IMG/VR virus record: IMGVR_UViG_3300009130_000012
Span: 1 to 64,000 of that record
From: a virus
DNA: 64,000 nt
Reading direction: 5' to 3' (one strand)
Shown here: positions 1-64,000 of the stretch, one piece after another
Numbering within the stretch: position 1 is the stretch's first letter
Layout: each line of letters starts with the position of its first letter
Program-made: the position numbers and the translations under genes
The notes under the pieces: generated by a model
The model's input: the letters and a program-made list of their open reading frames with translations, nothing else
Told to the model about the DNA's origin: nothing
The model's database searches: none

Positions 1-293
1 TCAATTGAGGTTGTATTGACTGGCTTAAGCACCTCATTATTATAAAAGTGCATTCTATATGCGATAACTATTTTTTTATTCACCCCACTATAAAACCTTA
101 CTTGGAACCAGTAATCGTAGTCATCATCAAATTTATATAAACTAGTTAGACACCTATAACCATAACTTCCTATGTTATTATCTTTATGTCGTTTAGTATA
201 GAATAATTCATGTCCGATATGACCTAAATCATTTGAATTAATGAAGGTTTCCAATTCTTCTTTAACTTCTTTAGGACTCATCTGACTTGTCAT
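1..293 (-). CDS. Hypothetical protein, 3' part beyond the left edge
   Basis: An open frame starts at the ATG at 293 (MTSQMSPKEVKEELET) and stays open to base 1, so only the N-terminal 97 codons are visible. A second in-frame ATG at 279 is an alternative start. The visible part is hydrophilic, with an acidic helix and then an aromatic stretch (YDYWFQVRFYSG), and has no recognised motif. It overlaps the end of the upstream membrane-protein gene by about 23 bases, which suggests one operon read from the host-type promoter at 483-513. Function unknown. Confidence 0.6.
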   Translation of the reverse strand, partial: MTSQMSPKEVKEELETFINSNDLGHIGHELFYTKRHKDNNIGSYGYRCLTSLYKFDDDYDYWFQVRFYSGVNKKIVIAYRMHFYNNEVLKPVNTTSI

Positions 294-477
294 CACGTCT
301 ATTTAATATATCTAATAATGATAATGATATGTTAGTCCAAACAGTGGCTGATAACCAACCAATTAGACTAAACCAAGCATTTTCCTCATGGTCATATATT
401 TTAAACACTGATAAAGTTAACATAGTTATCATTACTATATGTGCTAAATATACAAAAATTTTAGATTTTTTACTCAT
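271..477 (-). CDS. Small membrane protein with two hydrophobic segments
   Basis: A 68-residue protein starting MSKKSKIFVYLAH. It has two predicted membrane segments (about residues 7-25 and 35-53) and a charged, acidic tail (NRRDDKSDES). The frame could open further upstream at 513, but a host-type promoter lies between the two ATGs with its -7 box only 5 nt before the ATG at 477, so 477 is preferred and the mRNA would be nearly leaderless. Two helices with a charged end fit a holin or another small inner-membrane effector, but nothing proves this. Confidence 0.6.
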   Translation of the reverse strand: MSKKSKIFVYLAHIVMITMLTLSVFKIYDHEENAWFSLIGWLSATVWTNISLSLLDILNRRDDKSDES

Positions 478-482
478 AAATA

Positions 483-513
483 CAAATATATTAATTATTA
501 TGATATTAAACAA
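483..513 (-). promoter_or_regulatory. Host-type promoter for the membrane-protein gene
   Basis: On the minus strand: TTG at 513-511, a 20-nt spacer, and TATATTTG at 490-483. This fits the Bacteroidota consensus TTG / TAnnTTTG. The ATG at 477 is 5 nt downstream. Confidence 0.7.
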
Positions 514-524
514 ATTTAAACGGA

Positions 525-531
525 TATTTAT
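525..531 (+). promoter_or_regulatory. Late-type motif TATTTAT
   Basis: TATTTATATAG lies 6 nt before the ATG at 538, one of the shortest spacings in the window. Confidence 0.4.
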
Positions 532-537
532 ATAGTG

Positions 538-1041
538 ATGAAAAAGAATGAAGTAATTAATGTAATCAATTCTCTGAAGAAATACTCTCCAGTATCTGAC
601 GATATCATTAATAGGTCTATCAAAGCATTAGATGATAGAACAGTTATTAATAAAAGAATTGAGGTGTTGACAAACACGTTATTAAACACAACATTTAATG
701 ACATAATTAATGGTGATATGGGTGATAAACTATTGTCAGAATTTAATGCCATCGAAAATCTTGCTCACGATTTATCCATGAGTTATTATGATTTAAAAAA
801 AGATATGGATGCCGAAATTTCTGAAGAGGAGTATTTGGATAATGAAGGTCTTTACGTTAAAGTTGAAGAAATGATGGACTACGATGTTATGATTAGTGAT
901 GAAATTAGATTACTATATGATATAAAAAGAGCTATAGATTCAATTTATGATGCTATGGACGAAGATAATCTTACGTTGACTAAACAAAGTGATTTCTTTG
1001 AGTCATTCAAAAGATTATCTGAATATAAAAGAATTATATAA
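538..1041 (+). CDS. Hypothetical helical protein
   Basis: A 167-residue, strongly acidic and helical protein (MKKNEVINVINSLKKYSP...). A GTG at 535 sits directly before the ATG at 538; the ATG is preferred. There are no transmembrane segments or Cys/His clusters, and I recognise no domain. It is a single-gene unit between a TATTTAT motif and a strong terminator at 1078-1110. Probably a cytosolic accessory protein, function unknown. Confidence 0.7.
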   Translation: MKKNEVINVINSLKKYSPVSDDIINRSIKALDDRTVINKRIEVLTNTLLNTTFNDIINGDMGDKLLSEFNAIENLAHDLSMSYYDLKKDMDAEISEEEYLDNEGLYVKVEEMMDYDVMISDEIRLLYDIKRAIDSIYDAMDEDNLTLTKQSDFFESFKRLSEYKRII

Positions 1042-1077
1042 TATACGGTTTAGGACCTGTTATAGCTACGGCTATCC

Positions 1078-1110
1078 AATACCACTAATTCGCTACTAGT
1101 GGTATTTTTT
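1078..1110 (+). terminator. Rho-independent terminator
   Basis: A perfect 10-bp stem, AATACCACTA / TAGTGGTATT, with a short loop, runs into a T-tract. It closes the gene at 538-1041. Confidence 0.85.
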
Positions 1111-1133
1111 ATTAAGACGCAATACAGATTAAC

Positions 1134-1382
1134 ATGCTAAAAAATAAAAAAACTAAAGATATTGCCGTGTTATTATTAACAATAACACTTTGTTTTATCC
1201 TAATACTAACAGTTATTGGTAGCGCCATTATGAATAATGATACTGGTGGTAAAATGGAGGAATTAATTGCCTTTATTTTAGGTTCTATTACTACCATCGT
1301 TGGTGAGTACATTCTACTACAATTAAAGCTTGGTCTTAAGGACGAAGAAAAAGAAGAGAAATCTAAAGAGATTGAGGAATAG
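1134..1382 (+). CDS. Small two-helix membrane protein, holin candidate
   Basis: An 82-residue protein. Residues 10-32 and 42-66 are hydrophobic membrane segments, separated by a short loop (MNNDTGGKMEE), and the tail is highly charged (LKDEEKEEKSKEIEE). This topology is typical of class II holins and of other small phage inner-membrane proteins. The antisense frame over the same bases is less plausible because the plus-strand product has a coherent membrane topology. It lies between a terminator and the minus-strand tRNA cluster. No lysin gene is adjacent, so the holin role is only a suggestion. Confidence 0.6.
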   Translation: MLKNKKTKDIAVLLLTITLCFILILTVIGSAIMNNDTGGKMEELIAFILGSITTIVGEYILLQLKLGLKDEEKEEKSKEIEE

Positions 1383-1459
1383 TGGGTCTGGAGGGAATTG
1401 AACCCGCATGTCACCAGTTACGCTTTCTACTGGTTATGAGCCAGAGGCGATACAGACCC
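1383..1459 (-). tRNA. tRNA-like element, possibly tRNA-Met (CAT), atypical fold
   Basis: The acceptor strands GGGTCTG and CAGACCC pair perfectly, with discriminator A and a near-normal T-arm (loop TTCAATT, one stem mismatch). A loop CTCATAA closed by CTGG/CCAG gives anticodon CAT, but this leaves almost no room for a D-arm. A competing hairpin, ACCAGT/ACTGGT with a 10-nt loop, uses some of the same bases. It may be a decayed tRNA or one with an unusual fold. Confidence 0.45.
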
Positions 1460-1464
1460 TTAAG

Positions 1465-1546
1465 CACGGAAGAGTAGAGTCGAACTACTAGGGGTACGTT
1501 ACCCACGGTTTTGGAGACCGCTTATCTCACCAATGAAAGCTTCCGT
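1465..1546 (-). tRNA. tRNA with anticodon CCA (Trp) and a long variable arm
   Basis: The acceptor ACGGAAG/CTTCCGT is a perfect 7 bp with discriminator G. The anticodon stem GCGGT/ACCGT closes the loop CTCCAAA, so the anticodon is CCA (Trp). The T-arm AGTAG/CTACT has the canonical loop TTCGACT, and the D-loop contains GG. The variable region is 15 nt and folds as GGGTA-ACG-TACCC. That is a type II arm, which is not normal for tRNA-Trp. Confidence 0.75.
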
Positions 1547-1548
1547 GT

Positions 1549-2457
1549 TTATTTATTATATTTTCTTTCCCATTTTCTAATCGCATTATCACTAACACCA
1601 TACTTTCTACCAGTACCTCTATAACCCAATTCTTTAATGTCTTCCAATAATACTTCATACGGTGGACGTTCTACTTTTCGTTGTGATAACGACATAGCTA
1701 TTTGTTTATTAGTCCTACCACCATTAACTCGCCTTTCTTCATCTAATTTAATTTTATTACGAGCTTGTCTACTAATATATTTTTCTATCGGATATACAAT
1801 ATACTTTTCATTCGAAATTATAGTTTCAGCTAAGATTTTTATTATCTCATCGGTTTTGTTTAAAACATTAGTTGCATGAAATCTAATGATTCTCCAACCT
1901 TCTTTATGTAAAAGTTTATCTTTTCTCTTATCCCTTTCCCTAACATCACTATTACCATGTTGACTCCCGTCTATTTCTATGGCTACCTTAATATCTACAA
2001 AAGCAAAATCTATAAAATAAGGAAACACACAATATTCTCTAACAATCTTAAATTTTTTATTATAGTCCAAATTTTCTAGCAACTCTTTAAAAATTTTTTC
2101 TGGGTAACTCATGTTTTTTTGTCTCCATGCGGTCTTATCTGGATTATTTCGCATGTACTCTAACCTTATCTCACGTAATTTAGCCTTTGTTTCATTACTA
2201 TGTTTAAAATTTTCACTATATAGTTCTCTACCTAATTTATTCGCTTCCTTAGTTGTCCGTTTTTTATTACCTATTATAGTAACGACTGACGATTTCCCAA
2301 TACTATATTTTTTAGCTAACTTATTTATCGATAAACCTTTATTTAGATAATCTGACATCACATCAGCACTAATAATCTGTATTTTATGACATGCTTTCTC
2401 ATGAGCAGCTAACCCACCCTTATTATTAAATGACTTATTACAATACCTACAATTCAT
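1549..2457 (-). CDS. Free-standing homing-type endonuclease, zinc finger plus Vsr-like/DUF559 fold
   Basis: A 302-residue protein. Residues 3-24 form a C2H2-like zinc finger (C3, C6, H19, H24), followed by a helix-turn-helix-like segment around 36-66. Residues about 117-210 look like a Vsr/DUF559-type nuclease core: E120 in YPEK, D150 in YFIDFAF, then AIEIDGSQHG with E161, D163 and H167, and the basic strand GWRIIRF. The C-terminus (265-302) is another helix-turn-helix (GTGRKYGVSDNAIRKW). This is the layout of phage EDxHD-type homing endonucleases. It sits inside the tRNA cluster, between the Trp-anticodon and Glu tRNAs, and has its own TATTTAT motif upstream. It probably spreads itself between related phages by cutting an uninterrupted tRNA region. 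Confidence 0.8.
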   Translation of the reverse strand: MNCRYCNKSFNNKGGLAAHEKACHKIQIISADVMSDYLNKGLSINKLAKKYSIGKSSVVTIIGNKKRTTKEANKLGRELYSENFKHSNETKAKLREIRLEYMRNNPDKTAWRQKNMSYPEKIFKELLENLDYNKKFKIVREYCVFPYFIDFAFVDIKVAIEIDGSQHGNSDVRERDKRKDKLLHKEGWRIIRFHATNVLNKTDEIIKILAETIISNEKYIVYPIEKYISRQARNKIKLDEERRVNGGRTNKQIAMSLSQRKVERPPYEVLLEDIKELGYRGTGRKYGVSDNAIRKWERKYNK

Positions 2458-2471
2458 ATAAGTGTTTTTAT

Positions 2472-2478
2472 ATAAATA
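2472..2478 (-). promoter_or_regulatory. Late-type motif TATTTAT
   Basis: ACTATTTATATAAAAAC on the minus strand, 14 nt before the endonuclease ATG at 2457. Confidence 0.5.
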
Positions 2479-2521
2479 GTAAATAATTGTAAAACTAACG
2501 TCCTAACCTAATAAAAAAAAG

Positions 2522-2606
2522 TACTGCCGATGGGGTTCGAACCCACACGTTCCATAAGGAACCCAGATTGAAAGTCTGGTTGCTTAACCAATTTGCATAC
2601 AGCAGC
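2522..2606 (-). tRNA. tRNA with anticodon TTC (Glu) and a long variable arm
   Basis: The acceptor GCTGCTG/CGGCAGT pairs fully, allowing two G-U pairs, with discriminator A. The D-arm is TGC/GCA with GG in the loop. The anticodon stem CCAGA/TCTGG closes CTTTCAA, so the anticodon is TTC (Glu). The T-loop TTCGAAC is canonical. The 16-nt variable region forms GTTCC-TTAT-GGAAC, a type II arm that true tRNA-Glu does not have. Confidence 0.8.
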
Positions 2607-2616
2607 ATAAAAAAAG

Positions 2617-2701
2617 TGTGTGAGGAGGGATTCGAACCCCCAAGACTAATAAAAGTATAGCATTTACAGTGCTACGAGCCAACCAGTTGCTCAACTCACA
2701 C
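2617..2701 (-). tRNA. tRNA-Tyr (GTA)
   Basis: The acceptor is GTGTGAG/CTCACAC with discriminator A. The D-arm is GAGC/GCTC with GG in the loop, the anticodon stem TAGCA/TGCTA closes CTGTAAA, and the T-loop is TTCGAAT. The long variable arm is normal for bacterial tRNA-Tyr. Confidence 0.9.
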
Positions 2702-2709
2702 AATACATG

Positions 2710-2783
2710 TGGAATAGGTGGGTCATGCTCCCACAACCCTCGGTGTGCAAAACCAAGGTACGAGCTACTTGTTTATCTACCCC
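2710..2783 (-). tRNA. tRNA-Ala (TGC), unusual D- and T-loops
   Basis: The acceptor GGGGTAG/CTATTCC has two G-U pairs and discriminator A. The anticodon stem TTGGT/ACCGA closes TTTGCAC. The T-stem GTGGG/CCCAC is perfect, but its loop is AGCATGA instead of TTCRANN. The D-arm is weak (2-3 bp) with no GG. Confidence 0.7.
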
Positions 2784-2795
2784 ATAATTTCATTG

Positions 2796-2866
2796 CGGTT
2801 CATAACGGTTATGCTCCGTTTCCTTCACGGTGACAGCGTGATATTCTACTATTATACTAATGAACC
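2796..2866 (-). tRNA. tRNA-Asp (GTC), unusual D- and T-loops
   Basis: The acceptor GGTTCAT/ATGAACC is perfect, with discriminator G as expected for Asp. The anticodon stem TCACG/CGTGA closes CTGTCAC. The T-stem AACGG/CCGTT carries the loop AGCATAA. The D-arm GTAT/ATAT has a loop without GG. Confidence 0.8.
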
Positions 2867-2903
2867 AAAATATTTTTCAACATGTCAAATAACTTCTCTT
2901 CTG

Positions 2904-2976
2904 TGGTATGGGTTGGTACCGCCCCAACATATCTGGTTTTTCAGACCAGCGCATGAACTTTCATTGCTACCACACC
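2904..2976 (-). tRNA. tRNA-Phe (GAA), unusual D- and T-loops
   Basis: The acceptor GGTGTGG/CCATACC has one G-U pair and discriminator A. The D-stem is GCA/TGC, the anticodon stem CTGGT/ACCAG closes CTGAAAA, and the T-stem GTTGG/CCAAC carries the loop GGCGGTA. The D-loop has no GG. This tRNA is first in the minus-strand cluster. Confidence 0.8.
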
Positions 2977-2992
2977 ATTAAATTTTAAACAT

Positions 2993-3026
2993 AAAAAAAC
3001 CCGACTAAATTTCTTCAGTCGGGTTT
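2993..3026 (-). terminator. Rho-independent terminator
   Basis: AAACCCGACT / AGTCGGGTTT stem with a T-run on the minus strand. It separates the 29-residue ORF from the tRNA cluster, so the tRNAs need read-through or their own promoter. Confidence 0.8.
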
Positions 3027-3053
3027 CACACTACACAATCAATTTATACTAAA

Positions 3054-3143
3054 TCATTTATCGTAACGAACATATCCGACTGGACTGAAGCTATAATCCG
3101 CTTCGGCATAAAACCATTCAAATATGTTGTTAAATCTTTTCAT
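3054..3143 (-). CDS. Putative 29-residue microprotein
   Basis: A short frame (MKRFNNIFEWFYAEADYSFS...) lies alone between a near-perfect host-type promoter (3181-3212) and a strong terminator (2993-3026), so a transcript of about 180 nt is expected. The peptide is rich in aromatic residues (F, W, Y) and has no membrane segment. It could act as a small inhibitor of a host protein, or the transcript could work as an RNA. It is the only gene-like element in the otherwise empty stretch 2977-3346. Confidence 0.45.
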   Translation of the reverse strand: MKRFNNIFEWFYAEADYSFSPVGYVRYDK

Positions 3144-3180
3144 TACGGTATATTATTCTTTTATTATCAAATAAGTACAA

Positions 3181-3212
3181 CAAAGATATGGTAAAAGTTG
3201 CAAAAAAACAAA
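3181..3212 (-). promoter_or_regulatory. Host-type promoter for the microprotein transcript
   Basis: On the minus strand: TTTG at 3212-3209, a 20-nt spacer, and TATCTTTG at 3188-3181. Confidence 0.75.
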
Positions 3213-3316
3213 TAAAATTTAAGTTTTTTTATTAACTATCTGATAATCAGATAGAAAAATTTTTGTTTTTTTTTAATTAAAGTACATATTAGTGATTAAT
3301 CTAATTACTATTTAAA

Positions 3317-3323
3317 TATTTAT
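3317..3323 (+). promoter_or_regulatory. Late-type motif TATTTAT
   Basis: AAATATTTATAAAAC, 23 nt before the GTG at 3347. Confidence 0.45.
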
Positions 3324-3346
3324 AAAACAATATTAAATTAATATTG

Positions 3347-3814
3347 GTGGAAGAAATTAGATTTAGAGCAATTAATTATAAGGGAAAAAGAGAATACATT
3401 TTCGATTCAAAAGGTAAATATGTTAGGCACAATGGTAAGTTCATCCTTAAAGAAAAAGTTAAAAGTGCTGACAGTAAACTAAGAAATGAGATTACCAAAT
3501 ATTTTAAGAAGATGCCCAAATTAAAAACTAAGGTTAAGGGTATTAGGGATTTAAATAAGAAGTTATACTATGTTAAGGCTTGGTATCTGACCGAATCTAA
3601 TGATTTAACTGTTCTAAGGAATCATAATAAGAGAGGTTTTAGGAAATACCATTTAGACCACATATATCCGTTAAGCGTTGCCTATAAAGAAGGAATACCA
3701 CCAGAAGTGGTATCCAACATTAAAAATTTAAGATTCGTTCATTACAAAGTGAATCTTAAAAAACGTGATTTAGTAACTGAAACAGCTAAAAAAATAATTA
3801 ATAAATTATACTAA
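3347..3814 (+). CDS. HNH endonuclease, probably homing-type
   Basis: A protein of about 155 residues. The C-terminal half carries the HNH signature: YHLDHIYPLSVAY, then NIKNLRFVHYKVNLKKRD, where the conserved H/D pair, the central Asn and the final N/K fit a beta-beta-alpha metal site. The N-terminal half is basic, as expected for DNA binding. There is no early ATG; GTG at 3347 is chosen over the adjacent TTG at 3344 because GTG starts recur in this window. It is a stand-alone gene beside the tRNA cluster, on the opposite strand. Together with the EDxHD-type nuclease it marks this as a homing hotspot. Confidence 0.75.
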   Translation: MEEIRFRAINYKGKREYIFDSKGKYVRHNGKFILKEKVKSADSKLRNEITKYFKKMPKLKTKVKGIRDLNKKLYYVKAWYLTESNDLTVLRNHNKRGFRKYHLDHIYPLSVAYKEGIPPEVVSNIKNLRFVHYKVNLKKRDLVTETAKKIINKLY

Positions 3815-3982
3815 TTAAGACTTCAGATTTGAAATCATTAAATTCATACAAAGAAAGGTTATAGAACATTTCAATAAAAAAGTGGGAGCACCACCTTTAA
3901 CTATAAAGAACCCTAAATCTAAAACGGCGAAGGTAAATGCCATAATCGCTGTAAAGTCCATAAAATTTAATTTTCTTTTCAT
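3815..3982 (-). CDS. Small membrane protein downstream of the T9SS-like gene
   Basis: A 55-residue protein (MKRKLNFMDFTAIMAFTF...) with two hydrophobic segments, about residues 8-26 and 30-48, joined by a short VKGGAP turn. It follows the T9SS-like secreted-protein gene by 12 nt on the same strand and so is probably co-transcribed from the promoter at 4796-4826. A two-helix inner-membrane partner of an exported protein is a reasonable reading, but there is no recognisable family. Confidence 0.6.
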   Translation of the reverse strand: MKRKLNFMDFTAIMAFTFAVLDLGFFIVKGGAPTFLLKCSITFLCMNLMISNLKS

Positions 3983-3994
3983 AAGACTAAAATA

Positions 3995-4756
3995 TTATCT
4001 TAAAACTTTTTTAACCGACCCATCACTATAAACTTCTATTACCATACCGCTAAAATCGTCTTGAACTTTTTGTCCTAATAAGTCATATATAGCGATTAAT
4101 TTTACTTCTTCCTTTTCTTCAATTTTATTACAAAATAAAATATCAAAAAACTCTGTTGTACCGTCGTAATCAGTTTGGTAAAGTCTATAATATCCATTCT
4201 GAGTTATAGGATATTCGTAATTGGTTACTTCTTGTGTGTTTCCTTGACCATATATTTCCCCTTTAGATACCCAAGTTATTCCATCAGTAGAATACTCAAT
4301 AGTAAAATGACTATTATTAATTTCAGCCCCTGTAGACCAGTTAATGGTTTTATCATTGCAGCTAAGTTCTATAAGCTCCACTGGTAAGGGTTGAACACAA
4401 TTTATGTCAACATAAGATAAGTTACCTGCACTTAAATAACCGTTACTATATGGGTAACCTTGACTAAGGTTATTAATATCGGTACAATTATTACAATGTC
4501 TATTTATATCAATAGAGTTATAGTTACCAGTAAAAGCACCTCCTATGGTTAATTTGGAGTTACACCCTAAAAGATTAATAGTTCCATAATTTGTTAAATT
4601 ACCAGTTAAAGTTAATTCGACATTATCACTTATATTAATTTCACCACCACTTAGATTAATATATGTTGACCAAGTGGTATTACTGGTAATGTTAGTGGTT
4701 TGTGATTTAGATATTGAACACGTAAAAACCAATAATAATAGTATTAATTTTTTCAT
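3995..4756 (-). CDS. Secreted protein with a type IX secretion-like C-terminal sorting domain
   Basis: A 253-residue protein. Residues 1-18 are a classic signal peptide (MKKLILLLLVFTCSISKS), followed by a beta-rich region full of Asn, Thr and Gly. Residues about 124-210 match the flavobacterial module seen before T9SS signals: PLPVELIELSCNDKTINWST, INNSHFTIEYSTDGITW and YYRLYQTDYDGT. The last 40 residues resemble a type A T9SS sorting domain (IYDLLGQKVQ, then GMVIEVYSDGSVKKVLR). T9SS is found only in Bacteroidota and moves proteins across the outer membrane, so this phage gene may place a protein on or outside the infected cell. It reads from a host-type promoter. Likely acquired from a host. 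The exact cargo function is unknown. Confidence 0.75.
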   Translation of the reverse strand: MKKLILLLLVFTCSISKSQTTNITSNTTWSTYINLSGGEINISDNVELTLTGNLTNYGTINLLGCNSKLTIGGAFTGNYNSIDINRHCNNCTDINNLSQGYPYSNGYLSAGNLSYVDINCVQPLPVELIELSCNDKTINWSTGAEINNSHFTIEYSTDGITWVSKGEIYGQGNTQEVTNYEYPITQNGYYRLYQTDYDGTTEFFDILFCNKIEEKEEVKLIAIYDLLGQKVQDDFSGMVIEVYSDGSVKKVLR

Positions 4757-4795
4757 AATTGTTTTAATTAGCCGTTGGTAGTTTTATTATAAATA

Positions 4796-4826
4796 CAAAG
4801 ATACGGCATTAATTTTTATATTACAA
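4796..4826 (-). promoter_or_regulatory. Host-type promoter for the T9SS-like gene
   Basis: On the minus strand: TTG at 4826-4824, a 20-nt spacer, and TATCTTTG at 4803-4796. A TATTTAT (4795-4789) follows at once, so both promoter classes may overlap here. The ATG is 39 nt downstream. Confidence 0.75.
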
Positions 4827-4832
4827 CTATTT

Positions 4833-5300
4833 TTATATCTTATTAATTAACTTTTCTATGTTATTTTTTTTACAGTATTGGTGTAATTTTAGTTCATTGT
4901 TTTTACGTAATTTTTTCCTATAGTCTTTTAGTGAAGGGGTAAATAACCACGACGGAATATAAGTTACTTGCTGTAAAAACATCGGTTTGAAGACTCTTTC
5001 TCCGTTATTGTTGCGATAACCACTGGGTGTATAGTAATTACCCACTGGATTACATATCCAAAAGATACCATCATAAAATATTATATATCTGATTAGCACG
5101 TATTGTTGCCAGTTTAAGTCTTTTTTAGTAGCTTTAATGCCTTTTTTATAGTTTAACGCTCTACTCGTCCTAGTACCTTCTACAACATATAAATCTATCG
5201 AGTTTACTGGTACCCCAATATTAAATCCAGATAATAATTTTTCTTTATCTGAAGTTTTAATCGCAAAAATTAACCTATATAAATATCTTAAAATAAACAT
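4833..5300 (-). CDS. Hypothetical protein
   Basis: A 155-residue basic protein (MFILRYLYRLIFAIKTSDKE...), rich in Tyr, Trp and Lys. The first 15 residues are hydrophobic with interspersed Arg, which could form a short membrane-associated helix. The end is strongly basic (KDYRKKLRKNNELKLHQYCKKNN). No known motif. The host-type promoter at 5305-5335 leaves only 4 nt between the -7 box and the ATG. It probably ends before the T9SS-like gene, which has its own promoter. Confidence 0.6.
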   Translation of the reverse strand: MFILRYLYRLIFAIKTSDKEKLLSGFNIGVPVNSIDLYVVEGTRTSRALNYKKGIKATKKDLNWQQYVLIRYIIFYDGIFWICNPVGNYYTPSGYRNNNGERVFKPMFLQQVTYIPSWLFTPSLKDYRKKLRKNNELKLHQYCKKNNIEKLINKI

Positions 5301-5304
5301 ACAA

Positions 5305-5335
5305 CAAATATAACAAAATATTCCATAATCACCAA
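5305..5335 (-). promoter_or_regulatory. Host-type promoter, leaderless spacing
   Basis: On the minus strand: TTG at 5335-5333, a 20-nt spacer, and TATATTTG at 5312-5305. The ATG at 5300 is 4 nt beyond. Confidence 0.75.
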
Positions 5336-5351
5336 AAAAATTAATCCTAAA

Positions 5352-5382
5352 TTGGTTGGTGTAATTTTATGTAGTAGGTTTG
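5352..5382 (+). promoter_or_regulatory. Host-type promoter
   Basis: TTG at 5352-5354, a 20-nt spacer, and TAGGTTTG at 5375-5382. The ATG at 5392 is 9 nt beyond. Confidence 0.7.
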
Positions 5383-5391
5383 TGATAAGAT

Positions 5392-5832
5392 ATGAATAAA
5401 TTTGATTTAGCAAAAAATCTTATACCTAATGTTCTACATCCTTTAGTGACGGATGTATTTTTTAGTTATAGTAAAAATTTAAAGGATGGGTTGACTTATT
5501 TTAACCCTATCCATGATAAGGTGTGTAAAGATTTTATATTAGATACGACTTTAGGAATATATGGTGACCCATTTGGTACCATTTCTATACACATAGAATT
5601 CGGTGGAGTTATTACTGTATTCGATGATTTAGAGTATAACATTATGTTAGCAATATTTAGTAATAGTGGTCTAGACGTTAGGCAATTACACTTTGCGCTA
5701 AATAGAGGTTTGACGGAAACAGATTTTATACATTTCACAAATACTCAATCAGATTATCATAATTTTAGGTTAGATATCGTATGTGAGTATTTTAGGGAAA
5801 TTAACATAAAGAAATTAAGTAGCTATTTATAA
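5392..5832 (+). CDS. Hypothetical protein
   Basis: A 146-residue acidic, probably cytosolic protein (MNKFDLAKNLIPNVLHPLVT...), with an alpha/beta pattern and no Cys/His metal site or membrane segment. It is followed after 13 nt by the receiver-domain gene, which has both read-through from this gene and its own TATTTAT motif, located inside the last codons here. It may be a partner of the receiver protein, but I see no family signature. Confidence 0.65.
   Translation: MNKFDLAKNLIPNVLHPLVTDVFFSYSKNLKDGLTYFNPIHDKVCKDFILDTTLGIYGDPFGTISIHIEFGGVITVFDDLEYNIMLAIFSNSGLDVRQLHFALNRGLTETDFIHFTNTQSDYHNFRLDIVCEYFREINIKKLSSYL
5824..5830 (+). promoter_or_regulatory. Late-type motif TATTTAT
   Basis: GCTATTTATAATAAAATAG, 15 nt before the GTG at 5846 and overlapping the end of the upstream gene. 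Confidence 0.5.
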
Positions 5833-5845
5833 TAAAATAGTTGTC

Positions 5846-6340
5846 GTGTCTAAATTTAAGTTAGCTATAATTGATGATGATATTGTAGATATTTGGTTAT
5901 ATGAAGAAATATTAATTTCAGCGTTTCCAGAATGTGAAGTTAATAAATTCTGCTCACTTGGTGACGTTAAAGATAGGTTACTAGAATTTAAACCAGATAT
6001 TATATTATTAGATTTTAATTTAAGTGATTCAACCGCTTTTGACGTTATAGAGTTTGTTAAACCTAAACTAGGTGAACTACCAATAATTGTAATAACTGGT
6101 GTAGAAGACAAAAGTATTATAACTAAATTATATGACGTAGGTATATATAATTATATTAAAAAAGATGTTACTAAAAATCTATTACCTAATGTTTTAAATA
6201 ATGCTGTATCTCAATATAACCTAAAATCTAGCGTTAGGATATTAAATAAGAGGTTGAAGATACAGAATTTCAATTTCAAATTATATGTATTATTATATTT
6301 GTTAATTACCGCATTTATTTTATATTTCATTCTAAAATAA
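5846..6340 (+). CDS. Membrane-anchored CheY-like receiver-domain protein
   Basis: A 164-residue protein read from a GTG. Residues 4-125 form a response-regulator receiver domain with all key positions: the acidic pocket IIDDD (D10-D12), the phosphoacceptor D56 in ILLDFNL, T84 in IVITG and K105 in YIKKD. There is no DNA-binding or enzymatic output domain. Instead, residues about 141-163 form one transmembrane helix (KLYVLLYLLITAFILYFILK). A phage-coded receiver held at the membrane could take phosphate from host histidine kinases or compete with host regulators. DHFR and small metabolic genes follow. Confidence 0.8.
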   Translation: MSKFKLAIIDDDIVDIWLYEEILISAFPECEVNKFCSLGDVKDRLLEFKPDIILLDFNLSDSTAFDVIEFVKPKLGELPIIVITGVEDKSIITKLYDVGIYNYIKKDVTKNLLPNVLNNAVSQYNLKSSVRILNKRLKIQNFNFKLYVLLYLLITAFILYFILK

Positions 6341-6341
6341 T

Positions 6342-6371
6342 TTGTATTTTATAATTTTTTTAGTATCTTTA
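6342..6371 (+). promoter_or_regulatory. Host-type promoter, near-consensus
   Basis: TTG at 6342-6344, a 19-nt spacer, and TATCTTTA at 6364-6371 (last base off consensus). The ATG at 6377 is 5 nt beyond. Confidence 0.55.
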
Positions 6372-6376
6372 AATTT

Positions 6377-6712
6377 ATGGGTACTAAATTATCTAAAAAC
6401 ATACAAAGAGAAACGGATATTGAAGTTGATGATAAGGAATTAGTCATTACATTATATTCTGATGGTGAAATTGGTATTAAACCTAAAGGGACTAGAGGTA
6501 AGGAGAAGAAAATAGGTATATTAGACTTATGGGAACATCTTAGCGAAAGTAGTCCAAAGGAATCTAAGAAAAAGAAAAATAGTAGTGATGAACCCATGAT
6601 TAGTTTATATGATTTAAGACATCATAGTGCTATTAGTGGTTTAGGACCTCAGTTGACTGCTAAATTCGATGGTATACTTAAAAGTTTGATTGATGAATGG
6701 TATAGGAACTAG
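6377..6712 (+). CDS. Hypothetical protein, possible nucleic-acid binder
   Basis: A 111-residue protein with a beta-rich acidic N-terminus (VDDKELVITLYSDGEIGIKP), a lysine run (SPKESKKKKNSSDE) and a helical C-terminus. It is unrelated to any family I recognise. It ends one base before the DHFR start, so it is co-transcribed and probably translationally coupled with it. Confidence 0.6.
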   Translation: MGTKLSKNIQRETDIEVDDKELVITLYSDGEIGIKPKGTRGKEKKIGILDLWEHLSESSPKESKKKKNSSDEPMISLYDLRHHSAISGLGPQLTAKFDGILKSLIDEWYRN

Positions 6713-6713
6713 C

Positions 6714-7163
6714 ATGATAGTAGCTGTAGCCAATAATAATATTATTGGTAATAAAGGTGATTTACCTTGGCACCTACCACCAGATTTAAAATATTTTAAA
6801 GAAGTTACCACTGGTAAAACGGTAGTTATGGGTAGGAAGTGTTACGAAAGTATTGGTAAACCACTACCAAATCGTAAAAATGTTATTTTAACCAGAGACG
6901 TTAATTTTGCAGCACCCCGCTGCACAATTATAAATAATCCAGAAGAGGCTGATTTAACTGATGCGTTTATTATTGGTGGTAGTGAAGTTTATAACTTATA
7001 TTTAGATAAATGTGACTACCTATATTTAACTAGAATATTTGAGCATTTTGAAGGTGATACTTTCTTAGATTTGGATATGACAAATTGGGAACCCTATAAG
7101 GTAAGTGGATTAAAGGAGTATGGTGATATTAAATATAGATTTGAGGTCTATAGAAAGTCATAA
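6714..7163 (+). CDS. folA: Dihydrofolate reductase
   Basis: Reduces dihydrofolate to tetrahydrofolate with NADPH, which supports the dTMP synthesis encoded later by thyA. The 149-residue product has the family motifs in order: MIVAVANNNIIGNKGDLPWH, LPPDLKYFKEVT, VVMGRKCYESIGKPLPNR, and FIIGGSEVYNLYL for the cofactor loop, then the YLTRI strand. The frame is open from 6690, but the ATG at 6714 matches the usual DHFR start and follows the upstream stop by one base. Usual length for a phage or bacterial DHFR. Very safe assignment. Confidence 0.95.
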   Translation: MIVAVANNNIIGNKGDLPWHLPPDLKYFKEVTTGKTVVMGRKCYESIGKPLPNRKNVILTRDVNFAAPRCTIINNPEEADLTDAFIIGGSEVYNLYLDKCDYLYLTRIFEHFEGDTFLDLDMTNWEPYKVSGLKEYGDIKYRFEVYRKS

Positions 7164-7190
7164 TTAAGTGCTATTGTAAGCACAATAATG

Positions 7191-7197
7191 TATTTAT
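7191..7197 (+). promoter_or_regulatory. Late-type motif TATTTAT
   Basis: TATTTATTATG: the motif almost touches the ATG at 7199 (1 nt between). If it is a promoter, the mRNA would be leaderless. Confidence 0.35.
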
Positions 7198-7198
7198 T

Positions 7199-7408
7199 AT
7201 GGGTCAGTTATTATTATTTATGGGCGGATTAACCGCAATAATTTATTTTATTTTAATAAAATCGTATTTAATGAATTTAGACGAAAAAGACAAAAAAAGT
7301 AAATGTTCTAAATGCGGAATGAAATATTCCGACAATAATGAGAAGAGTTCTATCAACAATACTGGTAAATGTATTACATGTAATGCGATAGAAAATGGTA
7401 GACCGTAA
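7199..7408 (+). CDS. Membrane-anchored zinc-ribbon-like protein
   Basis: A 69-residue protein. Residues 2-22 are one membrane helix (GQLLLFMGGLTAIIYFILIK). After a charged linker there are two CxxC pairs, CSKCG and CITC, spaced as in a small zinc ribbon facing the cytosol. Function unknown; the layout suggests a regulator or adaptor at the inner membrane. Confidence 0.65.
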   Translation: MGQLLLFMGGLTAIIYFILIKSYLMNLDEKDKKSKCSKCGMKYSDNNEKSSINNTGKCITCNAIENGRP

Positions 7409-7424
7409 AAAGTTTATTATTTTT

Positions 7425-7455
7425 TTGATTATATAATTAAAAAATATTATCTTTA
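7425..7455 (+). promoter_or_regulatory. Host-type promoter, near-consensus
   Basis: TTG at 7425-7427, a 20-nt spacer, and TATCTTTA at 7448-7455. The ATG at 7474 is 18 nt beyond. Confidence 0.55.
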
Positions 7456-7473
7456 TAATCTAAATTATTTAAA

Positions 7474-7725
7474 ATGAAAAGATTAGGGTTAAGTTTACTG
7501 ATTAGTGTTTTAATATTAACTAGTGTTAATGCTGGTGGGACTAGTAATACAGTGCCTTTGGAAAACAAAGATAGAGACATATTCACATACAAAACAATAA
7601 ATTCAGATACATTATTTATTTTAAACACTCCGTTAGGTCGTTTGACTAAGGAAATATGGGATAATGATACAATTACCATCAAAAAACCTACAATCATTTT
7701 CGTAATAAATTTACCAAATAGGTAA
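7474..7725 (+). CDS. Small exported protein
   Basis: An 83-residue protein with a clear signal peptide (MKRLGLSLLISVLILTSVNAG, probable cut after NAG or VNA) and a short mature part with beta character. It is not a lipoprotein, since no Cys follows the hydrophobic core. Periplasmic or envelope location is likely; function unknown. The opposite-strand frame over the same bases has no such coherent N-terminus. Confidence 0.6.
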   Translation: MKRLGLSLLISVLILTSVNAGGTSNTVPLENKDRDIFTYKTINSDTLFILNTPLGRLTKEIWDNDTITIKKPTIIFVINLPNR

Positions 7726-7744
7726 TTAGCTTACTTCCGTCGTA

Positions 7745-7751
7745 TATTTAT
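7745..7751 (+). promoter_or_regulatory. Late-type motif TATTTAT
   Basis: CGTATATTTATAAATAAAAG, 67 nt before the preferred ATG at 7819. Confidence 0.4.
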
Positions 7752-7818
7752 AAATAAAAGCAATATTACTTTTCTTATTGTGCTTTTGTTTTGTTTTTTA
7801 TTAAAACTCGATTTACGT

Positions 7819-8097
7819 ATGGGAATGATGCCAAAGATTAATGTGAATATTCGTTATGGTATGATTATAGTTAACGAATCAAATTTAGACGAAATAGGAC
7901 TACCATCTGTAATTGAATTCTTGGGTATGGAGGATGTACCAACAGAAGTTGAATTATGGGACTTTATGTCTGAGTTCATGGATGAGAATCCAGATATCGA
8001 TTGGGATTCTAACGATTATGTTGCTATGATGGCAACACCAGAAATCGTTAAATTTTATCGAGATAAGTATATTAATTGGATTATTAGTCAAAATTAA
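7819..8097 (+). CDS. Hypothetical acidic protein
   Basis: A 92-residue acidic protein. The frame extends to a TTG at 7780, but that would add an odd hydrophobic leader (MLLFCFLLKL), so the ATG cluster at 7819-7828 (MGMMPKINVNIRYG) is preferred. The sequence ends in a helical WDSNDYVAMMATPEIVKFYR segment. No motif found. It is a small cytosolic protein between two exported ones. Confidence 0.55.
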   Translation: MGMMPKINVNIRYGMIIVNESNLDEIGLPSVIEFLGMEDVPTEVELWDFMSEFMDENPDIDWDSNDYVAMMATPEIVKFYRDKYINWIISQN

Positions 8098-8152
8098 TTT
8101 GTTTTTAAAAAAAAAATTACTTATAATTGTATTGAACATTAAATAATACGTT

Positions 8153-8725
8153 ATGAGAAAGTTATTTTTATTCTTAATTATTCCTTTATTATTATCTTGT
8201 AAAAAAGACGAAATTGAATATAATGATATTCACGTTGATGTAGAGGATAGTATAGATGGTACTGGTATAACTCTTGAGGGTAGTTGGGTTTTAATTGGTG
8301 GGCAAATGTATGTCACTAATTTAGATAATAATGTAAAAACAAGATACGCACACTTTTCTGACGAAAAAACTCATAGTTCTATGAGAATGGATGGCTCTAT
8401 CTATAGAATAGAGGAGTTATATGTCGATAGTACTACATGGACATTTAGGAAGTATTCGGATTCACCTTACGGAAAATTCTATTTAGATAAGGATAGTGTT
8501 AATTACTATGGTATGCAAATTAGCACTTATGCTAATAGGATAACTGAAGCTATGGAGGTTAATTTACCTAGAAAAATGGCTGGTAGTTCCAAACCTTTTA
8601 GAGCATTTGTTAATGATTTAGAATATCAAATTATAGATATTAAAGTACATGAAGCGTACACGAATGACGGTATAAATAATTTTAATTATTATTCTATATT
8701 ACAATTTAAAAAATTGGATGATTAA
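8153..8725 (+). CDS. Lipoprotein, possibly surface-exposed
   Basis: A 190-residue protein. Residues 1-15 are a lipoprotein signal peptide ending in the lipobox LLLSC, with acylation at C16. The residues just after the cysteine are KKDE. In Bacteroidota, a charged K/D/E cluster right behind the acylated Cys acts as a lipoprotein export signal to the outside of the outer membrane. The rest is beta-rich with Tyr and Thr, a lipocalin-like size and pattern, but no family is certain. Phage lipoproteins often block superinfection at the envelope, a possible role here. Confidence 0.75.
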   Translation: MRKLFLFLIIPLLLSCKKDEIEYNDIHVDVEDSIDGTGITLEGSWVLIGGQMYVTNLDNNVKTRYAHFSDEKTHSSMRMDGSIYRIEELYVDSTTWTFRKYSDSPYGKFYLDKDSVNYYGMQISTYANRITEAMEVNLPRKMAGSSKPFRAFVNDLEYQIIDIKVHEAYTNDGINNFNYYSILQFKKLDD

Positions 8726-8746
8726 GTTTAATAATTAATATATTTG
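8714..8746 (+). promoter_or_regulatory. Host-type promoter for trxA
   Basis: TTG at 8714-8716, a 22-nt spacer (longer than the others), and TATATTTG at 8739-8746. The first bases lie in the end of the lipoprotein gene. Confidence 0.5.
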
Positions 8747-8751
8747 TAGTA

Positions 8752-8758
8752 TATTTAT
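8752..8758 (+). promoter_or_regulatory. Late-type motif TATTTAT
   Basis: GTATATTTATAGTATAAAAA, 17 nt before the trxA ATG at 8776 and just after a host-type -7 box. Confidence 0.5.
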
Positions 8759-8775
8759 AGTATAAAAATTTTATT

Positions 8776-9084
8776 ATGGAGAGTATTAATATTGATAATC
8801 ACGATACGTTCGTGGGAGAAGGAATTAAAGTTTTAGCATTTAAAGCTGGTTGGTGTGGACCTTGTAGAATGCTAACGCCAGTATTGGAAGAAATGAATGA
8901 GACTAATGAGGTAATTACCGTTGGTACTGTAGATGTTGATGAGGAGAACGAATTAGCTATGAAGTACGGAATTAGAAATATCCCAACAACTTTATTTATT
9001 AAAGATGGTGAGGTTAAACAAAAAGTTACTGGCGCTAAATCTAAGGGAGATTTGGAAGTCATTCTAAACGAGCTTAGTGCATAA
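8776..9084 (+). CDS. trxA: Thioredoxin
   Basis: A 102-residue thioredoxin with the redox motif WCGPC (in FKAGWCGPCRML), the cis-proline turn RNIPTTLFI and the GAKSKGDLEVILNEL C-terminal helix. It can reduce disulfides in ribonucleotide reductase and other enzymes, which fits the nucleotide-metabolism genes nearby. Standard length, with no signal peptide, so cytosolic. A strong terminator follows. Confidence 0.93.
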   Translation: MESINIDNHDTFVGEGIKVLAFKAGWCGPCRMLTPVLEEMNETNEVITVGTVDVDEENELAMKYGIRNIPTTLFIKDGEVKQKVTGAKSKGDLEVILNELSA

Positions 9085-9118
9085 ACCAATAAAAAATTAT
9101 TGTTAAATTGTTAACTAT

Positions 9119-9144
9119 AAGGGGTCAATTTGACCCCTTTTTTT
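9119..9144 (+). terminator. Rho-independent terminator after trxA
   Basis: AAGGGGTCAA / TTGACCCCTT palindrome followed by seven or more T. Confidence 0.9.
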
Positions 9145-9156
9145 GTGTCTTAATGA

Positions 9157-9163
9157 TATTTAT
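9157..9163 (+). promoter_or_regulatory. Late-type motif TATTTAT
   Basis: TGATATTTATTATTAAAG, 18 nt before the GTG at 9182. Confidence 0.5.
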
Positions 9164-9181
9164 TATTAAAGAACTTTCATC

Positions 9182-9496
9182 GTGAAAGACACAATTAAAA
9201 AAGTATTAAGAGAGTATTATGGAGAATTTAACTCTAAACTAGAAAGAGATTATGAAAATAAAATAATCTCAGTTTTGTTGTCTGCGGAATTGGAAGAAAA
9301 GCATAAATGGGCTACGTATAATCAAGTGATTTTAGAACTCAAGACAAATTTAATCAATTCGATAAAAATTTCAGAACTTCAGTACCGTTTAACTGATAAT
9401 GAAGACCCAAGTAAGTGTTGTTTAGATGTGATAGAGTCAATAGATGAATGTACCCCAGAAATGGTTAGATTATATTCTAAAATAAAACTATTTTAA
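9182..9496 (+). CDS. Hypothetical helical protein
   Basis: A 104-residue, almost wholly helical protein starting at GTG (MKDTIKKVLREYYGEFNSKL). It is followed after 3 nt by a gene of similar size and style. The two may be partners or diverged duplicates, but the sequence similarity seen by eye is weak. No domain recognised. Confidence 0.6.
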   Translation: MKDTIKKVLREYYGEFNSKLERDYENKIISVLLSAELEEKHKWATYNQVILELKTNLINSIKISELQYRLTDNEDPSKCCLDVIESIDECTPEMVRLYSKIKLF

Positions 9497-9499
9497 TTA

Positions 9500-9823
9500 A
9501 TGTTGATTGAAATGAGAACTAATAGAAGATACAGTAATATTCTAGAAAAGGAATACTACAGAGTTATTAAAGGATTAAAGAATAGTAAAATTACTGAAGA
9601 GCGTATAGATACTTATGTTGAAATTATGCAAGAAATTAAAAATTTATTAGGTGATACGGCACTTGGTGAATATAAATACGAGATTACTGGAGAGGGGGAA
9701 ATCAATGAGGTCACTTTAGATTTTTTAAATAGAATAGGTGATAGCGGTTATATATCTAAATTAAAAAGAGATATAATTCACTTTATGGGAGTTGATTGGA
9801 TGAATAAATATACGTCTTTTTAA
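9500..9823 (+). CDS. Hypothetical helical protein
   Basis: A 107-residue helical protein (MLIEMRTNRRYSNILEKEYY...), rich in Lys, Glu and Tyr. A second in-frame ATG at residue 5 could be the true start. It forms a pair with the gene directly upstream. No motif. Confidence 0.6.
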   Translation: MLIEMRTNRRYSNILEKEYYRVIKGLKNSKITEERIDTYVEIMQEIKNLLGDTALGEYKYEITGEGEINEVTLDFLNRIGDSGYISKLKRDIIHFMGVDWMNKYTSF

Positions 9824-9834
9824 AAGTTAAGACA

Positions 9835-9841
9835 TATTTAT
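9835..9841 (+). promoter_or_regulatory. Late-type motif TATTTAT
   Basis: CATATTTATATAGTATATAA, 33 nt before the ATG at 9875. Confidence 0.45.
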
Positions 9842-9874
9842 ATAGTATATAATAATATTTGCAAAGGTTATAAT

Positions 9875-10063
9875 ATGGAAAAGAAAGTGATTAAAATGAA
9901 AGAGTCAGAGTTAGCTCAAATTATCGAAACTGTAGTTGAAAAGGTTTTGGTTGAAAGAAAACAGGAGTGGATTGCTGAACAAAAAGCTAAAAACGAAGCT
10001 ATCTTGGAAGAAAAAGTTAAAGCTATCGTAGGTAAGGTGGTTAAAGAACAAAAAACTAAGTAA
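9875..10063 (+). CDS. Small coiled-coil protein
   Basis: A 62-residue, fully helical, strongly charged protein (MEKKVIKMKESELAQIIETV...) with heptad-like spacing of V, I and L. Such short helical proteins occur as internal or assembly factors in T4-type phages. MKESELAQII resembles the hydrophobic-X-E-S motifs of the head proteins. It forms a single-gene unit with its own terminator. Confidence 0.6.
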   Translation: MEKKVIKMKESELAQIIETVVEKVLVERKQEWIAEQKAKNEAILEEKVKAIVGKVVKEQKTK

Positions 10064-10092
10064 TTAGTAAACTCTTACCAAAAAAATGTTTT

Positions 10093-10121
10093 AAAGTGGT
10101 GCTAAAAAGTACCACTTTTTT
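10093..10121 (+). terminator. Rho-independent terminator
   Basis: AAGTGGT / ACCACTT stem with a 10-nt loop and a T-tract. Confidence 0.8.
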
Positions 10122-10154
10122 GTTTTATAGGATTTTTTTCTTATATTAGTGACT

Positions 10155-10904
10155 ATGAGAAAGTTAATTATATTCACGATAGTGCCTTCATTGGCTGTAA
10201 TGATATTTAGCGGTACATCAAATACGTCACTGGTTAGTAACTTAATATACAAGTTAAATCTTAAAACTGATAGTTTAAATCATTATAAAAGTATTTTCGA
10301 TTCAATAAACGATAATGAAACACTAAAATATAAGTACGTACATAACCGTTTTAAACTATATAATGATAAAATTGATAGTGTAACTGTAAAAACTTTTATT
10401 GAGGTGGCTACCACATTTAAATTAGACACTAACATGTATATGTTTGATATGATTATTGCTCAGATATGTGTTGAGTCTGGTGCTAAACATAGGTATAAGA
10501 ATGGTAAGTTAGTTGTTAGTTCTGGTAACGCTATAGGAATAACTCAAATAGTTCCAAATAGTGGTTATAGATTTCTAAAAAATGTTGTCAAAAAGGATGA
10601 TAGGTTGTATAACGAATTAGGTGGCACCTATTATGGTCATATAATTAATAAAAGTAGATGTAAAGCTAGGAATGATGTTAAAAAGTTTTTAGCGATAGAG
10701 AGGAATAATATAATATTATGGGGTTATATTATGCGATATAGTTTAGAAAAAGCTGATGGTAAACTAGAAGATGCGTTACTGATATATAATCAAGGAGAGG
10801 GGTTTTATAGACGTTTTATTAAACGTAAAAAAAATGTGACTAACTTCGCTTACGTTAGTCACATACATAATGTAAATTATAAATTATTACGTAGTTGTAA
10901 ATAA
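10155..10904 (+). CDS. Lytic transglycosylase, SLT-like
   Basis: A 249-residue murein-degrading enzyme with an N-terminal hydrophobic export or anchor segment (MRKLIIFTIVPSLAVMIFSG). The catalytic domain shows the SLT motifs: AQICVESGAKH with the catalytic Glu at about residue 107, GNAIGITQIVPNSG, and a late YNQGEGFYRR. It cleaves the glycan strand of peptidoglycan between MurNAc and GlcNAc. Because it is exported, it could serve lysis or local wall opening during infection. ATG at 10155 is preferred over GTG at 10149. The nearest holin candidates are at 271-477 and 1134-1382. Confidence 0.85.
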   Translation: MRKLIIFTIVPSLAVMIFSGTSNTSLVSNLIYKLNLKTDSLNHYKSIFDSINDNETLKYKYVHNRFKLYNDKIDSVTVKTFIEVATTFKLDTNMYMFDMIIAQICVESGAKHRYKNGKLVVSSGNAIGITQIVPNSGYRFLKNVVKKDDRLYNELGGTYYGHIINKSRCKARNDVKKFLAIERNNIILWGYIMRYSLEKADGKLEDALLIYNQGEGFYRRFIKRKKNVTNFAYVSHIHNVNYKLLRSCK

Positions 10905-11207
10905 CTACCTAACGTCTCTGAATTGCAAACAGATGGGATTGAACTTTCTTAAACTCTCAAGTATTGTACCTCTAAGGTACGATTTAGTCTCCTCAACTTT
11001 AGCTAATTTAGTGTAGTAAAATATATCCTCATATAAATGGTCTAAAGCAATTTCTTTAGCCAACTCTTTATCAGTAGTGTGCTCCAGTTCAACTTTAATT
11101 CCTTTAGCTAATTCTGTTTTAGCAACTTCTAAGTTTTTTTTATGTAGTTTAGCGATGTCAGCGATTGTTTTACCATCAGCCAACCCACCTTTTAATTTAT
11201 CTCCCAT
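10905..11207 (-). CDS. DUF5661-like protein
   Basis: A 100-residue protein with the pattern GGLADGKTIADIAKLHKK followed by LAKGIKVELEHTTDKELA and IALDHLYEDIFYYTKL. This matches the DUF5661 family as I remember it: small soluble proteins found in phages and bacteria, function unknown. The C-terminal 25 residues are specific to this protein. It starts right after a TATTTAT motif and ends against the convergent transglycosylase gene. Confidence 0.7.
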   Translation of the reverse strand: MGDKLKGGLADGKTIADIAKLHKKNLEVAKTELAKGIKVELEHTTDKELAKEIALDHLYEDIFYYTKLAKVEETKSYLRGTILESLRKFNPICLQFRDVR

Positions 11208-11211
11208 ACTA

Positions 11212-11218
11212 ATAAATA
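11212..11218 (-). promoter_or_regulatory. Late-type motif TATTTAT
   Basis: TATATTTATTAG on the minus strand, 4 nt before the ATG at 11207. It lies in the T-tail of the clp terminator. Confidence 0.4.
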
Positions 11219-11220
11219 TA

Positions 11221-11247
11221 AAAAAAAGGGACTTAAGTCCCTTTTTT
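11221..11247 (-). terminator. Rho-independent terminator after the Clp gene
   Basis: AAAGGGACTTAAGTCCCTTT palindrome with T-runs on both strands, directly downstream of the Clp stop codon. Confidence 0.8.
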
Positions 11248-11248
11248 G

Positions 11249-13717
11249 TTATTGTTTGAATGTTAATTTATCCGAATCTTTAGTATGGGTTACCTTTATT
11301 AGTTCGTCAGTATTAAAGGTGCCGTCAATAATCTTTTCAGCTAATACCACTTCTAGATGTCTATTAATTGCTCGTTTAATAGGTCTAGCCCCAAATTCTG
11401 AATCAAATCCCTCATCAACTAAGAATTTTATAGCGCTTGGATTAACTTTGATTTGGAATCCTTTATGCATTAACCTTTCCGACACCATTCTAACTTCATT
11501 AACGACTATCTTAGATATATCATCTTTTTTGAGAGAATTAAAGAACACTATTTCATCGATACGATTTATGAACTCTGGTGCGAAAACACCTTTCATTTCT
11601 TTCTCGATAATTTCTCTAACTCGATTATCCTCGTCGGCAACTCTAGATTTTGTGTCAAACCCTACTGAACTACCCGAATTCATAGCTTTTCTAACACCAG
11701 TGTTTGACGTCATCAAAATAATAGTGTTTTTGAAATTTATTTCTCTACCTAAACTATCTTTAATGTGACCATCATCCATAATTTGTAACATCATATTAAA
11801 TACATCTGGATGAGCTTTTTCAATTTCATCAAATAATACAACAGAATATGGTTTACGTCTAACTTTCTCAGTTAAATCCCCTCCAGATTCATAACCAACA
11901 TAACCAGGAGGTGCTCCAACTAATTTACTAACACTAAAACTTTCGTTGTATTCTGACATATCAACTCTAATTAATGCGTTTTCATCATTAAACATGTGTT
12001 TAGCTAACATCTTAGCTACTTGAGTTTTACCAACGCCAGTAGAGCCGATTAACATAAAGCTACCTACAGGTTTATTTGGATTACCTATACCTATTCTACC
12101 AACTTTAATAGCTGAGACAATCTTATTTATAGCTTCGTCTTGTCCTATAACATCTTTTTTAAGTAGTTTATCTAAATTAGAAATCTGTTTATTTTCAGAA
12201 ACACCCATTTTGGTTACTGGAACGCCACTAATTTGACTAACAATTTCTCTAATCTTTTCATCATCAACTACTCGTCTATTATTTTTAAGTTTGGATTCCC
12301 AATCCTTTCTTAATTTAGAAACTTTAGTCTTAAGTTTACTTTCTTTATCACGTAAAGAGGCGGCTTTTTCGTATTGTTGGGACTTGACAACTTTTAGTTT
12401 CTCGTCATTGACTTCACGAATTTCGTCCTCTAATCCAACTATATTTTTAGGTGTTGGGATATTCACTGAAGCTTTAGCTCCAGACTCGTCCAGTAAATCT
12501 ATTGCCTTATCTGGTAGGTGTCTATCTGTAATATACCTATGTGATAATTTAACACATTCTTCTATAGCCTCATCAGTATAATTAACAGCATGGAAATCTT
12601 CATACTTAGACTTAATGTTGTTAAGAATGAAAATAGCTTCATCCACTGATGGTTCTTCGATTTGAACTTTTTGAAATCTTCTGGTTAATGCCGCATCTTT
12701 TTCGATATTCTCACGATATTCATCTAATGTTGTCGCACCAATTACTTTAATTTCACCTCTAGCTAATGCTGGTTTTAAAATGTTAGCCGCATCTAAAGAC
12801 CCGCTAGTGCTACCAGCGCCAACAATCGTATGAATTTCATCGATAAATAGGATAATGTCATCATTATCTTCCAATTCCTTTACTAATCCTTGAATCCTTT
12901 CCTCAAATTGTCCTCTATATTTAGTTCCAGCAACCATGTTAGAGACATCCATCGAGTAAATTTCTTTACCTAACAACGTCCTTGGTGCAGTACCGTTAAT
13001 TATTTGCAATGCTAACCCTTCCACAATAGCAGATTTACCACAACCAGCAGGACCTACAATAATTGGATTGTGTTTTCTACGTCTAGCTAAAATAGTTATA
13101 ATCTCATTAATCTCTACATCTCTACCAATTACTGGGTCAATTTTTTGTTCTTTAGCCAATGTAGTTATATTTCTACATAAAGAATCTAATATCGGTGTTT
13201 TAGGTGAACCTTCTTTAGCAGTATTACGATTACGTCTTCTTTTTTTAGAGCTACCTTCATTAGGTTCCTCAATACTAGATTTAACTTCGTGGCTAGTACC
13301 ACCTAACTTTTCTCTCATATTGTCATAATTTATATTAAAGTTTTTCAAAAATTTACTTACGGATGAATCGAAATATAATATGGATGTTATAATGTGCGAA
13401 AATGACCCATAATCTAGACCTAATTCTTCAACCAAACTATGCGTATGGGCAAATACTTCCCTAACATCTTCATCTGGTATTACATTTTTAACTGTTAATG
13501 GACTATGATTTAATAAAGCGTTATTATAACAGAAATCGTGTAAACTATTAATATCCACACCATTTTCACTAAGGAAGTTTATTGCCTCAGTAATTTCGAA
13601 TTCGATTATTGTTAGTATTATATGTTCCAACATTAATTTTGGTGCACCGAATTGTTTAGCTTTTAAAACAGACTCACGCATCATTTCACTCACAATTCTA
13701 TCCATACCATTACTCAT
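11249..13717 (-). CDS. clpC: ClpC-type AAA+ protein unfoldase
   Basis: An 822-residue double-AAA+ ATPase. Residue numbers here count from the in-frame ATG at 13735; subtract 6 for the start chosen. It has a Clp N-domain (about 11-145), a basic linker, AAA1 with Walker A GPAGCGKS (228-235) and Walker B ILFIDE, a short middle domain with a UVR-like stretch (VVKSQQYEKAASLRDKESKL), and AAA2 with GSTGVGKT (564-571), VVLFDE and sensor 2 GARPIKR. The loop SSVGFD (VGF at 691-693) sits where ClpC/ClpA carry the ClpP-docking tripeptide. No phage ClpP is seen here, so it may dock on host ClpP. The host-type promoter places the ATG at 13717 as a leaderless start. Confidence 0.9.
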   Translation of the reverse strand: MSNGMDRIVSEMMRESVLKAKQFGAPKLMLEHIILTIIEFEITEAINFLSENGVDINSLHDFCYNNALLNHSPLTVKNVIPDEDVREVFAHTHSLVEELGLDYGSFSHIITSILYFDSSVSKFLKNFNINYDNMREKLGGTSHEVKSSIEEPNEGSSKKRRRNRNTAKEGSPKTPILDSLCRNITTLAKEQKIDPVIGRDVEINEIITILARRRKHNPIIVGPAGCGKSAIVEGLALQIINGTAPRTLLGKEIYSMDVSNMVAGTKYRGQFEERIQGLVKELEDNDDIILFIDEIHTIVGAGSTSGSLDAANILKPALARGEIKVIGATTLDEYRENIEKDAALTRRFQKVQIEEPSVDEAIFILNNIKSKYEDFHAVNYTDEAIEECVKLSHRYITDRHLPDKAIDLLDESGAKASVNIPTPKNIVGLEDEIREVNDEKLKVVKSQQYEKAASLRDKESKLKTKVSKLRKDWESKLKNNRRVVDDEKIREIVSQISGVPVTKMGVSENKQISNLDKLLKKDVIGQDEAINKIVSAIKVGRIGIGNPNKPVGSFMLIGSTGVGKTQVAKMLAKHMFNDENALIRVDMSEYNESFSVSKLVGAPPGYVGYESGGDLTEKVRRKPYSVVLFDEIEKAHPDVFNMMLQIMDDGHIKDSLGREINFKNTIILMTSNTGVRKAMNSGSSVGFDTKSRVADEDNRVREIIEKEMKGVFAPEFINRIDEIVFFNSLKKDDISKIVVNEVRMVSERLMHKGFQIKVNPSAIKFLVDEGFDSEFGARPIKRAINRHLEVVLAEKIIDGTFNTDELIKVTHTKDSDKLTFKQ

Positions 13718-13721
13718 GCCA

Positions 13722-13752
13722 CAAATATATGTCATTTTATCTAATACTCAAA
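13722..13752 (-). promoter_or_regulatory. Host-type promoter for the Clp gene, leaderless spacing
   Basis: On the minus strand: TTG at 13751-13749, a 19-nt spacer, and TATATTTG at 13729-13722. ATG 13717 is 4 nt beyond. It lies back to back with the plus-strand promoter at 13754. Confidence 0.8.
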
Positions 13753-13753
13753 G

Positions 13754-13784
13754 TTGTTTCATCATTTTTTTTATAGTATTTTTG
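13754..13784 (+). promoter_or_regulatory. Host-type promoter for the KTSC-thyA operon
   Basis: TTG at 13754-13756, a 20-nt spacer, and TATTTTTG at 13777-13784. The ATG at 13807 is 22 nt beyond. Divergent from the Clp promoter with only a few bases between the two -33 elements, so the two may compete or be co-regulated. Confidence 0.75.
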
Positions 13785-13806
13785 TCAAACATTAAAAATT
13801 ATAATT

Positions 13807-14112
13807 ATGGTAACAAGAAAAATTGTTAAAGAAGACATACATAAATGTCTTATACAATCATCCAACATTAAAGCTTCTGAATATGACGCTAAGAAAAAAG
13901 ATTTACTAGTTACATTCAAAAACGATTCTCAATATGTCTACAAAGGTGTACATGAAGCAGATTATTTAAGATTTGAGATTGCGGAAAGTAATGGTAAGGT
14001 ATTAAACTCAATCATTAAAAAGAATTATAAATTCGAAAAGGTTGATGATTTTAAAAAAATAGATGAAGATTTATATAAACCACTAGAAGAAAATAAAGAA
14101 GATGGAGAATAA
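13807..14112 (+). CDS. KTSC-domain protein
   Basis: A 101-residue protein. The central part, SSNIKASEYDAKKKDLLVTF followed by KNDSQYVYKGVHEADYLRFE, fits the KTSC domain, a small beta-sheet domain often found alone in phages or fused to lysyl-tRNA synthetase-related proteins; its function is unknown. An acidic tail follows (DEDLYKPLEENKEDGE). The end overlaps the thyA start by 11 bases. Confidence 0.75.
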   Translation: MVTRKIVKEDIHKCLIQSSNIKASEYDAKKKDLLVTFKNDSQYVYKGVHEADYLRFEIAESNGKVLNSIIKKNYKFEKVDDFKKIDEDLYKPLEENKEDGE

Positions 14113-15133
14113 TTTGGATAAACAATATTTGGATATCATGTGTGATATATTACATAATGGACATACCAAAGGTGATAGGACTGGTACTGGAACTAAATCT
14201 CTTTTTAGTAGAGAGATTAGACATAATATGAGAGACGGGTTTCCATTATTAACTACTAAGAAATTGTACACTAAAGGTATTATTCACGAATTACTTTGGT
14301 TCTTAAAAGGTGATACTAATATCAAATACCTAAAAGATAATAAAACAAGGATTTGGGACGAGTGGGCTGATAAGGATGGTGACTTAGGTCCCGTGTATGG
14401 TAAACAATGGGTTAATTGGGGCGGAACTATCGAGACTAAGTTTGGTCCCGAAAAAGATGCTTTAGGTCATCTAGAAAAACACGTTATTCAACATAGAGGA
14501 ATTAATCAAATCCAAAATGCAGTTGACTTATTAAAGAAAGACCCAGATTCTAGACGTATTATGGTGAATGCTTGGAATGTTGGAGAATTGGATGATATGG
14601 CGCTAATGCCTTGTCACTACGGGTTCCAACTTTATACTAGAGAATTGAGTTTGGAAGAACGTAACAATCTACTTACTGATATGTTGAGTGATGGTGTACC
14701 TATTTCAGTTGATAAATTAATACAAGAATTTTATAATAACCCATCGGAGGGGTTGGTAGTTGAAGCTTGTGATAAACTGAACATTCCAACTAGAGAAATA
14801 TCTTTAAAATGGACGCAGAGAAGTGCTGATTATTTGTTAGGGGTTCCGTACAACATTGCTAGTTATGCCTTTCTGCTAGAAATGTTTGCTCAAGAATGTA
14901 ATATGATAGCTGGAGAATTGATTGGTTCTTTTGGAGATGTACACTTGTACAATAATCATATTAAATATGCTGAGGAGCAATTAGAACGTGACTACTATAA
15001 GTATAAATTACCTAAACTTAAACTTAATAAAGCTAAGGATATGTTTAGTTATACTATCGATAATTTTGTAATAGAAGATTATGAAGCTTACCCTAATTGG
15101 ACTGGTGAGAAAAAACCACCAATTGCAGTATAA
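14102..15133 (+). CDS. thyA: Thymidylate synthase with an internal insertion
   Basis: Converts dUMP to dTMP using methylene-tetrahydrofolate. Motifs: GDRTGTGTKSLF, the catalytic C171 in LMPCHYGFQ, QRSADYLLGVPYNIASYAFL with the dUMP-selecting N251, and GDVHLYNNH. The retained Asn argues for a true dUMP enzyme and not a dCMP hydroxymethylase. At 343 residues it is about 80 longer than the E. coli enzyme. Most of the excess is a helical insertion at about 181-233 (ELSLEERNNLLTDMLSDGVP...), plus a smaller loop near 105-130. Works with the phage DHFR, thioredoxin and dUTPase. Confidence 0.95.
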   Translation: MENNLDKQYLDIMCDILHNGHTKGDRTGTGTKSLFSREIRHNMRDGFPLLTTKKLYTKGIIHELLWFLKGDTNIKYLKDNKTRIWDEWADKDGDLGPVYGKQWVNWGGTIETKFGPEKDALGHLEKHVIQHRGINQIQNAVDLLKKDPDSRRIMVNAWNVGELDDMALMPCHYGFQLYTRELSLEERNNLLTDMLSDGVPISVDKLIQEFYNNPSEGLVVEACDKLNIPTREISLKWTQRSADYLLGVPYNIASYAFLLEMFAQECNMIAGELIGSFGDVHLYNNHIKYAEEQLERDYYKYKLPKLKLNKAKDMFSYTIDNFVIEDYEAYPNWTGEKKPPIAV

Positions 15134-15146
15134 TATAACAAAAGAA

Positions 15147-15177
15147 AAGGTCATTCATTACGGATGACCTTTTTTTA
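15147..15177 (+). terminator. Rho-independent terminator after thyA
   Basis: AAGGTCAT / ATGACCTT stem, loop TCATTACGG, then T7. Confidence 0.85.
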
Positions 15178-15187
15178 TTTAACAAAC

Positions 15188-15194
15188 TATTTAT
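15188..15194 (+). promoter_or_regulatory. Late-type motif TATTTAT
   Basis: AACTATTTATATAATAAAAA, 14 nt before the ATG at 15209. First site of the virion gene block. Confidence 0.6.
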
Positions 15195-15208
15195 ATAATA
15201 AAAATGTT

Positions 15209-15442
15209 ATGGGTAAACAGATAAGAAGTAATGTAATACATGCGATTGGTAGTGCCGATTTCACTACGTACATTTATAATAAAGTATATGCTAGTGCTGC
15301 AACCACAATTGTTATCAATGGTAATAGTGTAGATATGGTAGCTGGAACATCTATTGATGATTTAGTAATCACTAGTGCAAGTGGGAGTAACGCATATTTA
15401 ATCGGTTACCCTAAAATGATAACAACTGCTGCGTTTATTTAA
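15209..15442 (+). CDS. Small beta-rich protein, probable virion component
   Basis: A 77-residue protein (MGKQIRSNVIHAIGSADFTT...), rich in Ala, Thr, Ser and Ile with alternating hydrophobic residues, as in small head-decoration or neck proteins. The frame opens upstream at 15164, but that ATG lies inside the thyA terminator, so 15209 is used. It is first in the head-gene block behind a late-type motif. No family recognised. Confidence 0.6.
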   Translation: MGKQIRSNVIHAIGSADFTTYIYNKVYASAATTIVINGNSVDMVAGTSIDDLVITSASGSNAYLIGYPKMITTAAFI

Positions 15443-15455
15443 TTAAAAATATATT

Positions 15456-16907
15456 ATGAGTAATTTAGATAGAATGAAACAATTAATGGGTGTTAAATCT
15501 GATACAATATCCAAAAGTGCTGGAAGTGCTTTAAAAATTATGGAAGGTGCTGACGGTAAAGAGTATGGTATCTTTAAAGAAGGTAAAGAATATTTCTTAA
15601 AATCAACCGAAAAGGGTTCTGATAGTTTTGATTACGTTGATGGTTTGAGACATAAAAGAAATTATGTATACGAATCATTTGCTAAAGCTAATAAACAATT
15701 AGTTAGTAAAATGCATGCTTTAACTGAATCATTGGGTAAAAAGGATGGTATCATTTCTGAATCTAAATTGAAGTTAGATATGGTTAAACCATTAATGACT
15801 GAATCCTCAGAACCATGTCAATGTGGGGGTAACTGTCAGTGTGGTAAAGATAAAAAAGACGAAACTATTTTCGAATCAACTGAAATAGTTGAAGAAATGA
15901 TGTATGAAGCTTTAGAATCTGCAACATCTAAAGACGTACTTAAAATGGTGCAAGAGGTTAGTGAAGAATTGGGTACTGACTGTAATGAATATAAAACACT
16001 TAAAGAATTTGCGTTATCTAATTGTGATTTAAAGAACCTTGATGAAGCGTTAACAGAATCAAAATTACATCAATTAAATAAAACTCTTAGTGAGTTGAAG
16101 ATGGTTGAATATACGTCTGAGGGTGTTTTTGAAATGGCTGAGAAATTAGCTGAAGAAAAGTACAAACTTAAAGTTGATATGCCAGAAGATGAAAAAGAAG
16201 ATGAGGTAGATTTTTCTATGGATTCTGAAGAAGAGATGGGTGATGATGAATTTGGTGGAGAAGCTGAAGCGTCGGATGACAAACCATTTGATGATGAACC
16301 ATTTGATGCTGGTGTAGAGGCTAGTGAAGAAGAAGACCCAAAGAAGTTTATACAGCAATTGGCTGGTAAATTAGGTCAATCATTGAGAGAATATACTGGA
16401 AGTTTAGAAGAGCCAGATTTTGATTTAGAAAAATTCGCAATTAATTCAGTTATTTCAGCAACTAATACTGCTGAGATGTCAGAAGAAGACCAAGAAGATA
16501 TTATCGCTAAGGTTAAGGAAGCTGGAGAAGGTGACGTTAACGGTGAAATGGATTCTGAAGAAGAAGTTGATGGTGACGTAGAATCTGGTGAAGAAACTGT
16601 TGACTCTGAGGAAGAAGTTTCAGATATTAAAGATGAGGAAACTGAAGAAGAAATCGAAGAAGGTTTAGAAAATCCAGAAAAGGCTGACTTAAATAAAGAT
16701 GGTAAATTATCTGATTACGAAAAAACAAGAGGTAAGGCTATCGAAGACGCTATGGATGAAGAATACGAAATCGATGAGTCTATAATTGAGGCTATCGCTA
16801 TGGAGGCTTTAAAGGAAATGGATGAGGTTTACGAGGAAGAAACTGAAGAAAAACTTTTAGATGAAGATGACCATCCAATGAAGAAAGCTTTTAAAATTGA
16901 AAAATAA
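15456..16907 (+). CDS. Acidic internal head protein candidate with an EF-hand-like motif
   Basis: A 483-residue, extremely acidic protein. It has a basic N-terminal part, a Cys cluster PCQCGGNCQCGKDKK (about residues 123-137) that could bind metal, long Glu/Asp/Ser-rich stretches, and DLNKDGKLSDYEKTRGKAI (about 412-430), an EF-hand-like Ca2+ loop. Several hydrophobic-X-E-S motifs (LTES, ISES, LTESK) resemble cut sites of a gp21-type protease, so it may be an inner-core protein processed during head maturation. It sits just upstream of the terminase. No close homolog recognised; the role is inferred from composition and place. Confidence 0.6.
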   Translation: MSNLDRMKQLMGVKSDTISKSAGSALKIMEGADGKEYGIFKEGKEYFLKSTEKGSDSFDYVDGLRHKRNYVYESFAKANKQLVSKMHALTESLGKKDGIISESKLKLDMVKPLMTESSEPCQCGGNCQCGKDKKDETIFESTEIVEEMMYEALESATSKDVLKMVQEVSEELGTDCNEYKTLKEFALSNCDLKNLDEALTESKLHQLNKTLSELKMVEYTSEGVFEMAEKLAEEKYKLKVDMPEDEKEDEVDFSMDSEEEMGDDEFGGEAEASDDKPFDDEPFDAGVEASEEEDPKKFIQQLAGKLGQSLREYTGSLEEPDFDLEKFAINSVISATNTAEMSEEDQEDIIAKVKEAGEGDVNGEMDSEEEVDGDVESGEETVDSEEEVSDIKDEETEEEIEEGLENPEKADLNKDGKLSDYEKTRGKAIEDAMDEEYEIDESIIEAIAMEALKEMDEVYEEETEEKLLDEDDHPMKKAFKIEK

Positions 16908-16910
16908 TTA

Positions 16911-17336
16911 ATGACTGATTTGAAATTAATTTATATAATTGGTTTAGGAGAAAACTGGGAGGGAGAAAGAACCTACCAGTTTCTTTTTACTAAGGGAGAC
17001 CAACTTAGTGTCATTGAAGATTTAAGTGATGGTTGGGGATGGTCTAATTATCCAGCAACTGGTACTCCAGAAAAACCAGAAACCGAATATGTTTATGGTG
17101 TTGGAACAATAAATACCGATAAACCTTTTGAATTAATTCAAGATAGCGATACTTTTTCAGTTTGGGATGCTATGGATGGGGTAACTTCGTTAGCGTGGGA
17201 AGATTTAACCGAATATGATGAGTATCCAGAATTTAGATTATTTTTTAGATACGGTGAATCCGTAGAAGAGATTAAAAAGAAATTATTACGTGTTGATATT
17301 AACCTAGAATACAATGAAGTCAAAAAAGAATTTTAA
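16911..17336 (+). CDS. Hypothetical protein of the head block
   Basis: A 141-residue soluble protein, beta-rich and aromatic at the N-terminus (TDLKLIYIIGLGENWEGERT; WGWSNYP), with a helical end. Its last 23 bases overlap the start of the next gene, so the two are translationally coupled. Position suggests a role in head assembly. No motif recognised. Confidence 0.65.
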   Translation: MTDLKLIYIIGLGENWEGERTYQFLFTKGDQLSVIEDLSDGWGWSNYPATGTPEKPETEYVYGVGTINTDKPFELIQDSDTFSVWDAMDGVTSLAWEDLTEYDEYPEFRLFFRYGESVEEIKKKLLRVDINLEYNEVKKEF

Positions 17337-18774
17337 AGAGGGAAAATACGTAGTTGATGTTGATGACTACGATAAAGTAAAAGATAAGATTGGTGACGAT
17401 GATGTTGTTAAAATTATCGATGAAGTATTTGATGGTAATGAAGTTGTAGAATACGTTGGTGAGATTGGTGGTGAGGAACCATTTAGATACGGTGAATATA
17501 TCTACAAATATGTTTGGGGTAAATATCCAGACGGTAAAGTAGATGTTGCTGTTTACGTTAAAGAGCATGATATGACTTACACTGTTGAGTGGTTCAGAGA
17601 AAACGTAATTAATCCAATAATAAAAAAACAAAATACTCATAGCAAAACAGATGTGGTTGAAATGGTTAAATCTAAAAAGGCTAGTGAGTTTATAAAAGAA
17701 AGCATTAACCCAGAATTAATTAAAAGATACGATGCTGGAGAATACTCGTTAAAAAATAACCCGTCATTACCATCGACACCTAACTATGTTAGTGACATTT
17801 TAAAGGATGGTTTTGATACCGCAGCAAAAAAATTAAAAGCTAGACATGGTTTAGATAAATTAGACTACCCTAAATTAGTTTCGGAAATTGACTCTTGTGT
17901 GACTGAGATTAAAAAGAGCGAACAAAAAAATGGTGAATTACTTTTAGATATAGCTAAAAATTGTATCATGAAAGAATTTGGTATGGATGGTTCTGAGTTA
18001 GATTTAGTTATGGAGTTATGTGAAGAGGTTGATGAATCGAATGACCCTAATGATGCTAAACCTTCTGACTTTAAATATGAAACTTATGAGCAGATTGATG
18101 AGTTAGATACTGAGGTTCATAAAAGAAGAATGATAAATGCACTTAATCAAGGTGGCGCTAAGTCTTTAATGTCATTAGTAACTAAGTGTTATGATGAAAT
18201 TATGGATATCGACCCTAAACTTTGTAAGTTATATTCTGATGTTATGGCTATGGCTGATTATCAGTACTATAAGTCAGACAATATGGAAGAAGGAACTAAA
18301 GGTGGGTCATTATCAATCGATATTAGCGAGTCTAAGCCAAAAATTATTGCTAAGGGTACTATCTTACCGTTTTTAATGAATGAAGCTGTTAAAGGTATAT
18401 TAGAAGTTTTAACACATGGCTCTATTCCGATGGATGAAGCTATTAGAGAATATGTTATTAGTAGAGGTGATTATGGATTAGCTGAAGCTGATGATATCAG
18501 AATCGGAGAATCTCTTTATAATAATCTAACTGGTTTAATTTCAGATGATGACCAAAAATATAAACATTTAGTACTTAAAAAATTAAGTATGTTGCCAGCT
18601 AATGAGTTCCATGATATGATGAGAAACATATTAACCAAAACTTCTAAAGCTGACGATTTTGTTGAGGGTTGTGTTACCGAAATTAAAACACTAATAGGTG
18701 AATTCGAAGAAGGTATTGGTAAACAAAAAGACTTATACTGTGATGAGGATGAGTTAGATAACTTAGAATTCTAA
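17314..18774 (+). CDS. Hypothetical head-associated protein
   Basis: A 486-residue protein. Residues 1-105 are a beta-rich acidic domain (VVDVDDYDKVKDKIGDDDVV). Then comes a long helical part with FIKESINPELI, a possible head-protease site near residue 130. No enzymatic motif is visible. It precedes the terminase and is closed by a strong terminator. Could be a core or portal-associated protein; unproven. Confidence 0.65.
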   Translation: MKSKKNFKEGKYVVDVDDYDKVKDKIGDDDVVKIIDEVFDGNEVVEYVGEIGGEEPFRYGEYIYKYVWGKYPDGKVDVAVYVKEHDMTYTVEWFRENVINPIIKKQNTHSKTDVVEMVKSKKASEFIKESINPELIKRYDAGEYSLKNNPSLPSTPNYVSDILKDGFDTAAKKLKARHGLDKLDYPKLVSEIDSCVTEIKKSEQKNGELLLDIAKNCIMKEFGMDGSELDLVMELCEEVDESNDPNDAKPSDFKYETYEQIDELDTEVHKRRMINALNQGGAKSLMSLVTKCYDEIMDIDPKLCKLYSDVMAMADYQYYKSDNMEEGTKGGSLSIDISESKPKIIAKGTILPFLMNEAVKGILEVLTHGSIPMDEAIREYVISRGDYGLAEADDIRIGESLYNNLTGLISDDDQKYKHLVLKKLSMLPANEFHDMMRNILTKTSKADDFVEGCVTEIKTLIGEFEEGIGKQKDLYCDEDELDNLEF

Positions 18775-18782
18775 AAATAAGC

Positions 18783-18807
18783 AAAGCCCCATTTACGGGG
18801 CTTTTTT
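18783..18807 (+). terminator. Rho-independent terminator
   Basis: AAAGCCCC / GGGGCTTT with loop ATTTAC and a T-tail. Confidence 0.9.
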
Positions 18808-18819
18808 AGTTTAAAAAAC

Positions 18820-18826
18820 TATTTAT
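18820..18826 (+). promoter_or_regulatory. Late-type motif TATTTAT before the terminase gene
   Basis: AACTATTTATACTATATAAA, 20 nt before the ATG at 18847. Confidence 0.6.
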
Positions 18827-18846
18827 ACTATATAAAATAGTTTTAC

Positions 18847-20604
18847 ATGACTCAAAAAGAAATATTAACGGAATATACCAAAGGTTTAACCGACCCCGTA
18901 TATATTATTGAGAATTACCTAAAAGCATACGATAAGACGCAAAATGGTTATGTACCATTTAAATTGTTTCCAAGACAAGTACACATTATTGATGCTTACA
19001 TGAATCACGATAAGAATATTGTTACAAAACCTAGACAGGCTGGGGTATCTACAACAACTGCAGCGTTCTTATCTTGGAGAGTTGGGTTTGCGTCTAGAAA
19101 AAACCCAGAAAAAATTCTAATCTTAGCCAATAAACAAGCGATGGCTTTCGAATTCTTGGATAAGGTTAGAGAATTCGTGCAACAATTACCTAGGTGGTTG
19201 TGGGGTCCAGATTACTATGGTAGTGAAGAAAACGAAAAGCGTGACATATTTGTAAAGAACTCACAAAAGGAGTTTGAGTTACCCAATAAATGCAGGGTTA
19301 AAGCAGTGGCAACATCTAAGGACGCATTGAGGGGTTACACACCTACATTCTTAGTGTTTGATGAAGCAGCCTTTATCGACAATGGTGCTGAAGTATTTGG
19401 TGCGGCGATGTCATCTATTTCGACTGGGGGTGCGGTATCGTTAATTTCTACACCTAACGGTAACGACGAATTATATTATAATACTTATGACCAAGCAATG
19501 AAGAAGGAGAATAATTTCAACATTGTTGAGATGAGGTGGTATGAAGATTTACGTTACAATAAAGATTTAGAGTGGGTTAAAGATGATGAAAGAATAAAAG
19601 AGTCAGAATATACTTTAGAAGGTTATAAACAAAAAGTTAAAGAAGGTTATAAACCAACTTCATCTTGGTATAGAGATATGTGTAAATCGTTAAACAACGA
19701 TGCTCGTATGATTGCACAAGAATTAGATGTATCCTTTGTAGGTTCTGGTTCAAACGTAATTCATGATGATTACATTAAATTTCATCAAGAATTTAATGTT
19801 AAAGAACCTAAATTTATTGACGGTAATGAAAAAGAATTCTGGATTTGGGAAGAACCTAAAGATGGTCATAAATATATTCTTTCTTGTGACGTAGCTCGTG
19901 GTGATGGTACCGATTATTCGGTGTTTACTATTATCGATTTTACAGATATGGAGCAAGTTATGGAGTATAGAGGTAAAGTGCCACCAGACGTTTTAGCAAT
20001 GCACGTAAAGAAATACGCTGATTTATATGATGCCTATGTGGTTGTTGATAACATTGGTGTTGGCGTATCTACAGTATTAAAGTTGATGGAATTGGGGTGT
20101 AAAAATATGCACTACGATGTTCCAAGTGCTGGAGCAATTAGAGTTGATAGTAGATTAAATAACTTTACTAAAGATGGTAAAACACCTGGGTTCAATGTAT
20201 CAAAAGTAAGATTACCTATGATTCAAGAACTAGAATTCTCTATTCGTGAAAACGTTGTAGCAATTAGGTCTACTAGGATTATTGCTGAAATGAGAACGTT
20301 CATATATAAAAACGGTAGACCAGACCATGTTAAAGGTAAAAATGACGACTGCTTAATCACTTTGGCTATGGCTGTTTGGGTCATACAAAGACATTTTAAA
20401 CAGTTGGAATCTAATGTTAACCAGTCTAAAGCTATGTTAGACTCTTGGGCTTTAAATACTGGTGGTGCGACAAGTAGTTTAACCCCAGAAAATTTAAGTT
20501 ATAATGGTAAAGATTTTGGCACTAGCACTGATGGTTATGTTAGTCGTGGAGGTAATAATATTTCTGACGATGATAACTTATGGGTGTTAGGTGGTATGTT
20601 TTAA
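18847..20604 (+). CDS. terL: Terminase large subunit, T4 gp17-like
   Basis: The 585-residue DNA-packaging motor. The ATPase domain has Walker A TKPRQAGVSTT (60-70), Walker B TFLVFDEAAF (D172, E173) and a coupling motif around SLISTPNGND. The RNase H-like nuclease domain has acidic residues in ILSCDVARGDGTDYSVF (D348), VVVDNIGVG (D401) and KNDDCLITLAMAVWV (D500/D501). It pumps DNA through the portal into the prohead and cuts the concatemer. Length matches gp17. The C-terminal 50 residues are Gly/Ser/Asn-rich and low in complexity. Confidence 0.95.
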   Translation: MTQKEILTEYTKGLTDPVYIIENYLKAYDKTQNGYVPFKLFPRQVHIIDAYMNHDKNIVTKPRQAGVSTTTAAFLSWRVGFASRKNPEKILILANKQAMAFEFLDKVREFVQQLPRWLWGPDYYGSEENEKRDIFVKNSQKEFELPNKCRVKAVATSKDALRGYTPTFLVFDEAAFIDNGAEVFGAAMSSISTGGAVSLISTPNGNDELYYNTYDQAMKKENNFNIVEMRWYEDLRYNKDLEWVKDDERIKESEYTLEGYKQKVKEGYKPTSSWYRDMCKSLNNDARMIAQELDVSFVGSGSNVIHDDYIKFHQEFNVKEPKFIDGNEKEFWIWEEPKDGHKYILSCDVARGDGTDYSVFTIIDFTDMEQVMEYRGKVPPDVLAMHVKKYADLYDAYVVVDNIGVGVSTVLKLMELGCKNMHYDVPSAGAIRVDSRLNNFTKDGKTPGFNVSKVRLPMIQELEFSIRENVVAIRSTRIIAEMRTFIYKNGRPDHVKGKNDDCLITLAMAVWVIQRHFKQLESNVNQSKAMLDSWALNTGGATSSLTPENLSYNGKDFGTSTDGYVSRGGNNISDDDNLWVLGGMF

Positions 20605-20605
20605 C

Positions 20606-20612
20606 TATTTAT
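20606..20612 (+). promoter_or_regulatory. Late-type motif TATTTAT
   Basis: AACTATTTATAAAATATG: 5 nt before the ATG at 20618, overlapping the terminase stop region. Confidence 0.45.
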
Positions 20613-20617
20613 AAAAT

Positions 20618-20857
20618 ATGAATGATAAAAAATTTGTGCAAAAACCAGGAGGACCTAGATTATATATCTGGTCACCAAAGGGGTATGACCCAACTATCGG
20701 AAAAAATATTGGTAAAGGTGGTGATTTAGCTAATTTTTGTACAGCTTTGGCTGGTGCTAATGGTGAAGATTATATCGTAAAGTATGTTTATGATAAGGAA
20801 TTTGTTAATAACAAAGAAATTAGACTAGCATATGTTGAATGTGGTTACGTCGAATGA
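20618..20857 (+). CDS. Small hypothetical protein between terminase and portal
   Basis: A 79-residue basic protein (MNDKKFVQKPGGPRLYIWSP...) with Gly-Lys loops (GKNIGKGGD) and a beta-strand end (IRLAYVECGYVE). In T4 this place is held by the sheath and tube genes 18 and 19, which are absent here. No family recognised. Confidence 0.6.
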   Translation: MNDKKFVQKPGGPRLYIWSPKGYDPTIGKNIGKGGDLANFCTALAGANGEDYIVKYVYDKEFVNNKEIRLAYVECGYVE

Positions 20858-20873
20858 TTTAAAATCATATTGA

Positions 20874-20880
20874 TATTTAT
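20874..20880 (+). promoter_or_regulatory. Late-type motif TATTTAT before the portal gene
   Basis: TGATATTTATTATATTATAA, 26 nt before the ATG at 20907. Confidence 0.55.
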
Positions 20881-20906
20881 TATATTATAAAGAAACGAAT
20901 TATACA

Positions 20907-22937
20907 ATGGCGAATAGAAATACAATATGGGATAGTTTAACTAGCGTTTTCGACAAAGGTGTTTCAGTACCTAAAGATACTACCTCATCTAGTAATGTCT
21001 ATAATTTAGACGGTGGTGCATATCAAGCTAAAGACCGTGAAGATTACGATGTAACTAAAAGAGAATTACAACAGCAAAAATACCTACAGAGTACTTGGGC
21101 TAAAGTAGATGGTGAATTATATCAAAAAACAATTCATTATGAAACAAGTAGAATAGGTTCATATTCTGATTTTGAAAATATGGAATTTTTTCCAGAGATT
21201 GGTGCAGCATTAGATATTTTTATGGAAGAATCTGTTACCACTAACGGTGATGGAAACCTATTGAATATCTACTCTAATAGTGATAGGGTTAAAAAAATAC
21301 TTACAGATTTATTTGTTAATAGATTAAATATTCACACTAACCTACCTATGTGGACTAGAAATGTAGCTAAATATGGTGATAATTTCATTTATTTGAATCT
21401 ACAAGCAGATAGTGGGGTGGTTGGCGCTAGGCAATTACCTAACTATGAGATAGAAAGGCATGAAGGTGATGCTTATAATATTGTTAGTAGGTACAATGGT
21501 TTATCTGAAGAAGATAAAGAGAATGCTGGAAAAATTAGATATATATGGAAAGGTAGGGATACCGAATTTACTGCATGGCAAATTACTCACTTTAGATTAT
21601 TAGGTGACGATAGAAAATTACCATACGGTACTTCTTTATTGGAAAAGGCTAGAAGAATTTATAAACAATTATTAGTATCAGAAGATGCTATGTTAGTTTA
21701 TAGAGTTACTAGAGCACCAGAAAGAAGAGTCTATAAAATTAATGTTGGTAACATTGACACTAAAGATGTTAATGCGTTTGTAAATAATATTGCTAACAAA
21801 TTTAAACGTAAACCTTTAATTGACCCACAAACAGGTCAAATAGATGTTAAATATAATCAGATGTCTCAAGACCAAGATATTTTCATTCCAGTTAGGAGTG
21901 AAAATGCGTCTACGCCTATAGACACGCTACAAGGTGCGTCTAATTTAGATGCGATAGCAGATATAGAATACTTACAAAATAAATTATTCGCCGCATTACG
22001 TGTTCCAAAACCTTTTTTAGGGTTTGAAGACGCTGCAGGTGAGGGTAAGAACTTAGCTTTGCAAGATATTAGATTTGCTAGAACAATAAATAGGTTACAA
22101 CAATCTATGATTCAAGGATTAAATTCAATTGCTATCATTCACTTATATATGTTAGGTTTTGAGGATGAGTTAGATAATTTCACAATTACTTTAAATAACC
22201 CATCTACTCAAGCTGAGATGCTGAGGCTTGAGCAATTACAAAGTAAGATTTCAGCATATAGGGATGCGGTAGGTGACGCTGGTAACGGATTTGCTACTAT
22301 GTCTATGAGTAGGGCTAGAAAAGAAATCTTAGGAATGAGTGAGGATGAGATTAAACATGATTTACTTGAGCAAAGATTTGAAAAAGCTGCGGCTTCTGAA
22401 TTAGAGAAGACGAGCGAAATAATTAAACGTACTGGTGCATTTGATACGGTGGATAATCTTTACGGTGACCCAGATGCTGAGTACTCTGACGAAAACGCTG
22501 AAGGTGGTGGCGGTGGAGGTGCTGCTGGCGGAGGTGATGACTTCGGAGGTGGCGGTGACTTAGGTGACTTCGGTGCTGAGGAGATAGGTGATGAAGACTT
22601 TGGAGATGAAGAAGGTGGCGAAGATTTCGGTGATGAAGACTTCGGTGGTGAAGACTTTGGTGCTGAGGAGATTACTGATGAGGAAGGAGATTTCGATATT
22701 CCAGAACCAGAAGCTACTGAGGAATCTAAAAAGTCTAATAACGAAAATCTAATTACTGAAATTATAGACATTAAAAAATCTAAAAAACCTAGTGTAAAAC
22801 ATATGAATGCGTTATTAGGTACTATTAAAAACGATAAACCTAAAGAACCAATAAAAATGTGGGATAACAAACGGGTTAAGATTAATGAAAACATAGATAG
22901 TATGATAAAAGGTCTGGACGATAAATTAAATGGATAA
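20907..22937 (+). CDS. Portal protein, T4 gp20-like, with a Gly/Asp-rich tail
   Basis: A 676-residue protein that forms the dodecameric DNA gate of the head. The body (about 35-500) carries gp20-type segments: LYQKTIHYETSRIGSYSDFE, FFPEIGAALDIFMEESVT, FTAWQITHFRLLGDDRKLPY and LFAALRVPKPFLGFE. From about residue 528 the chain becomes glycine-rich and then acidic, with repeated GDEDFG/GEDFG units up to about 605, followed by a basic end. That low-complexity tail is not part of T4 gp20. The C-terminal part contains ATEESKKS, a possible head-protease site. Confidence 0.9.
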   Translation: MANRNTIWDSLTSVFDKGVSVPKDTTSSSNVYNLDGGAYQAKDREDYDVTKRELQQQKYLQSTWAKVDGELYQKTIHYETSRIGSYSDFENMEFFPEIGAALDIFMEESVTTNGDGNLLNIYSNSDRVKKILTDLFVNRLNIHTNLPMWTRNVAKYGDNFIYLNLQADSGVVGARQLPNYEIERHEGDAYNIVSRYNGLSEEDKENAGKIRYIWKGRDTEFTAWQITHFRLLGDDRKLPYGTSLLEKARRIYKQLLVSEDAMLVYRVTRAPERRVYKINVGNIDTKDVNAFVNNIANKFKRKPLIDPQTGQIDVKYNQMSQDQDIFIPVRSENASTPIDTLQGASNLDAIADIEYLQNKLFAALRVPKPFLGFEDAAGEGKNLALQDIRFARTINRLQQSMIQGLNSIAIIHLYMLGFEDELDNFTITLNNPSTQAEMLRLEQLQSKISAYRDAVGDAGNGFATMSMSRARKEILGMSEDEIKHDLLEQRFEKAAASELEKTSEIIKRTGAFDTVDNLYGDPDAEYSDENAEGGGGGGAAGGGDDFGGGGDLGDFGAEEIGDEDFGDEEGGEDFGDEDFGGEDFGAEEITDEEGDFDIPEPEATEESKKSNNENLITEIIDIKKSKKPSVKHMNALLGTIKNDKPKEPIKMWDNKRVKINENIDSMIKGLDDKLNG

Positions 22938-22943
22938 AATAAG

Positions 22944-22976
22944 ATGCCTCACAATAAAGTGAGGCATTTTCTTTTT
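22944..22976 (+). terminator. Rho-independent terminator after the portal gene
   Basis: ATGCCTCAC / GTGAGGCAT stem and a T-rich tail. Confidence 0.85.
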
Positions 22977-23003
22977 ATAAATGATTTTTATCAAATGTAA
23001 TCA

Positions 23004-23010
23004 TATTTAT
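23004..23010 (+). promoter_or_regulatory. Late-type motif TATTTAT
   Basis: CATATTTATTATATAAAG, 18 nt before the ATG at 23029. Confidence 0.55.
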
Positions 23011-23028
23011 TATATAAAGATTTTCATT

Positions 23029-23793
23029 ATGAAAAATTTCGGAAGATTAAAAGAAACTATTACTAACATTATTGCAGAAAGACACCAAAACGGAGGAATT
23101 AAGGATGATGCGAATGTAAAAAAGTTTTTTAAATTAGTAAAAGAAAATAAAATAATCAGAACACAATATAAATGTTACTCAAATATTGAGAAGCATATTA
23201 CTGAGAGTGCTGCTATAGATATCATCACTTTAAATGGTAATATTGATTTGTTACGAAGTATTTCTTCTAAAGTAGATGAAGCTAATAAAAAGTTAATGTC
23301 TACATTTAACTTAACTGAGGATGATATGGTATCTGAATCTAAAATAGGAGATGCTATCACTAACTTAGTATTCTTAGAAGAAAATTTAATTAATTTAGAC
23401 ACATTAACAGAATCTAAAAAAACTATTTTAGAAAGTTTTAATAAGACTATTAAAGAATCTAAAAGTGATTTACCTAAAGTAGACCAAACTAAATTAATGG
23501 AGGTTGCCATGAATAAGTTCAAAGAGAAGTATGGAGAGAACTTAACGGAAAATCAAATGTTAATGGTTAAAGCTACGATTAGTGAAAAAAAACACTACAA
23601 GGTTGAGGTTCTAGAAAGATTGGTTAAAAAATCTATCATAGAAATTAATGAAGGTTTAAAAACTGATGATATTTCCGTTAAAGAAAAACTTTTAGCTGTT
23701 AAAGAAAGGTTATTAGAAATGACTTACAATGAAGATACTTATATAGAAGATTTAAATAAAGTTGTAGACTTGATAGAAGGGTTTAAAAAATAA
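23029..23793 (+). CDS. Probable prohead core or internal protein
   Basis: A 254-residue helical, charged protein (MKNFGRLKETITNIIAERHQ...). The frame is open from 22981, but the TATTTAT motif lies inside that extension, so ATG 23029 is chosen. It contains at least four hydrophobic-X-E-S sites (HITES, MVSES, TLTES, TIKES), the densest set in the window. This fits a core protein that the nearby gp21-like protease cuts into peptides. No direct homolog recognised. Confidence 0.6.
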   Translation: MKNFGRLKETITNIIAERHQNGGIKDDANVKKFFKLVKENKIIRTQYKCYSNIEKHITESAAIDIITLNGNIDLLRSISSKVDEANKKLMSTFNLTEDDMVSESKIGDAITNLVFLEENLINLDTLTESKKTILESFNKTIKESKSDLPKVDQTKLMEVAMNKFKEKYGENLTENQMLMVKATISEKKHYKVEVLERLVKKSIIEINEGLKTDDISVKEKLLAVKERLLEMTYNEDTYIEDLNKVVDLIEGFKK

Positions 23794-23799
23794 ATAAGA

Positions 23800-24171
23800 A
23801 TGTCTTCGAAAACACCTAATTGGGAATTAATAGAACACAAGCTTGACGAATTGGCTAAGTCTCGTGAAGAGGATAAGCTGAGGGGTAAGTCTATCGAAAA
23901 AAAGATGGAGGAGTTAATAACCTTAACCACAAACTTCAATGAAATGAAGGATTGGAAAAAAGAGGTTCAAGATGCTGTGTCTCCAAGTGAACTAAAAGAC
24001 ATTAAAGAGTGGAAAAAGCGTGTTGATGAGGTTGCGTCTCCTACACAGTTTAAAATGTTAATGGATGACGTTAGTCAATTAAAGGTGTTTAAAAACCAAG
24101 CGACTACTATTTGGATAGTTGTACAAGCACTTATGGGTATAGTGTTATTCATTAGTGATATTATGGGTTAA
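23800..24171 (+). CDS. Coiled-coil protein with a C-terminal membrane anchor
   Basis: A 123-residue protein. Residues 8-90 are highly charged helix or coiled coil, with a repeated EWKK/DWKK unit (MKDWKKEVQDAVSPSELKDI and KEWKKRVDEVASPTQF). Residues about 100-120 form one membrane helix (TTIWIVVQALMGIVLFISDI). Similar coil-plus-anchor proteins in phages are holin- or hemolysin-XhlA-like, but it could also tether prohead assembly to the inner membrane. It lies 6 nt behind the putative core protein gene. Confidence 0.6.
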   Translation: MSSKTPNWELIEHKLDELAKSREEDKLRGKSIEKKMEELITLTTNFNEMKDWKKEVQDAVSPSELKDIKEWKKRVDEVASPTQFKMLMDDVSQLKVFKNQATTIWIVVQALMGIVLFISDIMG

Positions 24172-24207
24172 AAAAAGAATAAATTACACCTTGTTTTTTT
24201 AGAATTT

Positions 24208-24240
24208 ATGCTTATATTATATAATATAAGCATTTTTTTT
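24208..24240 (+). terminator. Rho-independent terminator
   Basis: A perfect 26-base palindrome, ATGCTTATATTAT / ATAATATAAGCAT, then T7. All A/T but long. Confidence 0.75.
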
Positions 24241-24242
24241 AT

Positions 24243-24653
24243 ATGGGACAAGGAAAATTAATAAATTTTTTAAATAATGACAAGTACCGAGTAAAGATGG
24301 GTACAATGGATAAAAAAAACAATAAATCATTTTATGTTAATTTATCCTCTTGGTTAGCACCTAAAAATGATAATATTACTTCTAACTATCATGATAACAT
24401 TAGGGAAGTCGTAAACAATGTTTTATCAAAACACTCTATTAGTAAGTACCATATGTTCGATTTGGATTTGAGAGAGCAAGGTATGAAAAAAAATAAACGT
24501 AGTTTTATGTCTTTAGAAATGACGTTCTTAAATTATAATGGTGATTTTTCGGATAATACATTAAAAAAACAAGTAAACAAATTATGTGATAATATTAATC
24601 ATGAACTTATAGAACATAATAAAGATTTTACATTCCACGCTAAAAAGAATTAA
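24243..24653 (+). CDS. Hypothetical protein, possibly single-strand nucleic-acid binding
   Basis: A 136-residue basic protein (MGQGKLINFLNNDKYRVKMG...) with an alternating alpha/beta pattern. Its start lies directly behind the terminator palindrome with no visible motif, so expression may depend on partial read-through. No recognised domain; the binding idea rests only on charge and size. Confidence 0.55.
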   Translation: MGQGKLINFLNNDKYRVKMGTMDKKNNKSFYVNLSSWLAPKNDNITSNYHDNIREVVNNVLSKHSISKYHMFDLDLREQGMKKNKRSFMSLEMTFLNYNGDFSDNTLKKQVNKLCDNINHELIEHNKDFTFHAKKN

Positions 24654-24657
24654 TTGT

Positions 24658-24682
24658 AAGCTCCGTAAACGGAGCTTTTTTA
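24658..24682 (+). terminator. Rho-independent terminator
   Basis: AAGCTCCG / CGGAGCTT stem, TAAA loop, T-tail. Confidence 0.85.
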
Positions 24683-24693
24683 TTTGTAAAAGA

Positions 24694-24700
24694 TATTTAT
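24694..24700 (+). promoter_or_regulatory. Late-type motif TATTTAT before the protease gene
   Basis: AGATATTTATTATTATAAAT, 19 nt before the ATG at 24720. Confidence 0.6.
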
Positions 24701-24719
24701 TATTATAAATGTCTTTAAT

Positions 24720-25412
24720 ATGAGTAAGAAAATTATTAAAGCTGGTCAAACTGGTACTGGTATATTAATAGAAAATGATGGATATATTAATCCATTAGAT
24801 AAACGTAATGAGAAATTCATTAACGAGGTTAAAAAAATTGAAGCTGGTGAGACTATAGTTGCTGAACCATTAACCGTAACCGTTGTATTACAAAAATACA
24901 ATGTAGAAAATAGAAACGGTAGAATATACCCTAAAAATCTTTTAGAAAGAGAAGCTAAAAGATATCAAGAAATCATCGACCAAAATTTAGCACTAGGTGA
25001 ACTTAATCATCCAGAAACTTCAGAATTAGATGGTGGTCGTTTATCACATATCATAAAAAGAATTTGGTGGGACAAACAAACTCTTATGGGTGAGATGGAA
25101 ATAATTATGTCACCAGGATTTGTTAATCAAGGGATTATTTCATGTGTTGGTGATACCGTGGCTAACTTAATTAGGAAGGGTATTATGATTGGTGTATCGT
25201 CTAGAGGTATTGGTACACTAAAACAATTAAATGGTAAAAACATTGTACAAGATGATTTTGAATTAATCTGCTGGGATGTAGTGGTTACTCCTAGTACTCC
25301 TGGGTCTTGGATGTTTATGGATGAAAGTGACGCAGCACCCTTTGTTGAGTCCGAATTAAAAGATTCTCCATTAATCACTAATCACTTGGATAATTTTTTA
25401 GGAATAATATAA
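24720..25412 (+). CDS. Prohead maturation protease, T4 gp21-like
   Basis: A 230-residue serine protease of the herpes-assemblin-like fold. The catalytic His is in ALGELNHPE (H97) and the Ser in IGVSSRGIG (S160). Other family segments are VENRNGRIYPKNLL, LMGEMEI and VVVTPSTPGSWMF. In T4 this enzyme sits in the prohead core and cuts scaffold, core and capsid proteins after hydrophobic-X-Glu sites, including itself. Its N-terminus here contains few such sites. It directly precedes scaffold and capsid genes, as in T4. Confidence 0.92.
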   Translation: MSKKIIKAGQTGTGILIENDGYINPLDKRNEKFINEVKKIEAGETIVAEPLTVTVVLQKYNVENRNGRIYPKNLLEREAKRYQEIIDQNLALGELNHPETSELDGGRLSHIIKRIWWDKQTLMGEMEIIMSPGFVNQGIISCVGDTVANLIRKGIMIGVSSRGIGTLKQLNGKNIVQDDFELICWDVVVTPSTPGSWMFMDESDAAPFVESELKDSPLITNHLDNFLGII

Positions 25413-25454
25413 TACTTTTTTAAAAGAAAATAGACTTTTAGTATTATAGCAATA

Positions 25455-25461
25455 TATTTAT
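25455..25461 (+). promoter_or_regulatory. Late-type motif TATTTAT before the scaffold gene
   Basis: AATATATTTATTAGTTAAG, 37 nt before the ATG at 25499. Confidence 0.45.
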
Positions 25462-25498
25462 TAGTTAAGAAATAATATTTTTTCAATAAAAATTTATA

Positions 25499-26740
25499 AT
25501 GGCTGAAAAGAAAAAAACAATGATGGATGAAGTATTCGAAGACATTTCACAAATGACTGAGAGCTTTAAATCCAATGCAGAAGAAATACTTCGCACAACT
25601 ATTAGCGAAGAAATTGACGGAGTTGTTAATTCAATGACAGAAGCTGAAGACGAGGAAGAAGTTGAAGCTGATGTTGAAGTTGATGTAGCTGATGAAGTTG
25701 AAGACGAAATCGAAATGGATGATGAGACTGAAGAAGAATCTGAAATCGAAGGTGAAGATGACGTTGTTGATACTTTAGATGTTGCTGATGCAATTGATTC
25801 TGCAATCGAAGGTGGTGAAGCTGATGCTGACTACGAAGAAGGAATGGATACTGATGTATCGGATATTGTAGATGTAGACCTTACACAAGCAACTGACGAC
25901 GAGGTAATCAAAGTATTTAAGAAATTAACTGCTGATGATGAAATCGAAGTTGTGTCTGACAAAGAAGTAAAAATCACTGAACCTAGTACTGGTACTGAGT
26001 ACAAAGTTGAAATGGGTGATGATGCAGCGGTTGAGGCTCCAGTAATGGACGTTGATACTGAAATCGATGCTGCTATGGATATTCCAGAAATGGATATGTA
26101 TACTGAAGAAGAGGATTGTGAGGAAATGTATGAGATTGAATTAGATGAGTCAATCGTAGCTGAAGAAGAAATCGAAGAAGTTGTAGAATCAGAAGAAATT
26201 GCTGAGGAAATGACTACTGAAGAAGAGGATTGTGATGAAATCGAAGAGGTTTCTAGAACTATTGGTTTAGGTGATGAAACTAAAGGTGGACTTCCTAAGC
26301 TTAGAGGTGGTAAACACCCAGCTATGAAAGAATCTGCAATTTCAGAAGAAAAATATAATGAGGTTCTAGCTGAGAATGAAAAATTAAAAGCTGAAGTAAC
26401 AGAGTTTAAATCAGTTCTTAAGGAATTCAGAGGAATGCTTAAAGAAGCTCAAGTTTTCAATACTAACTTAGCTTATGTTACTAAGTTGTTTACTGAGAAT
26501 TCAACTTCTAAGTCTGAAAAGCAATCAATCGTAAAAAGATTTGATTCTGTTCAAACATTAGATGAGTCTAAACAACTTTTTAAAACAATTAAAGGTGAGT
26601 TGTCTGAAAAGACTATTACTGAGTCTGTAGACAAAAAATTAACTGAAGATGTTGCATCTTCAAAATCTTATCAAGTTAAAGAAAGTACTGCTTACATTAA
26701 TGAGCAGCACCAAAGAATTTTAGACTTGATGAAAAAATAA
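25499..26740 (+). CDS. Prohead core scaffold, T4 gp22-like
   Basis: A 413-residue protein between protease and capsid genes, the T4 gp22 position. Residues 40-250 are overwhelmingly Glu/Asp with Val and Ala (EEVEADVEVDVADEVEDEIE), including two related EEEDC units. Residues about 280-325 form a coiled coil (EEKYNEVLAENEKLKAEVTE). The C-terminal part resembles gp22 and has hydrophobic-X-E-S motifs (TITES, QVKES). It should form the internal core around which the capsid assembles and then be degraded. Charge bias is stronger than in T4. Confidence 0.85.
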   Translation: MAEKKKTMMDEVFEDISQMTESFKSNAEEILRTTISEEIDGVVNSMTEAEDEEEVEADVEVDVADEVEDEIEMDDETEEESEIEGEDDVVDTLDVADAIDSAIEGGEADADYEEGMDTDVSDIVDVDLTQATDDEVIKVFKKLTADDEIEVVSDKEVKITEPSTGTEYKVEMGDDAAVEAPVMDVDTEIDAAMDIPEMDMYTEEEDCEEMYEIELDESIVAEEEIEEVVESEEIAEEMTTEEEDCDEIEEVSRTIGLGDETKGGLPKLRGGKHPAMKESAISEEKYNEVLAENEKLKAEVTEFKSVLKEFRGMLKEAQVFNTNLAYVTKLFTENSTSKSEKQSIVKRFDSVQTLDESKQLFKTIKGELSEKTITESVDKKLTEDVASSKSYQVKESTAYINEQHQRILDLMKK

Positions 26741-26764
26741 TAATTTTATTTAACATTTAAACAA

Positions 26765-28519
26765 ATGAGTATTTTACAATCAGAAGGATTAGGAAGTGTA
26801 CAAATGGACTTAATCCGTGAAGCAAAAAAAGAGACCCAAGAAAGATGGGCAAAATTAGGATTCCTTGATGGATTACAAGGGACTATCAAAGAGAATGTTG
26901 GTCAATTATACGAAAACCAAGCTGCGTCTTTAATTAAAGAAGCTACTGGTGCTGCTAACTCTGGTTCTTTTGAAACTGTAGTTTTCCCAATCGTAAGAAG
27001 AGTATTCTCTAAATTATTAGCTAACGATATCGTATCGGTTCAAGCTATGAACATGCCTGTAGGAAAATTATTCTACATGATTCCAAAAACTTCAGAAAGA
27101 GTAAACGCTTCTGGTGTTGGTGGTGATTTCTACGCAGATTCTCAATTCTCAGCACATACTTCAACTGCTGGTGAGCAAGGACCTGAGTGTATCAACGATT
27201 CATGTGCATCTACTCCTTACAACGCTAAAAACTTATATGACCTTTACTACAACGATGGGTTATTCGATAACTCAAAAGGTGAGGCGTCATTAAACGTATT
27301 AACTGCGACTCCTGGTAACTTAAATGGTGCTGGTAACTTCGCTGCTGGACAACCAACTGCTTCTACTGATGGTACAGTAAGAGGTGTTGTTATCTCATTA
27401 TCTGGATTTTCTTCAGTAAACAAAGGAAGATTAACTGGACCAGTAGGTAACGAAATGGACACTGAAGAGTTCTTAGCATCTTTAAAGATTGTTAACAACA
27501 CTGGTGCTGATATCGTTGGACCAAACGGAGAGGTTGTTGCTGCACAAGATGCTGATATGCCTTTCAGATTAGTAACTCAAAAATACGGTAAAGGTATTGT
27601 TGGTTACGACAATATTTGTAACGAAGCTGGTGAATTATTAGTTGAGGTTTTCTTAACTGCACCAACTGACGCTACTTCATTAGACGGATACATTGGAGTT
27701 TCTGGATTTACTGCAGATACTACTTCATTCGTTGCATCTTACGCTTCTTACTCTGATTTAGAATTTGAATCAGAAATGGCTGAAGTTTCTTTCGACCTTG
27801 ATAGCGTAACTGTAGCTACAACTACAAGAAAAATGAGAACTAGTTGGTCACCAGAGATGGCACAGGATGTTAACGCATTCCATAACATCGATGCTGAAGC
27901 TGAGTTAACTGCATTACTTTCTGAGCAAGTTGCTTTAGAAATCGATAGAGAAATCTTAATCGACTTGAGAAAAGGTGCTGCTTGGCAAACTAAGTGGGAT
28001 TACAATGGATGGAGAAGAGCTGGACAACCTTCAGTTGCTTATACGCAAAAAGATTGGAACCAGACTTTAGTTACTAAAGTTAACCAAATTTCTGCACAAA
28101 TCCATAAAGCTACTTTAAGAGGTGGAGCTAACTTCATCGTAGTATCTTCTGAGATTTCAGCAATCTTTGATGACTTAGAGTACTTCCACGCTTCTGACGC
28201 TGGAGCAGAGGAAGATTCTTATAACATGGGAATCGAGAAGATTGGTTCATTAGGAGGACGTTACAAAGTATACAGAGACCCTTATGCACCAGCTGGTTCT
28301 ATGATTATTGGACACAAAGGTAACTCACTTATGGATTCTGGGTACGTTTACGCACCATACATTCCATTACAGTTAACTCCAACTATCATCAACCATAACA
28401 ACTTCGCTCCTGTAAAAGGAATTATCACTAGATATGCGAAGAAAATGGTAAACAACCGTTTCTACGGAAAGGTTTCAGTTGATGGAATCGTAACTTACAA
28501 CACTAACGAATTACGTTAA
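26765..28519 (+). CDS. Major capsid protein, T4 gp23-like
   Basis: A 584-residue HK97-fold capsid protein, about 60 longer than T4 gp23. Conserved stretches: ATGAANSGSFETVVFPIVRR, NMPVGKLFYMIPKT, and TTRKMRTSWSPEMAQDVNAF followed by HNIDAEAELTALLSEQVALEIDRE. The C-terminal GNSLMDSGYVYAPYIPLQLTP segment is also typical. Residues about 120-330 are the expanded insertion region, with Cys residues (ECINDSC). The gene uses more C-ending Phe, Asn, Tyr and Asp codons than its neighbours, as expected for a highly expressed product. Confidence 0.93.
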   Translation: MSILQSEGLGSVQMDLIREAKKETQERWAKLGFLDGLQGTIKENVGQLYENQAASLIKEATGAANSGSFETVVFPIVRRVFSKLLANDIVSVQAMNMPVGKLFYMIPKTSERVNASGVGGDFYADSQFSAHTSTAGEQGPECINDSCASTPYNAKNLYDLYYNDGLFDNSKGEASLNVLTATPGNLNGAGNFAAGQPTASTDGTVRGVVISLSGFSSVNKGRLTGPVGNEMDTEEFLASLKIVNNTGADIVGPNGEVVAAQDADMPFRLVTQKYGKGIVGYDNICNEAGELLVEVFLTAPTDATSLDGYIGVSGFTADTTSFVASYASYSDLEFESEMAEVSFDLDSVTVATTTRKMRTSWSPEMAQDVNAFHNIDAEAELTALLSEQVALEIDREILIDLRKGAAWQTKWDYNGWRRAGQPSVAYTQKDWNQTLVTKVNQISAQIHKATLRGGANFIVVSSEISAIFDDLEYFHASDAGAEEDSYNMGIEKIGSLGGRYKVYRDPYAPAGSMIIGHKGNSLMDSGYVYAPYIPLQLTPTIINHNNFAPVKGIITRYAKKMVNNRFYGKVSVDGIVTYNTNELR

Positions 28520-28540
28520 TTATAAGTTGAAATAAATAAA

Positions 28541-28566
28541 AAGCCCACTTCATAGTGGGCTTTTTT
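28541..28566 (+). terminator. Rho-independent terminator after the capsid gene
   Basis: AAGCCCACT / AGTGGGCTT stem, T-tail. Confidence 0.9.
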
Positions 28567-28603
28567 ATTTTATAGATAACAGTTTTAGAACTAACAAAGG
28601 AAC

Positions 28604-28610
28604 TATTTAT
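28604..28610 (+). promoter_or_regulatory. Late-type motif TATTTAT
   Basis: AACTATTTATTAAAAAAGAA, 14 nt before the ATG at 28625. Confidence 0.55.
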
Positions 28611-28624
28611 TAAAAAAGAATAAT

Positions 28625-30019
28625 ATGGTTATTAAGTCTTATTTCGAAAAAAATAATACAATTATATACAATGAGTTAACCAATACTGGTAAAAACCCAA
28701 TATCGGAATTATATTATGGTGGAACAACGGATAATCCTAAATATAGTAGATTCATTTTTAAATTTGATACTGATAAGTTAATAGAATTATATAATGATAA
28801 AACTTTTGCTAACTTAGACAATATTAAACATGTATTAAAAATCACAAACACAGGTCAATTTGATAATACATTAGATAAGCAAAGAGCGTTTTCTGTTGAT
28901 GTTATATTATTTAGGATTGGACAAGAATGGGATGAAGGTGTTGGTTATGACTTTTCCACTACTGGTTATTTAATTGGTGAAGACCCATTGGTTAAAATTG
29001 CACCGTCTAACTGGATTGATGCTAGATTAACTGAAGAATGGAATGGTGGAAATGGTGTATATAGTGGTAGTAGTTCTGGAGTAACAGTTACCACACAACA
29101 TTTAGATGCTGGTAATGAAGATATTGTAATGGATATTACTGATGAAGTAAATTCAATTATTACTGGTGGCACTACCAATTACGGTTATGGTATTGCGTTT
29201 ACTAGAGAGATTGAGGAACTACCAGTTGGTGACCCTTATTATATTGGGTTATTTACTAGACATACTCAAACATTCTTTGAACCGTTTGTTGAAACTACTT
29301 ATTTGGAAACGATTCAAGACGATAGAGAAAATTTTTATTTAGATAAGAACAATAAGTTATATCTATATGTAAATATTGGTGGTGAACCAACTAATTTAGA
29401 TGAGTTACCTACAGTTACTGTTAAAGATTCAAATGGATTAGGTTATAGTGGTTATTCATCTTCGGATGTTACACACGTAACTAAAGGAGTTTATTCAATA
29501 AATATTAATATACCAACACAAGAGGATGTTGCTGAAGATTGTATAATGTTTAACGATGTGTGGTCTAATATTAAAATTAATGGTATCACAAGACCAGACA
29601 TTGAATTAGATTTTACTTTAACCGATTCGGCAAAATATTATAATATTGGTTTTGATAATGAATTACCTAAAGAATATTCGTTTTCATTAAACGGTATTAA
29701 GAATCAAGAAAGGATTGTTAGAGGCGATATAAGAAAGGTTATCGTAGAAGCTAATATTCCATATACCGTTAACCAAAAAGATGTCATAGACGGCATTAAA
29801 TACCGTTTATATGTTAAAGAAGGACCTAATGAAGTTACAGTAATTGATTACAATGACGTTCATAGAAGTTATAATCATAATTATTTCCTTTTAGACACGT
29901 CAAGTTTAATACCTCAGACTTATTATATAGATGTTAAGTCGTATAGTGGTAACGTTGTTAAAACTCATAAAGATATTGTTAAATTTGATATCGTAAGTTT
30001 AGCAGAACTAAATAAATAG
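28625..30019 (+). CDS. Virion structural protein, DNRLRE-like beta domain
   Basis: A 464-residue, beta-rich protein. The N-terminal 200 residues (NTIIYNELTNTGKNPISELY, FIFKFDTDKLIEL, VDVILFRIGQEWDEGVGYDF, VVMDITDEVNSII-type spacing) resemble DNRLRE-type carbohydrate-binding or surface modules. The C-terminal part has Ig-like strands. As the last gene before the convergent baseplate operon it may be a neck, tail or surface-decoration protein. No T4 equivalent recognised. Confidence 0.65.
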   Translation: MVIKSYFEKNNTIIYNELTNTGKNPISELYYGGTTDNPKYSRFIFKFDTDKLIELYNDKTFANLDNIKHVLKITNTGQFDNTLDKQRAFSVDVILFRIGQEWDEGVGYDFSTTGYLIGEDPLVKIAPSNWIDARLTEEWNGGNGVYSGSSSGVTVTTQHLDAGNEDIVMDITDEVNSIITGGTTNYGYGIAFTREIEELPVGDPYYIGLFTRHTQTFFEPFVETTYLETIQDDRENFYLDKNNKLYLYVNIGGEPTNLDELPTVTVKDSNGLGYSGYSSSDVTHVTKGVYSININIPTQEDVAEDCIMFNDVWSNIKINGITRPDIELDFTLTDSAKYYNIGFDNELPKEYSFSLNGIKNQERIVRGDIRKVIVEANIPYTVNQKDVIDGIKYRLYVKEGPNEVTVIDYNDVHRSYNHNYFLLDTSSLIPQTYYIDVKSYSGNVVKTHKDIVKFDIVSLAELNK

Positions 30020-30023
30020 AAAT

Positions 30024-30052
30024 AAATCCCAGTTAAACTCTGGGATTTTTTA
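30024..30052. terminator. Bidirectional terminator between convergent operons
   Basis: AATCCCAG / CTGGGATT stem with T-runs on both strands, between the stops at 30019 (+) and 30053 (-). Confidence 0.85.
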
Positions 30053-30958
30053 TTAATTTATTCTTATATTTTTAGATAAAAGTTCGTCTAGATTAGTTTT
30101 AAGTATTTCTTGTGTGTTTATGTCCTTAACTGGAGGTAATCCATTATAAGGGTGAGTATGATTGTTTACGAATTCTTTAATTAACTCTAATAGTGAAACT
30201 AATTTATCACCATATACTAATGGAGAACTATTTTCTAAAATTCTGGTTAATTGTTCGTCACTAATAAGGTTATCTCTATCAGCTAAATTAAAAGACGGTA
30301 CACCATCATGACTAAGTAAGTTAATTTTGTTACTAACAATATTAGTTACACCACCAATCTTATCCGAATCTTCATTCAGTAACACATCGTTTTTAATTTG
30401 AATGTATGATATAGTTTCATCATTAAACTGTAAATTTTCATTTACAATATGTTTACCATTCCTAATTACTAATTCATTATCTTTAAATACAATGTCGTTA
30501 TTATTCCTACCTTGTATAGTAATATGTTTTTTATCTGGATATACTCCCCTAGCTGAAGGGATATTAGATGGTGCGGTTTGTGGCTCAACCACTCCACTAT
30601 CCATTGTACTAGTGGCGGTAAAGAAATAAGGGTCGTTTTTTAAGAATTGTGGTTGCGATATTATTGGTCCCATCCACATTCTATTTTCAAAGTCAGTATC
30701 AATATTAGTTTTAAATATCATTACCGCTTCACCAACATTAGGAGTAACACCAAAGAATTTTGGTACTAAAGGAAATGCATACGGTAAATTATCATCAGTT
30801 ATTGAGTCGTCAAGACCGTCAATTCTAACTCTTAATCTACCACCATCATATTCGTCATCATTAGATGTCACTCTACCAATGTACATTAAATTAGATGGGG
30901 ATTGTTTATTAAAAAATCCGTTATCTGTTAATCTATGTTTATTTATACCAGAATTCAT
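30053..30958 (-). CDS. Baseplate spike or hub protein, T4 gp5 OB-fold type
   Basis: A 301-residue protein. The N-terminal OB domain (about 20-110) has the gp5/VgrG-type pattern YIGRVTSNDDEYDGGRLRVR, then PYAFPLVPKFFGVTPNVGEA and the NRMWMGPIISQPQ strand. A beta segment and a late helix with HTHPYNGLPPVKD follow; such His-Thr-His stretches are common in phage spike proteins. There is no lysozyme domain as in T4 gp5, so wall digestion must come from another protein. It is the last gene of a minus-strand baseplate operon and overlaps the preceding gene as TAATG. Confidence 0.85.
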   Translation of the reverse strand: MNSGINKHRLTDNGFFNKQSPSNLMYIGRVTSNDDEYDGGRLRVRIDGLDDSITDDNLPYAFPLVPKFFGVTPNVGEAVMIFKTNIDTDFENRMWMGPIISQPQFLKNDPYFFTATSTMDSGVVEPQTAPSNIPSARGVYPDKKHITIQGRNNNDIVFKDNELVIRNGKHIVNENLQFNDETISYIQIKNDVLLNEDSDKIGGVTNIVSNKINLLSHDGVPSFNLADRDNLISDEQLTRILENSSPLVYGDKLVSLLELIKEFVNNHTHPYNGLPPVKDINTQEILKTNLDELLSKNIRIN

Positions 30959-31137
30959 TATCGCTTCATTCTATCCATTAATATTTTATTACCCTTATTG
31001 TAATCGTCTCTCATTTTATCTAATACATCAATTTCTCTAACGATTACTTGTTTTTGGTTTTCGTGTTCCATTTTTATAGCCATAAGGTGAGCCATAATAT
31101 CGTTATTTGACATATTTTCCCAGTCTATTTCTTTCAT
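30958..31137 (-). CDS. Small helical protein of the baseplate operon
   Basis: A 59-residue protein (MKEIDWENMSNNDIMAHLMA...) that is one long amphipathic, Met- and Lys-rich helix and likely a coiled coil. Its stop overlaps the start of the spike gene (TAATG), and its start comes 1 nt after the stop of the gene before it. This tight packing supports it as a real gene. Perhaps a baseplate assembly factor. Confidence 0.7.
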   Translation of the reverse strand: MKEIDWENMSNNDIMAHLMAIKMEHENQKQVIVREIDVLDKMRDDYNKGNKILMDRMKR

Positions 31138-31138
31138 A

Positions 31139-31531
31139 TTATCTTACTATACCTTTTCCACTAGCTAAATTAACTGTAGTCCCTTGACTAACTACTGGGA
31201 TACCTACATTACCAACCCCTACTGTTGATACTGGAATCCCTGGTGGTATAGCCACATCCACCACTGCTTCAGTTAATATAGCATTTACGATTTCTTCTAT
31301 TCTAATTACCTCCATCTTTTCTGAGATATTATCAGAACCGTCAGCTAATGCACCTACTGGAGCGCCAGCCTCACTTTGTCTAGTTATAATTCTAGCAGCA
31401 ATTTTTCTAGGGCTTAATCCAGGTCTTAATTGTCCGCCAGTAAATATTAATGGTGGTGGTAGTGGTGTTGCTGGACTAACGTTTAATCCAAACGCACCGT
31501 TAATTATACTTATAACTTTACTAATATTCAT
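31139..31531 (-). CDS. Baseplate-associated protein
   Basis: A 130-residue protein with a proline-rich N-terminal part (NVSPATPLPPPLIFTGGQLR), a helix (KIAARIITRQSEAGAP), and a C-terminal stretch of alternating Val, Ile and Gly (VAIPPGIPVSTVGVGNVGIP) that looks like a beta needle or strand addition. ATGA overlap with the upstream gene. Position between a large tail protein and the spike supports a baseplate role. No family named with confidence. Confidence 0.65.
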   Translation of the reverse strand: MNISKVISIINGAFGLNVSPATPLPPPLIFTGGQLRPGLSPRKIAARIITRQSEAGAPVGALADGSDNISEKMEVIRIEEIVNAILTEAVVDVAIPPGIPVSTVGVGNVGIPVVSQGTTVNLASGKGIVR

Positions 31532-32970
31532 CGTAATCCACTTATTAATCTAATTATATCTTGAGGAACACCAACTAATGAAAGTAGTTGCCCTTTAGCC
31601 AAGTTGGTTTTTTCAAGTAAATCTCCACTAATTTGTCTAGCAACTAATGTGGTTATTAATCTTAATACTAAACTAAGTAAGAAGTTAACAATAATATCCC
31701 TAACTCTATTAACTATCGCTTTAACTAATTTTTTATTTTTTCTAATAAAATCTAACCCATTCGTCCATTCTGCGGTTGGACCGTAAATAATTGCATGATT
31801 CAACCTAAATAATACCATTAATTTAGGTGAAATAACGACATTCATAATAGTTTTAGACAATGCTTTTATTAATTCCTCAATAAAACTTAGTTTAGCGGTA
31901 TTTTTGTCAGATTCGGATGCACTTTCAGAACCATCATTAGCAATATTATTCAACATGTCGTTAGTTGCAGTAATAACTTGTTCCTGTGTTGTGGCGCTGT
32001 TTATTGCGTCAGTACCGTTTAATAACGTATCTAAGTTAATACTACTTTCTACATTACCACAATTAACTAATTTTCTTATACCATTCTTTCTATTTATTGA
32101 GTTCTCTTCGATTACACCAACCTCAGCTTGGTCAAATGTAAAAAATGAATCGTCAATCTCGTCAAACACAGAATTTATAAGATTATCTAACACTTGATTA
32201 ATTTCTTCTTCAGACTTTAATTGTGAAGTGTTTTTTTTGTTATTAAATGATATTGAACCATATAAAACGTCAACTATTTTATTAATTAAACTACTAGTAT
32301 CAAATAACTCTAAACTATCAATAAAATCATTATTTAAATCTAAAAGTTTTTTATTGTTAGCTGGGTTGCTATAATATTCACTAGCACTTAGGGTTAATCT
32401 ATTATTACCGCTAGATGTAGTTTCGTTAAAAGTCATTGACAATACATCATTATCGTTAGACCCTTTCCAATTAATTTCAGACCCATTGGCTTGAACAGTT
32501 TCAAATAGAACTACATTTAAATCAGTGCTATTAACACCGTTTAAATTATCATTATATAGTAATGGTCCTGTTAATGATGTTGGGTTTATATAGAATATAT
32601 CTAATAAATCAACCTTATTTAATGGTATATCTAACGCTGTACCAGTGCTGTGAGTTGGGTGTTTTAAAAAATCTGGAATATCTGGATTTACGTTACAATT
32701 TATAACGCTTTTTAATTCATCCTTAAGAGCTTCTTTTATGTCAATTTCTAACTCTTCTAGATTAGTTGCTAAAAACTCACTAATCTTTCCAAATAAGTCA
32801 TCAATACCAGTTAATGTTTTTAAGATATCAATAAGAAAAGATATGCTATCACCATCATTATTTATAGATGATAAACTATTTACCTTTTTAAATAATGGTA
32901 AACCACCAACTATTGTCTTTGTTGCACCAATAGTATTTAGAATATCTTGTTTGTCGCTCTTTATTGACAT
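31528..32970 (-). CDS. Large baseplate or tail protein
   Basis: A 480-residue protein. The N-terminal half is mixed alpha/beta with Asn/Asp/Ser-rich loops; the C-terminal 130 residues are long hydrophobic helices (KTIMNVVISPKLMVLFRLNH and VNRVRDIIVNFLLSLVLRLI), unusual for a baseplate protein and possibly membrane-active at injection. A 4-nt overlap with the next gene and a 1-nt overlap with the one before show translational coupling. T4 equivalent not identified. Confidence 0.65.
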   Translation of the reverse strand: MSIKSDKQDILNTIGATKTIVGGLPLFKKVNSLSSINNDGDSISFLIDILKTLTGIDDLFGKISEFLATNLEELEIDIKEALKDELKSVINCNVNPDIPDFLKHPTHSTGTALDIPLNKVDLLDIFYINPTSLTGPLLYNDNLNGVNSTDLNVVLFETVQANGSEINWKGSNDNDVLSMTFNETTSSGNNRLTLSASEYYSNPANNKKLLDLNNDFIDSLELFDTSSLINKIVDVLYGSISFNNKKNTSQLKSEEEINQVLDNLINSVFDEIDDSFFTFDQAEVGVIEENSINRKNGIRKLVNCGNVESSINLDTLLNGTDAINSATTQEQVITATNDMLNNIANDGSESASESDKNTAKLSFIEELIKALSKTIMNVVISPKLMVLFRLNHAIIYGPTAEWTNGLDFIRKNKKLVKAIVNRVRDIIVNFLLSLVLRLITTLVARQISGDLLEKTNLAKGQLLSLVGVPQDIIRLISGLR

Positions 32971-33347
32971 TATTCACCATCTTTTTTATCAGTTTGAGCT
33001 TTAACTAAATTTCTTATTTGTTCGAAATCATTAAAATCCACTTTACCAGTTTCTTGAGTTTTTATCGCTTCTTCTACAACACCATTTTTCTTAATAAAGT
33101 CATGTTGTAATTTAGCGACTTCTAATTTTAATTTTACAGCAGATTCTTTTAATTTAAGTGCTGCAGTGATTTCTTTAGCTTGTTTAGCGTAGTCATCCAT
33201 AGTGTCTGGACTAGGTGCTCTTTTAATCCTATTAACTGTTTTTTGTGTTTCGTTTTCTAATTTACAAGCATCGACATACGCCTCTTGTAACAAAGCTTCT
33301 AAACTTTGTTTATCTTCTATGTGTATTTGATTTATTTTTCTTGGCAT
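32970..33347 (-). CDS. Helical protein, possible small terminase or assembly factor
   Basis: A 125-residue helical protein (MPRKINQIHIEDKQSLEALL...), with the pattern AYVDACKLENETQKTVNRIK and ALKLKESAVKLKLEVAKLQH. Proteins of this look occur next to the late sigma gene in other T4-type phages, and one possibility is a small terminase (gp16) role. The link is weak and I do not assert it. It has a TATTTAT motif 19 nt upstream and starts the baseplate operon. Confidence 0.6.
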   Translation of the reverse strand: MPRKINQIHIEDKQSLEALLQEAYVDACKLENETQKTVNRIKRAPSPDTMDDYAKQAKEITAALKLKESAVKLKLEVAKLQHDFIKKNGVVEEAIKTQETGKVDFNDFEQIRNLVKAQTDKKDGE

Positions 33348-33366
33348 TTTATATATTCTTTATTAT

Positions 33367-33373
33367 ATAAATA
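33367..33373 (-). promoter_or_regulatory. Late-type motif TATTTAT for the baseplate operon
   Basis: ACTATTTATATAATAAAGAA on the minus strand, 19 nt before the ATG at 33347. Same orientation relative to the gene as on the plus strand. Confidence 0.6.
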
Positions 33374-33389
33374 GTAGTAAACTAAATAT

Positions 33390-34124
33390 TTACATGTCCA
33401 TAGAATCGTCCTTAAGTACCCCATAAATCTTTTTATACTTTACTAATGCATTTCTAATTTCTTTAGATTCTAATCTAGTATATTCTCTTACTATAGAGTA
33501 AAATGTATTTTTAGTGTATTTATTAGTACCACCAACATCCTCAAATAACGGTTCCCAATTTTCTAATATCTTAACTAATGCTCTACCAACTTTAATTTCG
33601 TTTTCAGTAATCTTCTTTTTACACTCACTGTTAACTTTTATCTCAACTTCTTTTTTAATCTCTTCACTGATTTCTCTTAAGAGTATCGAAGTTCTAGACT
33701 CTCCGTAATCTAATTCGTAACTATATTTTTCATCTTCTTCGATATTTTTGTAAATATCTTCGTAGGATATATTTCTAATTTTTAATTTATCGTCTTGTTG
33801 TAATAAGTACAATAAATAATGTTTGCAAATAGTCCCATAATAAGAATATGCTTTTTTACCTTTATCTGGTTTAAACTTACTACTTTTAGTAATTAGATAA
33901 GATAATACGTCAGCGTGTAAATCTTCGAAAGAAACATTTTTACGATATAACTTATACTTACGTATAATTGAGTCAATCATTTTATTTAAGGGAGCCATAA
34001 GTCGCTCCCTGTAAATTTTATCTCTTTCATCTTGAGTAGTGGCAACTAAAAAGTCAACAACCGCTTTTTCTTCGTTTTCGCCGAAGTAATTATTTTTTGG
34101 TTTTCTTCCTCTTTTCTTAGCCAT
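33390..34124 (-). CDS. Late-transcription sigma factor, T4 gp55-like
   Basis: A 244-residue protein. Segments typical of gp55-type sigma factors are NNYFGENEEKAVVDFLVATT, LMAPLNKMIDSIIRKYKLYR, VSFEDLHADVLSYLITKSSK and FKPDKGKKAYSYYGTICKHY, matching sigma region 2 (core binding and -10 recognition). Region 4 is degenerate or absent, as in gp55. It should redirect host RNA polymerase to late promoters; the TATTTAT motif before virion genes is the obvious candidate target. In T4 late transcription also needs the sliding clamp and gp33, neither of which is in this window. Confidence 0.85.
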   Translation of the reverse strand: MAKKRGRKPKNNYFGENEEKAVVDFLVATTQDERDKIYRERLMAPLNKMIDSIIRKYKLYRKNVSFEDLHADVLSYLITKSSKFKPDKGKKAYSYYGTICKHYLLYLLQQDDKLKIRNISYEDIYKNIEEDEKYSYELDYGESRTSILLREISEEIKKEVEIKVNSECKKKITENEIKVGRALVKILENWEPLFEDVGGTNKYTKNTFYSIVREYTRLESKEIRNALVKYKKIYGVLKDDSMDM

Positions 34125-34127
34125 ATC

Positions 34128-34904
34128 TTACCCCTCATATGTAATACCTCTATCGTTATTGAAATAGTACTCCTTTTTAGCATGAGCAATCCACCAATTA
34201 TTTTCAACTGGGTTGATAGTGTCTTTATAAGAATCAAAAATCGACCCGTTTCTAAAATTAAGATGTTGGTAAGCAATCTTAGGAACTATTAAAATCTTTT
34301 CATTATTAAATGTATATCTTAATAAGAATTCATACATGAAAACTAACTTAATTGATGGTTTTAATCCACCCACATTTAAGTATGAGTCTTTTTTAACTAC
34401 CATACCAGCAAAATTAAAATTAGGATAATCTAATAATGCTGAGTTATCTAAATAACCCATAGGTACAATTTCGTTAAATCCTTGCGACCATGTTAATTGA
34501 TTGTTTAGTCCAGAGAATTTACCTTCAGCATCAACTTCGGCTACTATTGGCATAAACAAAGACACATCATCATATTCGGCAGCGTATTGCTGGAAATTAT
34601 CAATCCAAATTTTGGACATTAAGTCATCCATCTCTAAAAAACAAACAAACTCAGAACTCGCTTCAGAAACACCTTTGTTTAATTGGGATGCGAAATCGGT
34701 TGACCCTTCGTTAATAATTTCTTTTGTAATATCAGCAATTTTTTCTGGTACTAAACCATTAACACTAATACCTTCTGGATGAACCAATAATACCTCATTT
34801 GGTAATACTTTTTGTTCAGCTACACTAATTAAAGATTTCCCTAATAATTCACTAGTTTCATCATTAAGTTCGTGAATTGGGATTACTACACTTACTGTTT
34901 TCAT
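34128..34904 (-). CDS. Glycosyltransferase, GT-A fold (GT2-like)
   Basis: A 258-residue enzyme starting MKTVSVVIPIHELNDETSEL. The ATG at 34904 follows the upstream stop by one base and gives the usual GT2 N-terminus, so it is preferred over 34916. Motifs are the nucleotide-sugar strand VSVVIPIHE, ASSEFVCFLEMDDLMSKIWI with the metal-binding DD, and a GG-containing loop (KDSYLNVGGLKPSI). It transfers one sugar from an activated donor; substrate unknown. First of the glycan module, 3 nt from the sigma gene. Confidence 0.8.
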   Translation of the reverse strand: MKTVSVVIPIHELNDETSELLGKSLISVAEQKVLPNEVLLVHPEGISVNGLVPEKIADITKEIINEGSTDFASQLNKGVSEASSEFVCFLEMDDLMSKIWIDNFQQYAAEYDDVSLFMPIVAEVDAEGKFSGLNNQLTWSQGFNEIVPMGYLDNSALLDYPNFNFAGMVVKKDSYLNVGGLKPSIKLVFMYEFLLRYTFNNEKILIVPKIAYQHLNFRNGSIFDSYKDTINPVENNWWIAHAKKEYYFNNDRGITYEG

Positions 34905-34905
34905 A

Positions 34906-35991
34906 TTATTTTGCATTTTCTAACATAATTTCAATCTCTTTCTTTCTATCCTCAACTAACTGAGTGAATACTGTTGTTAAAACATCTTTTTGTTTAGCTG
35001 AAGTATATTTACCTTTTTCCGCATCCATCTTTTCCAATAAATCTGCTGGTACGTTATCTTCTAACCAAGAATGTAAGTATTTAGCCATCATATCTGGTAT
35101 TTCAGACACTTTATTAACCCAAAGAATGAAATCTTTAAGTGTTTCAGCACCTTCTTCAGTAGGTTCACCAACACCCCAAGGTGGAGTTTCGGTAGGTAAC
35201 TTAGCAATAACAGGTGTATTACACTCGATAGACTCTAATGGGAATGTTCCAAAAGTAGCTACATCATCAACCCAAACTGTTAAACAGCTCTTATCTACGA
35301 TTTCAGCTAAATTTTCTTGCGATAACCCTCTTAAGTCTCTAAAAGATACCCAGCTAAAGATTGGGTGTTTTAATAAGAATGATGAAATAATCTTCTTAAT
35401 ATCGCCTTGGTCTCTAGATAGTATAGATACTATAGGTTGTTTTAATTTAGTATCTGCTTTAAACTTATCCGAAATTACTGGTGGAACTACAGATATTTTA
35501 GCTGACGGAAATAAATCATTAATTCTAGCACTAGCTTTATCTGATGTAGTAATAACATCATTAAATCCGTAAGTTGACCAATATGTTTTGAATTTAAGTA
35601 ATTCAAAAATATCTTCAATAGATTGACATAATACGATGTTTTTTGATGGGGTATTTTGTTTTCTTAATTCCTCCATTACGTTTGCGAAAACTTCTGGAAC
35701 AATTACAAAATCCTCAGCTTTAATTTGTAAATCACCACCTTCGATACAAGTATGTGGTAGGTCTTTATACTCTTCACCTAACCAAGTAGCTGGGTGCGAA
35801 GCAACATAATCGGCTTTATCATGTAAAACCTTTGCGTTATAACCTAAATCATTTAGGTTTTTAACCATTTCGTAAGTGTTAGCAACACTTGCCACTGGAT
35901 TACCTTTTGTATCTCTAGTGTAAAAATAGATTGAGAAATTTTTACTATCTAATTTCTCGATTAACTCTTTTGCGATTTTCTCTTTACTCAT
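34906..35991 (-). CDS. Glycosyltransferase-like protein, GT-B fold
   Basis: A 361-residue protein. Two Rossmann-like halves are visible: an N-terminal NFSIYFYTRDTKGNPVASVA, then a C-terminal part with VSILSRDQGDIKKIISSFLL, CLTVWVDDVATFGTFPLESI and ECNTPVIAKLP. The E-x7-E type region (GTFPLESIECNTPV) is the donor-binding signature of GT4-like enzymes. It is co-transcribed with the GT2-like gene downstream. Confidence 0.75.
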   Translation of the reverse strand: MSKEKIAKELIEKLDSKNFSIYFYTRDTKGNPVASVANTYEMVKNLNDLGYNAKVLHDKADYVASHPATWLGEEYKDLPHTCIEGGDLQIKAEDFVIVPEVFANVMEELRKQNTPSKNIVLCQSIEDIFELLKFKTYWSTYGFNDVITTSDKASARINDLFPSAKISVVPPVISDKFKADTKLKQPIVSILSRDQGDIKKIISSFLLKHPIFSWVSFRDLRGLSQENLAEIVDKSCLTVWVDDVATFGTFPLESIECNTPVIAKLPTETPPWGVGEPTEEGAETLKDFILWVNKVSEIPDMMAKYLHSWLEDNVPADLLEKMDAEKGKYTSAKQKDVLTTVFTQLVEDRKKEIEIMLENAK

Positions 35992-36011
35992 GTTTGTTAA
36001 TATAAAAATAT

Positions 36012-36338
36012 TTATGTTTTAATAATTAATCCGTATTCGTCTAATGTGTCATAAGCACATTGCACATTAACTGGTGCGTTTTCTATGATTTGGTCAATAT
36101 TACCATCCATATCATCTAACGGCTCAGATAAATAAGTCATAAGTGTTTGCATCATAGCTAACACTAATTCATATCTAGGTGAATTTAATTCTAATGAAGG
36201 TCTGTATTTTCGTACTCTTTTAAAGGTTTTACCTTCCTCATCTACAGATTCTTCAAATTCATTCATATACCCATCTTTATCCGTATTGTTGGGTGTTAAT
36301 AACACTTCATCTAGTTTTTCTAAATCAAATCTAATCAT
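36012..36338 (-). CDS. Hypothetical acidic protein
   Basis: A 108-residue protein (MIRFDLEKLDEVLLTPNNTD...) with an acidic centre and a helical second half (YELVLAMMQTLMTYLSEPLD). It overlaps the stop of the HAD-like gene by one base. No domain recognised. Possibly tail- or head-associated, but it lies among enzymatic genes. Confidence 0.6.
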   Translation of the reverse strand: MIRFDLEKLDEVLLTPNNTDKDGYMNEFEESVDEEGKTFKRVRKYRPSLELNSPRYELVLAMMQTLMTYLSEPLDDMDGNIDQIIENAPVNVQCAYDTLDEYGLIIKT

Positions 36339-36940
36339 TAAGCGTTTACATTATTTAAAATTTCATCTCTTAATTCTTCATTATCAGTAAAGTCGATAAT
36401 GTTATCTATAACAAAATCTGCTTCAGTTTCTTTATTATAAGTTGTTTTAACCTTAACTGATATTTTACCTTCTGGTCTTGATTCCAATGTTTTTGGGTGT
36501 GCTCCGATTACCATATCAACATCATCCCAAAGATTTTCATATTGAGTGTAAAACTTGATTGTCTTTATTTTAGTGGATAATTTAGATAAGAAAAATAAAG
36601 TGGATGGACAACTTAAATTAGCTTCTCTACTGATAAGCCATATTTCATGTTCTTCATCCTCCAATAAATCTAAATTAAGTGCATTTAGTTTAGTTATGGA
36701 ATGTTCATGTAATTCTGGAGCTAAACCATTAATCTCCATAGCCGCTTGAGTATATAGATAGTCGTTAAAAGAGTTAACATCTTTAAACAAGAAATACTCG
36801 TGAAAGTTATGGTCGGTGATTGGATTTTCTTCTAAATCAATTCCCTTTTCTTCATTAGGTAATTCATATTTAGAATAAACTTCAGCAAATCTACCAGTAA
36901 AGTTTCTAATTACATCATTTATTTCTACACCAATAATCAT
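36338..36940 (-). CDS. Degenerate HAD-like protein
   Basis: A 200-residue protein. The start MIIGVEINDVIRNFTGRFAE resembles the IGIDIDGVLADF start of HAD-family 5'-nucleotidases, but the first catalytic Asp is replaced by Glu (VEIND). A later IWLISREA strand replaces the usual T/S motif II, and DVDMVIGAHPKTLES is near motif III/IV. It may therefore be an inactive or altered phosphatase fold. The assignment is a structural guess. Confidence 0.5.
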   Translation of the reverse strand: MIIGVEINDVIRNFTGRFAEVYSKYELPNEEKGIDLEENPITDHNFHEYFLFKDVNSFNDYLYTQAAMEINGLAPELHEHSITKLNALNLDLLEDEEHEIWLISREANLSCPSTLFFLSKLSTKIKTIKFYTQYENLWDDVDMVIGAHPKTLESRPEGKISVKVKTTYNKETEADFVIDNIIDFTDNEELRDEILNNVNA

Positions 36941-36981
36941 AAAAAAAGTCTTATATTTAATATAATAAACATAAGACTTTT
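36941..36981 (-). terminator. Rho-independent terminator after phoH
   Basis: AAAAGTCTTAT / ATAAGACTTTT stem read on the minus strand. The T-tail abuts the ATG of the HAD-like gene, so initiation there may need read-through. Confidence 0.75.
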
Positions 36982-37003
36982 AATTTTAAATAATATTATA
37001 GTA

Positions 37004-37726
37004 TTATTTGTATCTTTTTAAAATTTCAGTGATTATTGGGTTTCTAACTATATCAGCTTCAGTAAATTTATGAATAGCTACTTTATCTAAATTTGTTAAT
37101 CTGTGAATCATATCGAACAATCCACTATCCTCAACGTTTTTATATTTATCTGATTGGTCAATATCCCCAGTAATTATAAATTTACTATATTCACCAATTC
37201 TAGTTAATAGAGTTTTCATTTCTAAAGGTGTAGCATTTTGAGATTCGTCCATAATTAATATTGCGTTATCTATCGTTTTACCTCTAATAAACGATAGTGG
37301 TTGAAACTCTATTATTTCTTTCTCCATCAATTCAATTCTCTTCTCTTTACCGACAATCTTATCAATGTTGTCTAATAAAGGTAACATATAAGGCATTAAT
37401 TTTTCTTGTAACGTACCAGGTATGAAACCTAATGATTTACCAGTTTCTACCGCTGGTCTACTAATCCATATCTTTTCGTATTTAGTGGTTTTTTGTTTAA
37501 CTAATTTAAGTGCTTGACCTACAGCTAAATATGTCTTACCACACCCTGCGGCACCAGAACATATAGTAATTTCATTATCTTTAATTTTTTGTATGAAATC
37601 TATTTGACTATCATTCTTAGCTTTAATACTTATATTAGATGTCATAATATTACTAATTAAGTCTTTTGGACTAAAAAAATCTTCATAACTTAAATCTTTT
37701 TTACTGACATTTCTTCTTTTACTCAT
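37004..37726 (-). CDS. phoH: PhoH-like ATPase
   Basis: A 240-residue P-loop ATPase with Walker A SGAAGCGKTYLAVG (57-70), the segment WISRPAVETGKSLGFIPGTL, Walker B AILIMDESQNATPLEMK and TRIGEYSKFIITGDIDQSD. PhoH proteins are common in marine and T4-type phages; their substrate is thought to be RNA, with the exact role unclear. A 4-base overlap with the upstream gene indicates translational coupling. Confidence 0.9.
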   Translation of the reverse strand: MSKRRNVSKKDLSYEDFFSPKDLISNIMTSNISIKAKNDSQIDFIQKIKDNEITICSGAAGCGKTYLAVGQALKLVKQKTTKYEKIWISRPAVETGKSLGFIPGTLQEKLMPYMLPLLDNIDKIVGKEKRIELMEKEIIEFQPLSFIRGKTIDNAILIMDESQNATPLEMKTLLTRIGEYSKFIITGDIDQSDKYKNVEDSGLFDMIHRLTNLDKVAIHKFTEADIVRNPIITEILKRYK

Positions 37727-38607
37727 GTTTTTGCTTCTTTATTTTCATAACGCTTATCCAAGTCATGGTCAATGAACGATTCAATAACATTCCTACCGTC
37801 TATAATAGGTTTCGCTAAAAACTTAACTACGTAATGTGATTTATAATCTACTATAGAGTGAAAACGGGATATTTCATAAGTATACTCCAATAAATCTGAA
37901 ACACCTTTGTCCTCGTTAGTAATAAAACTTATATTCTCGATATCTAGCATATCCACCATTCTTGGTCTAGACTTAGCTTTTTCAATCTCTTTAATTAAAA
38001 ACTTTGTCCTTTTGTCATAAATATCTTCGTAACGACTAATATATAACTCCAGAAGAACATTTTTTTCCTCATTTTCTCTAACTACCAGAAACTCAGTATA
38101 GTCTTCTATCCTAAATTTAGGTAAAAATTGTCCTCGACTAACACCAATACGTCTATTCGATTTAGACATCTGATTAACTTCAGTTAAAGTATATTCTTCT
38201 TTAGTTAAATCCATATCATTAAACCCTAACTCAATGCGTTCATTATTAATCCACATTTTAAGTGGAAATAATTCATTATCAGTCATATCAATATCTAGAC
38301 CACTTAATTCACGAATTAAAGTAGTATTAGTAGTTTCTAAAATAGGGTAACCTTCATCATCGTAGCCAATGATTTTACTATTTTTAAGTTTAGTATGGTA
38401 TAAAATTTTATACATTCTCCAACGTAACTCTTTTACTTGTTGGGTTACTTCACCTCGCATCAAATCGTCAGCTAATTTACCTTCATTAATGTTTAAAGTT
38501 AATGATATTCCATCACCAAAATCTTCGTTAGGTGTTAACACTTTTTTTTCGGTCAAATATAATGAGACCATTAATCCAGTTATAAATTTTCTTAATTTAC
38601 TTAACAT
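37723..38607 (-). CDS. Hypothetical protein upstream of phoH
   Basis: A 294-residue soluble alpha/beta protein (MLSKLRKFITGLMVSLYLTE...). No membrane span except a weak N-terminal hydrophobic stretch. Segments such as LKNSKIIGYDDEGYPILETT and ISRYEDIYDKRTKFLIKEIE are not recognised. Such a protein occurs next to structural genes in other T4-type phages, but I cannot name it. Overlaps phoH by 4 bases and the fucosyltransferase-like gene by 11. Confidence 0.6.
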   Translation of the reverse strand: MLSKLRKFITGLMVSLYLTEKKVLTPNEDFGDGISLTLNINEGKLADDLMRGEVTQQVKELRWRMYKILYHTKLKNSKIIGYDDEGYPILETTNTTLIRELSGLDIDMTDNELFPLKMWINNERIELGFNDMDLTKEEYTLTEVNQMSKSNRRIGVSRGQFLPKFRIEDYTEFLVVRENEEKNVLLELYISRYEDIYDKRTKFLIKEIEKAKSRPRMVDMLDIENISFITNEDKGVSDLLEYTYEISRFHSIVDYKSHYVVKFLAKPIIDGRNVIESFIDHDLDKRYENKEAKT

Positions 38608-39322
38608 GTAATTTCATTTGTTTATATTTAGCAGTACATTTACCCATCCACCATTGCATTTCTGAAAAACTACTCAGTCCAGTACCATATATTTTTTTAG
38701 CCATACCACCTAATATTAAATCTATCAAAATATCTTGCATACCAACTACCGATTGGAAGTCACCAAACTTAGTTCTTTTAGGTGTTGTTATTACTTTATC
38801 ACCATACCTACCCTTTATTAAGTGCAACGTATCAGTATCATCGCAAGTCAATAAAAAAGAACTGTCAATAGTATCTAACTCAGTGAAAAGTAAATTAATG
38901 TCAAAATACTGCCCCCAAGACTTATATTCCTGTGGGAAAGACTTAAAAGTCCTAACGCTGACAGTGGTATAATCTGAGGGTAATTCATTATGTAATCTTT
39001 TCACCTCATCTTGGACGTACTGTACTGGGTTTAGGTCATTTATAATGTCGATATACTTTTTTTGCATCTCAACATCTACATCCTCCTTATTATTGTCAGT
39101 CGGATTATGCGTATTCATATAGTCATGTATGAATTTACAATCGCTAATAGTGCGATTAGATGTGCTATTAAATGTATTAGTAAATAGGTCACTAAATTGA
39201 CACCTAACACCACCTCCGCTATTAGGTACGTCCCATCTAAGTGTAATATCACCATATTCTGCAATAGCTGATATAATACACTTTAATCTATTAGATATTC
39301 CTCCGAATGGTATTACTATCAT
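38597..39322 (-). CDS. Fucosyltransferase-like protein
   Basis: A 241-residue protein. MIVIPFGGISNRLKCIISAI resembles the GGLGNRL motif of alpha-1,2/alpha-1,6 fucosyltransferases (GT11/GT23-type, NodZ). TTVSVRTFKSFP may replace the HIRRTD nucleotide-binding strand, and GLSSFSEMQWWMG is at the place of the conserved serine-rich motif near the end. It would add fucose or a related sugar from a GDP donor. Overlaps the gene before it by 4 bases. Confidence 0.65.
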   Translation of the reverse strand: MIVIPFGGISNRLKCIISAIAEYGDITLRWDVPNSGGGVRCQFSDLFTNTFNSTSNRTISDCKFIHDYMNTHNPTDNNKEDVDVEMQKKYIDIINDLNPVQYVQDEVKRLHNELPSDYTTVSVRTFKSFPQEYKSWGQYFDINLLFTELDTIDSSFLLTCDDTDTLHLIKGRYGDKVITTPKRTKFGDFQSVVGMQDILIDLILGGMAKKIYGTGLSSFSEMQWWMGKCTAKYKQMKLHVK

Positions 39323-39996
39323 AGTTCAATCTTTTTATATTCTCTATGGTAACTTCTAATATTATTACCTATAAATGGGTCCCATATTGAGCCGAAGTCA
39401 ATCATCCAACACTTATTGCCAATCACGTCATATAATTCATCTACTATCGCATTAGTCATCATAGATGCTGATAACCCAAAAACTACATTATCGTATTTTT
39501 CAGTCATCGCAATCATATCATTTTTAATCCTATCTTTTTCTAAGTAACAATTTACTTTAGGTATCTCAATAAAATCGATATACTTAATCGGTAAATCTCG
39601 CTTACTAGCTTCAGAAACAATTACAAAATTCATATTCCCTAATGTGTCGGTAAGTTCATTAATATCTTCTCTAATAACTAAATCTTCCCAAACTATAGCA
39701 TTCACCCAATTAACGTCAATTTCGTTAGTTTTAAGGTAGTTTTGTATCAATGGTAGATTTCTTTGTATCTGACCATGAGTTGTGGGCCATACGGCTTTAT
39801 AATAACCTTTATTATTTTTAAGGGCTTTTTGTAAATCACTGGACATTTCTGGGAAATATCTATGACCGTCACAATTCTGACCGTTAACTCCTACTGTACA
39901 AAACCATTCACCATCACCCCATCTGGTAAATGAAAAATATTCACCATTTTTTAGTTTATTTATATAAAACTGAGCGTTATTATCTTCTTTAATCAT
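39319..39996 (-). CDS. GT-D-type glycosyltransferase (DUF1792-like)
   Basis: A 225-residue protein. FSFTRWGDGEWFCTVG carries the DGE motif of the GT-D fold, the third glycosyltransferase fold first described in the SP_1767/GtfC family. The ending FGLSASMMTNAIVDELYDVI and CWMIDFGSIWDPF fits the IDIGS strand of DUF1792. These enzymes extend glycans on protein adhesins. ATGA overlap with the GNAT gene upstream. Confidence 0.7.
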   Translation of the reverse strand: MIKEDNNAQFYINKLKNGEYFSFTRWGDGEWFCTVGVNGQNCDGHRYFPEMSSDLQKALKNNKGYYKAVWPTTHGQIQRNLPLIQNYLKTNEIDVNWVNAIVWEDLVIREDINELTDTLGNMNFVIVSEASKRDLPIKYIDFIEIPKVNCYLEKDRIKNDMIAMTEKYDNVVFGLSASMMTNAIVDELYDVIGNKCWMIDFGSIWDPFIGNNIRSYHREYKKIEL

Positions 39997-40433
39997 AAGT
40001 CTAATTTCATTTTAATAGAATTAGTGTTATTATATAATTCAGAACTAACTTCTACAAACCCTAATTTATTATAGATATGTTTAGCTCTAATATTAGTCTC
40101 TAAGACTTCCAAATATACTCTTCTTACATTAAATTCAACCATTAATTTATTAAAAAGTTTAGGGTAGAATTTTTGACTATATCCATTATCCCTAAATTCG
40201 GTTGCTATGTCCATACCAACATATGGTTCATTAGATTCCCAATTAGAAGTTCTAATATACCCTATCCTTTCATCGTCAACTAACATTATAAAAAAAGGGT
40301 CATTTAAAGTATTAAACCATTTGATGTTATCTTCAAGTGTATACTTAGTGTTATCATGTAGAAAATCCACACTTTCATTGCGTACCCTATTAAAGAATTT
40401 TATGTCATTAATATTCATTAATCTTATTTCCAT
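39993..40433 (-). CDS. GNAT acetyltransferase
   Basis: A 146-residue acetyl-CoA-dependent N-acetyltransferase. The acceptor region DPFFIMLVDDERIGYIRTSN, the core GMDIATEFRDNGYSQKFYPK (acetyl-CoA loop, a variant of RGKGYG) and the VLETNIRAKHIYNKLGFVEV strand-helix are typical of the RimJ/PseH branch. In this context it probably acetylates the amino sugar made by the DegT-type aminotransferase, as PseH/QdtC-type enzymes do. Confidence 0.85.
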   Translation of the reverse strand: MEIRLMNINDIKFFNRVRNESVDFLHDNTKYTLEDNIKWFNTLNDPFFIMLVDDERIGYIRTSNWESNEPYVGMDIATEFRDNGYSQKFYPKLFNKLMVEFNVRRVYLEVLETNIRAKHIYNKLGFVEVSSELYNNTNSIKMKLDL

Positions 40434-41221
40434 AATTCAATCGATTTATCTATTAATTGATTATAATCGTTAAACCCATAAATATTAGCCCCCGATAATA
40501 GTTTTAACCAAGAACCTGTTTTCCATACACCTCTATTAGTCGAATTACAGTTAGGATGATTGTATATTAATAAATCACCACCAAAATATGCTGGTATTAC
40601 ACAATCACCCGCTGGTGATATATGATGTTCTGAATTAGCCAGTATTTTAAATTGTAATTCGTTATAAGATTTATAATCACCTTTATTGAATAATTCCTCA
40701 ATAGTAAGTACTTCTTTATGTTTATCCAATATCCTATTGTCTCCAATATCCACAGTTTTCTGTAATGTATCTTTAGTCATATTACTATTTTCATAGAACG
40801 GTTTAATATAAATTATCTGATAATCAGTTTTAAACATATCGATTAATTTATCTAACGTATCTGCATCAAAATAGTTAAATAATCCTCTCTGCCATTCTAT
40901 CGAGTTTTTATTATGGATGGTTAATATAGGTTTATCAAAAAGTAACTCATCATTCTTAAAATATTCTTTAAGTTTAGGAGGAGTCCACATCTCATTAGTA
41001 AACCTAGGATTATTAAATGAATAACAATTAAGTTGCTCAGAAAATAAAGTACCATCATGTTTATCCGTCTCAGTATGGTTAGGTGAGAAATAAAATAAAG
41101 GTTCTGTACCTAACCTACTCTCAGTGCTACTTAATAAACCCTTTTCAAATAAAGCATAAGCTTTAGGTAAATAATACATTAATATAAATCCAAATTCTTT
41201 ATGAGTGTTTAGATTATACAT
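40424..41221 (-). CDS. Hypothetical glycan-module protein, possible GT-B transferase
   Basis: A 265-residue protein (MYNLNTHKEFGFILMYYLPK...). LLFDKPILTIHNKNSIEWQR, YQIIYIKPFYENSNM and EHHISPAGDCVIPAYFGGDL suggest Rossmann strands of a GT-B-like or capsule-related enzyme, but no signature is decisive. It overlaps the GNAT gene by 10 bases and follows a GT-A-type transferase, so a glycan role is likely from context. Confidence 0.55.
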   Translation of the reverse strand: MYNLNTHKEFGFILMYYLPKAYALFEKGLLSSTESRLGTEPLFYFSPNHTETDKHDGTLFSEQLNCYSFNNPRFTNEMWTPPKLKEYFKNDELLFDKPILTIHNKNSIEWQRGLFNYFDADTLDKLIDMFKTDYQIIYIKPFYENSNMTKDTLQKTVDIGDNRILDKHKEVLTIEELFNKGDYKSYNELQFKILANSEHHISPAGDCVIPAYFGGDLLIYNHPNCNSTNRGVWKTGSWLKLLSGANIYGFNDYNQLIDKSIELWK

Positions 41222-41222
41222 A

Positions 41223-41897
41223 TTACTTAATAGGTTTAATTAAAGTAATACCGTTTTTATTACCGTAAACCAAATCACGTCTAACCTCTAAAAAAATAGT
41301 GTTATATTTATCAGTAATGTCGTTAAATTTAGGTTCAATTAACTTTAAAAATGTAACTTGACACGACCCGAACCCCGCATAACACTTATCTTTTTGTAAC
41401 TGGAATAATCTACCGTGTTTGTTAATAGTGTTTTCAACAATAGAATTATTTAATAATCCGTTAGAAATACTAGCATGACCATTATTAAAATATGATGCGG
41501 TATAATTAGCATCTTCTGAGTTCATTTTATTTAAAAATGGGGTAATGATATCATCAATATTAGGAATATAATCGTCCTCAATCAAAAAACTATGTGTATA
41601 GTCTTTATATGTATCGGTGATAGCTTGTTCCCATGCACCATAAGAACCATGAATATTCTCCCTAACAATTAACTTCACAGGTATTTTACTTACTTTCTTG
41701 AAGTCATTTATTTCAGACGCTAACTGATTATCCATAGCCGAATTACCCTTATTTATAATAAATGTACATCCTGTTATATTTTTAGCTGTGGTTAGATAAT
41801 CTATATGTTCTTTTAAATAAGAAAGAGCAGGTACCCCATTAGGGTATGACCTCCTCTTACCAGTGTAAAATGCTACTACGTAATTAATACTAGTCAT
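41223..41897 (-). CDS. Glycosyltransferase, GT-A-like
   Basis: A 224-residue protein. The ATG at 41897 overlaps the stop of the aminotransferase gene (TAATG) and is preferred over 41903. TSINYVVAFYTGKRRSYPNG is the first strand, YGAWEQAITDTYKDYTHSFL and IEDDYIPNIDD supply the DxD-like metal site, and the end is short. A sugar transferase acting with the aminotransferase made just before it. Confidence 0.7.
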   Translation of the reverse strand: MTSINYVVAFYTGKRRSYPNGVPALSYLKEHIDYLTTAKNITGCTFIINKGNSAMDNQLASEINDFKKVSKIPVKLIVRENIHGSYGAWEQAITDTYKDYTHSFLIEDDYIPNIDDIITPFLNKMNSEDANYTASYFNNGHASISNGLLNNSIVENTINKHGRLFQLQKDKCYAGFGSCQVTFLKLIEPKFNDITDKYNTIFLEVRRDLVYGNKNGITLIKPIK

Positions 41898-43084
41898 TAC
41901 CAACCCTTTTTAATTACATCTACAATATATTGTCTATCCTCTTCGGATACCCACCATCCAACGGGAATTGCAGTCAATCTTCCTTTAATTGAATCTAGAC
42001 TAGGTAAATCACTCCTAAAATCAACTAAACAACTATGAATATCATTTCTCTCGTGAACCTGTGACGTGGCAATACCATGTTTCTTCATGTGTTCCGTGAA
42101 TTTATCTTTATCATCAACCAATAATGAGTAAATCCAGTAAGCCGATTCCATCCTATCATCACGTTTTAATAACGTAACACCATGTACGTCTTTAAGTGCT
42201 TCGTCATAGAATTTACCATTAGATTTGTGTTTATTTATGACATTTTCTTCCACCTCAGCTAAATTAGCCATACCAATGGATGCGTTAACGTCATTCATAT
42301 GAAATTTAAAACCCCATTCTGGAATATCAGCTTCACATCTGAAATCTTTTCTATCGGACTCCCTATCAATACCATACCATCTTAATAATTTAGCACGTCT
42401 ATATAGTTCGGCGTGTGGTAACACTAACGCACCTCCATCTACAGAAGTAAGGTGTTTAATCGCTTGGAAACTAAAAGTACAAATATTACCGTGAGTCCCA
42501 ATTTTTTTACCATTAAATTTACTACCCAACGCATGTGCACAATCTTCGATAATCGCTGGTTTAAATCCGAAATTTCTATAAGCTTTATTCTGAATCTCTT
42601 TTAGTCTATCTAAATCTAACGGATAACCACCCCAGTGCACTACAAAAATAACTTTAGTTTTAGGGGTGATTTTTCTAGCTAAATCATCTAAATCCATGTT
42701 AAGTGTATTTGGGTCAATATCCACCCACTTAATTTTTAGATTGTTAGCTAAAATAGGAAAATTAGTGGCTGTGCAAGTTAATGGCGTAGCTAACACTTCA
42801 TCACCATCTACTAACCCATCCCAATTAGATTGGATACTACCTAACCCATCGAAAGTTCTTCGATTAGTTGCTGGGGTTTTTAACATATGTAATGCTAAAT
42901 GTTCTGCAGATGTGGCGGCATTAGTTGTTGCAACATAATCATTACCAAAAAAATCCTTTAATTTATCCTCGAATTGGTCTACTATTGTTCCTTGACCAAT
43001 AAACCCAGATTCTAATACCTTTGCAGACACTTCTGTAGCTTTGTCTGACATATAAACCTTAAAAAGTGGTATGTTCTTTTTCAT
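41897..43084 (-). CDS. Sugar aminotransferase, DegT/DnrJ/EryC1 family
   Basis: A 395-residue PLP enzyme that puts an amino group on a nucleotide-linked keto-sugar. Motifs: TNAATSAEHLALHML (phosphate-binding turn), VIFVVHWGGYPLDLDRL, AIIEDCAHALGSKFNGKKIG (D181 holds the pyridine N), and FSFQAIKHLTSVDGGALV with the Schiff-base K210. Length is normal. With the GNAT enzyme it would make an N-acetylated amino deoxy-sugar, and the neighbouring transferases would attach it. No dehydratase or epimerase gene is visible, so the keto-sugar must come from the host or from genes outside the window. Confidence 0.92.
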   Translation of the reverse strand: MKKNIPLFKVYMSDKATEVSAKVLESGFIGQGTIVDQFEDKLKDFFGNDYVATTNAATSAEHLALHMLKTPATNRRTFDGLGSIQSNWDGLVDGDEVLATPLTCTATNFPILANNLKIKWVDIDPNTLNMDLDDLARKITPKTKVIFVVHWGGYPLDLDRLKEIQNKAYRNFGFKPAIIEDCAHALGSKFNGKKIGTHGNICTFSFQAIKHLTSVDGGALVLPHAELYRRAKLLRWYGIDRESDRKDFRCEADIPEWGFKFHMNDVNASIGMANLAEVEENVINKHKSNGKFYDEALKDVHGVTLLKRDDRMESAYWIYSLLVDDKDKFTEHMKKHGIATSQVHERNDIHSCLVDFRSDLPSLDSIKGRLTAIPVGWWVSEEDRQYIVDVIKKGW

Positions 43085-43090
43085 ATCTAT

Positions 43091-44746
43091 TTATTTATTA
43101 TAAGTTTTAATATAAAGTTCTTTGTATTTTAATACATTTTTATTATTATCGAAGATACTCATATCTTTAGGTACTTCCATAGTTTCTTTAGATAACATCT
43201 TACCTTCTTTATCTACTTGATAGATAATACCAGGTCTACCACATAAGAACCCTTCTATTGTAGTTCTACCTAATAGTATACCCGCAGTTTTATCACATTT
43301 ATAATAGAATTCTTCTATATTTTCCGTAGGTGGAAAATATCTAACATTATCATAAGTATTTGAGAATTCAATACCATACCCCAATGTATCTTTACCTAAT
43401 AACCAAATCTCTTGTTCATCCGAATTACTAGTATTTATTAAATCTAATATACTTTCTTTTCTTAAATAATCCATAGTACCAGCGAATAAAATAACTTCCT
43501 TATCGGTACCTTTATCTAAGCTCTTATTGGTAAATCTACCCTTATCGAAAAAGTTGTAAATAGTTTCCACGTTATTTTCAGACACATTAAAGTTATCAAC
43601 AATATAATCCTTAATTGATGGTCTAATCGCAACATATTGTTTAATATTATTGTGAATTACAGGATTTTCTAAATCAATCACTTCAGAACGTACAATATTT
43701 AAAATAGGTGTCTTAGGATATAATTGAAGTAATCTCTGAGTAATTGGAGTATGATTAGCATGTATTACGTCAAAATTCACATTACTTACTTGGTATAACA
43801 TTCCTTGTTTAGAAACTTCCACTTTACCTCCTCTATTAATAGTCCATTTACCATCACCTAATTTAAACCCAGGTGGTTCATTAATACTACAGGTTTTAAT
43901 ACCATAACGCTTCGCAATTGTTGCGAATTTAGACCCTACGTTAGATACTACCGTAACCTCACAATTATTTTTGCTTAATTCTTTAGCTAGTTCCATAGTA
44001 GATATCTCAGAACCAGTCAGTCCATTAAAATTTAAGCAGCCAATTAACAGCTTTAATTTCTTGTTAGAGAAGTCTTCTGATATTTTTCTAGGTAACACAT
44101 TACTATATCTATTAACAAAATCCTTTCTATTTTCATCCCACTGTTCATTAGTGGCACCTATAGACATATGATTAATTTTAACGTCGGTACATACACCTAC
44201 CTTAACACCAGCTAAATGATTGGAAAAGCTAAAGTCTACATCGTAAAAGTGAAACCCTTTTACATCTTCGTTAAACTTCTTCTTAATTCTACCAGTGTGT
44301 ACTGAAAAAAACACTCCGTCAACTAATGTAACCTCTTCTAAGTTAGACCCTAAATCTTCACTATATTCAGACAACCAAGTCTTTCCGTTTTGTGTATGAT
44401 AAACTCTACCGTACATTTTAGATGGTGTTTCCCACCATTTACCAGATTCGGGCATTTCCTTACTACCAGCCACTCCGATAACACCATAATCTGGATTACG
44501 TTTAAAATGTTTAATTAATTTATTAACCCAGTTATTTTTTTTAAACTCAATATCGTCATGCATAAAAATGACTATCTCATTTTCAGCCTCACTTAATGCT
44601 TTGTTGTATAACTCAGTTAACCCATATTTACCTTTATTTTCATAATGTAAAAACTGAATTTTATTTTCGGGTAGTCCACCAGACCTAATTACGTAATTTT
44701 TAAAATTACTATCTGGATTTATTGATGAGCAAACTATTGTTATCAT
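43091..44746 (-). CDS. Two-domain glycosyltransferase, GT2 plus GT4
   Basis: A 551-residue fusion. Residues 1-215 are a GT-A domain (MITIVCSSINPDSNFKNYVI; EIVIFMHDDIEFKKNNW with the DD metal site; VTLVDGVFFSVHTGRI). Residues about 230-551 are a GT-B, GT4-type domain (KLLIGCLNFNGLTGSEISTM; SVINEPPGFKLGDG-like acceptor region; EVILFAGTMDYLRKESILDL; and the late TTIEGFLCGRPGI donor loop with the EG signature). It could add two sugars in a row. It has a late-type motif 30 nt upstream and starts this transcription unit. Confidence 0.85.
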   Translation of the reverse strand: MITIVCSSINPDSNFKNYVIRSGGLPENKIQFLHYENKGKYGLTELYNKALSEAENEIVIFMHDDIEFKKNNWVNKLIKHFKRNPDYGVIGVAGSKEMPESGKWWETPSKMYGRVYHTQNGKTWLSEYSEDLGSNLEEVTLVDGVFFSVHTGRIKKKFNEDVKGFHFYDVDFSFSNHLAGVKVGVCTDVKINHMSIGATNEQWDENRKDFVNRYSNVLPRKISEDFSNKKLKLLIGCLNFNGLTGSEISTMELAKELSKNNCEVTVVSNVGSKFATIAKRYGIKTCSINEPPGFKLGDGKWTINRGGKVEVSKQGMLYQVSNVNFDVIHANHTPITQRLLQLYPKTPILNIVRSEVIDLENPVIHNNIKQYVAIRPSIKDYIVDNFNVSENNVETIYNFFDKGRFTNKSLDKGTDKEVILFAGTMDYLRKESILDLINTSNSDEQEIWLLGKDTLGYGIEFSNTYDNVRYFPPTENIEEFYYKCDKTAGILLGRTTIEGFLCGRPGIIYQVDKEGKMLSKETMEVPKDMSIFDNNKNVLKYKELYIKTYNK

Positions 44747-44776
44747 AATTATAATATATTAATAACGAAAAAGTTT

Positions 44777-44783
44777 ATAAATA
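44777..44783 (-). promoter_or_regulatory. Late-type motif TATTTAT for the glycan operon
   Basis: TTATTTATAAACTTTTTCG on the minus strand, 30 nt before the ATG at 44746, directly behind the dUTPase terminator. Confidence 0.45.
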
Positions 44784-44802
44784 AAAAACCCACCGAAGTG
44801 GG
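44783..44802 (-). terminator. Rho-independent terminator after dut
   Basis: CCCAC-TTCG-GTGGG hairpin with a TTCG tetraloop and T6 on the minus strand. Confidence 0.85.
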
Positions 44803-44824
44803 CCAAAAAAAGAATAAATATAAA

Positions 44825-45379
44825 TTAACTTACACCAGTTGAACCAAATCCACCAGAACCTCTATCTGTGTCTAGACTAATCTCATCCACCTTCTTTAAT
44901 ATTAATACATTGTCGTTAGTTACTGGTGATAATACAGCTTGTGCAATCCTATCTCCATGATTAACGGTAAATTCATCTTTACTTAAATTAACTAAGATAA
45001 CTTTTAATTCTCCTCGGTAAAGATTATCTACAGTTCCTGGAGTATTTAATACTGTAACACCGTTCTTAGCAGCTAATCCACTACGAGGTCTAACTTGTAA
45101 TTCGAAATTAGGAGGTAACTCAAAATATAATCCAGTTGGTACTAAAGCTCTTTCTAATGAGCCTAATGTGATTGATTCACTTAAATTAGCTCTTAAATCA
45201 AATCCAGAATCACCTTCTTTAGCATATTTAGGGTCTTCATTATCAGATTCGTTTTTAAACTTAACATCTAATTTAAATGCTCCTGCATTACCTAAGTTTA
45301 ACGAATCCATTTCTTTAACCACATCATCTACAGACATTTCTCCAGAGATGATTTTTTCTGCAATTTCATTATTTTTCAT
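44825..45379 (-). CDS. dut: dUTPase
   Basis: Hydrolyses dUTP to dUMP, keeping uracil out of DNA and feeding thymidylate synthase. The 184-residue product has the five trimeric-dUTPase motifs: GDSGFDLRA, RPRSGLAAKNGVTVLNTPG, TVDNLYRGE, GDRIAQAVL and DRGSGGFGSTG. About 38 N-terminal residues (MKNNEIAEKIISGEMSVDDV...) precede the fold and are not part of the standard enzyme. ATG 45379 is preferred over 45418, as it gives an 11-base overlap with the upstream gene. Confidence 0.92.
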   Translation of the reverse strand: MKNNEIAEKIISGEMSVDDVVKEMDSLNLGNAGAFKLDVKFKNESDNEDPKYAKEGDSGFDLRANLSESITLGSLERALVPTGLYFELPPNFELQVRPRSGLAAKNGVTVLNTPGTVDNLYRGELKVILVNLSKDEFTVNHGDRIAQAVLSPVTNDNVLILKKVDEISLDTDRGSGGFGSTGVS

Positions 45380-45911
45380 ACTCAAACATAGTTCTTTTAA
45401 TAGCATCTCTAATTGCAATAGTTAATGCACTATCATAATGTTTCTCAGCATCATCCAACGATACTAATGTAGAGAATTCTTCATCTGTTAACGAAATACC
45501 GTTATCTATAACAAATTTAGCTGATTTACTACCCATACCCATAGATACATCTGATTTAGCATACTTAAATAACTGTCCTTTCTGAATCAACCAGTCTTGT
45601 GTTTCTGGTTCATACATCATATGCTTACTAATCTGATAAATCAAACTTACTTTGGCTAAAGTGTTTTTATTTATTTTGGCTGGATGACCGTCATCAATAG
45701 CTTCGTTTAGCTTAATCGCCATCGTAGTGAACTTAGTAATAAATTGCACTAACCCACCTTCGTAGCAACCAAATTTAATACTAGCTGGAGACTTAACGAG
45801 TTTATCACCCATTTTTATGATAATATCATCATTAATAGCTCCGTAAGACATAGCTAATTTAACAAAGGTTCTAGCCGACTTACTTATTTGTTCTTTAGTT
45901 AATACTTCCAT
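45369..45911 (-). CDS. Hypothetical protein upstream of dut
   Basis: A 180-residue helical protein (MEVLTKEQISKSARTFVKLA...). YGAINDDIIIKMGDKLVKSP, DDGHPAKINKNTLAKVSLIY and SKHMMYEPETQDWLIQKGQL give a long helical pattern, with no clear metal or nucleotide site. Expressed from the host-type promoter at 45929-45959 and coupled to dut, so perhaps involved in nucleotide metabolism or early takeover. Confidence 0.65.
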   Translation of the reverse strand: MEVLTKEQISKSARTFVKLAMSYGAINDDIIIKMGDKLVKSPASIKFGCYEGGLVQFITKFTTMAIKLNEAIDDGHPAKINKNTLAKVSLIYQISKHMMYEPETQDWLIQKGQLFKYAKSDVSMGMGSKSAKFVIDNGISLTDEEFSTLVSLDDAEKHYDSALTIAIRDAIKRTMFEYEK

Positions 45912-45928
45912 ATTTATATCGTTTATTA

Positions 45929-45959
45929 CAAATATACTATCTTAAACAATATGGAACAA
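45929..45959 (-). promoter_or_regulatory. Host-type promoter for the dut operon
   Basis: On the minus strand: TTG at 45959-45957, a 20-nt spacer, and TATATTTG at 45936-45929. The ATG at 45911 is 17 nt beyond. Confidence 0.8.
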
Positions 45960-47174
45960 CTATTTTTTTAATGATTTGTAAAATTCTGCTCTATCGGTAG
46001 TAACTTTACTCAACTCATACTTATCTTTAACAGTATTATGTAAGTTTTCACTCAACATTGTCACTAATTCTGGGTTTTCAATTAACTTCTTAGCGTATTT
46101 AGCCCATAATTTATTATCTTTACCATTGGGTATCAAAAATGCATTACCTTTTTCATTAATAGTACCACCTCTTTCATAAGCGTTAACTAAATCAATTTTA
46201 TATGGTCCTACTTCTGAAGCGATTAATGCTTTTTTATGGAATCCAGACTCAACAACTTTTAATTGAGACTTCATGCAGTTAAATTTATTATTAAATAAGG
46301 GAGCTAAAGATACGTCGAATAAATTATAGTTTGTTGCGTATGAATTAACTGGTTTTGTCCAGACTCTCCTGTATGGCATATCACCAGCGTTAGGATAATC
46401 CTGTTGATTAAAGGATAATAAGTATTGCCTATAAGCTGGGTCAACTGTTTTGTATTTATCTGTAAAAATAGTTTCGTACTCAAACCATACTGTTTCTTGT
46501 GGCATTAGGTTTCTTTGGGTTTTCTCTCCTGTTTCTGGATTTATATTAGTAACTCTACCTCTTGTGTCGAAACCACATAATACCATTTTCATTTTGTCAC
46601 TACAATCAGATTTTAGTTTATTAACCATACCGTCTAATAACTTAATATCATACTTGTGAGACGACCCACCTAACCAACCAAATCTAAGTTTATCACTATC
46701 GGTTGGGTTTGGTACATATTGTGGTTCGTTAATATCAATAGCGTTAGGTAAGACCACAACGTTTTTATTATATTTTTTAATTTCTTGAGCGAATACCTCG
46801 GTTGTTGTAGTCACGTAATCAGCTTTCTTCAAATTATTAACTATTTTGTTACCTAATTTACTTTCTTTAATTAGATGATATGCTGGATGTTTCATATCTG
46901 GTGACCAATAGTCGTCAACATCCATAATAGTAATAACACCAGATTTATTAAGTTTATCAAAAATATCATCCATTAATGGGTAGTCAACAATTGTTTTATG
47001 AAAATGAACGATATCGTAGTTAACTAATTCATTTACATCAATACCTTCATTAGTAAACTTTATATCAACAAAAAATTCTTTTGGGAATAATTCTTGTAAT
47101 TTGGTGTGTGGTTTAATTGTTCTAAACCATCCTACACCAGCTCTATCACTAGCAATTGCTAAAATTTTAATCAT
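45960..47174 (-). CDS. Glycosyltransferase, GT-B fold (GT4-like)
   Basis: A 404-residue protein. The N-terminal part has IKILAIASDRAGVGWFRTIK (acceptor side with the GVGWFR motif), IVHFHKTIVDYPLMDDI and ITIMDVDDYWSPDMKHPAYH. The C-terminal part has LRFGWLGGSSHKYDIKLLDG and FDVSLAPLFNNKFNCMKSQL followed by KVVESGFHKKALIASEVGPY, the donor-binding site of GT4 enzymes. A second host-type regulated unit (dut) lies directly behind, so the glycan module is split by it. Substrate unknown. Confidence 0.8.
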   Translation of the reverse strand: MIKILAIASDRAGVGWFRTIKPHTKLQELFPKEFFVDIKFTNEGIDVNELVNYDIVHFHKTIVDYPLMDDIFDKLNKSGVITIMDVDDYWSPDMKHPAYHLIKESKLGNKIVNNLKKADYVTTTTEVFAQEIKKYNKNVVVLPNAIDINEPQYVPNPTDSDKLRFGWLGGSSHKYDIKLLDGMVNKLKSDCSDKMKMVLCGFDTRGRVTNINPETGEKTQRNLMPQETVWFEYETIFTDKYKTVDPAYRQYLLSFNQQDYPNAGDMPYRRVWTKPVNSYATNYNLFDVSLAPLFNNKFNCMKSQLKVVESGFHKKALIASEVGPYKIDLVNAYERGGTINEKGNAFLIPNGKDNKLWAKYAKKLIENPELVTMLSENLHNTVKDKYELSKVTTDRAEFYKSLKK

Positions 47175-47224
47175 AATAAAAACTTTTATACTTATATTAT
47201 ACTCTATGTTAAAACTTTTTTAAA

Positions 47225-47251
47225 TAAAAAACCCCATAAAAATATGGGGTT
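47225..47251 (-). terminator. Rho-independent terminator
   Basis: AACCCCATA-TTTT-TATGGGGTT stem and T-tail on the minus strand, after the gene at 47282-47773. Confidence 0.85.
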
Positions 47252-47281
47252 AAAAAACAAACTATGAAAAAATAGATTTAC

Positions 47282-47773
47282 CTATTTACGCTTTACTTTT
47301 TTTACTACTTGTTCAGCAACATTTTTTATTACTTGTCCAGAAAATAATTTTAACATTTCTTCTCTAACAATTTCTCTAATTTTTTCTTCTGAAACACCTA
47401 CCAAACCACTTTCATTGATAACTTGTTGTGGCGCTTGTTGAGTAGATTCTGATGTAACACCAGCTTGTTTAGCTATTTCTGCCGCAACAGCATCGTCATT
47501 AGCTACACCACCATTTTGGTTAACTATAATTTGTTTATTTAAAAATGATTCCATAATTTCAGCTGGTAATCCAGATTTTTTAATAGCTTCTTCTTTAAAT
47601 TTTTGTGTACCCATAACTGACTTAGATTGGTACATACTTTTAGGTATTTCTTTATCCGAGCTAGAAGCTACATTACCTCTAGTCTTTGGGTTTACGGTAC
47701 CTTCTTTAGCCATGATTTTCATAGCACCACCTAACGCCCCTGTTAATTTACTTAAATCTACTGGTCCTTCCAT
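47282..47773 (-). CDS. Hypothetical structural-type protein
   Basis: A 163-residue protein (MEGPVDLSKLTGALGGAMKI...), rich in Ala, Lys, Gln and Ser, with a disordered middle (TSESTQQAPQQVINESGLVG) and a helical basic end (VAEQVVKKVKRK). NESGLVG could be a head-protease-like site. The last of five tightly packed genes. No family recognised. Confidence 0.6.
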   Translation of the reverse strand: MEGPVDLSKLTGALGGAMKIMAKEGTVNPKTRGNVASSSDKEIPKSMYQSKSVMGTQKFKEEAIKKSGLPAEIMESFLNKQIIVNQNGGVANDDAVAAEIAKQAGVTSESTQQAPQQVINESGLVGVSEEKIREIVREEMLKLFSGQVIKNVAEQVVKKVKRK

Positions 47774-47774
47774 A

Positions 47775-48254
47775 TTAATTTTGTTCTAATTCTTCTTCGT
47801 CTTCAACATCACGTTTAAGTAATGATTGATTTTTTTTAATAATATCATCAAAGTTTATAATTTTGTAAACAGTGCTCATACTTTTATCACCGTTTTCATT
47901 CCATTTTGGAAAGTCTTGACTTAAGTCAGAAATTGGACTATATATTTTAAAGTTAGTCGGTTCCATCTTAATAATCTTATCTAAAATAAAGAATTTCCAA
48001 GCTGGTTTTTTAGTTTTAGTATCACCAAAAGGTTGGAATGCTCTAATGACACGGTTATCAGCTTTTGTTAAACCATACGCATAAATATCTATGGTTCGTT
48101 TACCAGTATTCTGACCATCACCAGAATCATACCATATATTAATCCTTTGTCGGTTATTCATTATGTCGATAACCTTATTAGGAGTCATAACACCTTCGGT
48201 GATAAGCTCACTTTCACTTATAATATTATTTAATATTTTTTCTAGTTTAATCAT
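47775..48254 (-). CDS. WYL-like domain protein
   Basis: A 159-residue protein. Residues about 33-95 show the WYL pattern: RQRINIWYDSGDGQNTGKRT, IDIYAYGLTKADNRVIRAFQ and AWKFFILDKIIKMEPTN. WYL domains are SH3-like folds that often bind nucleic acid or nucleotides and regulate phage-defence and other genes. The N-terminus has IISESELITEG, a motif like the head-protease sites. Whether it is a regulator or a virion protein is open. Confidence 0.6.
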   Translation of the reverse strand: MIKLEKILNNIISESELITEGVMTPNKVIDIMNNRQRINIWYDSGDGQNTGKRTIDIYAYGLTKADNRVIRAFQPFGDTKTKKPAWKFFILDKIIKMEPTNFKIYSPISDLSQDFPKWNENGDKSMSTVYKIINFDDIIKKNQSLLKRDVEDEEELEQN

Positions 48255-48550
48255 TAAAATGTAACTTCACCAATATTAGCACTTGTATCTGGAGCTTCAT
48301 ATCCTTTATCGCTATTATATTGGTTTCTAGCTTTTAATGTAATTCTTTCAATCTCATCAGTTTCAGTACCCCCATTATAAGTGTCTAAATAAGCTTCAGT
48401 ACCCCTACCTTTATTATCACCATCACTTTTAGCGTTAGGGTGATTAGCACTATAACCGTTAGAATCATCTGAACTGTTATATTCGTTTCTAGCTATTAAT
48501 TGTCGTCTAGCTAAAATTGCTGCTTCTTCTAATTTACTTTGTGTTGCCAT
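48254..48550 (-). CDS. Hypothetical hydrophilic protein
   Basis: A 98-residue, probably disordered protein. Two related segments flank an Asn/Gly/Asp-rich middle: ARRQLIARNEYNSSDDSNGY and TLKARNQYNSDKGYEAPD. This A-R-N-x-Y-N-S repeat could be a binding element. It overlaps its downstream neighbour by one base. Function unknown. Confidence 0.6.
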   Translation of the reverse strand: MATQSKLEEAAILARRQLIARNEYNSSDDSNGYSANHPNAKSDGDNKGRGTEAYLDTYNGGTETDEIERITLKARNQYNSDKGYEAPDTSANIGEVTF

Positions 48551-48561
48551 ATTTTTAAAGT

Positions 48562-49056
48562 TTATTTTTTATCTAGTTTTTCTATTAGGTTAACAATACG
48601 CTTTCTAGTTTGTTCGTATGTAACCTCATCATTATAAATATCCCTTCCTTTTGAAGATTTGTGTACTTTTGGTATTCTAACTTTAGTTGGGTTAACGTTT
48701 TGGTCTTTTGTATGAGTCTTAATATAAGCGTTTTCCATACCAGCATCTTTCTTAGCTCGTTTAACGTTATTTATTGCCTCTCTAGCGACTTTAAGTGCAT
48801 TATCGACCCATTTTTGCATTCTATCACCACCATTTAATTTATACTCATCATCTGATTTATCACCGTCATAATCGTCAAAGTAATTTTTGATGCGTTTCAT
48901 TTGTTGGTACGATACTTTGTCACCATCTAATAAATCAGACAAACGTTTATACCCTGCAGTGTCTATACTACCATCAAACTTTTCTTTAATTCCTTTTAAA
49001 TCATTGTAAAGTCCTTCTGGTATTTTAAATTTTCTATCTTTTAAATCTTTATTCAT
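48562..49056 (-). CDS. Hypothetical basic protein
   Basis: A 164-residue highly charged protein (MNKDLKDRKFKIPEGLYNDL...), helical, with a Lys-rich C-terminal half (KVRIPKVHKSSKGRDIYND) that would bind nucleic acid non-specifically. Starts one base inside the stop of the preceding gene. Could be packaged with DNA or act in the tail; nothing specific seen. Confidence 0.6.
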   Translation of the reverse strand: MNKDLKDRKFKIPEGLYNDLKGIKEKFDGSIDTAGYKRLSDLLDGDKVSYQQMKRIKNYFDDYDGDKSDDEYKLNGGDRMQKWVDNALKVAREAINNVKRAKKDAGMENAYIKTHTKDQNVNPTKVRIPKVHKSSKGRDIYNDEVTYEQTRKRIVNLIEKLDKK

Positions 49057-49478
49057 TACGATTCTTTAATTTTTTTAATTAATTCATCAATAATCGCATC
49101 CGCACCCATCTTTTCAATTTCGGTACTAAGAGATTTAACAATTTTATTTATTTTACTACTAATATCATCTTTATCTAAAATATCAGAATTTTTAGCTCGG
49201 TCTCTTAATACATTTTCGATAGTATCTTTAAGGCTTTCACCAACTCTAACTAAACCTCTAGAATAACCAGTTCCACCATAACCATACATATCTCTATGTT
49301 GTGACGTTTCTTTTTCAAATTCATCAGTTGTTTGAGTTGTCATGGTAGTAATTTCACTATCATTGGATAGGTTTTTATCATCACCATCAATCATATTACC
49401 TTCAGCATCAACTAACTCTTCAATTTCTTCTTTATGGTTATATTTTAATAAGTCTTTTTTCTTAATTACCTTTTTCAT
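49056..49478 (-). CDS. Hypothetical protein, first of a five-gene set
   Basis: A 140-residue hydrophilic protein (MKKVIKKKDLLKYNHKEEIE...) with a Ser/Thr/Gln-rich middle (EITTMTTQTTDEFEKETSQH), a YGYGGTGYSRG turn and a helical end. Divergent from the tail-fibre block, with about 65 bases of A/T-rich sequence between the two starts. Confidence 0.6.
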   Translation of the reverse strand: MKKVIKKKDLLKYNHKEEIEELVDAEGNMIDGDDKNLSNDSEITTMTTQTTDEFEKETSQHRDMYGYGGTGYSRGLVRVGESLKDTIENVLRDRAKNSDILDKDDISSKINKIVKSLSTEIEKMGADAIIDELIKKIKES

Positions 49479-49521
49479 GATAAAAGTACTTTATTAATAA
49501 ATATAATAATAAGTAACAATA

Positions 49522-49528
49522 TATTTAT
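49522..49528 (+). promoter_or_regulatory. Late-type motif TATTTAT before the fibre block
   Basis: AATATATTTATATTAAAAG, 15 nt before the ATG at 49544. Confidence 0.55.
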
Positions 49529-49543
49529 ATTAAAAGAAATAAG

Positions 49544-51508
49544 ATGGGATTCATCACTAAATTAGATTATTCAGACAATAGACAGATACGTCAAAGGGTA
49601 GAAACTCAAACTCAACTTTCTGGTGGTACTACATTCGGAGTTCCTTATACTGAGTTAGTTAGAGGTGTTGATGATTCTACTACTGGGGTGACATCTACTA
49701 GTAGTGGTGTGACATCTACTTTTTCTGGTAACACTGGTACTACTATATTCTTTTTTGGTGATACTAGAATGGAATTAGCTGGTGCTGATTTAGAACCCAT
49801 AACACCTAGTAATAGTGGGGACACTCAAAATGCTGGTGTCACATATACTGGTGATACCACGACTATAGTGAATAATAATCAAGTGTTTTTGACGTATACT
49901 GGAATTGGTTACAATTTAATAGTAACTAATTTTGAAGAGGTTTCTGCTGGGAATTATACTGGGGAAACAACAAGTGATTTAACTTTTTATAGTGGTAATA
50001 CTGCAGATTACACTGGTAGTACTGTATGGTTAACTTCTGAAGATTCAGCAAGAGTAAAAGGTGTGTTATATGCTAACGTATTAAGTGCCACTACTATAGT
50101 AGGGACAACAATTAGTGGAGTTACTGATAATTTTACTACTGGTTCAACACTTGTTGGTTCTACTGCGTATTTTAATAGAACTGATAGTCTTAGTGCTTAC
50201 ACTCTTGATTTGTCGTCATTAGTTGTAAATGATAATTTTACTACTGGTTCAACACTTGTTGGTAATACGTTGTATTTTAATAGAACTGATAGTCTTTCAG
50301 CGTATACTGCTGATTTATCATCACTGGGTGGAGTTTCGTATGGTGTGTGTGCTGTATATAACTCTGGTGGTACACCAACTTATTATTCTGATTTAAGTGC
50401 AGCTATAACTGCTGCTAGTGCTGGAGATACTGTACAAATTTATTCAGACATTACAGAAACAGGAGCAGTTACTATAACTTGTAAAAACGGTGTTAACATT
50501 AACTTCAACGGATTTACTTATACGTTAAACAACGCAGGTACAGATAACGCTTTTTCAGTACCTGCTGGTGTGTCAATGGAAATGTTTAACGGTAAGGTTT
50601 TAAGGTCAGGTGGAACAGGTTCGGTTTCTAACAGTTTAGCAATTCACACAACAGGAGCGGGAACATTCAAGGCTAATAACATGGTCTTTGAAAGTGATTT
50701 TGGAACTGCTGGACATGTTGGAAATTCTGCGAGAAGTTTTTACGGTGGAGTTTTTTACAGTTCGGATAGAGGTTTTTATTTAAGTAACGGAAACCTTTAT
50801 AACGCAATTTGCAACGGTGGAACTAATGCAGGCTTGCAAATACAAAATAATGGAAAGGCTTATAGTTGTGAAGGTTACTCAAGTAGTAGTTATGGTATTT
50901 TCAATAATACTAGTAATGCTTATTTTTGCGTAGGTCGCTCAGATGGAAATTACGGTTTTTGGGGTGCTGGTGGAAATTCTCACGATTGTAAAGGTTACTC
51001 AACTGCTAACATAGGTACTTACATATCTGCTAGCGGCTCTTTTTCCAATATTTACGGTTTTTCTTCATCTTCTTATGGTGTGAGAATATTGGGTAATGGC
51101 GTAGGGGTTATAGGTTATTCAACGGCTTCTCAAGGGGTTTACTATTCTAACGGAGGTGGAAGTAGCCATGTAATCCAAGATGTAAAAGCTTCTTCAACAG
51201 CTGCTGCTGGTATGTATATTTTATTAAATGCTGGTAAGGTTGAGTTTTCTAATTTAGATGTAGGTTCAAGATGGAATGATGTTTCGGGACATGGAATAAT
51301 AGTTAGTGGTTCTGATAATGATATAATTTTAAATGGAGGTAGTATAAGGGTTGAAAATGCTTCAGCTAATTGTTTGTATAATAATGTAGCTAAAAGTTGT
51401 TATTTTAATAACCTTAGTTTTGTAAATTCAACAACGGCAGTTAATGCTAATATTACAAACTTACAAACTAATACATCTGATGATTACGGTAATATTTTAG
51501 TAGGATAA
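49544..51508 (+). CDS. Beta-helix tail fibre or adhesin 1
   Basis: A 654-residue protein. The N-terminal 260 residues are Thr/Ser/Gly-rich repeats of the Bacteroidota-phage fibre type and include a tandem 35-residue repeat (see 50126-50326). From about residue 262 there is a pectate-lyase-like right-handed beta-helix: YSDLSAAITAASAGDTVQIY, then short coils with SSYGIFNN, NYGFWGAGGN, SSYGVRIL. Such helices bind or cut surface polysaccharide. I see no catalytic residues. First gene of the fibre array. Confidence 0.8.
   Translation: MGFITKLDYSDNRQIRQRVETQTQLSGGTTFGVPYTELVRGVDDSTTGVTSTSSGVTSTFSGNTGTTIFFFGDTRMELAGADLEPITPSNSGDTQNAGVTYTGDTTTIVNNNQVFLTYTGIGYNLIVTNFEEVSAGNYTGETTSDLTFYSGNTADYTGSTVWLTSEDSARVKGVLYANVLSATTIVGTTISGVTDNFTTGSTLVGSTAYFNRTDSLSAYTLDLSSLVVNDNFTTGSTLVGNTLYFNRTDSLSAYTADLSSLGGVSYGVCAVYNSGGTPTYYSDLSAAITAASAGDTVQIYSDITETGAVTITCKNGVNINFNGFTYTLNNAGTDNAFSVPAGVSMEMFNGKVLRSGGTGSVSNSLAIHTTGAGTFKANNMVFESDFGTAGHVGNSARSFYGGVFYSSDRGFYLSNGNLYNAICNGGTNAGLQIQNNGKAYSCEGYSSSSYGIFNNTSNAYFCVGRSDGNYGFWGAGGNSHDCKGYSTANIGTYISASGSFSNIYGFSSSSYGVRILGNGVGVIGYSTASQGVYYSNGGGSSHVIQDVKASSTAAAGMYILLNAGKVEFSNLDVGSRWNDVSGHGIIVSGSDNDIILNGGSIRVENASANCLYNNVAKSCYFNNLSFVNSTTAVNANITNLQTNTSDDYGNILVG
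50126..50326 (+). repeat. Tandem 105-bp repeat, two copies
   Basis: Copies begin at 50126 and 50231 (GATAATTTTACTACTGGTTC) and encode DNFTTGSTLVGSTAYFNRTD / DNFTTGSTLVGNTLYFNRTD followed by SLSAYT-x-DLSSL. In frame, so the repeat extends the fibre shaft by one unit. Confidence 0.85.
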
Positions 51509-51527
51509 TAAATAAAAAATAAATAAA

Positions 51528-51716
51528 ATGACAAAAATATTAAATCAAATAGTAGTACAAAATAATGTAGAAGGTATTGAAAAACGTATTATTATTCAAT
51601 ACACTAATGATGTTACAGAAGAAAGTTCACAAGTTATAGTTGATTACAACTCATTAACAGCAGAAGAAAAAGCTACTTACGATGCTTTCATTATATTAAA
51701 TAATTCTAAAATATAA
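51528..51716 (+). CDS. Small hypothetical protein of the fibre block
   Basis: A 62-residue protein (MTKILNQIVVQNNVEGIEKR...) with four alternating strands (IEKRIIIQY, SSQVIVDY) and a helix (TAEEKATYDAFIIL). Similar small proteins sit next to fibres in phages of Bacteroidota and may be fibre chaperones or tips. 20 nt behind the fibre gene, 6 nt before the next. Confidence 0.6.
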   Translation: MTKILNQIVVQNNVEGIEKRIIIQYTNDVTEESSQVIVDYNSLTAEEKATYDAFIILNNSKI

Positions 51717-51722
51717 TAGAAT

Positions 51723-52304
51723 ATGGCAATAACAACAGTAAATAGTGGAGTTAACCAAAAAAAAGGTATTACATATACTCATATAACAGATTCGTCAGTT
51801 GACTGGACTGGTGTTACTAATGATACCTATTTCTATGATAAAGCTACTGATTTACCATATTATAAGAATTCTGGTGGTACAGTAATATCAGTATTTGAAG
51901 GTGGTGCTCCTTCTTTAAATAACGGAGAAGTATTTGTGGGTAATGCATCTAATGAAGCTACTTCTGTAGCGATGAGTGGAGATGTTGCCATTACTAACGC
52001 TGGTGTTACCACAATACAGTCTGACGCTGTTACTTATGATAAGATGCAAGATACTACTCAAGCAGCTTTATTAGGTAACGATAACCCAGCTGGAGGTACA
52101 GTTAATGAAATTCCAATAGTTGACCAATATTTAGCAACTGGTACAGTAACAGCTTTATTAGAAAATACTTCTAACTGGGATGTAAACGGAAATTACACAG
52201 GAGCATCAATAACAGCAACATACCAAGGTCAATCACACTATGATGGTAACTATTGGTTTACTGCAGTAGCTGATAACGTTTGGATAAGATTAATTAGAGG
52301 ATAA
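51723..52304 (+). CDS. Short tail-fibre protein
   Basis: A 193-residue protein. The first 60 residues (VNQKKGITYTHITDSSVDWT and GVTNDTYFYDKATDLPYYKN) share their plan with the start of the fibre at 62881, suggesting a common attachment domain. After a shaft-like SLNNGEVFVGNASNEATSVA segment comes a small beta domain ending in WFTAVADNVWIRLIRG. Likely part of the adsorption apparatus. Confidence 0.7.
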   Translation: MAITTVNSGVNQKKGITYTHITDSSVDWTGVTNDTYFYDKATDLPYYKNSGGTVISVFEGGAPSLNNGEVFVGNASNEATSVAMSGDVAITNAGVTTIQSDAVTYDKMQDTTQAALLGNDNPAGGTVNEIPIVDQYLATGTVTALLENTSNWDVNGNYTGASITATYQGQSHYDGNYWFTAVADNVWIRLIRG

Positions 52305-52308
52305 AATT

Positions 52309-53931
52309 ATGGCAGTATTATTAAGAAATAGTGGAGGTCAAGTTGTTACAAGTTCAGTAGAAAGGGAGAAGTATGTTAGAAATCCCGAATATTTAGATTT
52401 ACCTACTTTAGTTAATGGGGATGAAAAAATATACTTGTTAGCAAAAATTTATGAAAATGCTAATTACTTTAGTTTATATGCTACAGGTAATTTTCAAATT
52501 GATTGGGGTGATGGACAAGGTGTTCAAACATATACATCAGGTACTTATGCTGATTACGAAATAGATTGGAATAACATATCTTCAAGTACTGTAACGACTT
52601 ATGGATACAGACAAGCCATTATAACAATAGAGCCACAAGCAGGTGCGAGTTTAACAACTTTTAAATGTGGTATTGGAGCTAATACTAATGACCCTTCTAA
52701 TTATAACCCTCATATAGTTGATTGTAAAATGGCAGGGCAGAACTTTACAAGTTTTTATCAGACATTTAGCACTAATTATGGATTAGAACAATTTGAATTT
52801 GTTGGAACAGCTCCTAATTTAACTAATGTGCGTCTTATGTTTAAATCAAACCCATTTTTGAAAAAGATAGTAAGTTTAGACACTTCAAATGTTACAAATT
52901 TTGATGACTTTTTATCATCTTGTGGTGAATTAATAGAAGTACCAAAATTTGATTTATCAAGTGCTACTAATGTTAATAATATGTTTGAAAACAATAGTAA
53001 AATCACATACCTTGAACCTTATGATTTAGATAATGATGCACCTAACTTAACGAGTATAATTAATATGTTTGATGGGTTACCACTTGTAAATGTTCCAATA
53101 ACAAGTGCAAGTAATATCACAAGTTTTTATAGTGCATTTAATGGAAATAAATTTAAAACATTCAATGTGCCTTGCCCTGCGGCTACTAATACATCTTATA
53201 TGTTTTATCTAAATAGTGAATTGGAATCAGTTGGAACATCTTTTCCAAATACAATTACAAGCTCAAATTTTATGTTTGCTAATTGTTCAAAATTAAAAAA
53301 TATAACACCTTTTGATACTTCAAATATTACAAATTGTTCTTATATGTTTTATGGTACAAATTCATTAAAAGATGTGTCTTGGGCAAACTTTACTTCAGCT
53401 ACAAATACTACTGAGTTATATCAAGCATCAAGAATTGAAAAGATAGGTACAATTAATACTTCAGTTACTGTAACAAGTAGTGAAATGTTTTACAATAACA
53501 AATATATTATAAACCCCTCATCAATGGATAATGTAAGAGTAAGTAGGTTGTATAGAATGTTTAGAAGTTGTGTGAATTTAGAGAGAGTTCCATTAATGGA
53601 TGTTAGTGCTGTAACTGATATCAGGCAATCATTTGGAGCTTGTTATAAAATAACTTCATTTCCAGCTTTTGATTTTAGTGGTGTAACTTTATCTGACACT
53701 AATACTTTTAGTAATTGTTATAGTTTAAGAGAAAGTAATATTTATGGATTAACCAAAACACATAGTTATAATGGGTGTCAATTAGATAGAGATGCTATTG
53801 TGAATATCTTTAATAACTTAGGAACAGCAGTATCACAAACTATTTATGTTCAAAGTAATCCTGGTTCAGCTAATTTAACTGCAGGTGATATAGCAATAGC
53901 AACGGGTAAAGGTTGGACAGTAGTAAATTAA
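52309..53931 (+). CDS. BspA/DUF285-type leucine-rich-repeat adhesin
   Basis: A 540-residue protein. The N-terminal domain has FQIDWGDGQGVQTYTSGTYA, the IDWGDG signature of Bacteroidota surface proteins. From about residue 145 to 490 there are many 20-25-residue repeats of the DUF285/BspA class: VSLDTSNVTNFDDFLSSCGE, FDLSSATNVNNMFENNSKIT, TPFDTSNITNCSYMFYGTNS. BspA repeats bind host surfaces and proteins. A C-terminal domain ends the chain. In a phage fibre block this is a strong candidate for a receptor-binding protein. Confidence 0.85.
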   Translation: MAVLLRNSGGQVVTSSVEREKYVRNPEYLDLPTLVNGDEKIYLLAKIYENANYFSLYATGNFQIDWGDGQGVQTYTSGTYADYEIDWNNISSSTVTTYGYRQAIITIEPQAGASLTTFKCGIGANTNDPSNYNPHIVDCKMAGQNFTSFYQTFSTNYGLEQFEFVGTAPNLTNVRLMFKSNPFLKKIVSLDTSNVTNFDDFLSSCGELIEVPKFDLSSATNVNNMFENNSKITYLEPYDLDNDAPNLTSIINMFDGLPLVNVPITSASNITSFYSAFNGNKFKTFNVPCPAATNTSYMFYLNSELESVGTSFPNTITSSNFMFANCSKLKNITPFDTSNITNCSYMFYGTNSLKDVSWANFTSATNTTELYQASRIEKIGTINTSVTVTSSEMFYNNKYIINPSSMDNVRVSRLYRMFRSCVNLERVPLMDVSAVTDIRQSFGACYKITSFPAFDFSGVTLSDTNTFSNCYSLRESNIYGLTKTHSYNGCQLDRDAIVNIFNNLGTAVSQTIYVQSNPGSANLTAGDIAIATGKGWTVVN

Positions 53932-53941
53932 ATAAAAGATT

Positions 53942-54115
53942 ATGTTTTATAAATACATACAAGAAGAAGATATATGGGCTACAGGAAGTAAAATAAGTTT
54001 TCCTGACGGTGTGGTTTTATCTTCTGATAACAGAGTAGAAAAGAACGGTTGGAAGTGGTATGATACACCTCCAGCTGAATATAATAAATGGTTAGAACAA
54101 CAACAAAATATTTAA
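53942..54115 (+). CDS. Small hypothetical protein of the fibre block
   Basis: A 57-residue protein (MFYKYIQEEDIWATGSKISF...) with a beta-rich start and the aromatic end NGWKWYDTPPAEYNKWLE. It fits tightly between the LRR adhesin (10-nt gap) and the next gene (3-nt gap), so it is probably real. The WKWYDTPP end is reminiscent of small fibre-tip or assembly proteins. Function unknown. Confidence 0.65.
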   Translation: MFYKYIQEEDIWATGSKISFPDGVVLSSDNRVEKNGWKWYDTPPAEYNKWLEQQQNI

Positions 54116-54118
54116 GAT

Positions 54119-54628
54119 ATGAGTGCAACACCAAATGTAAATCTGTTAAAGATAAAAGGAAATAAATTTGATGCTACCGCCGCACCTACAGCTACTGATG
54201 ATAGCGCATCTGGGTATTATGTAGGTTCGATTTGGGTTGATGTCACAAATGATAGAGTTTATGTATGTGTTGATAACACAGCTACAAGTGCTATTTGGAA
54301 ACTTATTAGTAAATTGTCAGTACAAGAAACCACCTCTACAGCTACATTTACAATAGATGCAGACAAACAAAGTGAGGGAGTATTAACAGCAATGGCAGTA
54401 GCCACAACTATAGCGGCTCCAACGGGTAGCCCGTCTCAAGGTCAAAATTTAATTTTTAGATTTAAAGATGATGGAACATCAAGAACATTGACTTGGAATG
54501 CTATATTTAGAGTGATAGGAGTAACTCTACCAACTGCAACAACAGCAAGTAAAACACTTTACGTTGGTTGTAAGTATAATTCAACAGATACTAAATGGGA
54601 TGTTGTTGCGGTAAAAGAAGAAGTGTAA
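54119..54628 (+). CDS. Fibre-associated beta protein
   Basis: A 169-residue protein. The start (NVNLLKIKGNKFDATAAPTA, YYVGSIWVDVTNDRVYVCVD) is typical of the trimeric attachment part of tail fibres. The second half is a beta sandwich (SEGVLTAMAVATTIAAPTGS, FRFKDDGTSRTLTWNAIFRV). Probably a minor fibre or adhesin subunit. Confidence 0.65.
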   Translation: MSATPNVNLLKIKGNKFDATAAPTATDDSASGYYVGSIWVDVTNDRVYVCVDNTATSAIWKLISKLSVQETTSTATFTIDADKQSEGVLTAMAVATTIAAPTGSPSQGQNLIFRFKDDGTSRTLTWNAIFRVIGVTLPTATTASKTLYVGCKYNSTDTKWDVVAVKEEV

Positions 54629-54643
54629 AATAATAAAATAAAA

Positions 54644-54925
54644 ATGATTACGATTATAAGTAAAATTGAATTAGAAGGTACGAATAACCTAAAATATACA
54701 GATGTTGGTTATACATCTGATGAAATTATAATTACTCAGATTAATGAAAATTATGATAGTACATTAGGTAAGTTTCTGGGTGAAAACAGAACTAAGTTAG
54801 AAATAGGAGGGGTATCAATTAGTACATTTTTTGTGTCTAATACCTACGTAAATGAAGCGAGAGCAACGTTAGAAGATACATCTGAATTAAGTCTAATTGA
54901 GATAACAGATATAAATCAATTATAA
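54644..54925 (+). CDS. Hypothetical protein of the fibre block
   Basis: A 93-residue acidic beta-rich protein (MITIISKIELEGTNNLKYTD...). No signature. 1 nt from the next gene. Possibly a small tip or connector. Confidence 0.6.
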   Translation: MITIISKIELEGTNNLKYTDVGYTSDEIIITQINENYDSTLGKFLGENRTKLEIGGVSISTFFVSNTYVNEARATLEDTSELSLIEITDINQL

Positions 54926-54926
54926 T

Positions 54927-55595
54927 ATGGCAGCACCTGTAAGTGTAAATAGTTTTAATGCAAACCCAACTCCTGGTAATAATTTTTATCAGTTTAGTTA
55001 TAACGTTGCGGCTGGTAGTGATAGATTGTTAATCATTCAATTAACAATGGCTAACACCGTTAATTATGCGGGTTGTACGTATGATGGAGTCGCAATGACA
55101 CAATTATATAATAATAATAGAAGTGGATTGAGTCAGCGTATGGCTTTCTTTTATATTCTTAACCCTAATACGGGAAACAACACTTTAAGAATTAATTTTA
55201 GTGCTAACCAATGGAACCCTATTTCTATTCACGTAAGAAATTTCACAGGAAGTGGAGGAATTGGAAACAATGGTAGAACAGGGGGGGTAACAACGCCAAA
55301 TACTCAAACTTTAACGGTGTCTCAAGATAGTAGAGTTATGGGAACGGCGTGTTCTTCTAATGTAATAAGTACTATTCAGTTACCGCAAGGGGATAACAGA
55401 AGTTTTGCCACTCATAATACCAATAGGCAAGTAGGCACAGGTGCTATTTCTGCTTCTTCTGGTTTGGCTGCTGGAACATATAATATTAGAACTACGGCTA
55501 CTTTTGGAAGTATAACTAATGATAGGGTAGAAATATTAGGCTTAGGTGCTACACCCCCTAGCAGTGATAATGGTGATTTCTTTTTAGTGATGTAA
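54927..55595 (+). CDS. Beta-sandwich adhesin
   Basis: A 222-residue protein. FSYNVAAGSDRLLIIQLTMA, YAGCTYDGVAMTQLYNNNRS, MAFFYILNPNTGNNTLRINF and WNPISIHVRNFTG follow the plan of a jelly-roll or Ig-like family often found alone or as repeats in Bacteroidota surface and phage proteins. Probably binds glycans or surface protein. Last gene of the operon begun at 49544. Confidence 0.65.
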   Translation: MAAPVSVNSFNANPTPGNNFYQFSYNVAAGSDRLLIIQLTMANTVNYAGCTYDGVAMTQLYNNNRSGLSQRMAFFYILNPNTGNNTLRINFSANQWNPISIHVRNFTGSGGIGNNGRTGGVTTPNTQTLTVSQDSRVMGTACSSNVISTIQLPQGDNRSFATHNTNRQVGTGAISASSGLAAGTYNIRTTATFGSITNDRVEILGLGATPPSSDNGDFFLVM

Positions 55596-55643
55596 AAACG
55601 AATTTAGATTAAAAAATCACATAAATTTTTATAAAAAATAAAC

Positions 55644-55650
55644 TATTTAT
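55644..55650 (+). promoter_or_regulatory. Late-type motif TATTTAT
   Basis: AACTATTTATATAAAAACAT, 18 nt before the ATG at 55669. Confidence 0.55.
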
Positions 55651-55668
55651 ATAAAAACATTTTTAAAA

Positions 55669-56166
55669 ATGAGTAAAGTTCAATTAAAAGCCGAAGATTT
55701 AAAACCAGAGTCGTTAAGTGCAACTGGTAGACAAATGTATGGATTAGATGAATATGTTTATATTAAATCATTTAAATATGATGACAATAATAACATCCAA
55801 GTAAATTTCTATGTATTAGTTAAAATAGATGAAGATAATTTTGATTTAATCGCAAATGTTTCTACACCAGATTACAAATATTCTATTGCTGACGGTAAAT
55901 CATTTACTGATGTTTATGGTTATAACGTTTACGCTGTTGATGGTAGTGGTAATACCATTTATGAGGATGTTGAGGTGATGTCGGTAGACGAATCTGGTAA
56001 TACAATAACAAATATTGTTAGTCAACCAAAGAAGAGAACTAATGATTTTACTAGAAACTTTACCGCATTTTCAACTTTAATTATTCCATTAATTTTTGCC
56101 GATATAAAAAACTATTTAGGATACCATGCTAATGAAAATGGTGTACTAGACCAAATCCCAGAATAA
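55669..56166 (+). CDS. Hypothetical tail-region protein
   Basis: A 165-residue acidic protein, beta-rich (EYVYIKSFKYDDNNNIQVNF, DGSGNTIYEDVEVMSVDESG) with a helical C-terminus (FSTLIIPLIFADIKNYLGYH) that may insert in a trimer or a membrane. It precedes the ConA-like protein gene by 25 nt. Could be an adaptor for it. Confidence 0.6.
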   Translation: MSKVQLKAEDLKPESLSATGRQMYGLDEYVYIKSFKYDDNNNIQVNFYVLVKIDEDNFDLIANVSTPDYKYSIADGKSFTDVYGYNVYAVDGSGNTIYEDVEVMSVDESGNTITNIVSQPKKRTNDFTRNFTAFSTLIIPLIFADIKNYLGYHANENGVLDQIPE

Positions 56167-56191
56167 TAATAGAATATAATGTCTATACTTA

Positions 56192-57910
56192 GTGAGCAAT
56201 ATAAAAGAACATAGATTTAATAATTTAGACTCTAGGTTATCTAACTTAGATTACTGGGATTTTCATATCTCTTATGATTTAAGGACTGATTGTTGCTCAG
56301 AAGCTATAGATTCATTAAAAACACCATTATCTATCGATTTTAATGTCAGCAGTATTTACTCTGGTAATACTATTACTAGTTTAAACTCTTGGACGGGAGC
56401 GACTAATAGTGGTGTTACGTTATTTGATATTGGACTAACTGGTGTAGATAATGGTCTAATATTAATTAATAAAATTAGCGGAGACACTTCTAACAGTCAA
56501 ACAGTAAATGCTCTTACTGGTTCTACTTTAACATTATCTTCTGGTGATACTAAAATGTTTTTCACACAAGTTAGTGGAAATACAGGTTCTTATGTATACC
56601 CCATAGATATTATTACTCCAGATACTGCAACCACATTTAATGGTGTATATAGTAGATTATGCGGCGGATTTTATCAAGGATTTTATAAACTACAAGAATA
56701 TGATTATGAAGTGTTACCGACTAGGATGGAAAAGGGTTGGACTTCAGAATTTTGGTTACGTAGAGGTGATAATTGTAGCGGTACTACTAGTGGTACAACA
56801 CTAAATGATACTTACCCAGAAAATAAAGGATTATTCTTCTATATGGGTACTAGAGCAGAAGATAAATTCTGGAACTGTTTTGAAGGATTAAACACAGGGG
56901 TTACCTCTGGATGTACAAGTGGAGCTACTAGTGGATGTACTATTATTAAAGAGTCAGACGTTACTACATCGTCTGGAGTTCCTTTATGTCCTTCTGGTAA
57001 TACCATTGATGTTACTACAGATAATGGATTTTTAATATATGATAGAACTGAAGGTGGGTATTTAGCTTGCAATTTTACTGGTGATAGTATTACAATTTCT
57101 GAACCAATAGAGATAAAAGTAGATGATAGAAATCCGTTCTTAATATATCATAGAGCGGATTGTAATGATAGTTGTGGTAGTTGTAGTGGTACTGGATGTA
57201 CAACTGGAACTTTAGCTTGTGACGACGATAACATATCTATTATACAACAAGAATTGAATCCTATGGTTAGTGTAATCGACAACGCTATTGGATTTAGAAT
57301 TAAAGACGATGGTAGTATAGGTGTTAGGCTTTTAACCTCTACTGGTTCGTGTATTGATGATATTTATGTAACTGGAACAACGATTAATGAAGCTTACTCT
57401 AATGTTGGGTTAATTAATGACGAATGGAATCATGTAGTTATTAAATATATTGCCAACACTAGGTTAGATGATTGTGAATTACAAGTTGCTGATGCTAGAA
57501 CGGGTAGATTATATTTTTATGTAAATGGATACCTTAAATTCACTATTAATGATTTCCCAGAATTTATACCTAAACCAATCCAAAATTATAAAGAAAAGGT
57601 TCAAGGGGTTGGTTATAATATGAGTATTGGTGGTGGTACACAGGGATTGATTGAAAGTGTTACTTTTGACGGTCCTGACCCGTTAGATTCTGGTAGTGTA
57701 ATTGAGAAAAATTTCGCTGGAACATTTATTGGTGACATATCTCAATTTAAATTTCATACGACACCATTAAACTTATGTCAAATTAGGTCTCAGTTTGATT
57801 CGGATTCGTCTAGATATGACGTTAAGAAAAACGATACTTATTTAATTTTGCAAGAAAACGATGGTTACATCTTTCAAGAGAATGGTATTGAAATTGAATG
57901 GCCCATTTAA
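56192..57910 (+). CDS. Large adhesin with a ConA-like (LamG) domain
   Basis: A 572-residue protein read from a GTG; an out-of-frame ATG at 56179 encodes only 11 codons. The central and late regions carry a concanavalin-like jelly roll: MEKGWTSEFWLRRGDN, NPMVSVIDNAIGFRIKDDGS, INDEWNHVVIKYIANTRLDD and RLYFYVNGYLKFTINDFPEF. LamG-type domains bind glycans or proteins. The middle is Cys/Gly/Ser/Thr-rich (SGCTSGATSGCTIIKESD; CSGTGCTTGT), suggesting cross-links or knots. Probably a virion surface or tail-tip protein. Confidence 0.75.
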   Translation: MSNIKEHRFNNLDSRLSNLDYWDFHISYDLRTDCCSEAIDSLKTPLSIDFNVSSIYSGNTITSLNSWTGATNSGVTLFDIGLTGVDNGLILINKISGDTSNSQTVNALTGSTLTLSSGDTKMFFTQVSGNTGSYVYPIDIITPDTATTFNGVYSRLCGGFYQGFYKLQEYDYEVLPTRMEKGWTSEFWLRRGDNCSGTTSGTTLNDTYPENKGLFFYMGTRAEDKFWNCFEGLNTGVTSGCTSGATSGCTIIKESDVTTSSGVPLCPSGNTIDVTTDNGFLIYDRTEGGYLACNFTGDSITISEPIEIKVDDRNPFLIYHRADCNDSCGSCSGTGCTTGTLACDDDNISIIQQELNPMVSVIDNAIGFRIKDDGSIGVRLLTSTGSCIDDIYVTGTTINEAYSNVGLINDEWNHVVIKYIANTRLDDCELQVADARTGRLYFYVNGYLKFTINDFPEFIPKPIQNYKEKVQGVGYNMSIGGGTQGLIESVTFDGPDPLDSGSVIEKNFAGTFIGDISQFKFHTTPLNLCQIRSQFDSDSSRYDVKKNDTYLILQENDGYIFQENGIEIEWPI

Positions 57911-57933
57911 GAATTCTTTTTAATAGTTAAAAC

Positions 57934-57940
57934 TATTTAT
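57934..57940 (+). promoter_or_regulatory. Late-type motif TATTTAT
   Basis: AACTATTTATTATAAAAAGA, 15 nt before the ATG at 57956. One of the best matches to the common pattern. Confidence 0.6.
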
Positions 57941-57955
57941 TATAAAAAGAATTTC

Positions 57956-60001
57956 ATGTCTGTAAATAATAACAATAGAAAGATTACACAATTACCTAAA
58001 ATTACGACATCGGGAATGACTGATGACGATATTTTTGTGTTTGTTAATAGCGGTGCCACTAGTCAAGGTACATTGGGGGATATAGCTAGTTATTTTGCCA
58101 CCAATACTGATACATTTTCAACTGGAGGTACTTATAATCAAACTGGCTCTACTATTACAATCGATAATAATCAAGGCGGTAGTTTCGATATTACTGGTAT
58201 AACTACAAGTATTAATGGTGATAACGGTATTACAATACAAGATGGTGATACGGTAGAGTTGGGTGGTAGATTAAAGTCTGGTCTTACCACAATACAAGGT
58301 TTTAGTGGAGGTACATCTATATTACAGTTAGGAGACTCTTCAAATAGAATAGGTACTTTATTTGGATTCGGAAACTTTATTAGCTTTACCGCTGGAGATG
58401 TAGCTGATGATACTGCTACACTTACTTTACTTACAGCTCAAGCTGGGATAATAACTGGTAAAAATGGTTACGTTGAAATAGGTACTAATGATGCTACTTT
58501 AGGTCAAAGTACTAGATTTAAGGTTGACCACGGTATCACGACATTTACTGACACTATACCTAATTCTGCTGGAATACAATATGGTGCCGATTACTCTAAT
58601 AACTATACTGATTTATCACTTATTACTAAAGGTGATGTTAAAACTGGTAATATACTTTATGTAGATAATGTTAATGGTAACGATAGTACTGGGGAAAAGG
58701 GTAGTTTAGTTAATAAATATGCTACCATTTCCGCTGCTGAAAGCGGTGCGACAAGTGGTGATACCATTGTAGTAATGACGATGCAAAATGAAGAAGCTAA
58801 TCTAGGTAAGAACCAGATTACTTATCATTTTTTACCTGGTACTGGTATAAAAAACACAACAACAACTGGTAGAATATTCAACGATAATGGAAAAACTGAT
58901 AGTGGAGCAAACCCACTTTTCTTTAAAATAACTGGTTGGGCTGATTTTACTTCAAGAACGGACCAATCAGCATTATGGGGGGGTACTCTGTATCTTTACG
59001 AAGGGTCTTCCGCTGAGTTTGAATTTAATAGTTCAACTATTTTAAACTTAGATGGTTCAAAGGCAGATTCTGGATATCATTTTTGGGCGCAAGCGGAATA
59101 TATAAACGGTGCTGGGGCGGGTAAGTTAGCCACACTTAAAGGTAGGGTGTCTAGAGATGTGATAGGCGGTCATTATTTCTTGGGTGCTCATTCGGCAATT
59201 GCTAATATAGACGTTGGGGGTAATGTAGATGTATCCGCTATTTTTGTTAGTGCACAAGGTTGTGAATTAGTTGACGTTAATGTAGACCAAAAAGTAACAT
59301 TAGGTTATTCTACAACACACAGTTTTAAATTTTTTCTAAACGTTGATGGGGTTCCCTTTTTCACTGGTAATATTGATACTATAGAAGGTACTAATATGAT
59401 TAATGTTAGTGCTAAAATGGTTGAGTGGCAAAATGACGGGACTAACCAAAATGGTATATGGGGTATTTTTAAAATATATGAGTATTATGATAACACAAAC
59501 ACACATATACGTAATAATGTTAATATTAATATTGATGAAATTTTAGTTAAAGATGGAACACAGACAGTTCAAAGACCATTTATAGTTTCAAGTAATATGG
59601 GTAACGATACTGAAACTGTAGTTAAATTTAATAACTGTAAAATAACTATTGAAGATGGGTTTCCATTTACTGGTATTGCTTCTAGTTCACAAAAAGATAA
59701 ATATAATATAATGTTTCAAGATTGTTCGATTGATTATCAAAGTACTGGATTTACTTCTGGTTACACAATATTTGATACGTCATATGCTATGCCTCATTTT
59801 GATAATACTAGATTTAAAGTTTCTGACACATCTTATGAAATAGTTGGTAGTACTGTTGATAAAGAAATCGCAGTTTATGGTGGAGGTTTGTTTACTAATG
59901 GTGTCGTACCAGATGATATAGTAAATATTAATACTGAATTAGCTATGTCTGCTGATACAACTAACGTATTTAGTGGATTAAATAATATAAAAATAATATA
60001 A
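57956..60001 (+). CDS. Beta-helix tail fibre 2
   Basis: A 681-residue protein. The N-terminal 70 residues (NRKITQLPKITTSGMTDDDI, FVNSGATSQGTLGDIASYFA) look like the virion-attachment end of long fibres. Then come Gly/Thr shaft repeats and, from about residue 235, a pectate-lyase-like helix: ILYVDNVNGNDSTGEKGSLV, YATISAAESGATSGDTIVVM. The C-terminal part is beta-helical. Sequence style is close to the fibre at 49544. Confidence 0.8.
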   Translation: MSVNNNNRKITQLPKITTSGMTDDDIFVFVNSGATSQGTLGDIASYFATNTDTFSTGGTYNQTGSTITIDNNQGGSFDITGITTSINGDNGITIQDGDTVELGGRLKSGLTTIQGFSGGTSILQLGDSSNRIGTLFGFGNFISFTAGDVADDTATLTLLTAQAGIITGKNGYVEIGTNDATLGQSTRFKVDHGITTFTDTIPNSAGIQYGADYSNNYTDLSLITKGDVKTGNILYVDNVNGNDSTGEKGSLVNKYATISAAESGATSGDTIVVMTMQNEEANLGKNQITYHFLPGTGIKNTTTTGRIFNDNGKTDSGANPLFFKITGWADFTSRTDQSALWGGTLYLYEGSSAEFEFNSSTILNLDGSKADSGYHFWAQAEYINGAGAGKLATLKGRVSRDVIGGHYFLGAHSAIANIDVGGNVDVSAIFVSAQGCELVDVNVDQKVTLGYSTTHSFKFFLNVDGVPFFTGNIDTIEGTNMINVSAKMVEWQNDGTNQNGIWGIFKIYEYYDNTNTHIRNNVNINIDEILVKDGTQTVQRPFIVSSNMGNDTETVVKFNNCKITIEDGFPFTGIASSSQKDKYNIMFQDCSIDYQSTGFTSGYTIFDTSYAMPHFDNTRFKVSDTSYEIVGSTVDKEIAVYGGGLFTNGVVPDDIVNINTELAMSADTTNVFSGLNNIKII

Positions 60002-60022
60002 TAACATAGTAAAAACAATAAA

Positions 60023-60532
60023 ATGACAAAACCAGATTTAACATTAGTTGATATATCACACATTGATATGTCTAAATTTATTATCAAAGACCAATATTTT
60101 GGATATATTTATCCATTTTTAACAGAGCAAACAATATTAGAATCATTATTAGCTGAAATAGTTTATTACAGGTTAAATGATTGTTTTTTTAATTTATTTG
60201 TTGAGGCTTGGAATTCTAGATTTTGGGTTCAGCGTGGATATGACGGTGCAACATTTTTAAAAAACAAAAAACATACCGCAGTTGGTAACTTTCTACATGA
60301 TTACGGTTATAGAATGGGTATGGGGGGCTACGAAATAGATAAAATATATAAATATATATTAACTGTAACTGGTTATAATAATATTGACCCTATTATTAGA
60401 TATATTGGTGTTAGAAGTGCATGGACTTTTTTCTTTAAATGGAAGCATATACATAACAATAATGTTTTCCCAATAACAGAAAATATGGAAATTTGTTTAG
60501 ATTATTCCGAAAATTATTTAAAAAATAAGTGA
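60023..60532 (+). CDS. Hypothetical protein, aromatic-rich
   Basis: A 169-residue protein (MTKPDLTLVDISHIDMSKFI...) with many Phe, Tyr and Trp residues and FLHDYGYRMGMGGYEIDKIY. The HDY context recalls the DUF1353 phage family, but the match is too weak to assert. It follows the fibre gene by 21 nt and may be a fibre assembly chaperone. Confidence 0.5.
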   Translation: MTKPDLTLVDISHIDMSKFIIKDQYFGYIYPFLTEQTILESLLAEIVYYRLNDCFFNLFVEAWNSRFWVQRGYDGATFLKNKKHTAVGNFLHDYGYRMGMGGYEIDKIYKYILTVTGYNNIDPIIRYIGVRSAWTFFFKWKHIHNNNVFPITENMEICLDYSENYLKNK

Positions 60533-60569
60533 TGATAAGTATATTATTATTATATAAAAAATAACACTT

Positions 60570-60761
60570 ATGGAAATGAATCAACAACAAGCATTAGAAA
60601 TATTAGTTAATGCGGTAAAAGTAGCTCAGAAAAGGGGGGCTTTTGAATTGGAAGAGGCACCTATTATTGCACAAGCAGTTGGTGTGTTTATGCCTCCTCA
60701 GCAACCACAAACGGAAGGTGAAGGTGAGGTTACTGAAGCTAAAGAAGAAGATGTAAAATAA
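60570..60761 (+). CDS. Small hypothetical protein
   Basis: A 63-residue protein. The first 42 residues are helical (MNQQQALEILVNAVKVAQKR, ELEEAPIIAQAVGVFM), followed by a Gln/Pro/Glu-rich tail. It lies between two fibre genes and is closed by a terminator. Confidence 0.65.
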   Translation: MEMNQQQALEILVNAVKVAQKRGAFELEEAPIIAQAVGVFMPPQQPQTEGEGEVTEAKEEDVK

Positions 60762-60762
60762 A

Positions 60763-60788
60763 AAGAGGGTACTAACCCTCTTTTTTTC
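60763..60788 (+). terminator. Rho-independent terminator
   Basis: AAAGAGGG / CCCTCTTT stem, T7 tail. Confidence 0.85.
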
Positions 60789-60801
60789 TTTTAGCCATTA
60801 T

Positions 60802-60808
60802 ATTTATT
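60802..60808 (+). promoter_or_regulatory. Late-type motif TATTTAT
   Basis: TTATATTTATTAATAAAG, 14 nt before the ATG at 60823. Confidence 0.55.
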
Positions 60809-60822
60809 AATAAAGAATATTC

Positions 60823-62841
60823 ATGGCTAATAAGTTAATATTAAGAAAACAAAAAAGCCCATATACTGGTGATTTTGCAGATACTACTAAATCTAAAACA
60901 TTATCTATTTCTGAATTAGATAATAATCAGATATATCTTAAGGGGTTAAATATAATTACTGGTTCCACATCTGGAACTGATATAATACTAGATAAACTTA
61001 ATGGTGACCAAATAACTATCGACCTATCGGCATTTTCTGGTGGGACAAGTGGTGGCACAGTAGATGTAGATTACGGTAATATTATTTTCGTATCTGAAGT
61101 TGGCGATACTGGTAGCACTAGGTCAGAAATAATTGGTAATATAAACAAACCTGTTGACCTTAATTGGGCTAGTGTAATTGCACAGAGTGGTGACACAATA
61201 CATGTTAAGGCTGGGGTGTATAATTATGACCCATCAATAGCCACTGGAAACACCCTTAGCGTTACTGGCGTAAATCATTACTTCGAGGCAGGGGCTAAGG
61301 TATATAATAATACAAACAGGGCGTTATTTGTTAAAGACCCAAGTATTAACTATGGTGCAGCTACTGAGGGTAATGTATACGGAAGTGGGTCTTTTTACAC
61401 CACAAACAATTATACGTATTCTCATATATTCTACGATGGTTCATTTGATACAGATTTTTCTACCATGTCTGTTTTTGAATTTGACGAATGTACTTCTGTA
61501 TCTACAGGAGATATGTTTTATGTTGGCGTTAGTGGAGCACCAAGAGGTATTATAATTAAGGGTAAAAATAGGATTGTTAGTTATAGTGGAAGCTGTATGT
61601 ATTTTAATACTACTTCAGCTACGAAAATTACAGTGGATTGTCCTCAAATTATTAGTGAAGCACCTGGTAAAAGAACTATAATAACTGGAACGGGTGGTGG
61701 AAGTGCTGGTGATTTAATAATCAATAGTAATATTATTAGTTCATATGGGACTGGTGGAGTCGAATCATCAATAAGTATTGTTGGTAGTGCTGGTAGAGTA
61801 ATATGTAACGCCTCTTATATTAAAAGTATTAGTGCTTTTGGGGTACCGACTAGGGTTTTGGATGTAACCGCTGGTAGAATAGACAGTGCGATGATTCAAG
61901 CTAATTTAATTAATTTAAACGCACATGTTGGTGATTTAAAATTATACGCCCATTCAATAGCTAACGTTACCCTATGTGATAGATTTCTTATAGCGGGTAT
62001 AATTGATGAAAGCTCGGTAGCTAACATATGTATGAGTAATATATTATATGATACTACTGGAACTACCAGTACTAATACAAGTTATGGTACATTAAATTTA
62101 AGTACGGTTGATGTTGATGTTTATGGAACGGAGATTCCTAACACCTACACAAGTTACACGTCTGGTTCTAAAGAGTATTTAATTAGTGGAATTAAGGGTA
62201 AAACTAACTTAATTGGTAATTGGGATAATGGAGATACTATAACGACTAATAATACTAATATTTTAAATGTGAATAATAACGCACACATTAAAAATACAAC
62301 AATTAATGTACATGGTGGTACATTAGAAGTATTAGGTAAAACAGATGACACTCAAATTAACTATACTGGTGGAACAGTTATGATGAATGGAGCTACAATG
62401 GTTGTTAGTGACCAAAATAAACAAATTATCACTACCCCTAATTCGGGTACAACAATTAAAGTTTATAGTGGAGGTCTTAATACGAATAAATTTGGTCCAT
62501 TTTCTGGTTCTACTGAACGTGTAAAAGTTGATGTATCTGGTACTGGTGCAGTAGTTACGGTTAATAGTGAAACATTTACTAGTACAACAGGAACAACTTC
62601 ATCTGAATCAGCTGCAGAATTATTAGCTTTAATAAATGCTAGTGGCACTGTTAACGCAACCGCATCACAAGATACACTTGGTACTGACACATACATTTAT
62701 ATAGAGTCTGATATAATTGGTACTGCTTTGGTTTTAAGTTACGGAACAAACACTGCCTTTAATTCAACAATAAAACTTAACTCTAACCCGACTACTGAAA
62801 TAGTGGGAGGTATGGTTATAATTGATTCACAAATAACTTAA
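60823..62841 (+). CDS. Beta-helix tail fibre 3
   Basis: A 672-residue protein. MANKLILRKQKSPYTGDFAD is the attachment end, then a shaft, then NIIFVSEVGDTGSTRSEIIG and WASVIAQSGDTIHVKAGVYN, the first coils of a pectate-lyase-like beta-helix. Coils continue to about residue 540 (HIKNTTINVHGGTLEVLGKT). The last 130 residues form a beta domain. Similar plan to fibres 1 and 2, but the coils differ, suggesting different receptors. Confidence 0.8.
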   Translation: MANKLILRKQKSPYTGDFADTTKSKTLSISELDNNQIYLKGLNIITGSTSGTDIILDKLNGDQITIDLSAFSGGTSGGTVDVDYGNIIFVSEVGDTGSTRSEIIGNINKPVDLNWASVIAQSGDTIHVKAGVYNYDPSIATGNTLSVTGVNHYFEAGAKVYNNTNRALFVKDPSINYGAATEGNVYGSGSFYTTNNYTYSHIFYDGSFDTDFSTMSVFEFDECTSVSTGDMFYVGVSGAPRGIIIKGKNRIVSYSGSCMYFNTTSATKITVDCPQIISEAPGKRTIITGTGGGSAGDLIINSNIISSYGTGGVESSISIVGSAGRVICNASYIKSISAFGVPTRVLDVTAGRIDSAMIQANLINLNAHVGDLKLYAHSIANVTLCDRFLIAGIIDESSVANICMSNILYDTTGTTSTNTSYGTLNLSTVDVDVYGTEIPNTYTSYTSGSKEYLISGIKGKTNLIGNWDNGDTITTNNTNILNVNNNAHIKNTTINVHGGTLEVLGKTDDTQINYTGGTVMMNGATMVVSDQNKQIITTPNSGTTIKVYSGGLNTNKFGPFSGSTERVKVDVSGTGAVVTVNSETFTSTTGTTSSESAAELLALINASGTVNATASQDTLGTDTYIYIESDIIGTALVLSYGTNTAFNSTIKLNSNPTTEIVGGMVIIDSQIT

Positions 62842-62880
62842 AAACAATTAACACATGAAATTAAAATATAACTAATTATT

Positions 62881-64000
62881 ATGGCGATATACGATAAAAA
62901 AATAAAAGGGGGTAATGGTGTAAATTACACTAAAGAGGTTGATAACTCTAGTGATTACTCTGGATTAACCAATGACACTTATTTTAAAAATTTAAGTGAT
63001 GGATTAATTTATTATAAAAATACTTCGGGTGATGTTATAACACCTTTTGATGGACTTAATTTGGGTAATAGTGATTTAACATTAACAAATAATAGAACGG
63101 TTAATTTAACTGGTAGTTCGTTGACGTATAGTGACTCAGTTGGTAATACTAGTGTTGAGTCGTCATTGAGTTTAGGTACTGGTGATACATTGACATTTTC
63201 ATCTCCACTTGGTGGTGCGGTATATTCTAAAGATGATGAAAATATTAGTTATACTGGTGGTGGTGTTGGTGGAACATTCATATTTAATGTGGGTAGAGGT
63301 ACTGCTCAAATGGATGTAACTCCATCAACAGGTTCAGTAGGTGGATTCACATTAGGGGATGATAAAATAGGGACAAAAGGGTACGTGACTTATCAAACCA
63401 AAGGTGTAGTAGATGATAGTAGACTATCTGAAAATAATTTATATTATTTTTATGTTGATTCTGGAGAGCTTAAAGGACGGTATAAGGATAACTTAGGTGT
63501 TGTAACCGATTTGACTATTGGTGCAAATATTGATTATAAGTTCGTTGTTAGAAGTAATGGTACTAATACATACTATGATGATTTTTATGTTGCTTTTAAT
63601 AATTCAATATCTGGTGATATTATAGATGTGTATACTGACCAAACAGTTGACTGTGGTTTAGGTACTGGTGCTTGGTCTTGGAATAAAGACATTACTGTAA
63701 ACTTAAATGGGCATCATATTACTATAACAAATTTAGGTTATATCAGAGTTGAATCTAATGTTAATATTAAAATGACTAACGGCACTTTTGAAACTGAGAA
63801 TAATTCAACAAACTTTTCAGCGTTTAACTTTTTTGGAACAACAGGTACAAGTACGTTTGAAGGTGATGGTGCTGTTAATGTTTTTTGTTATGTAGGTGGT
63901 TCTAATAGAGGTTCTTTTTATCAAAGAAGTACTGGTATAGTTAAAATATCAGGTGTTATAATGAAAGGTAACTATAGACTATGTGTTATAGGTGGTAGTG
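62881..64000 (+). CDS. Beta-helix tail fibre 4, partial at the right edge
   Basis: An open frame from the ATG at 62881 (MAIYDKKIKGGNGVNYTKEV...) with no stop up to 64000, so at least 373 residues. The N-terminus shares its plan with the short fibre at 51723 (SDYSGLTNDTYFKNLSDGLI with YYKNTSGDVITPFDG versus VDWTGVTNDTYFYDKATDLP with YYKNSGGTVISVFEG). Then follow shaft repeats and the start of a beta-helix (YYDDFYVAFNNSISGDIIDV, ITVNLNGHHITITNLGYIRV). The C-terminal receptor part is outside the window. Confidence 0.75.
   Translation, partial: MAIYDKKIKGGNGVNYTKEVDNSSDYSGLTNDTYFKNLSDGLIYYKNTSGDVITPFDGLNLGNSDLTLTNNRTVNLTGSSLTYSDSVGNTSVESSLSLGTGDTLTFSSPLGGAVYSKDDENISYTGGGVGGTFIFNVGRGTAQMDVTPSTGSVGGFTLGDDKIGTKGYVTYQTKGVVDDSRLSENNLYYFYVDSGELKGRYKDNLGVVTDLTIGANIDYKFVVRSNGTNTYYDDFYVAFNNSISGDIIDVYTDQTVDCGLGTGAWSWNKDITVNLNGHHITITNLGYIRVESNVNIKMTNGTFETENNSTNFSAFNFFGTTGTSTFEGDGAVNVFCYVGGSNRGSFYQRSTGIVKISGVIMKGNYRLCVIGGS

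Follow-up and report, generated by a model that had tools for sequence, protein, structure and literature searches.

T9SS sorting domains have been reported near crAss-BACON ORFs of gut phages (de Jonge et al. 2019, PMC6949934), and Cryophage genomes carry T9SS type A cargo genes, for which hijacking of the host T9SS and superinfection exclusion have been proposed (Bellas et al. 2020, PMC7468147). The statement in the first-pass annotation of this DNA that no phage use of T9SS had been described is therefore out of date. In cellular cargo, short T9SS C-terminal sorting domains (CTDs) have been described from Prevotella intermedia, where they are cleaved, glycosylated and can be modelled onto PorV like the long ones; this is the only species reported to have both short and long CTDs (Ye et al. 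2025, PMC11969387). Here we compare with these systems a gene from an uncultured T4-like phage. We consider its product likely to be a cargo protein that the phage makes for the host T9SS, and we infer from its layout and its relatives that the protein is exported and anchored in a T9SS-dependent manner and has a role at the cell surface.

The DNA analysed (the window) comprises the first 64 kb of a 100,844 bp IMG/VR virus record (G000), which was identified as a T4-like myovirus from matches to terminase, portal, major head protein, tail sheath and DNA polymerase. Among cultured phages, Flavobacterium phage immuto has the closest terminase, at 31% identity. The putative cargo gene and a 55-aa ORF downstream of it form a minus-strand block amid mostly plus-strand genes, and the region contains the following features (positions are those of the window):

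3815..3982, minus strand: gene for a 55-aa membrane protein with two predicted hydrophobic segments.

3995..4756, minus strand: whole coding sequence of a 253-aa secreted, T9SS-cargo-like protein.

3998..4105, minus strand: predicted short C-terminal sorting domain, residues 218-253.

4130..4387, minus strand: Fn3-like module, residues 124-209, LPVEL...YYRLYQTDYDGT.

4403..4702, minus strand: N-terminal passenger, residues 19-118, beta-solenoid-like with short strands and a Cys-rich end.

4703..4756, minus strand: signal peptide, residues 1-18, MKKLILLLLVFTCSISKS followed by Q.

4788..4796, minus strand: phage-wide promoter-like motif GTATTTATA, 40 bp upstream of the cargo start codon.

4796..4826, minus strand: Bacteroidota-type promoter-like site TTG-N20-TATCTTTG.

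The 253-aa ORF starts with ATG and its translation contains, as the first-pass annotation had described, a signal peptide, an LPVEL module and a C-terminus running from IYDLLGQ to KKVLR. We found a full-length homologue with 65% identity (L002) in the viral contig 3300025276_000033 (G020). Comparison of the two genes gave a dN of 0.29 and a dS of 1.52 (ratio ~0.19 over 251 codons), which together with the homologue itself indicates that the ORF is under selection and did not arise by chance. L002 also has the six cysteines of the mature protein, all at the same positions. The small membrane-protein gene which had also been noted behind the cargo gene is the 55-aa two-helix ORF, separated from it by a gap of 12 bp. 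Contig G020 apparently belongs to another large tailed phage, and only five of its genes are common to G000 at E < 1e-4; the closest pairs are the secreted protein (65%) and the 55-aa protein (62%), followed by thymidylate synthase (57%). The homologues of the cargo and 55-aa genes lie near each other in G020, with two genes intervening. That these two show the highest identities, when only three other shared genes can be detected, points to a transferable two-gene unit. Besides the G020 homologue, no other relative of the 55-aa protein was found in viral contigs or phage records. In another phage group (L029, L042, L046, L049 and L052) a 60-64 aa two-helix membrane protein, which resembles the 55-aa partner in type, is encoded near a short-tailed cargo gene, directly after it in four of the five.

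Several other genes of this phage are also worthy of note. At 11249-13735 on the minus strand lies a gene for a ClpA/ClpC-like subunit of an ATP-dependent protease (828 aa; phrog_4871, 808 bits). The 164-aa protein at 5846-6340 on the plus strand appears from its sequence to consist of a response-regulator receiver domain with a transmembrane segment at the C-terminus, and has weak PHROG matches to families of unknown function. A minus-strand block at about 34128-47174, including an aminotransferase (phrog_3139) and a glycosyltransferase (phrog_7162, host takeover class), is possibly a surface-glycan or DNA-sugar module. Genes opening with VDWTGVTNDTYFYDKATDLP and variants of it, found in the window at 51723-52304 and 62881-64000 and in the record at 80601, 83488 and 85704, are likely to encode paralogous tail or fibre proteins.

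The signal peptide of the cargo protein has a K/R n-region and a hydrophobic core (hydropathy 3.2), and ends in SKS with predicted cleavage before Q19, a residue which is conserved in at least 90%. A signal-peptide-like N-terminus was present in 35 of 41 distinct viral relatives and an xQ (S|Q-type) cleavage site in 36. In the AlphaFold2 model a strand recurs every 5-10 residues in the passenger, with pLDDT 62-83 over residues 11-90, and no enzyme signature was found in it. The Fn3-like module was modelled with pLDDT 92-98 and its residues Y189, Y190 and G199 are invariant in viral and cellular relatives. The tail which follows contains three motifs, B (IYDLLGQ, with G228), D (SGMVIEV, with G237) and E (KKVLR), and three strands at residues 220-224, 238-243 and 248-252 (pLDDT 95-98). 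A second model, of the relative L026, again showed a short tail, with strands at 192-197, 210-216 and 221-226 plus a short one at 181-184. G228 is invariant and G237 is conserved in at least 90%, at a spacing of 9, and K/R occurs within the last ten residues in 59 of 60 distinct tails. With the single cargo protein as query, there was no significant match in Pfam, in PHROGs or by phmmer in the PDB. Foldseek against the PDB gave generic Fn3/Ig matches to the middle module only, the tail being too small to be found alone.

The first-pass annotation had looked to the T9SS sorting-domain models TIGR04183 and TIGR04131 to decide on its proposal, and on this count the proposal failed. The window protein did not match TIGR04183 (cut-off 23 bits) at E ≤ 10, either in the G000 search or by hmmscan, nor TIGR04131, the type B model for a CTD of about 100 residues, in the NCBIfam scan at E ≤ 10. 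It also did not match PF18962, and none of the short-tailed relatives scanned reached the TIGR04183 cut-off. The tail, a short, three-stranded CTD of only about 36-40 residues, is missed by the TIGR models. The core of the proposal, that the phage makes a T9SS cargo, was supported by other evidence, including the resemblance of the tail to short CTDs and its exchange for a recognised sorting domain. As in short T9SS CTDs, the tail has three strands, Gly in motifs B and D, a basic motif E and a short B-D spacing; it does not have their GxY or GxN in motif D, which is GMV in the window protein and is GxY in 11 of the 60 tails and mostly GxV/GxI. A profile of the tail scored 17.9 against the type A CTD profile, versus at most 12.2 for 100 column-shuffled profiles, although this similarity is modest, with a probability of 21%. 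In a profile search of the PDB, the C-terminus of 7jvi (E 0.04) and a chain of 8glj with the title 'Por secretion system C-terminal sorting domain' (E 0.4) ranked first and second of 177,635, both of them weak matches.

The best evidence of what the tail does is its interchange with canonical T9SS domains at one phage locus. The tail of L060 matches TIGR04183 at 26.6 bits (cut-off 23), and this locus is syntenic with those of the short-tailed L038 and L040: the adjoining 129-aa protein is 96-98% identical and five neighbour families are found in order. L057 and L064 also have TIGR04183 tails next to the same 129-aa protein family. As short and TIGR04183 tails alternate at one locus in near-identical phages, they seem to be functionally equivalent and to do the same job. 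Taken together, the structure resembling a short CTD, the B-D-E order with the type A profile similarity and this natural swap indicate that the tail is probably a T9SS signal.

We examined the spread of the tail in viruses and cells. An alignment search of viral contigs gave 57 loci, and 58 viral proteins were classified by tail. Short tails, which extend 49-61 residues beyond the Fn3 YYRL...DG motif, were found in 48 of the 58 (43 distinct) and long tails in 10. In the best 80 cellular hits to the same query, 17 tails were short and 61 long (78 classified). After clustering of tails at 60% identity the ratio of short to long was 25:3 for viral and 13:55 for cellular proteins (Fisher p about 1e-10, with kinship among phages and host sampling uncontrolled); this contrast is conservative, since a list of the best 80 cellular hits leans to short tails. 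The passengers of the viral relatives include MAM, CUB, P-domain, PKD and G8 modules, and a signal peptide, a varied passenger and a constant C-terminus in 43 distinct viral proteins correspond to the layout of T9SS cargo. Close matches in BFVD were proteins of uncultured phages that bear the names 'CUB domain' and 'Putative Fn3-like protein', and a weaker match was named 'Secretion system C-terminal sorting domain'. No isolate phage with the Fn3/tail module was found among 50,697 phage records, and four uncultured huge phages carry the module, one of them (LR756500) with a TIGR04183 tail. In G029 and G030, the contigs of L027 and L028, the terminase frame is broken within the match by two TGA and one TAA, which suggests an intron or other insertion.

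With a profile built from the viral tails, the tail was found at E ≤ 1e-6 in 15 of 295 sampled genomes from the class of a Fluviicola bin. The Fn3 module and the short tail also occur at true chromosomal loci in cellular genomes, with neighbours including pyruvate dehydrogenase E2, FtsA, LptF/G and a tRNA methyltransferase, and we rejected the explanation that the cellular short tails are all misbinned phage DNA. All 14 cellular genomes with the short tail have SprA and 63-150 or more TIGR04183 hits (Prochlorococcus bin excluded). SprA was absent from G000 and from five other phages searched, and the idea that the phage supplies its own translocon was rejected. It should also be noted that a contig from a Prochlorococcus single-cell genome (L071) carries a short-tailed cargo gene; as this gene is of Bacteroidota type and the genome has no SprA, the contig is probably phage contamination of the assembly.

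The lack of a match to any curated T9SS sorting model, the difference of motif D from the published short CTD and the weakness of the profile similarity to type A tails would also fit a protein which is exported by Sec only and remains periplasmic, for instance for a late action on the envelope, with the tail as a small beta-hairpin cap. We consider this unlikely: such a cap would not be expected to interchange with TIGR04183 tails, or to recur in identical type on varied passengers, the cellular owners of the tail are all rich in T9SS cargo, and the tail fits the published three-stranded CTD architecture (PMC11969387).

Upstream of the cargo gene, the consensus host promoter described in the first-pass annotation is present as the site TTG-N20-TATCTTTG, which lends that description little weight: the genome has 3 such sites against 0.55 expected, the largest number in a shuffle being 4, and the site is not conserved in relatives, being absent upstream of the L002 homologue. 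A looser TAnnTTTG was found in 1 of 45 viral cargo upstreams versus 12.7% in controls. The TTG-N20-TATCTTTG site occurs again, identically spaced, at 3181-3211 on the minus strand, upstream of a cluster of four tRNAs (Trp, Glu, Tyr and Asp; 1464-2866). A different motif, (A/C)TATTTATA, occurs 23 times in the sense and 7 times in the antisense direction in 104 upstream regions of G000, terminase included, and ATATTTAT occurs 18 times in sense versus 3 in antisense in 36 viral cargo upstreams. Sense-strand copies of TATTTATA stand before the cargo gene as well as before terminase and further structural genes. The (A/C)TATTTATA motif is found 11-50 bp upstream of about 21 genes (e.g. 18819, 49521, 55643, 72837, 77699 and 93736) and corresponds to the T4 late promoter TATAAATA read as its reverse complement. 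These Bacteroidota T4-like phages may use it as their promoter. A cargo gene is no more than four genes from the major capsid gene in seven relatives, the capsid proteins of which are 52-56% identical to that of G000; this proximity and the TATTTATA motif upstream suggest that the cargo is expressed from phage promoters, perhaps late.

The same proximity to the capsid gene in T4-like relatives, the motif held in common with structural genes and the Fn3/Ig-like module could also indicate that the protein decorates the virion and is not a cargo of the infected cell. The model for this would be T4 Hoc, with its Ig-like capsid domains, which like the window protein combines an Ig/Fn3-like module with an origin in a T4-like phage. 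T4 Hoc, however, is not known to have either a signal peptide or a sorting domain. A capsid protein would have no need of the conserved C-terminal motifs, the signal peptide and S|Q-type site recur in most relatives, six cysteines are conserved, and in G000 the cargo gene is far from the structural genes; we therefore regard a role in decoration as very improbable. That the phage holds a useless bacterial gene acquired by chance, as the chromosomal copies of module and tail might suggest, is hardly credible given the low dN/dS, the recurrence in many lineages of phages, in which the preferred type of tail is the reverse of that in cells, and the fact that a distant phage has kept the gene together with that for the 55-aa protein.

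As a T9SS cargo, the protein would enter the periplasm via its Sec signal peptide and fold there with disulfides. Its three-stranded minimal CTD would be recognised by the host translocon SprA and presumably by the PorV shuttle, and the protein would end outside the infected cell, cleaved and probably bound to surface polysaccharide. The beta-solenoid/Fn3 passenger could then serve for adhesion or masking at the cell surface, for example by blocking the adsorption of other phages, and the 55-aa membrane protein may belong to the same cassette as a partner or accessory. An adhesin or mask is favoured because the passengers of the relatives are binding domains rather than enzymes and the window passenger has no enzyme signature. 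Judged by passenger type only, a role in exclusion or adhesion is the likeliest function but in itself a tentative proposal, somewhat more doubtful than not. A late surface protein would suit superinfection exclusion or the prevention of re-adsorption of progeny.

A broader reading, for which we see nearly even chances, is that Bacteroidota phages have widely settled on a minimal three-stranded T9SS signal and coat infected cells by means of exchangeable cassettes, a route that would have gone mostly unseen because the curated models miss the signal. If so, many phages of T9SS-bearing Bacteroidota place proteins of their own on the surface of the infected cell, and annotation pipelines miss most such proteins, as TIGR04183 and PF18962 are blind to the short tail. 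The tail is also a candidate for a compact natural secretion tag of about 36-50 residues from outside Prevotella, and it offers a way to probe phage control of the host surface, including exclusion of other phages and adhesion.

In comparison with known systems, the phage tail is like the short CTDs of P. intermedia in that it forms three beta-strands, spans about 40-55 residues and has a basic motif E and an invariant Gly in each of motifs B and D, and the cargo proteins of both have a signal peptide and beta-helical or adhesin passengers. Unlike those CTDs, which were compared by their published description, the tail is encoded by T4-like and other phages and its motif D is mostly GxV/GxI. 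It shares with the T9SS type A domain (TIGR04183/PF18962) the order of motifs B, D and E at the extreme C-terminus, but the type A domain has seven strands over about 72 positions where the phage tail has three, and at one and the same phage locus a type A tail stands in for the short one (L060 vs L038/L040). The Cryophage and crAss-BACON cases are alike with ours in that Bacteroidota phages encode T9SS cargo. However, their domains (type A in Cryophage) are picked up by standard annotation and are found on enzymes, PA14 or BACON proteins, whereas in our case the tail is short and missed by the standard models, a membrane gene is paired with the cargo gene, and there is evidence that tails are exchanged. 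Phage T9SS cargo as a general idea is thus not new; what is new is the minimal, phage-favoured signal and the evidence from the swap.
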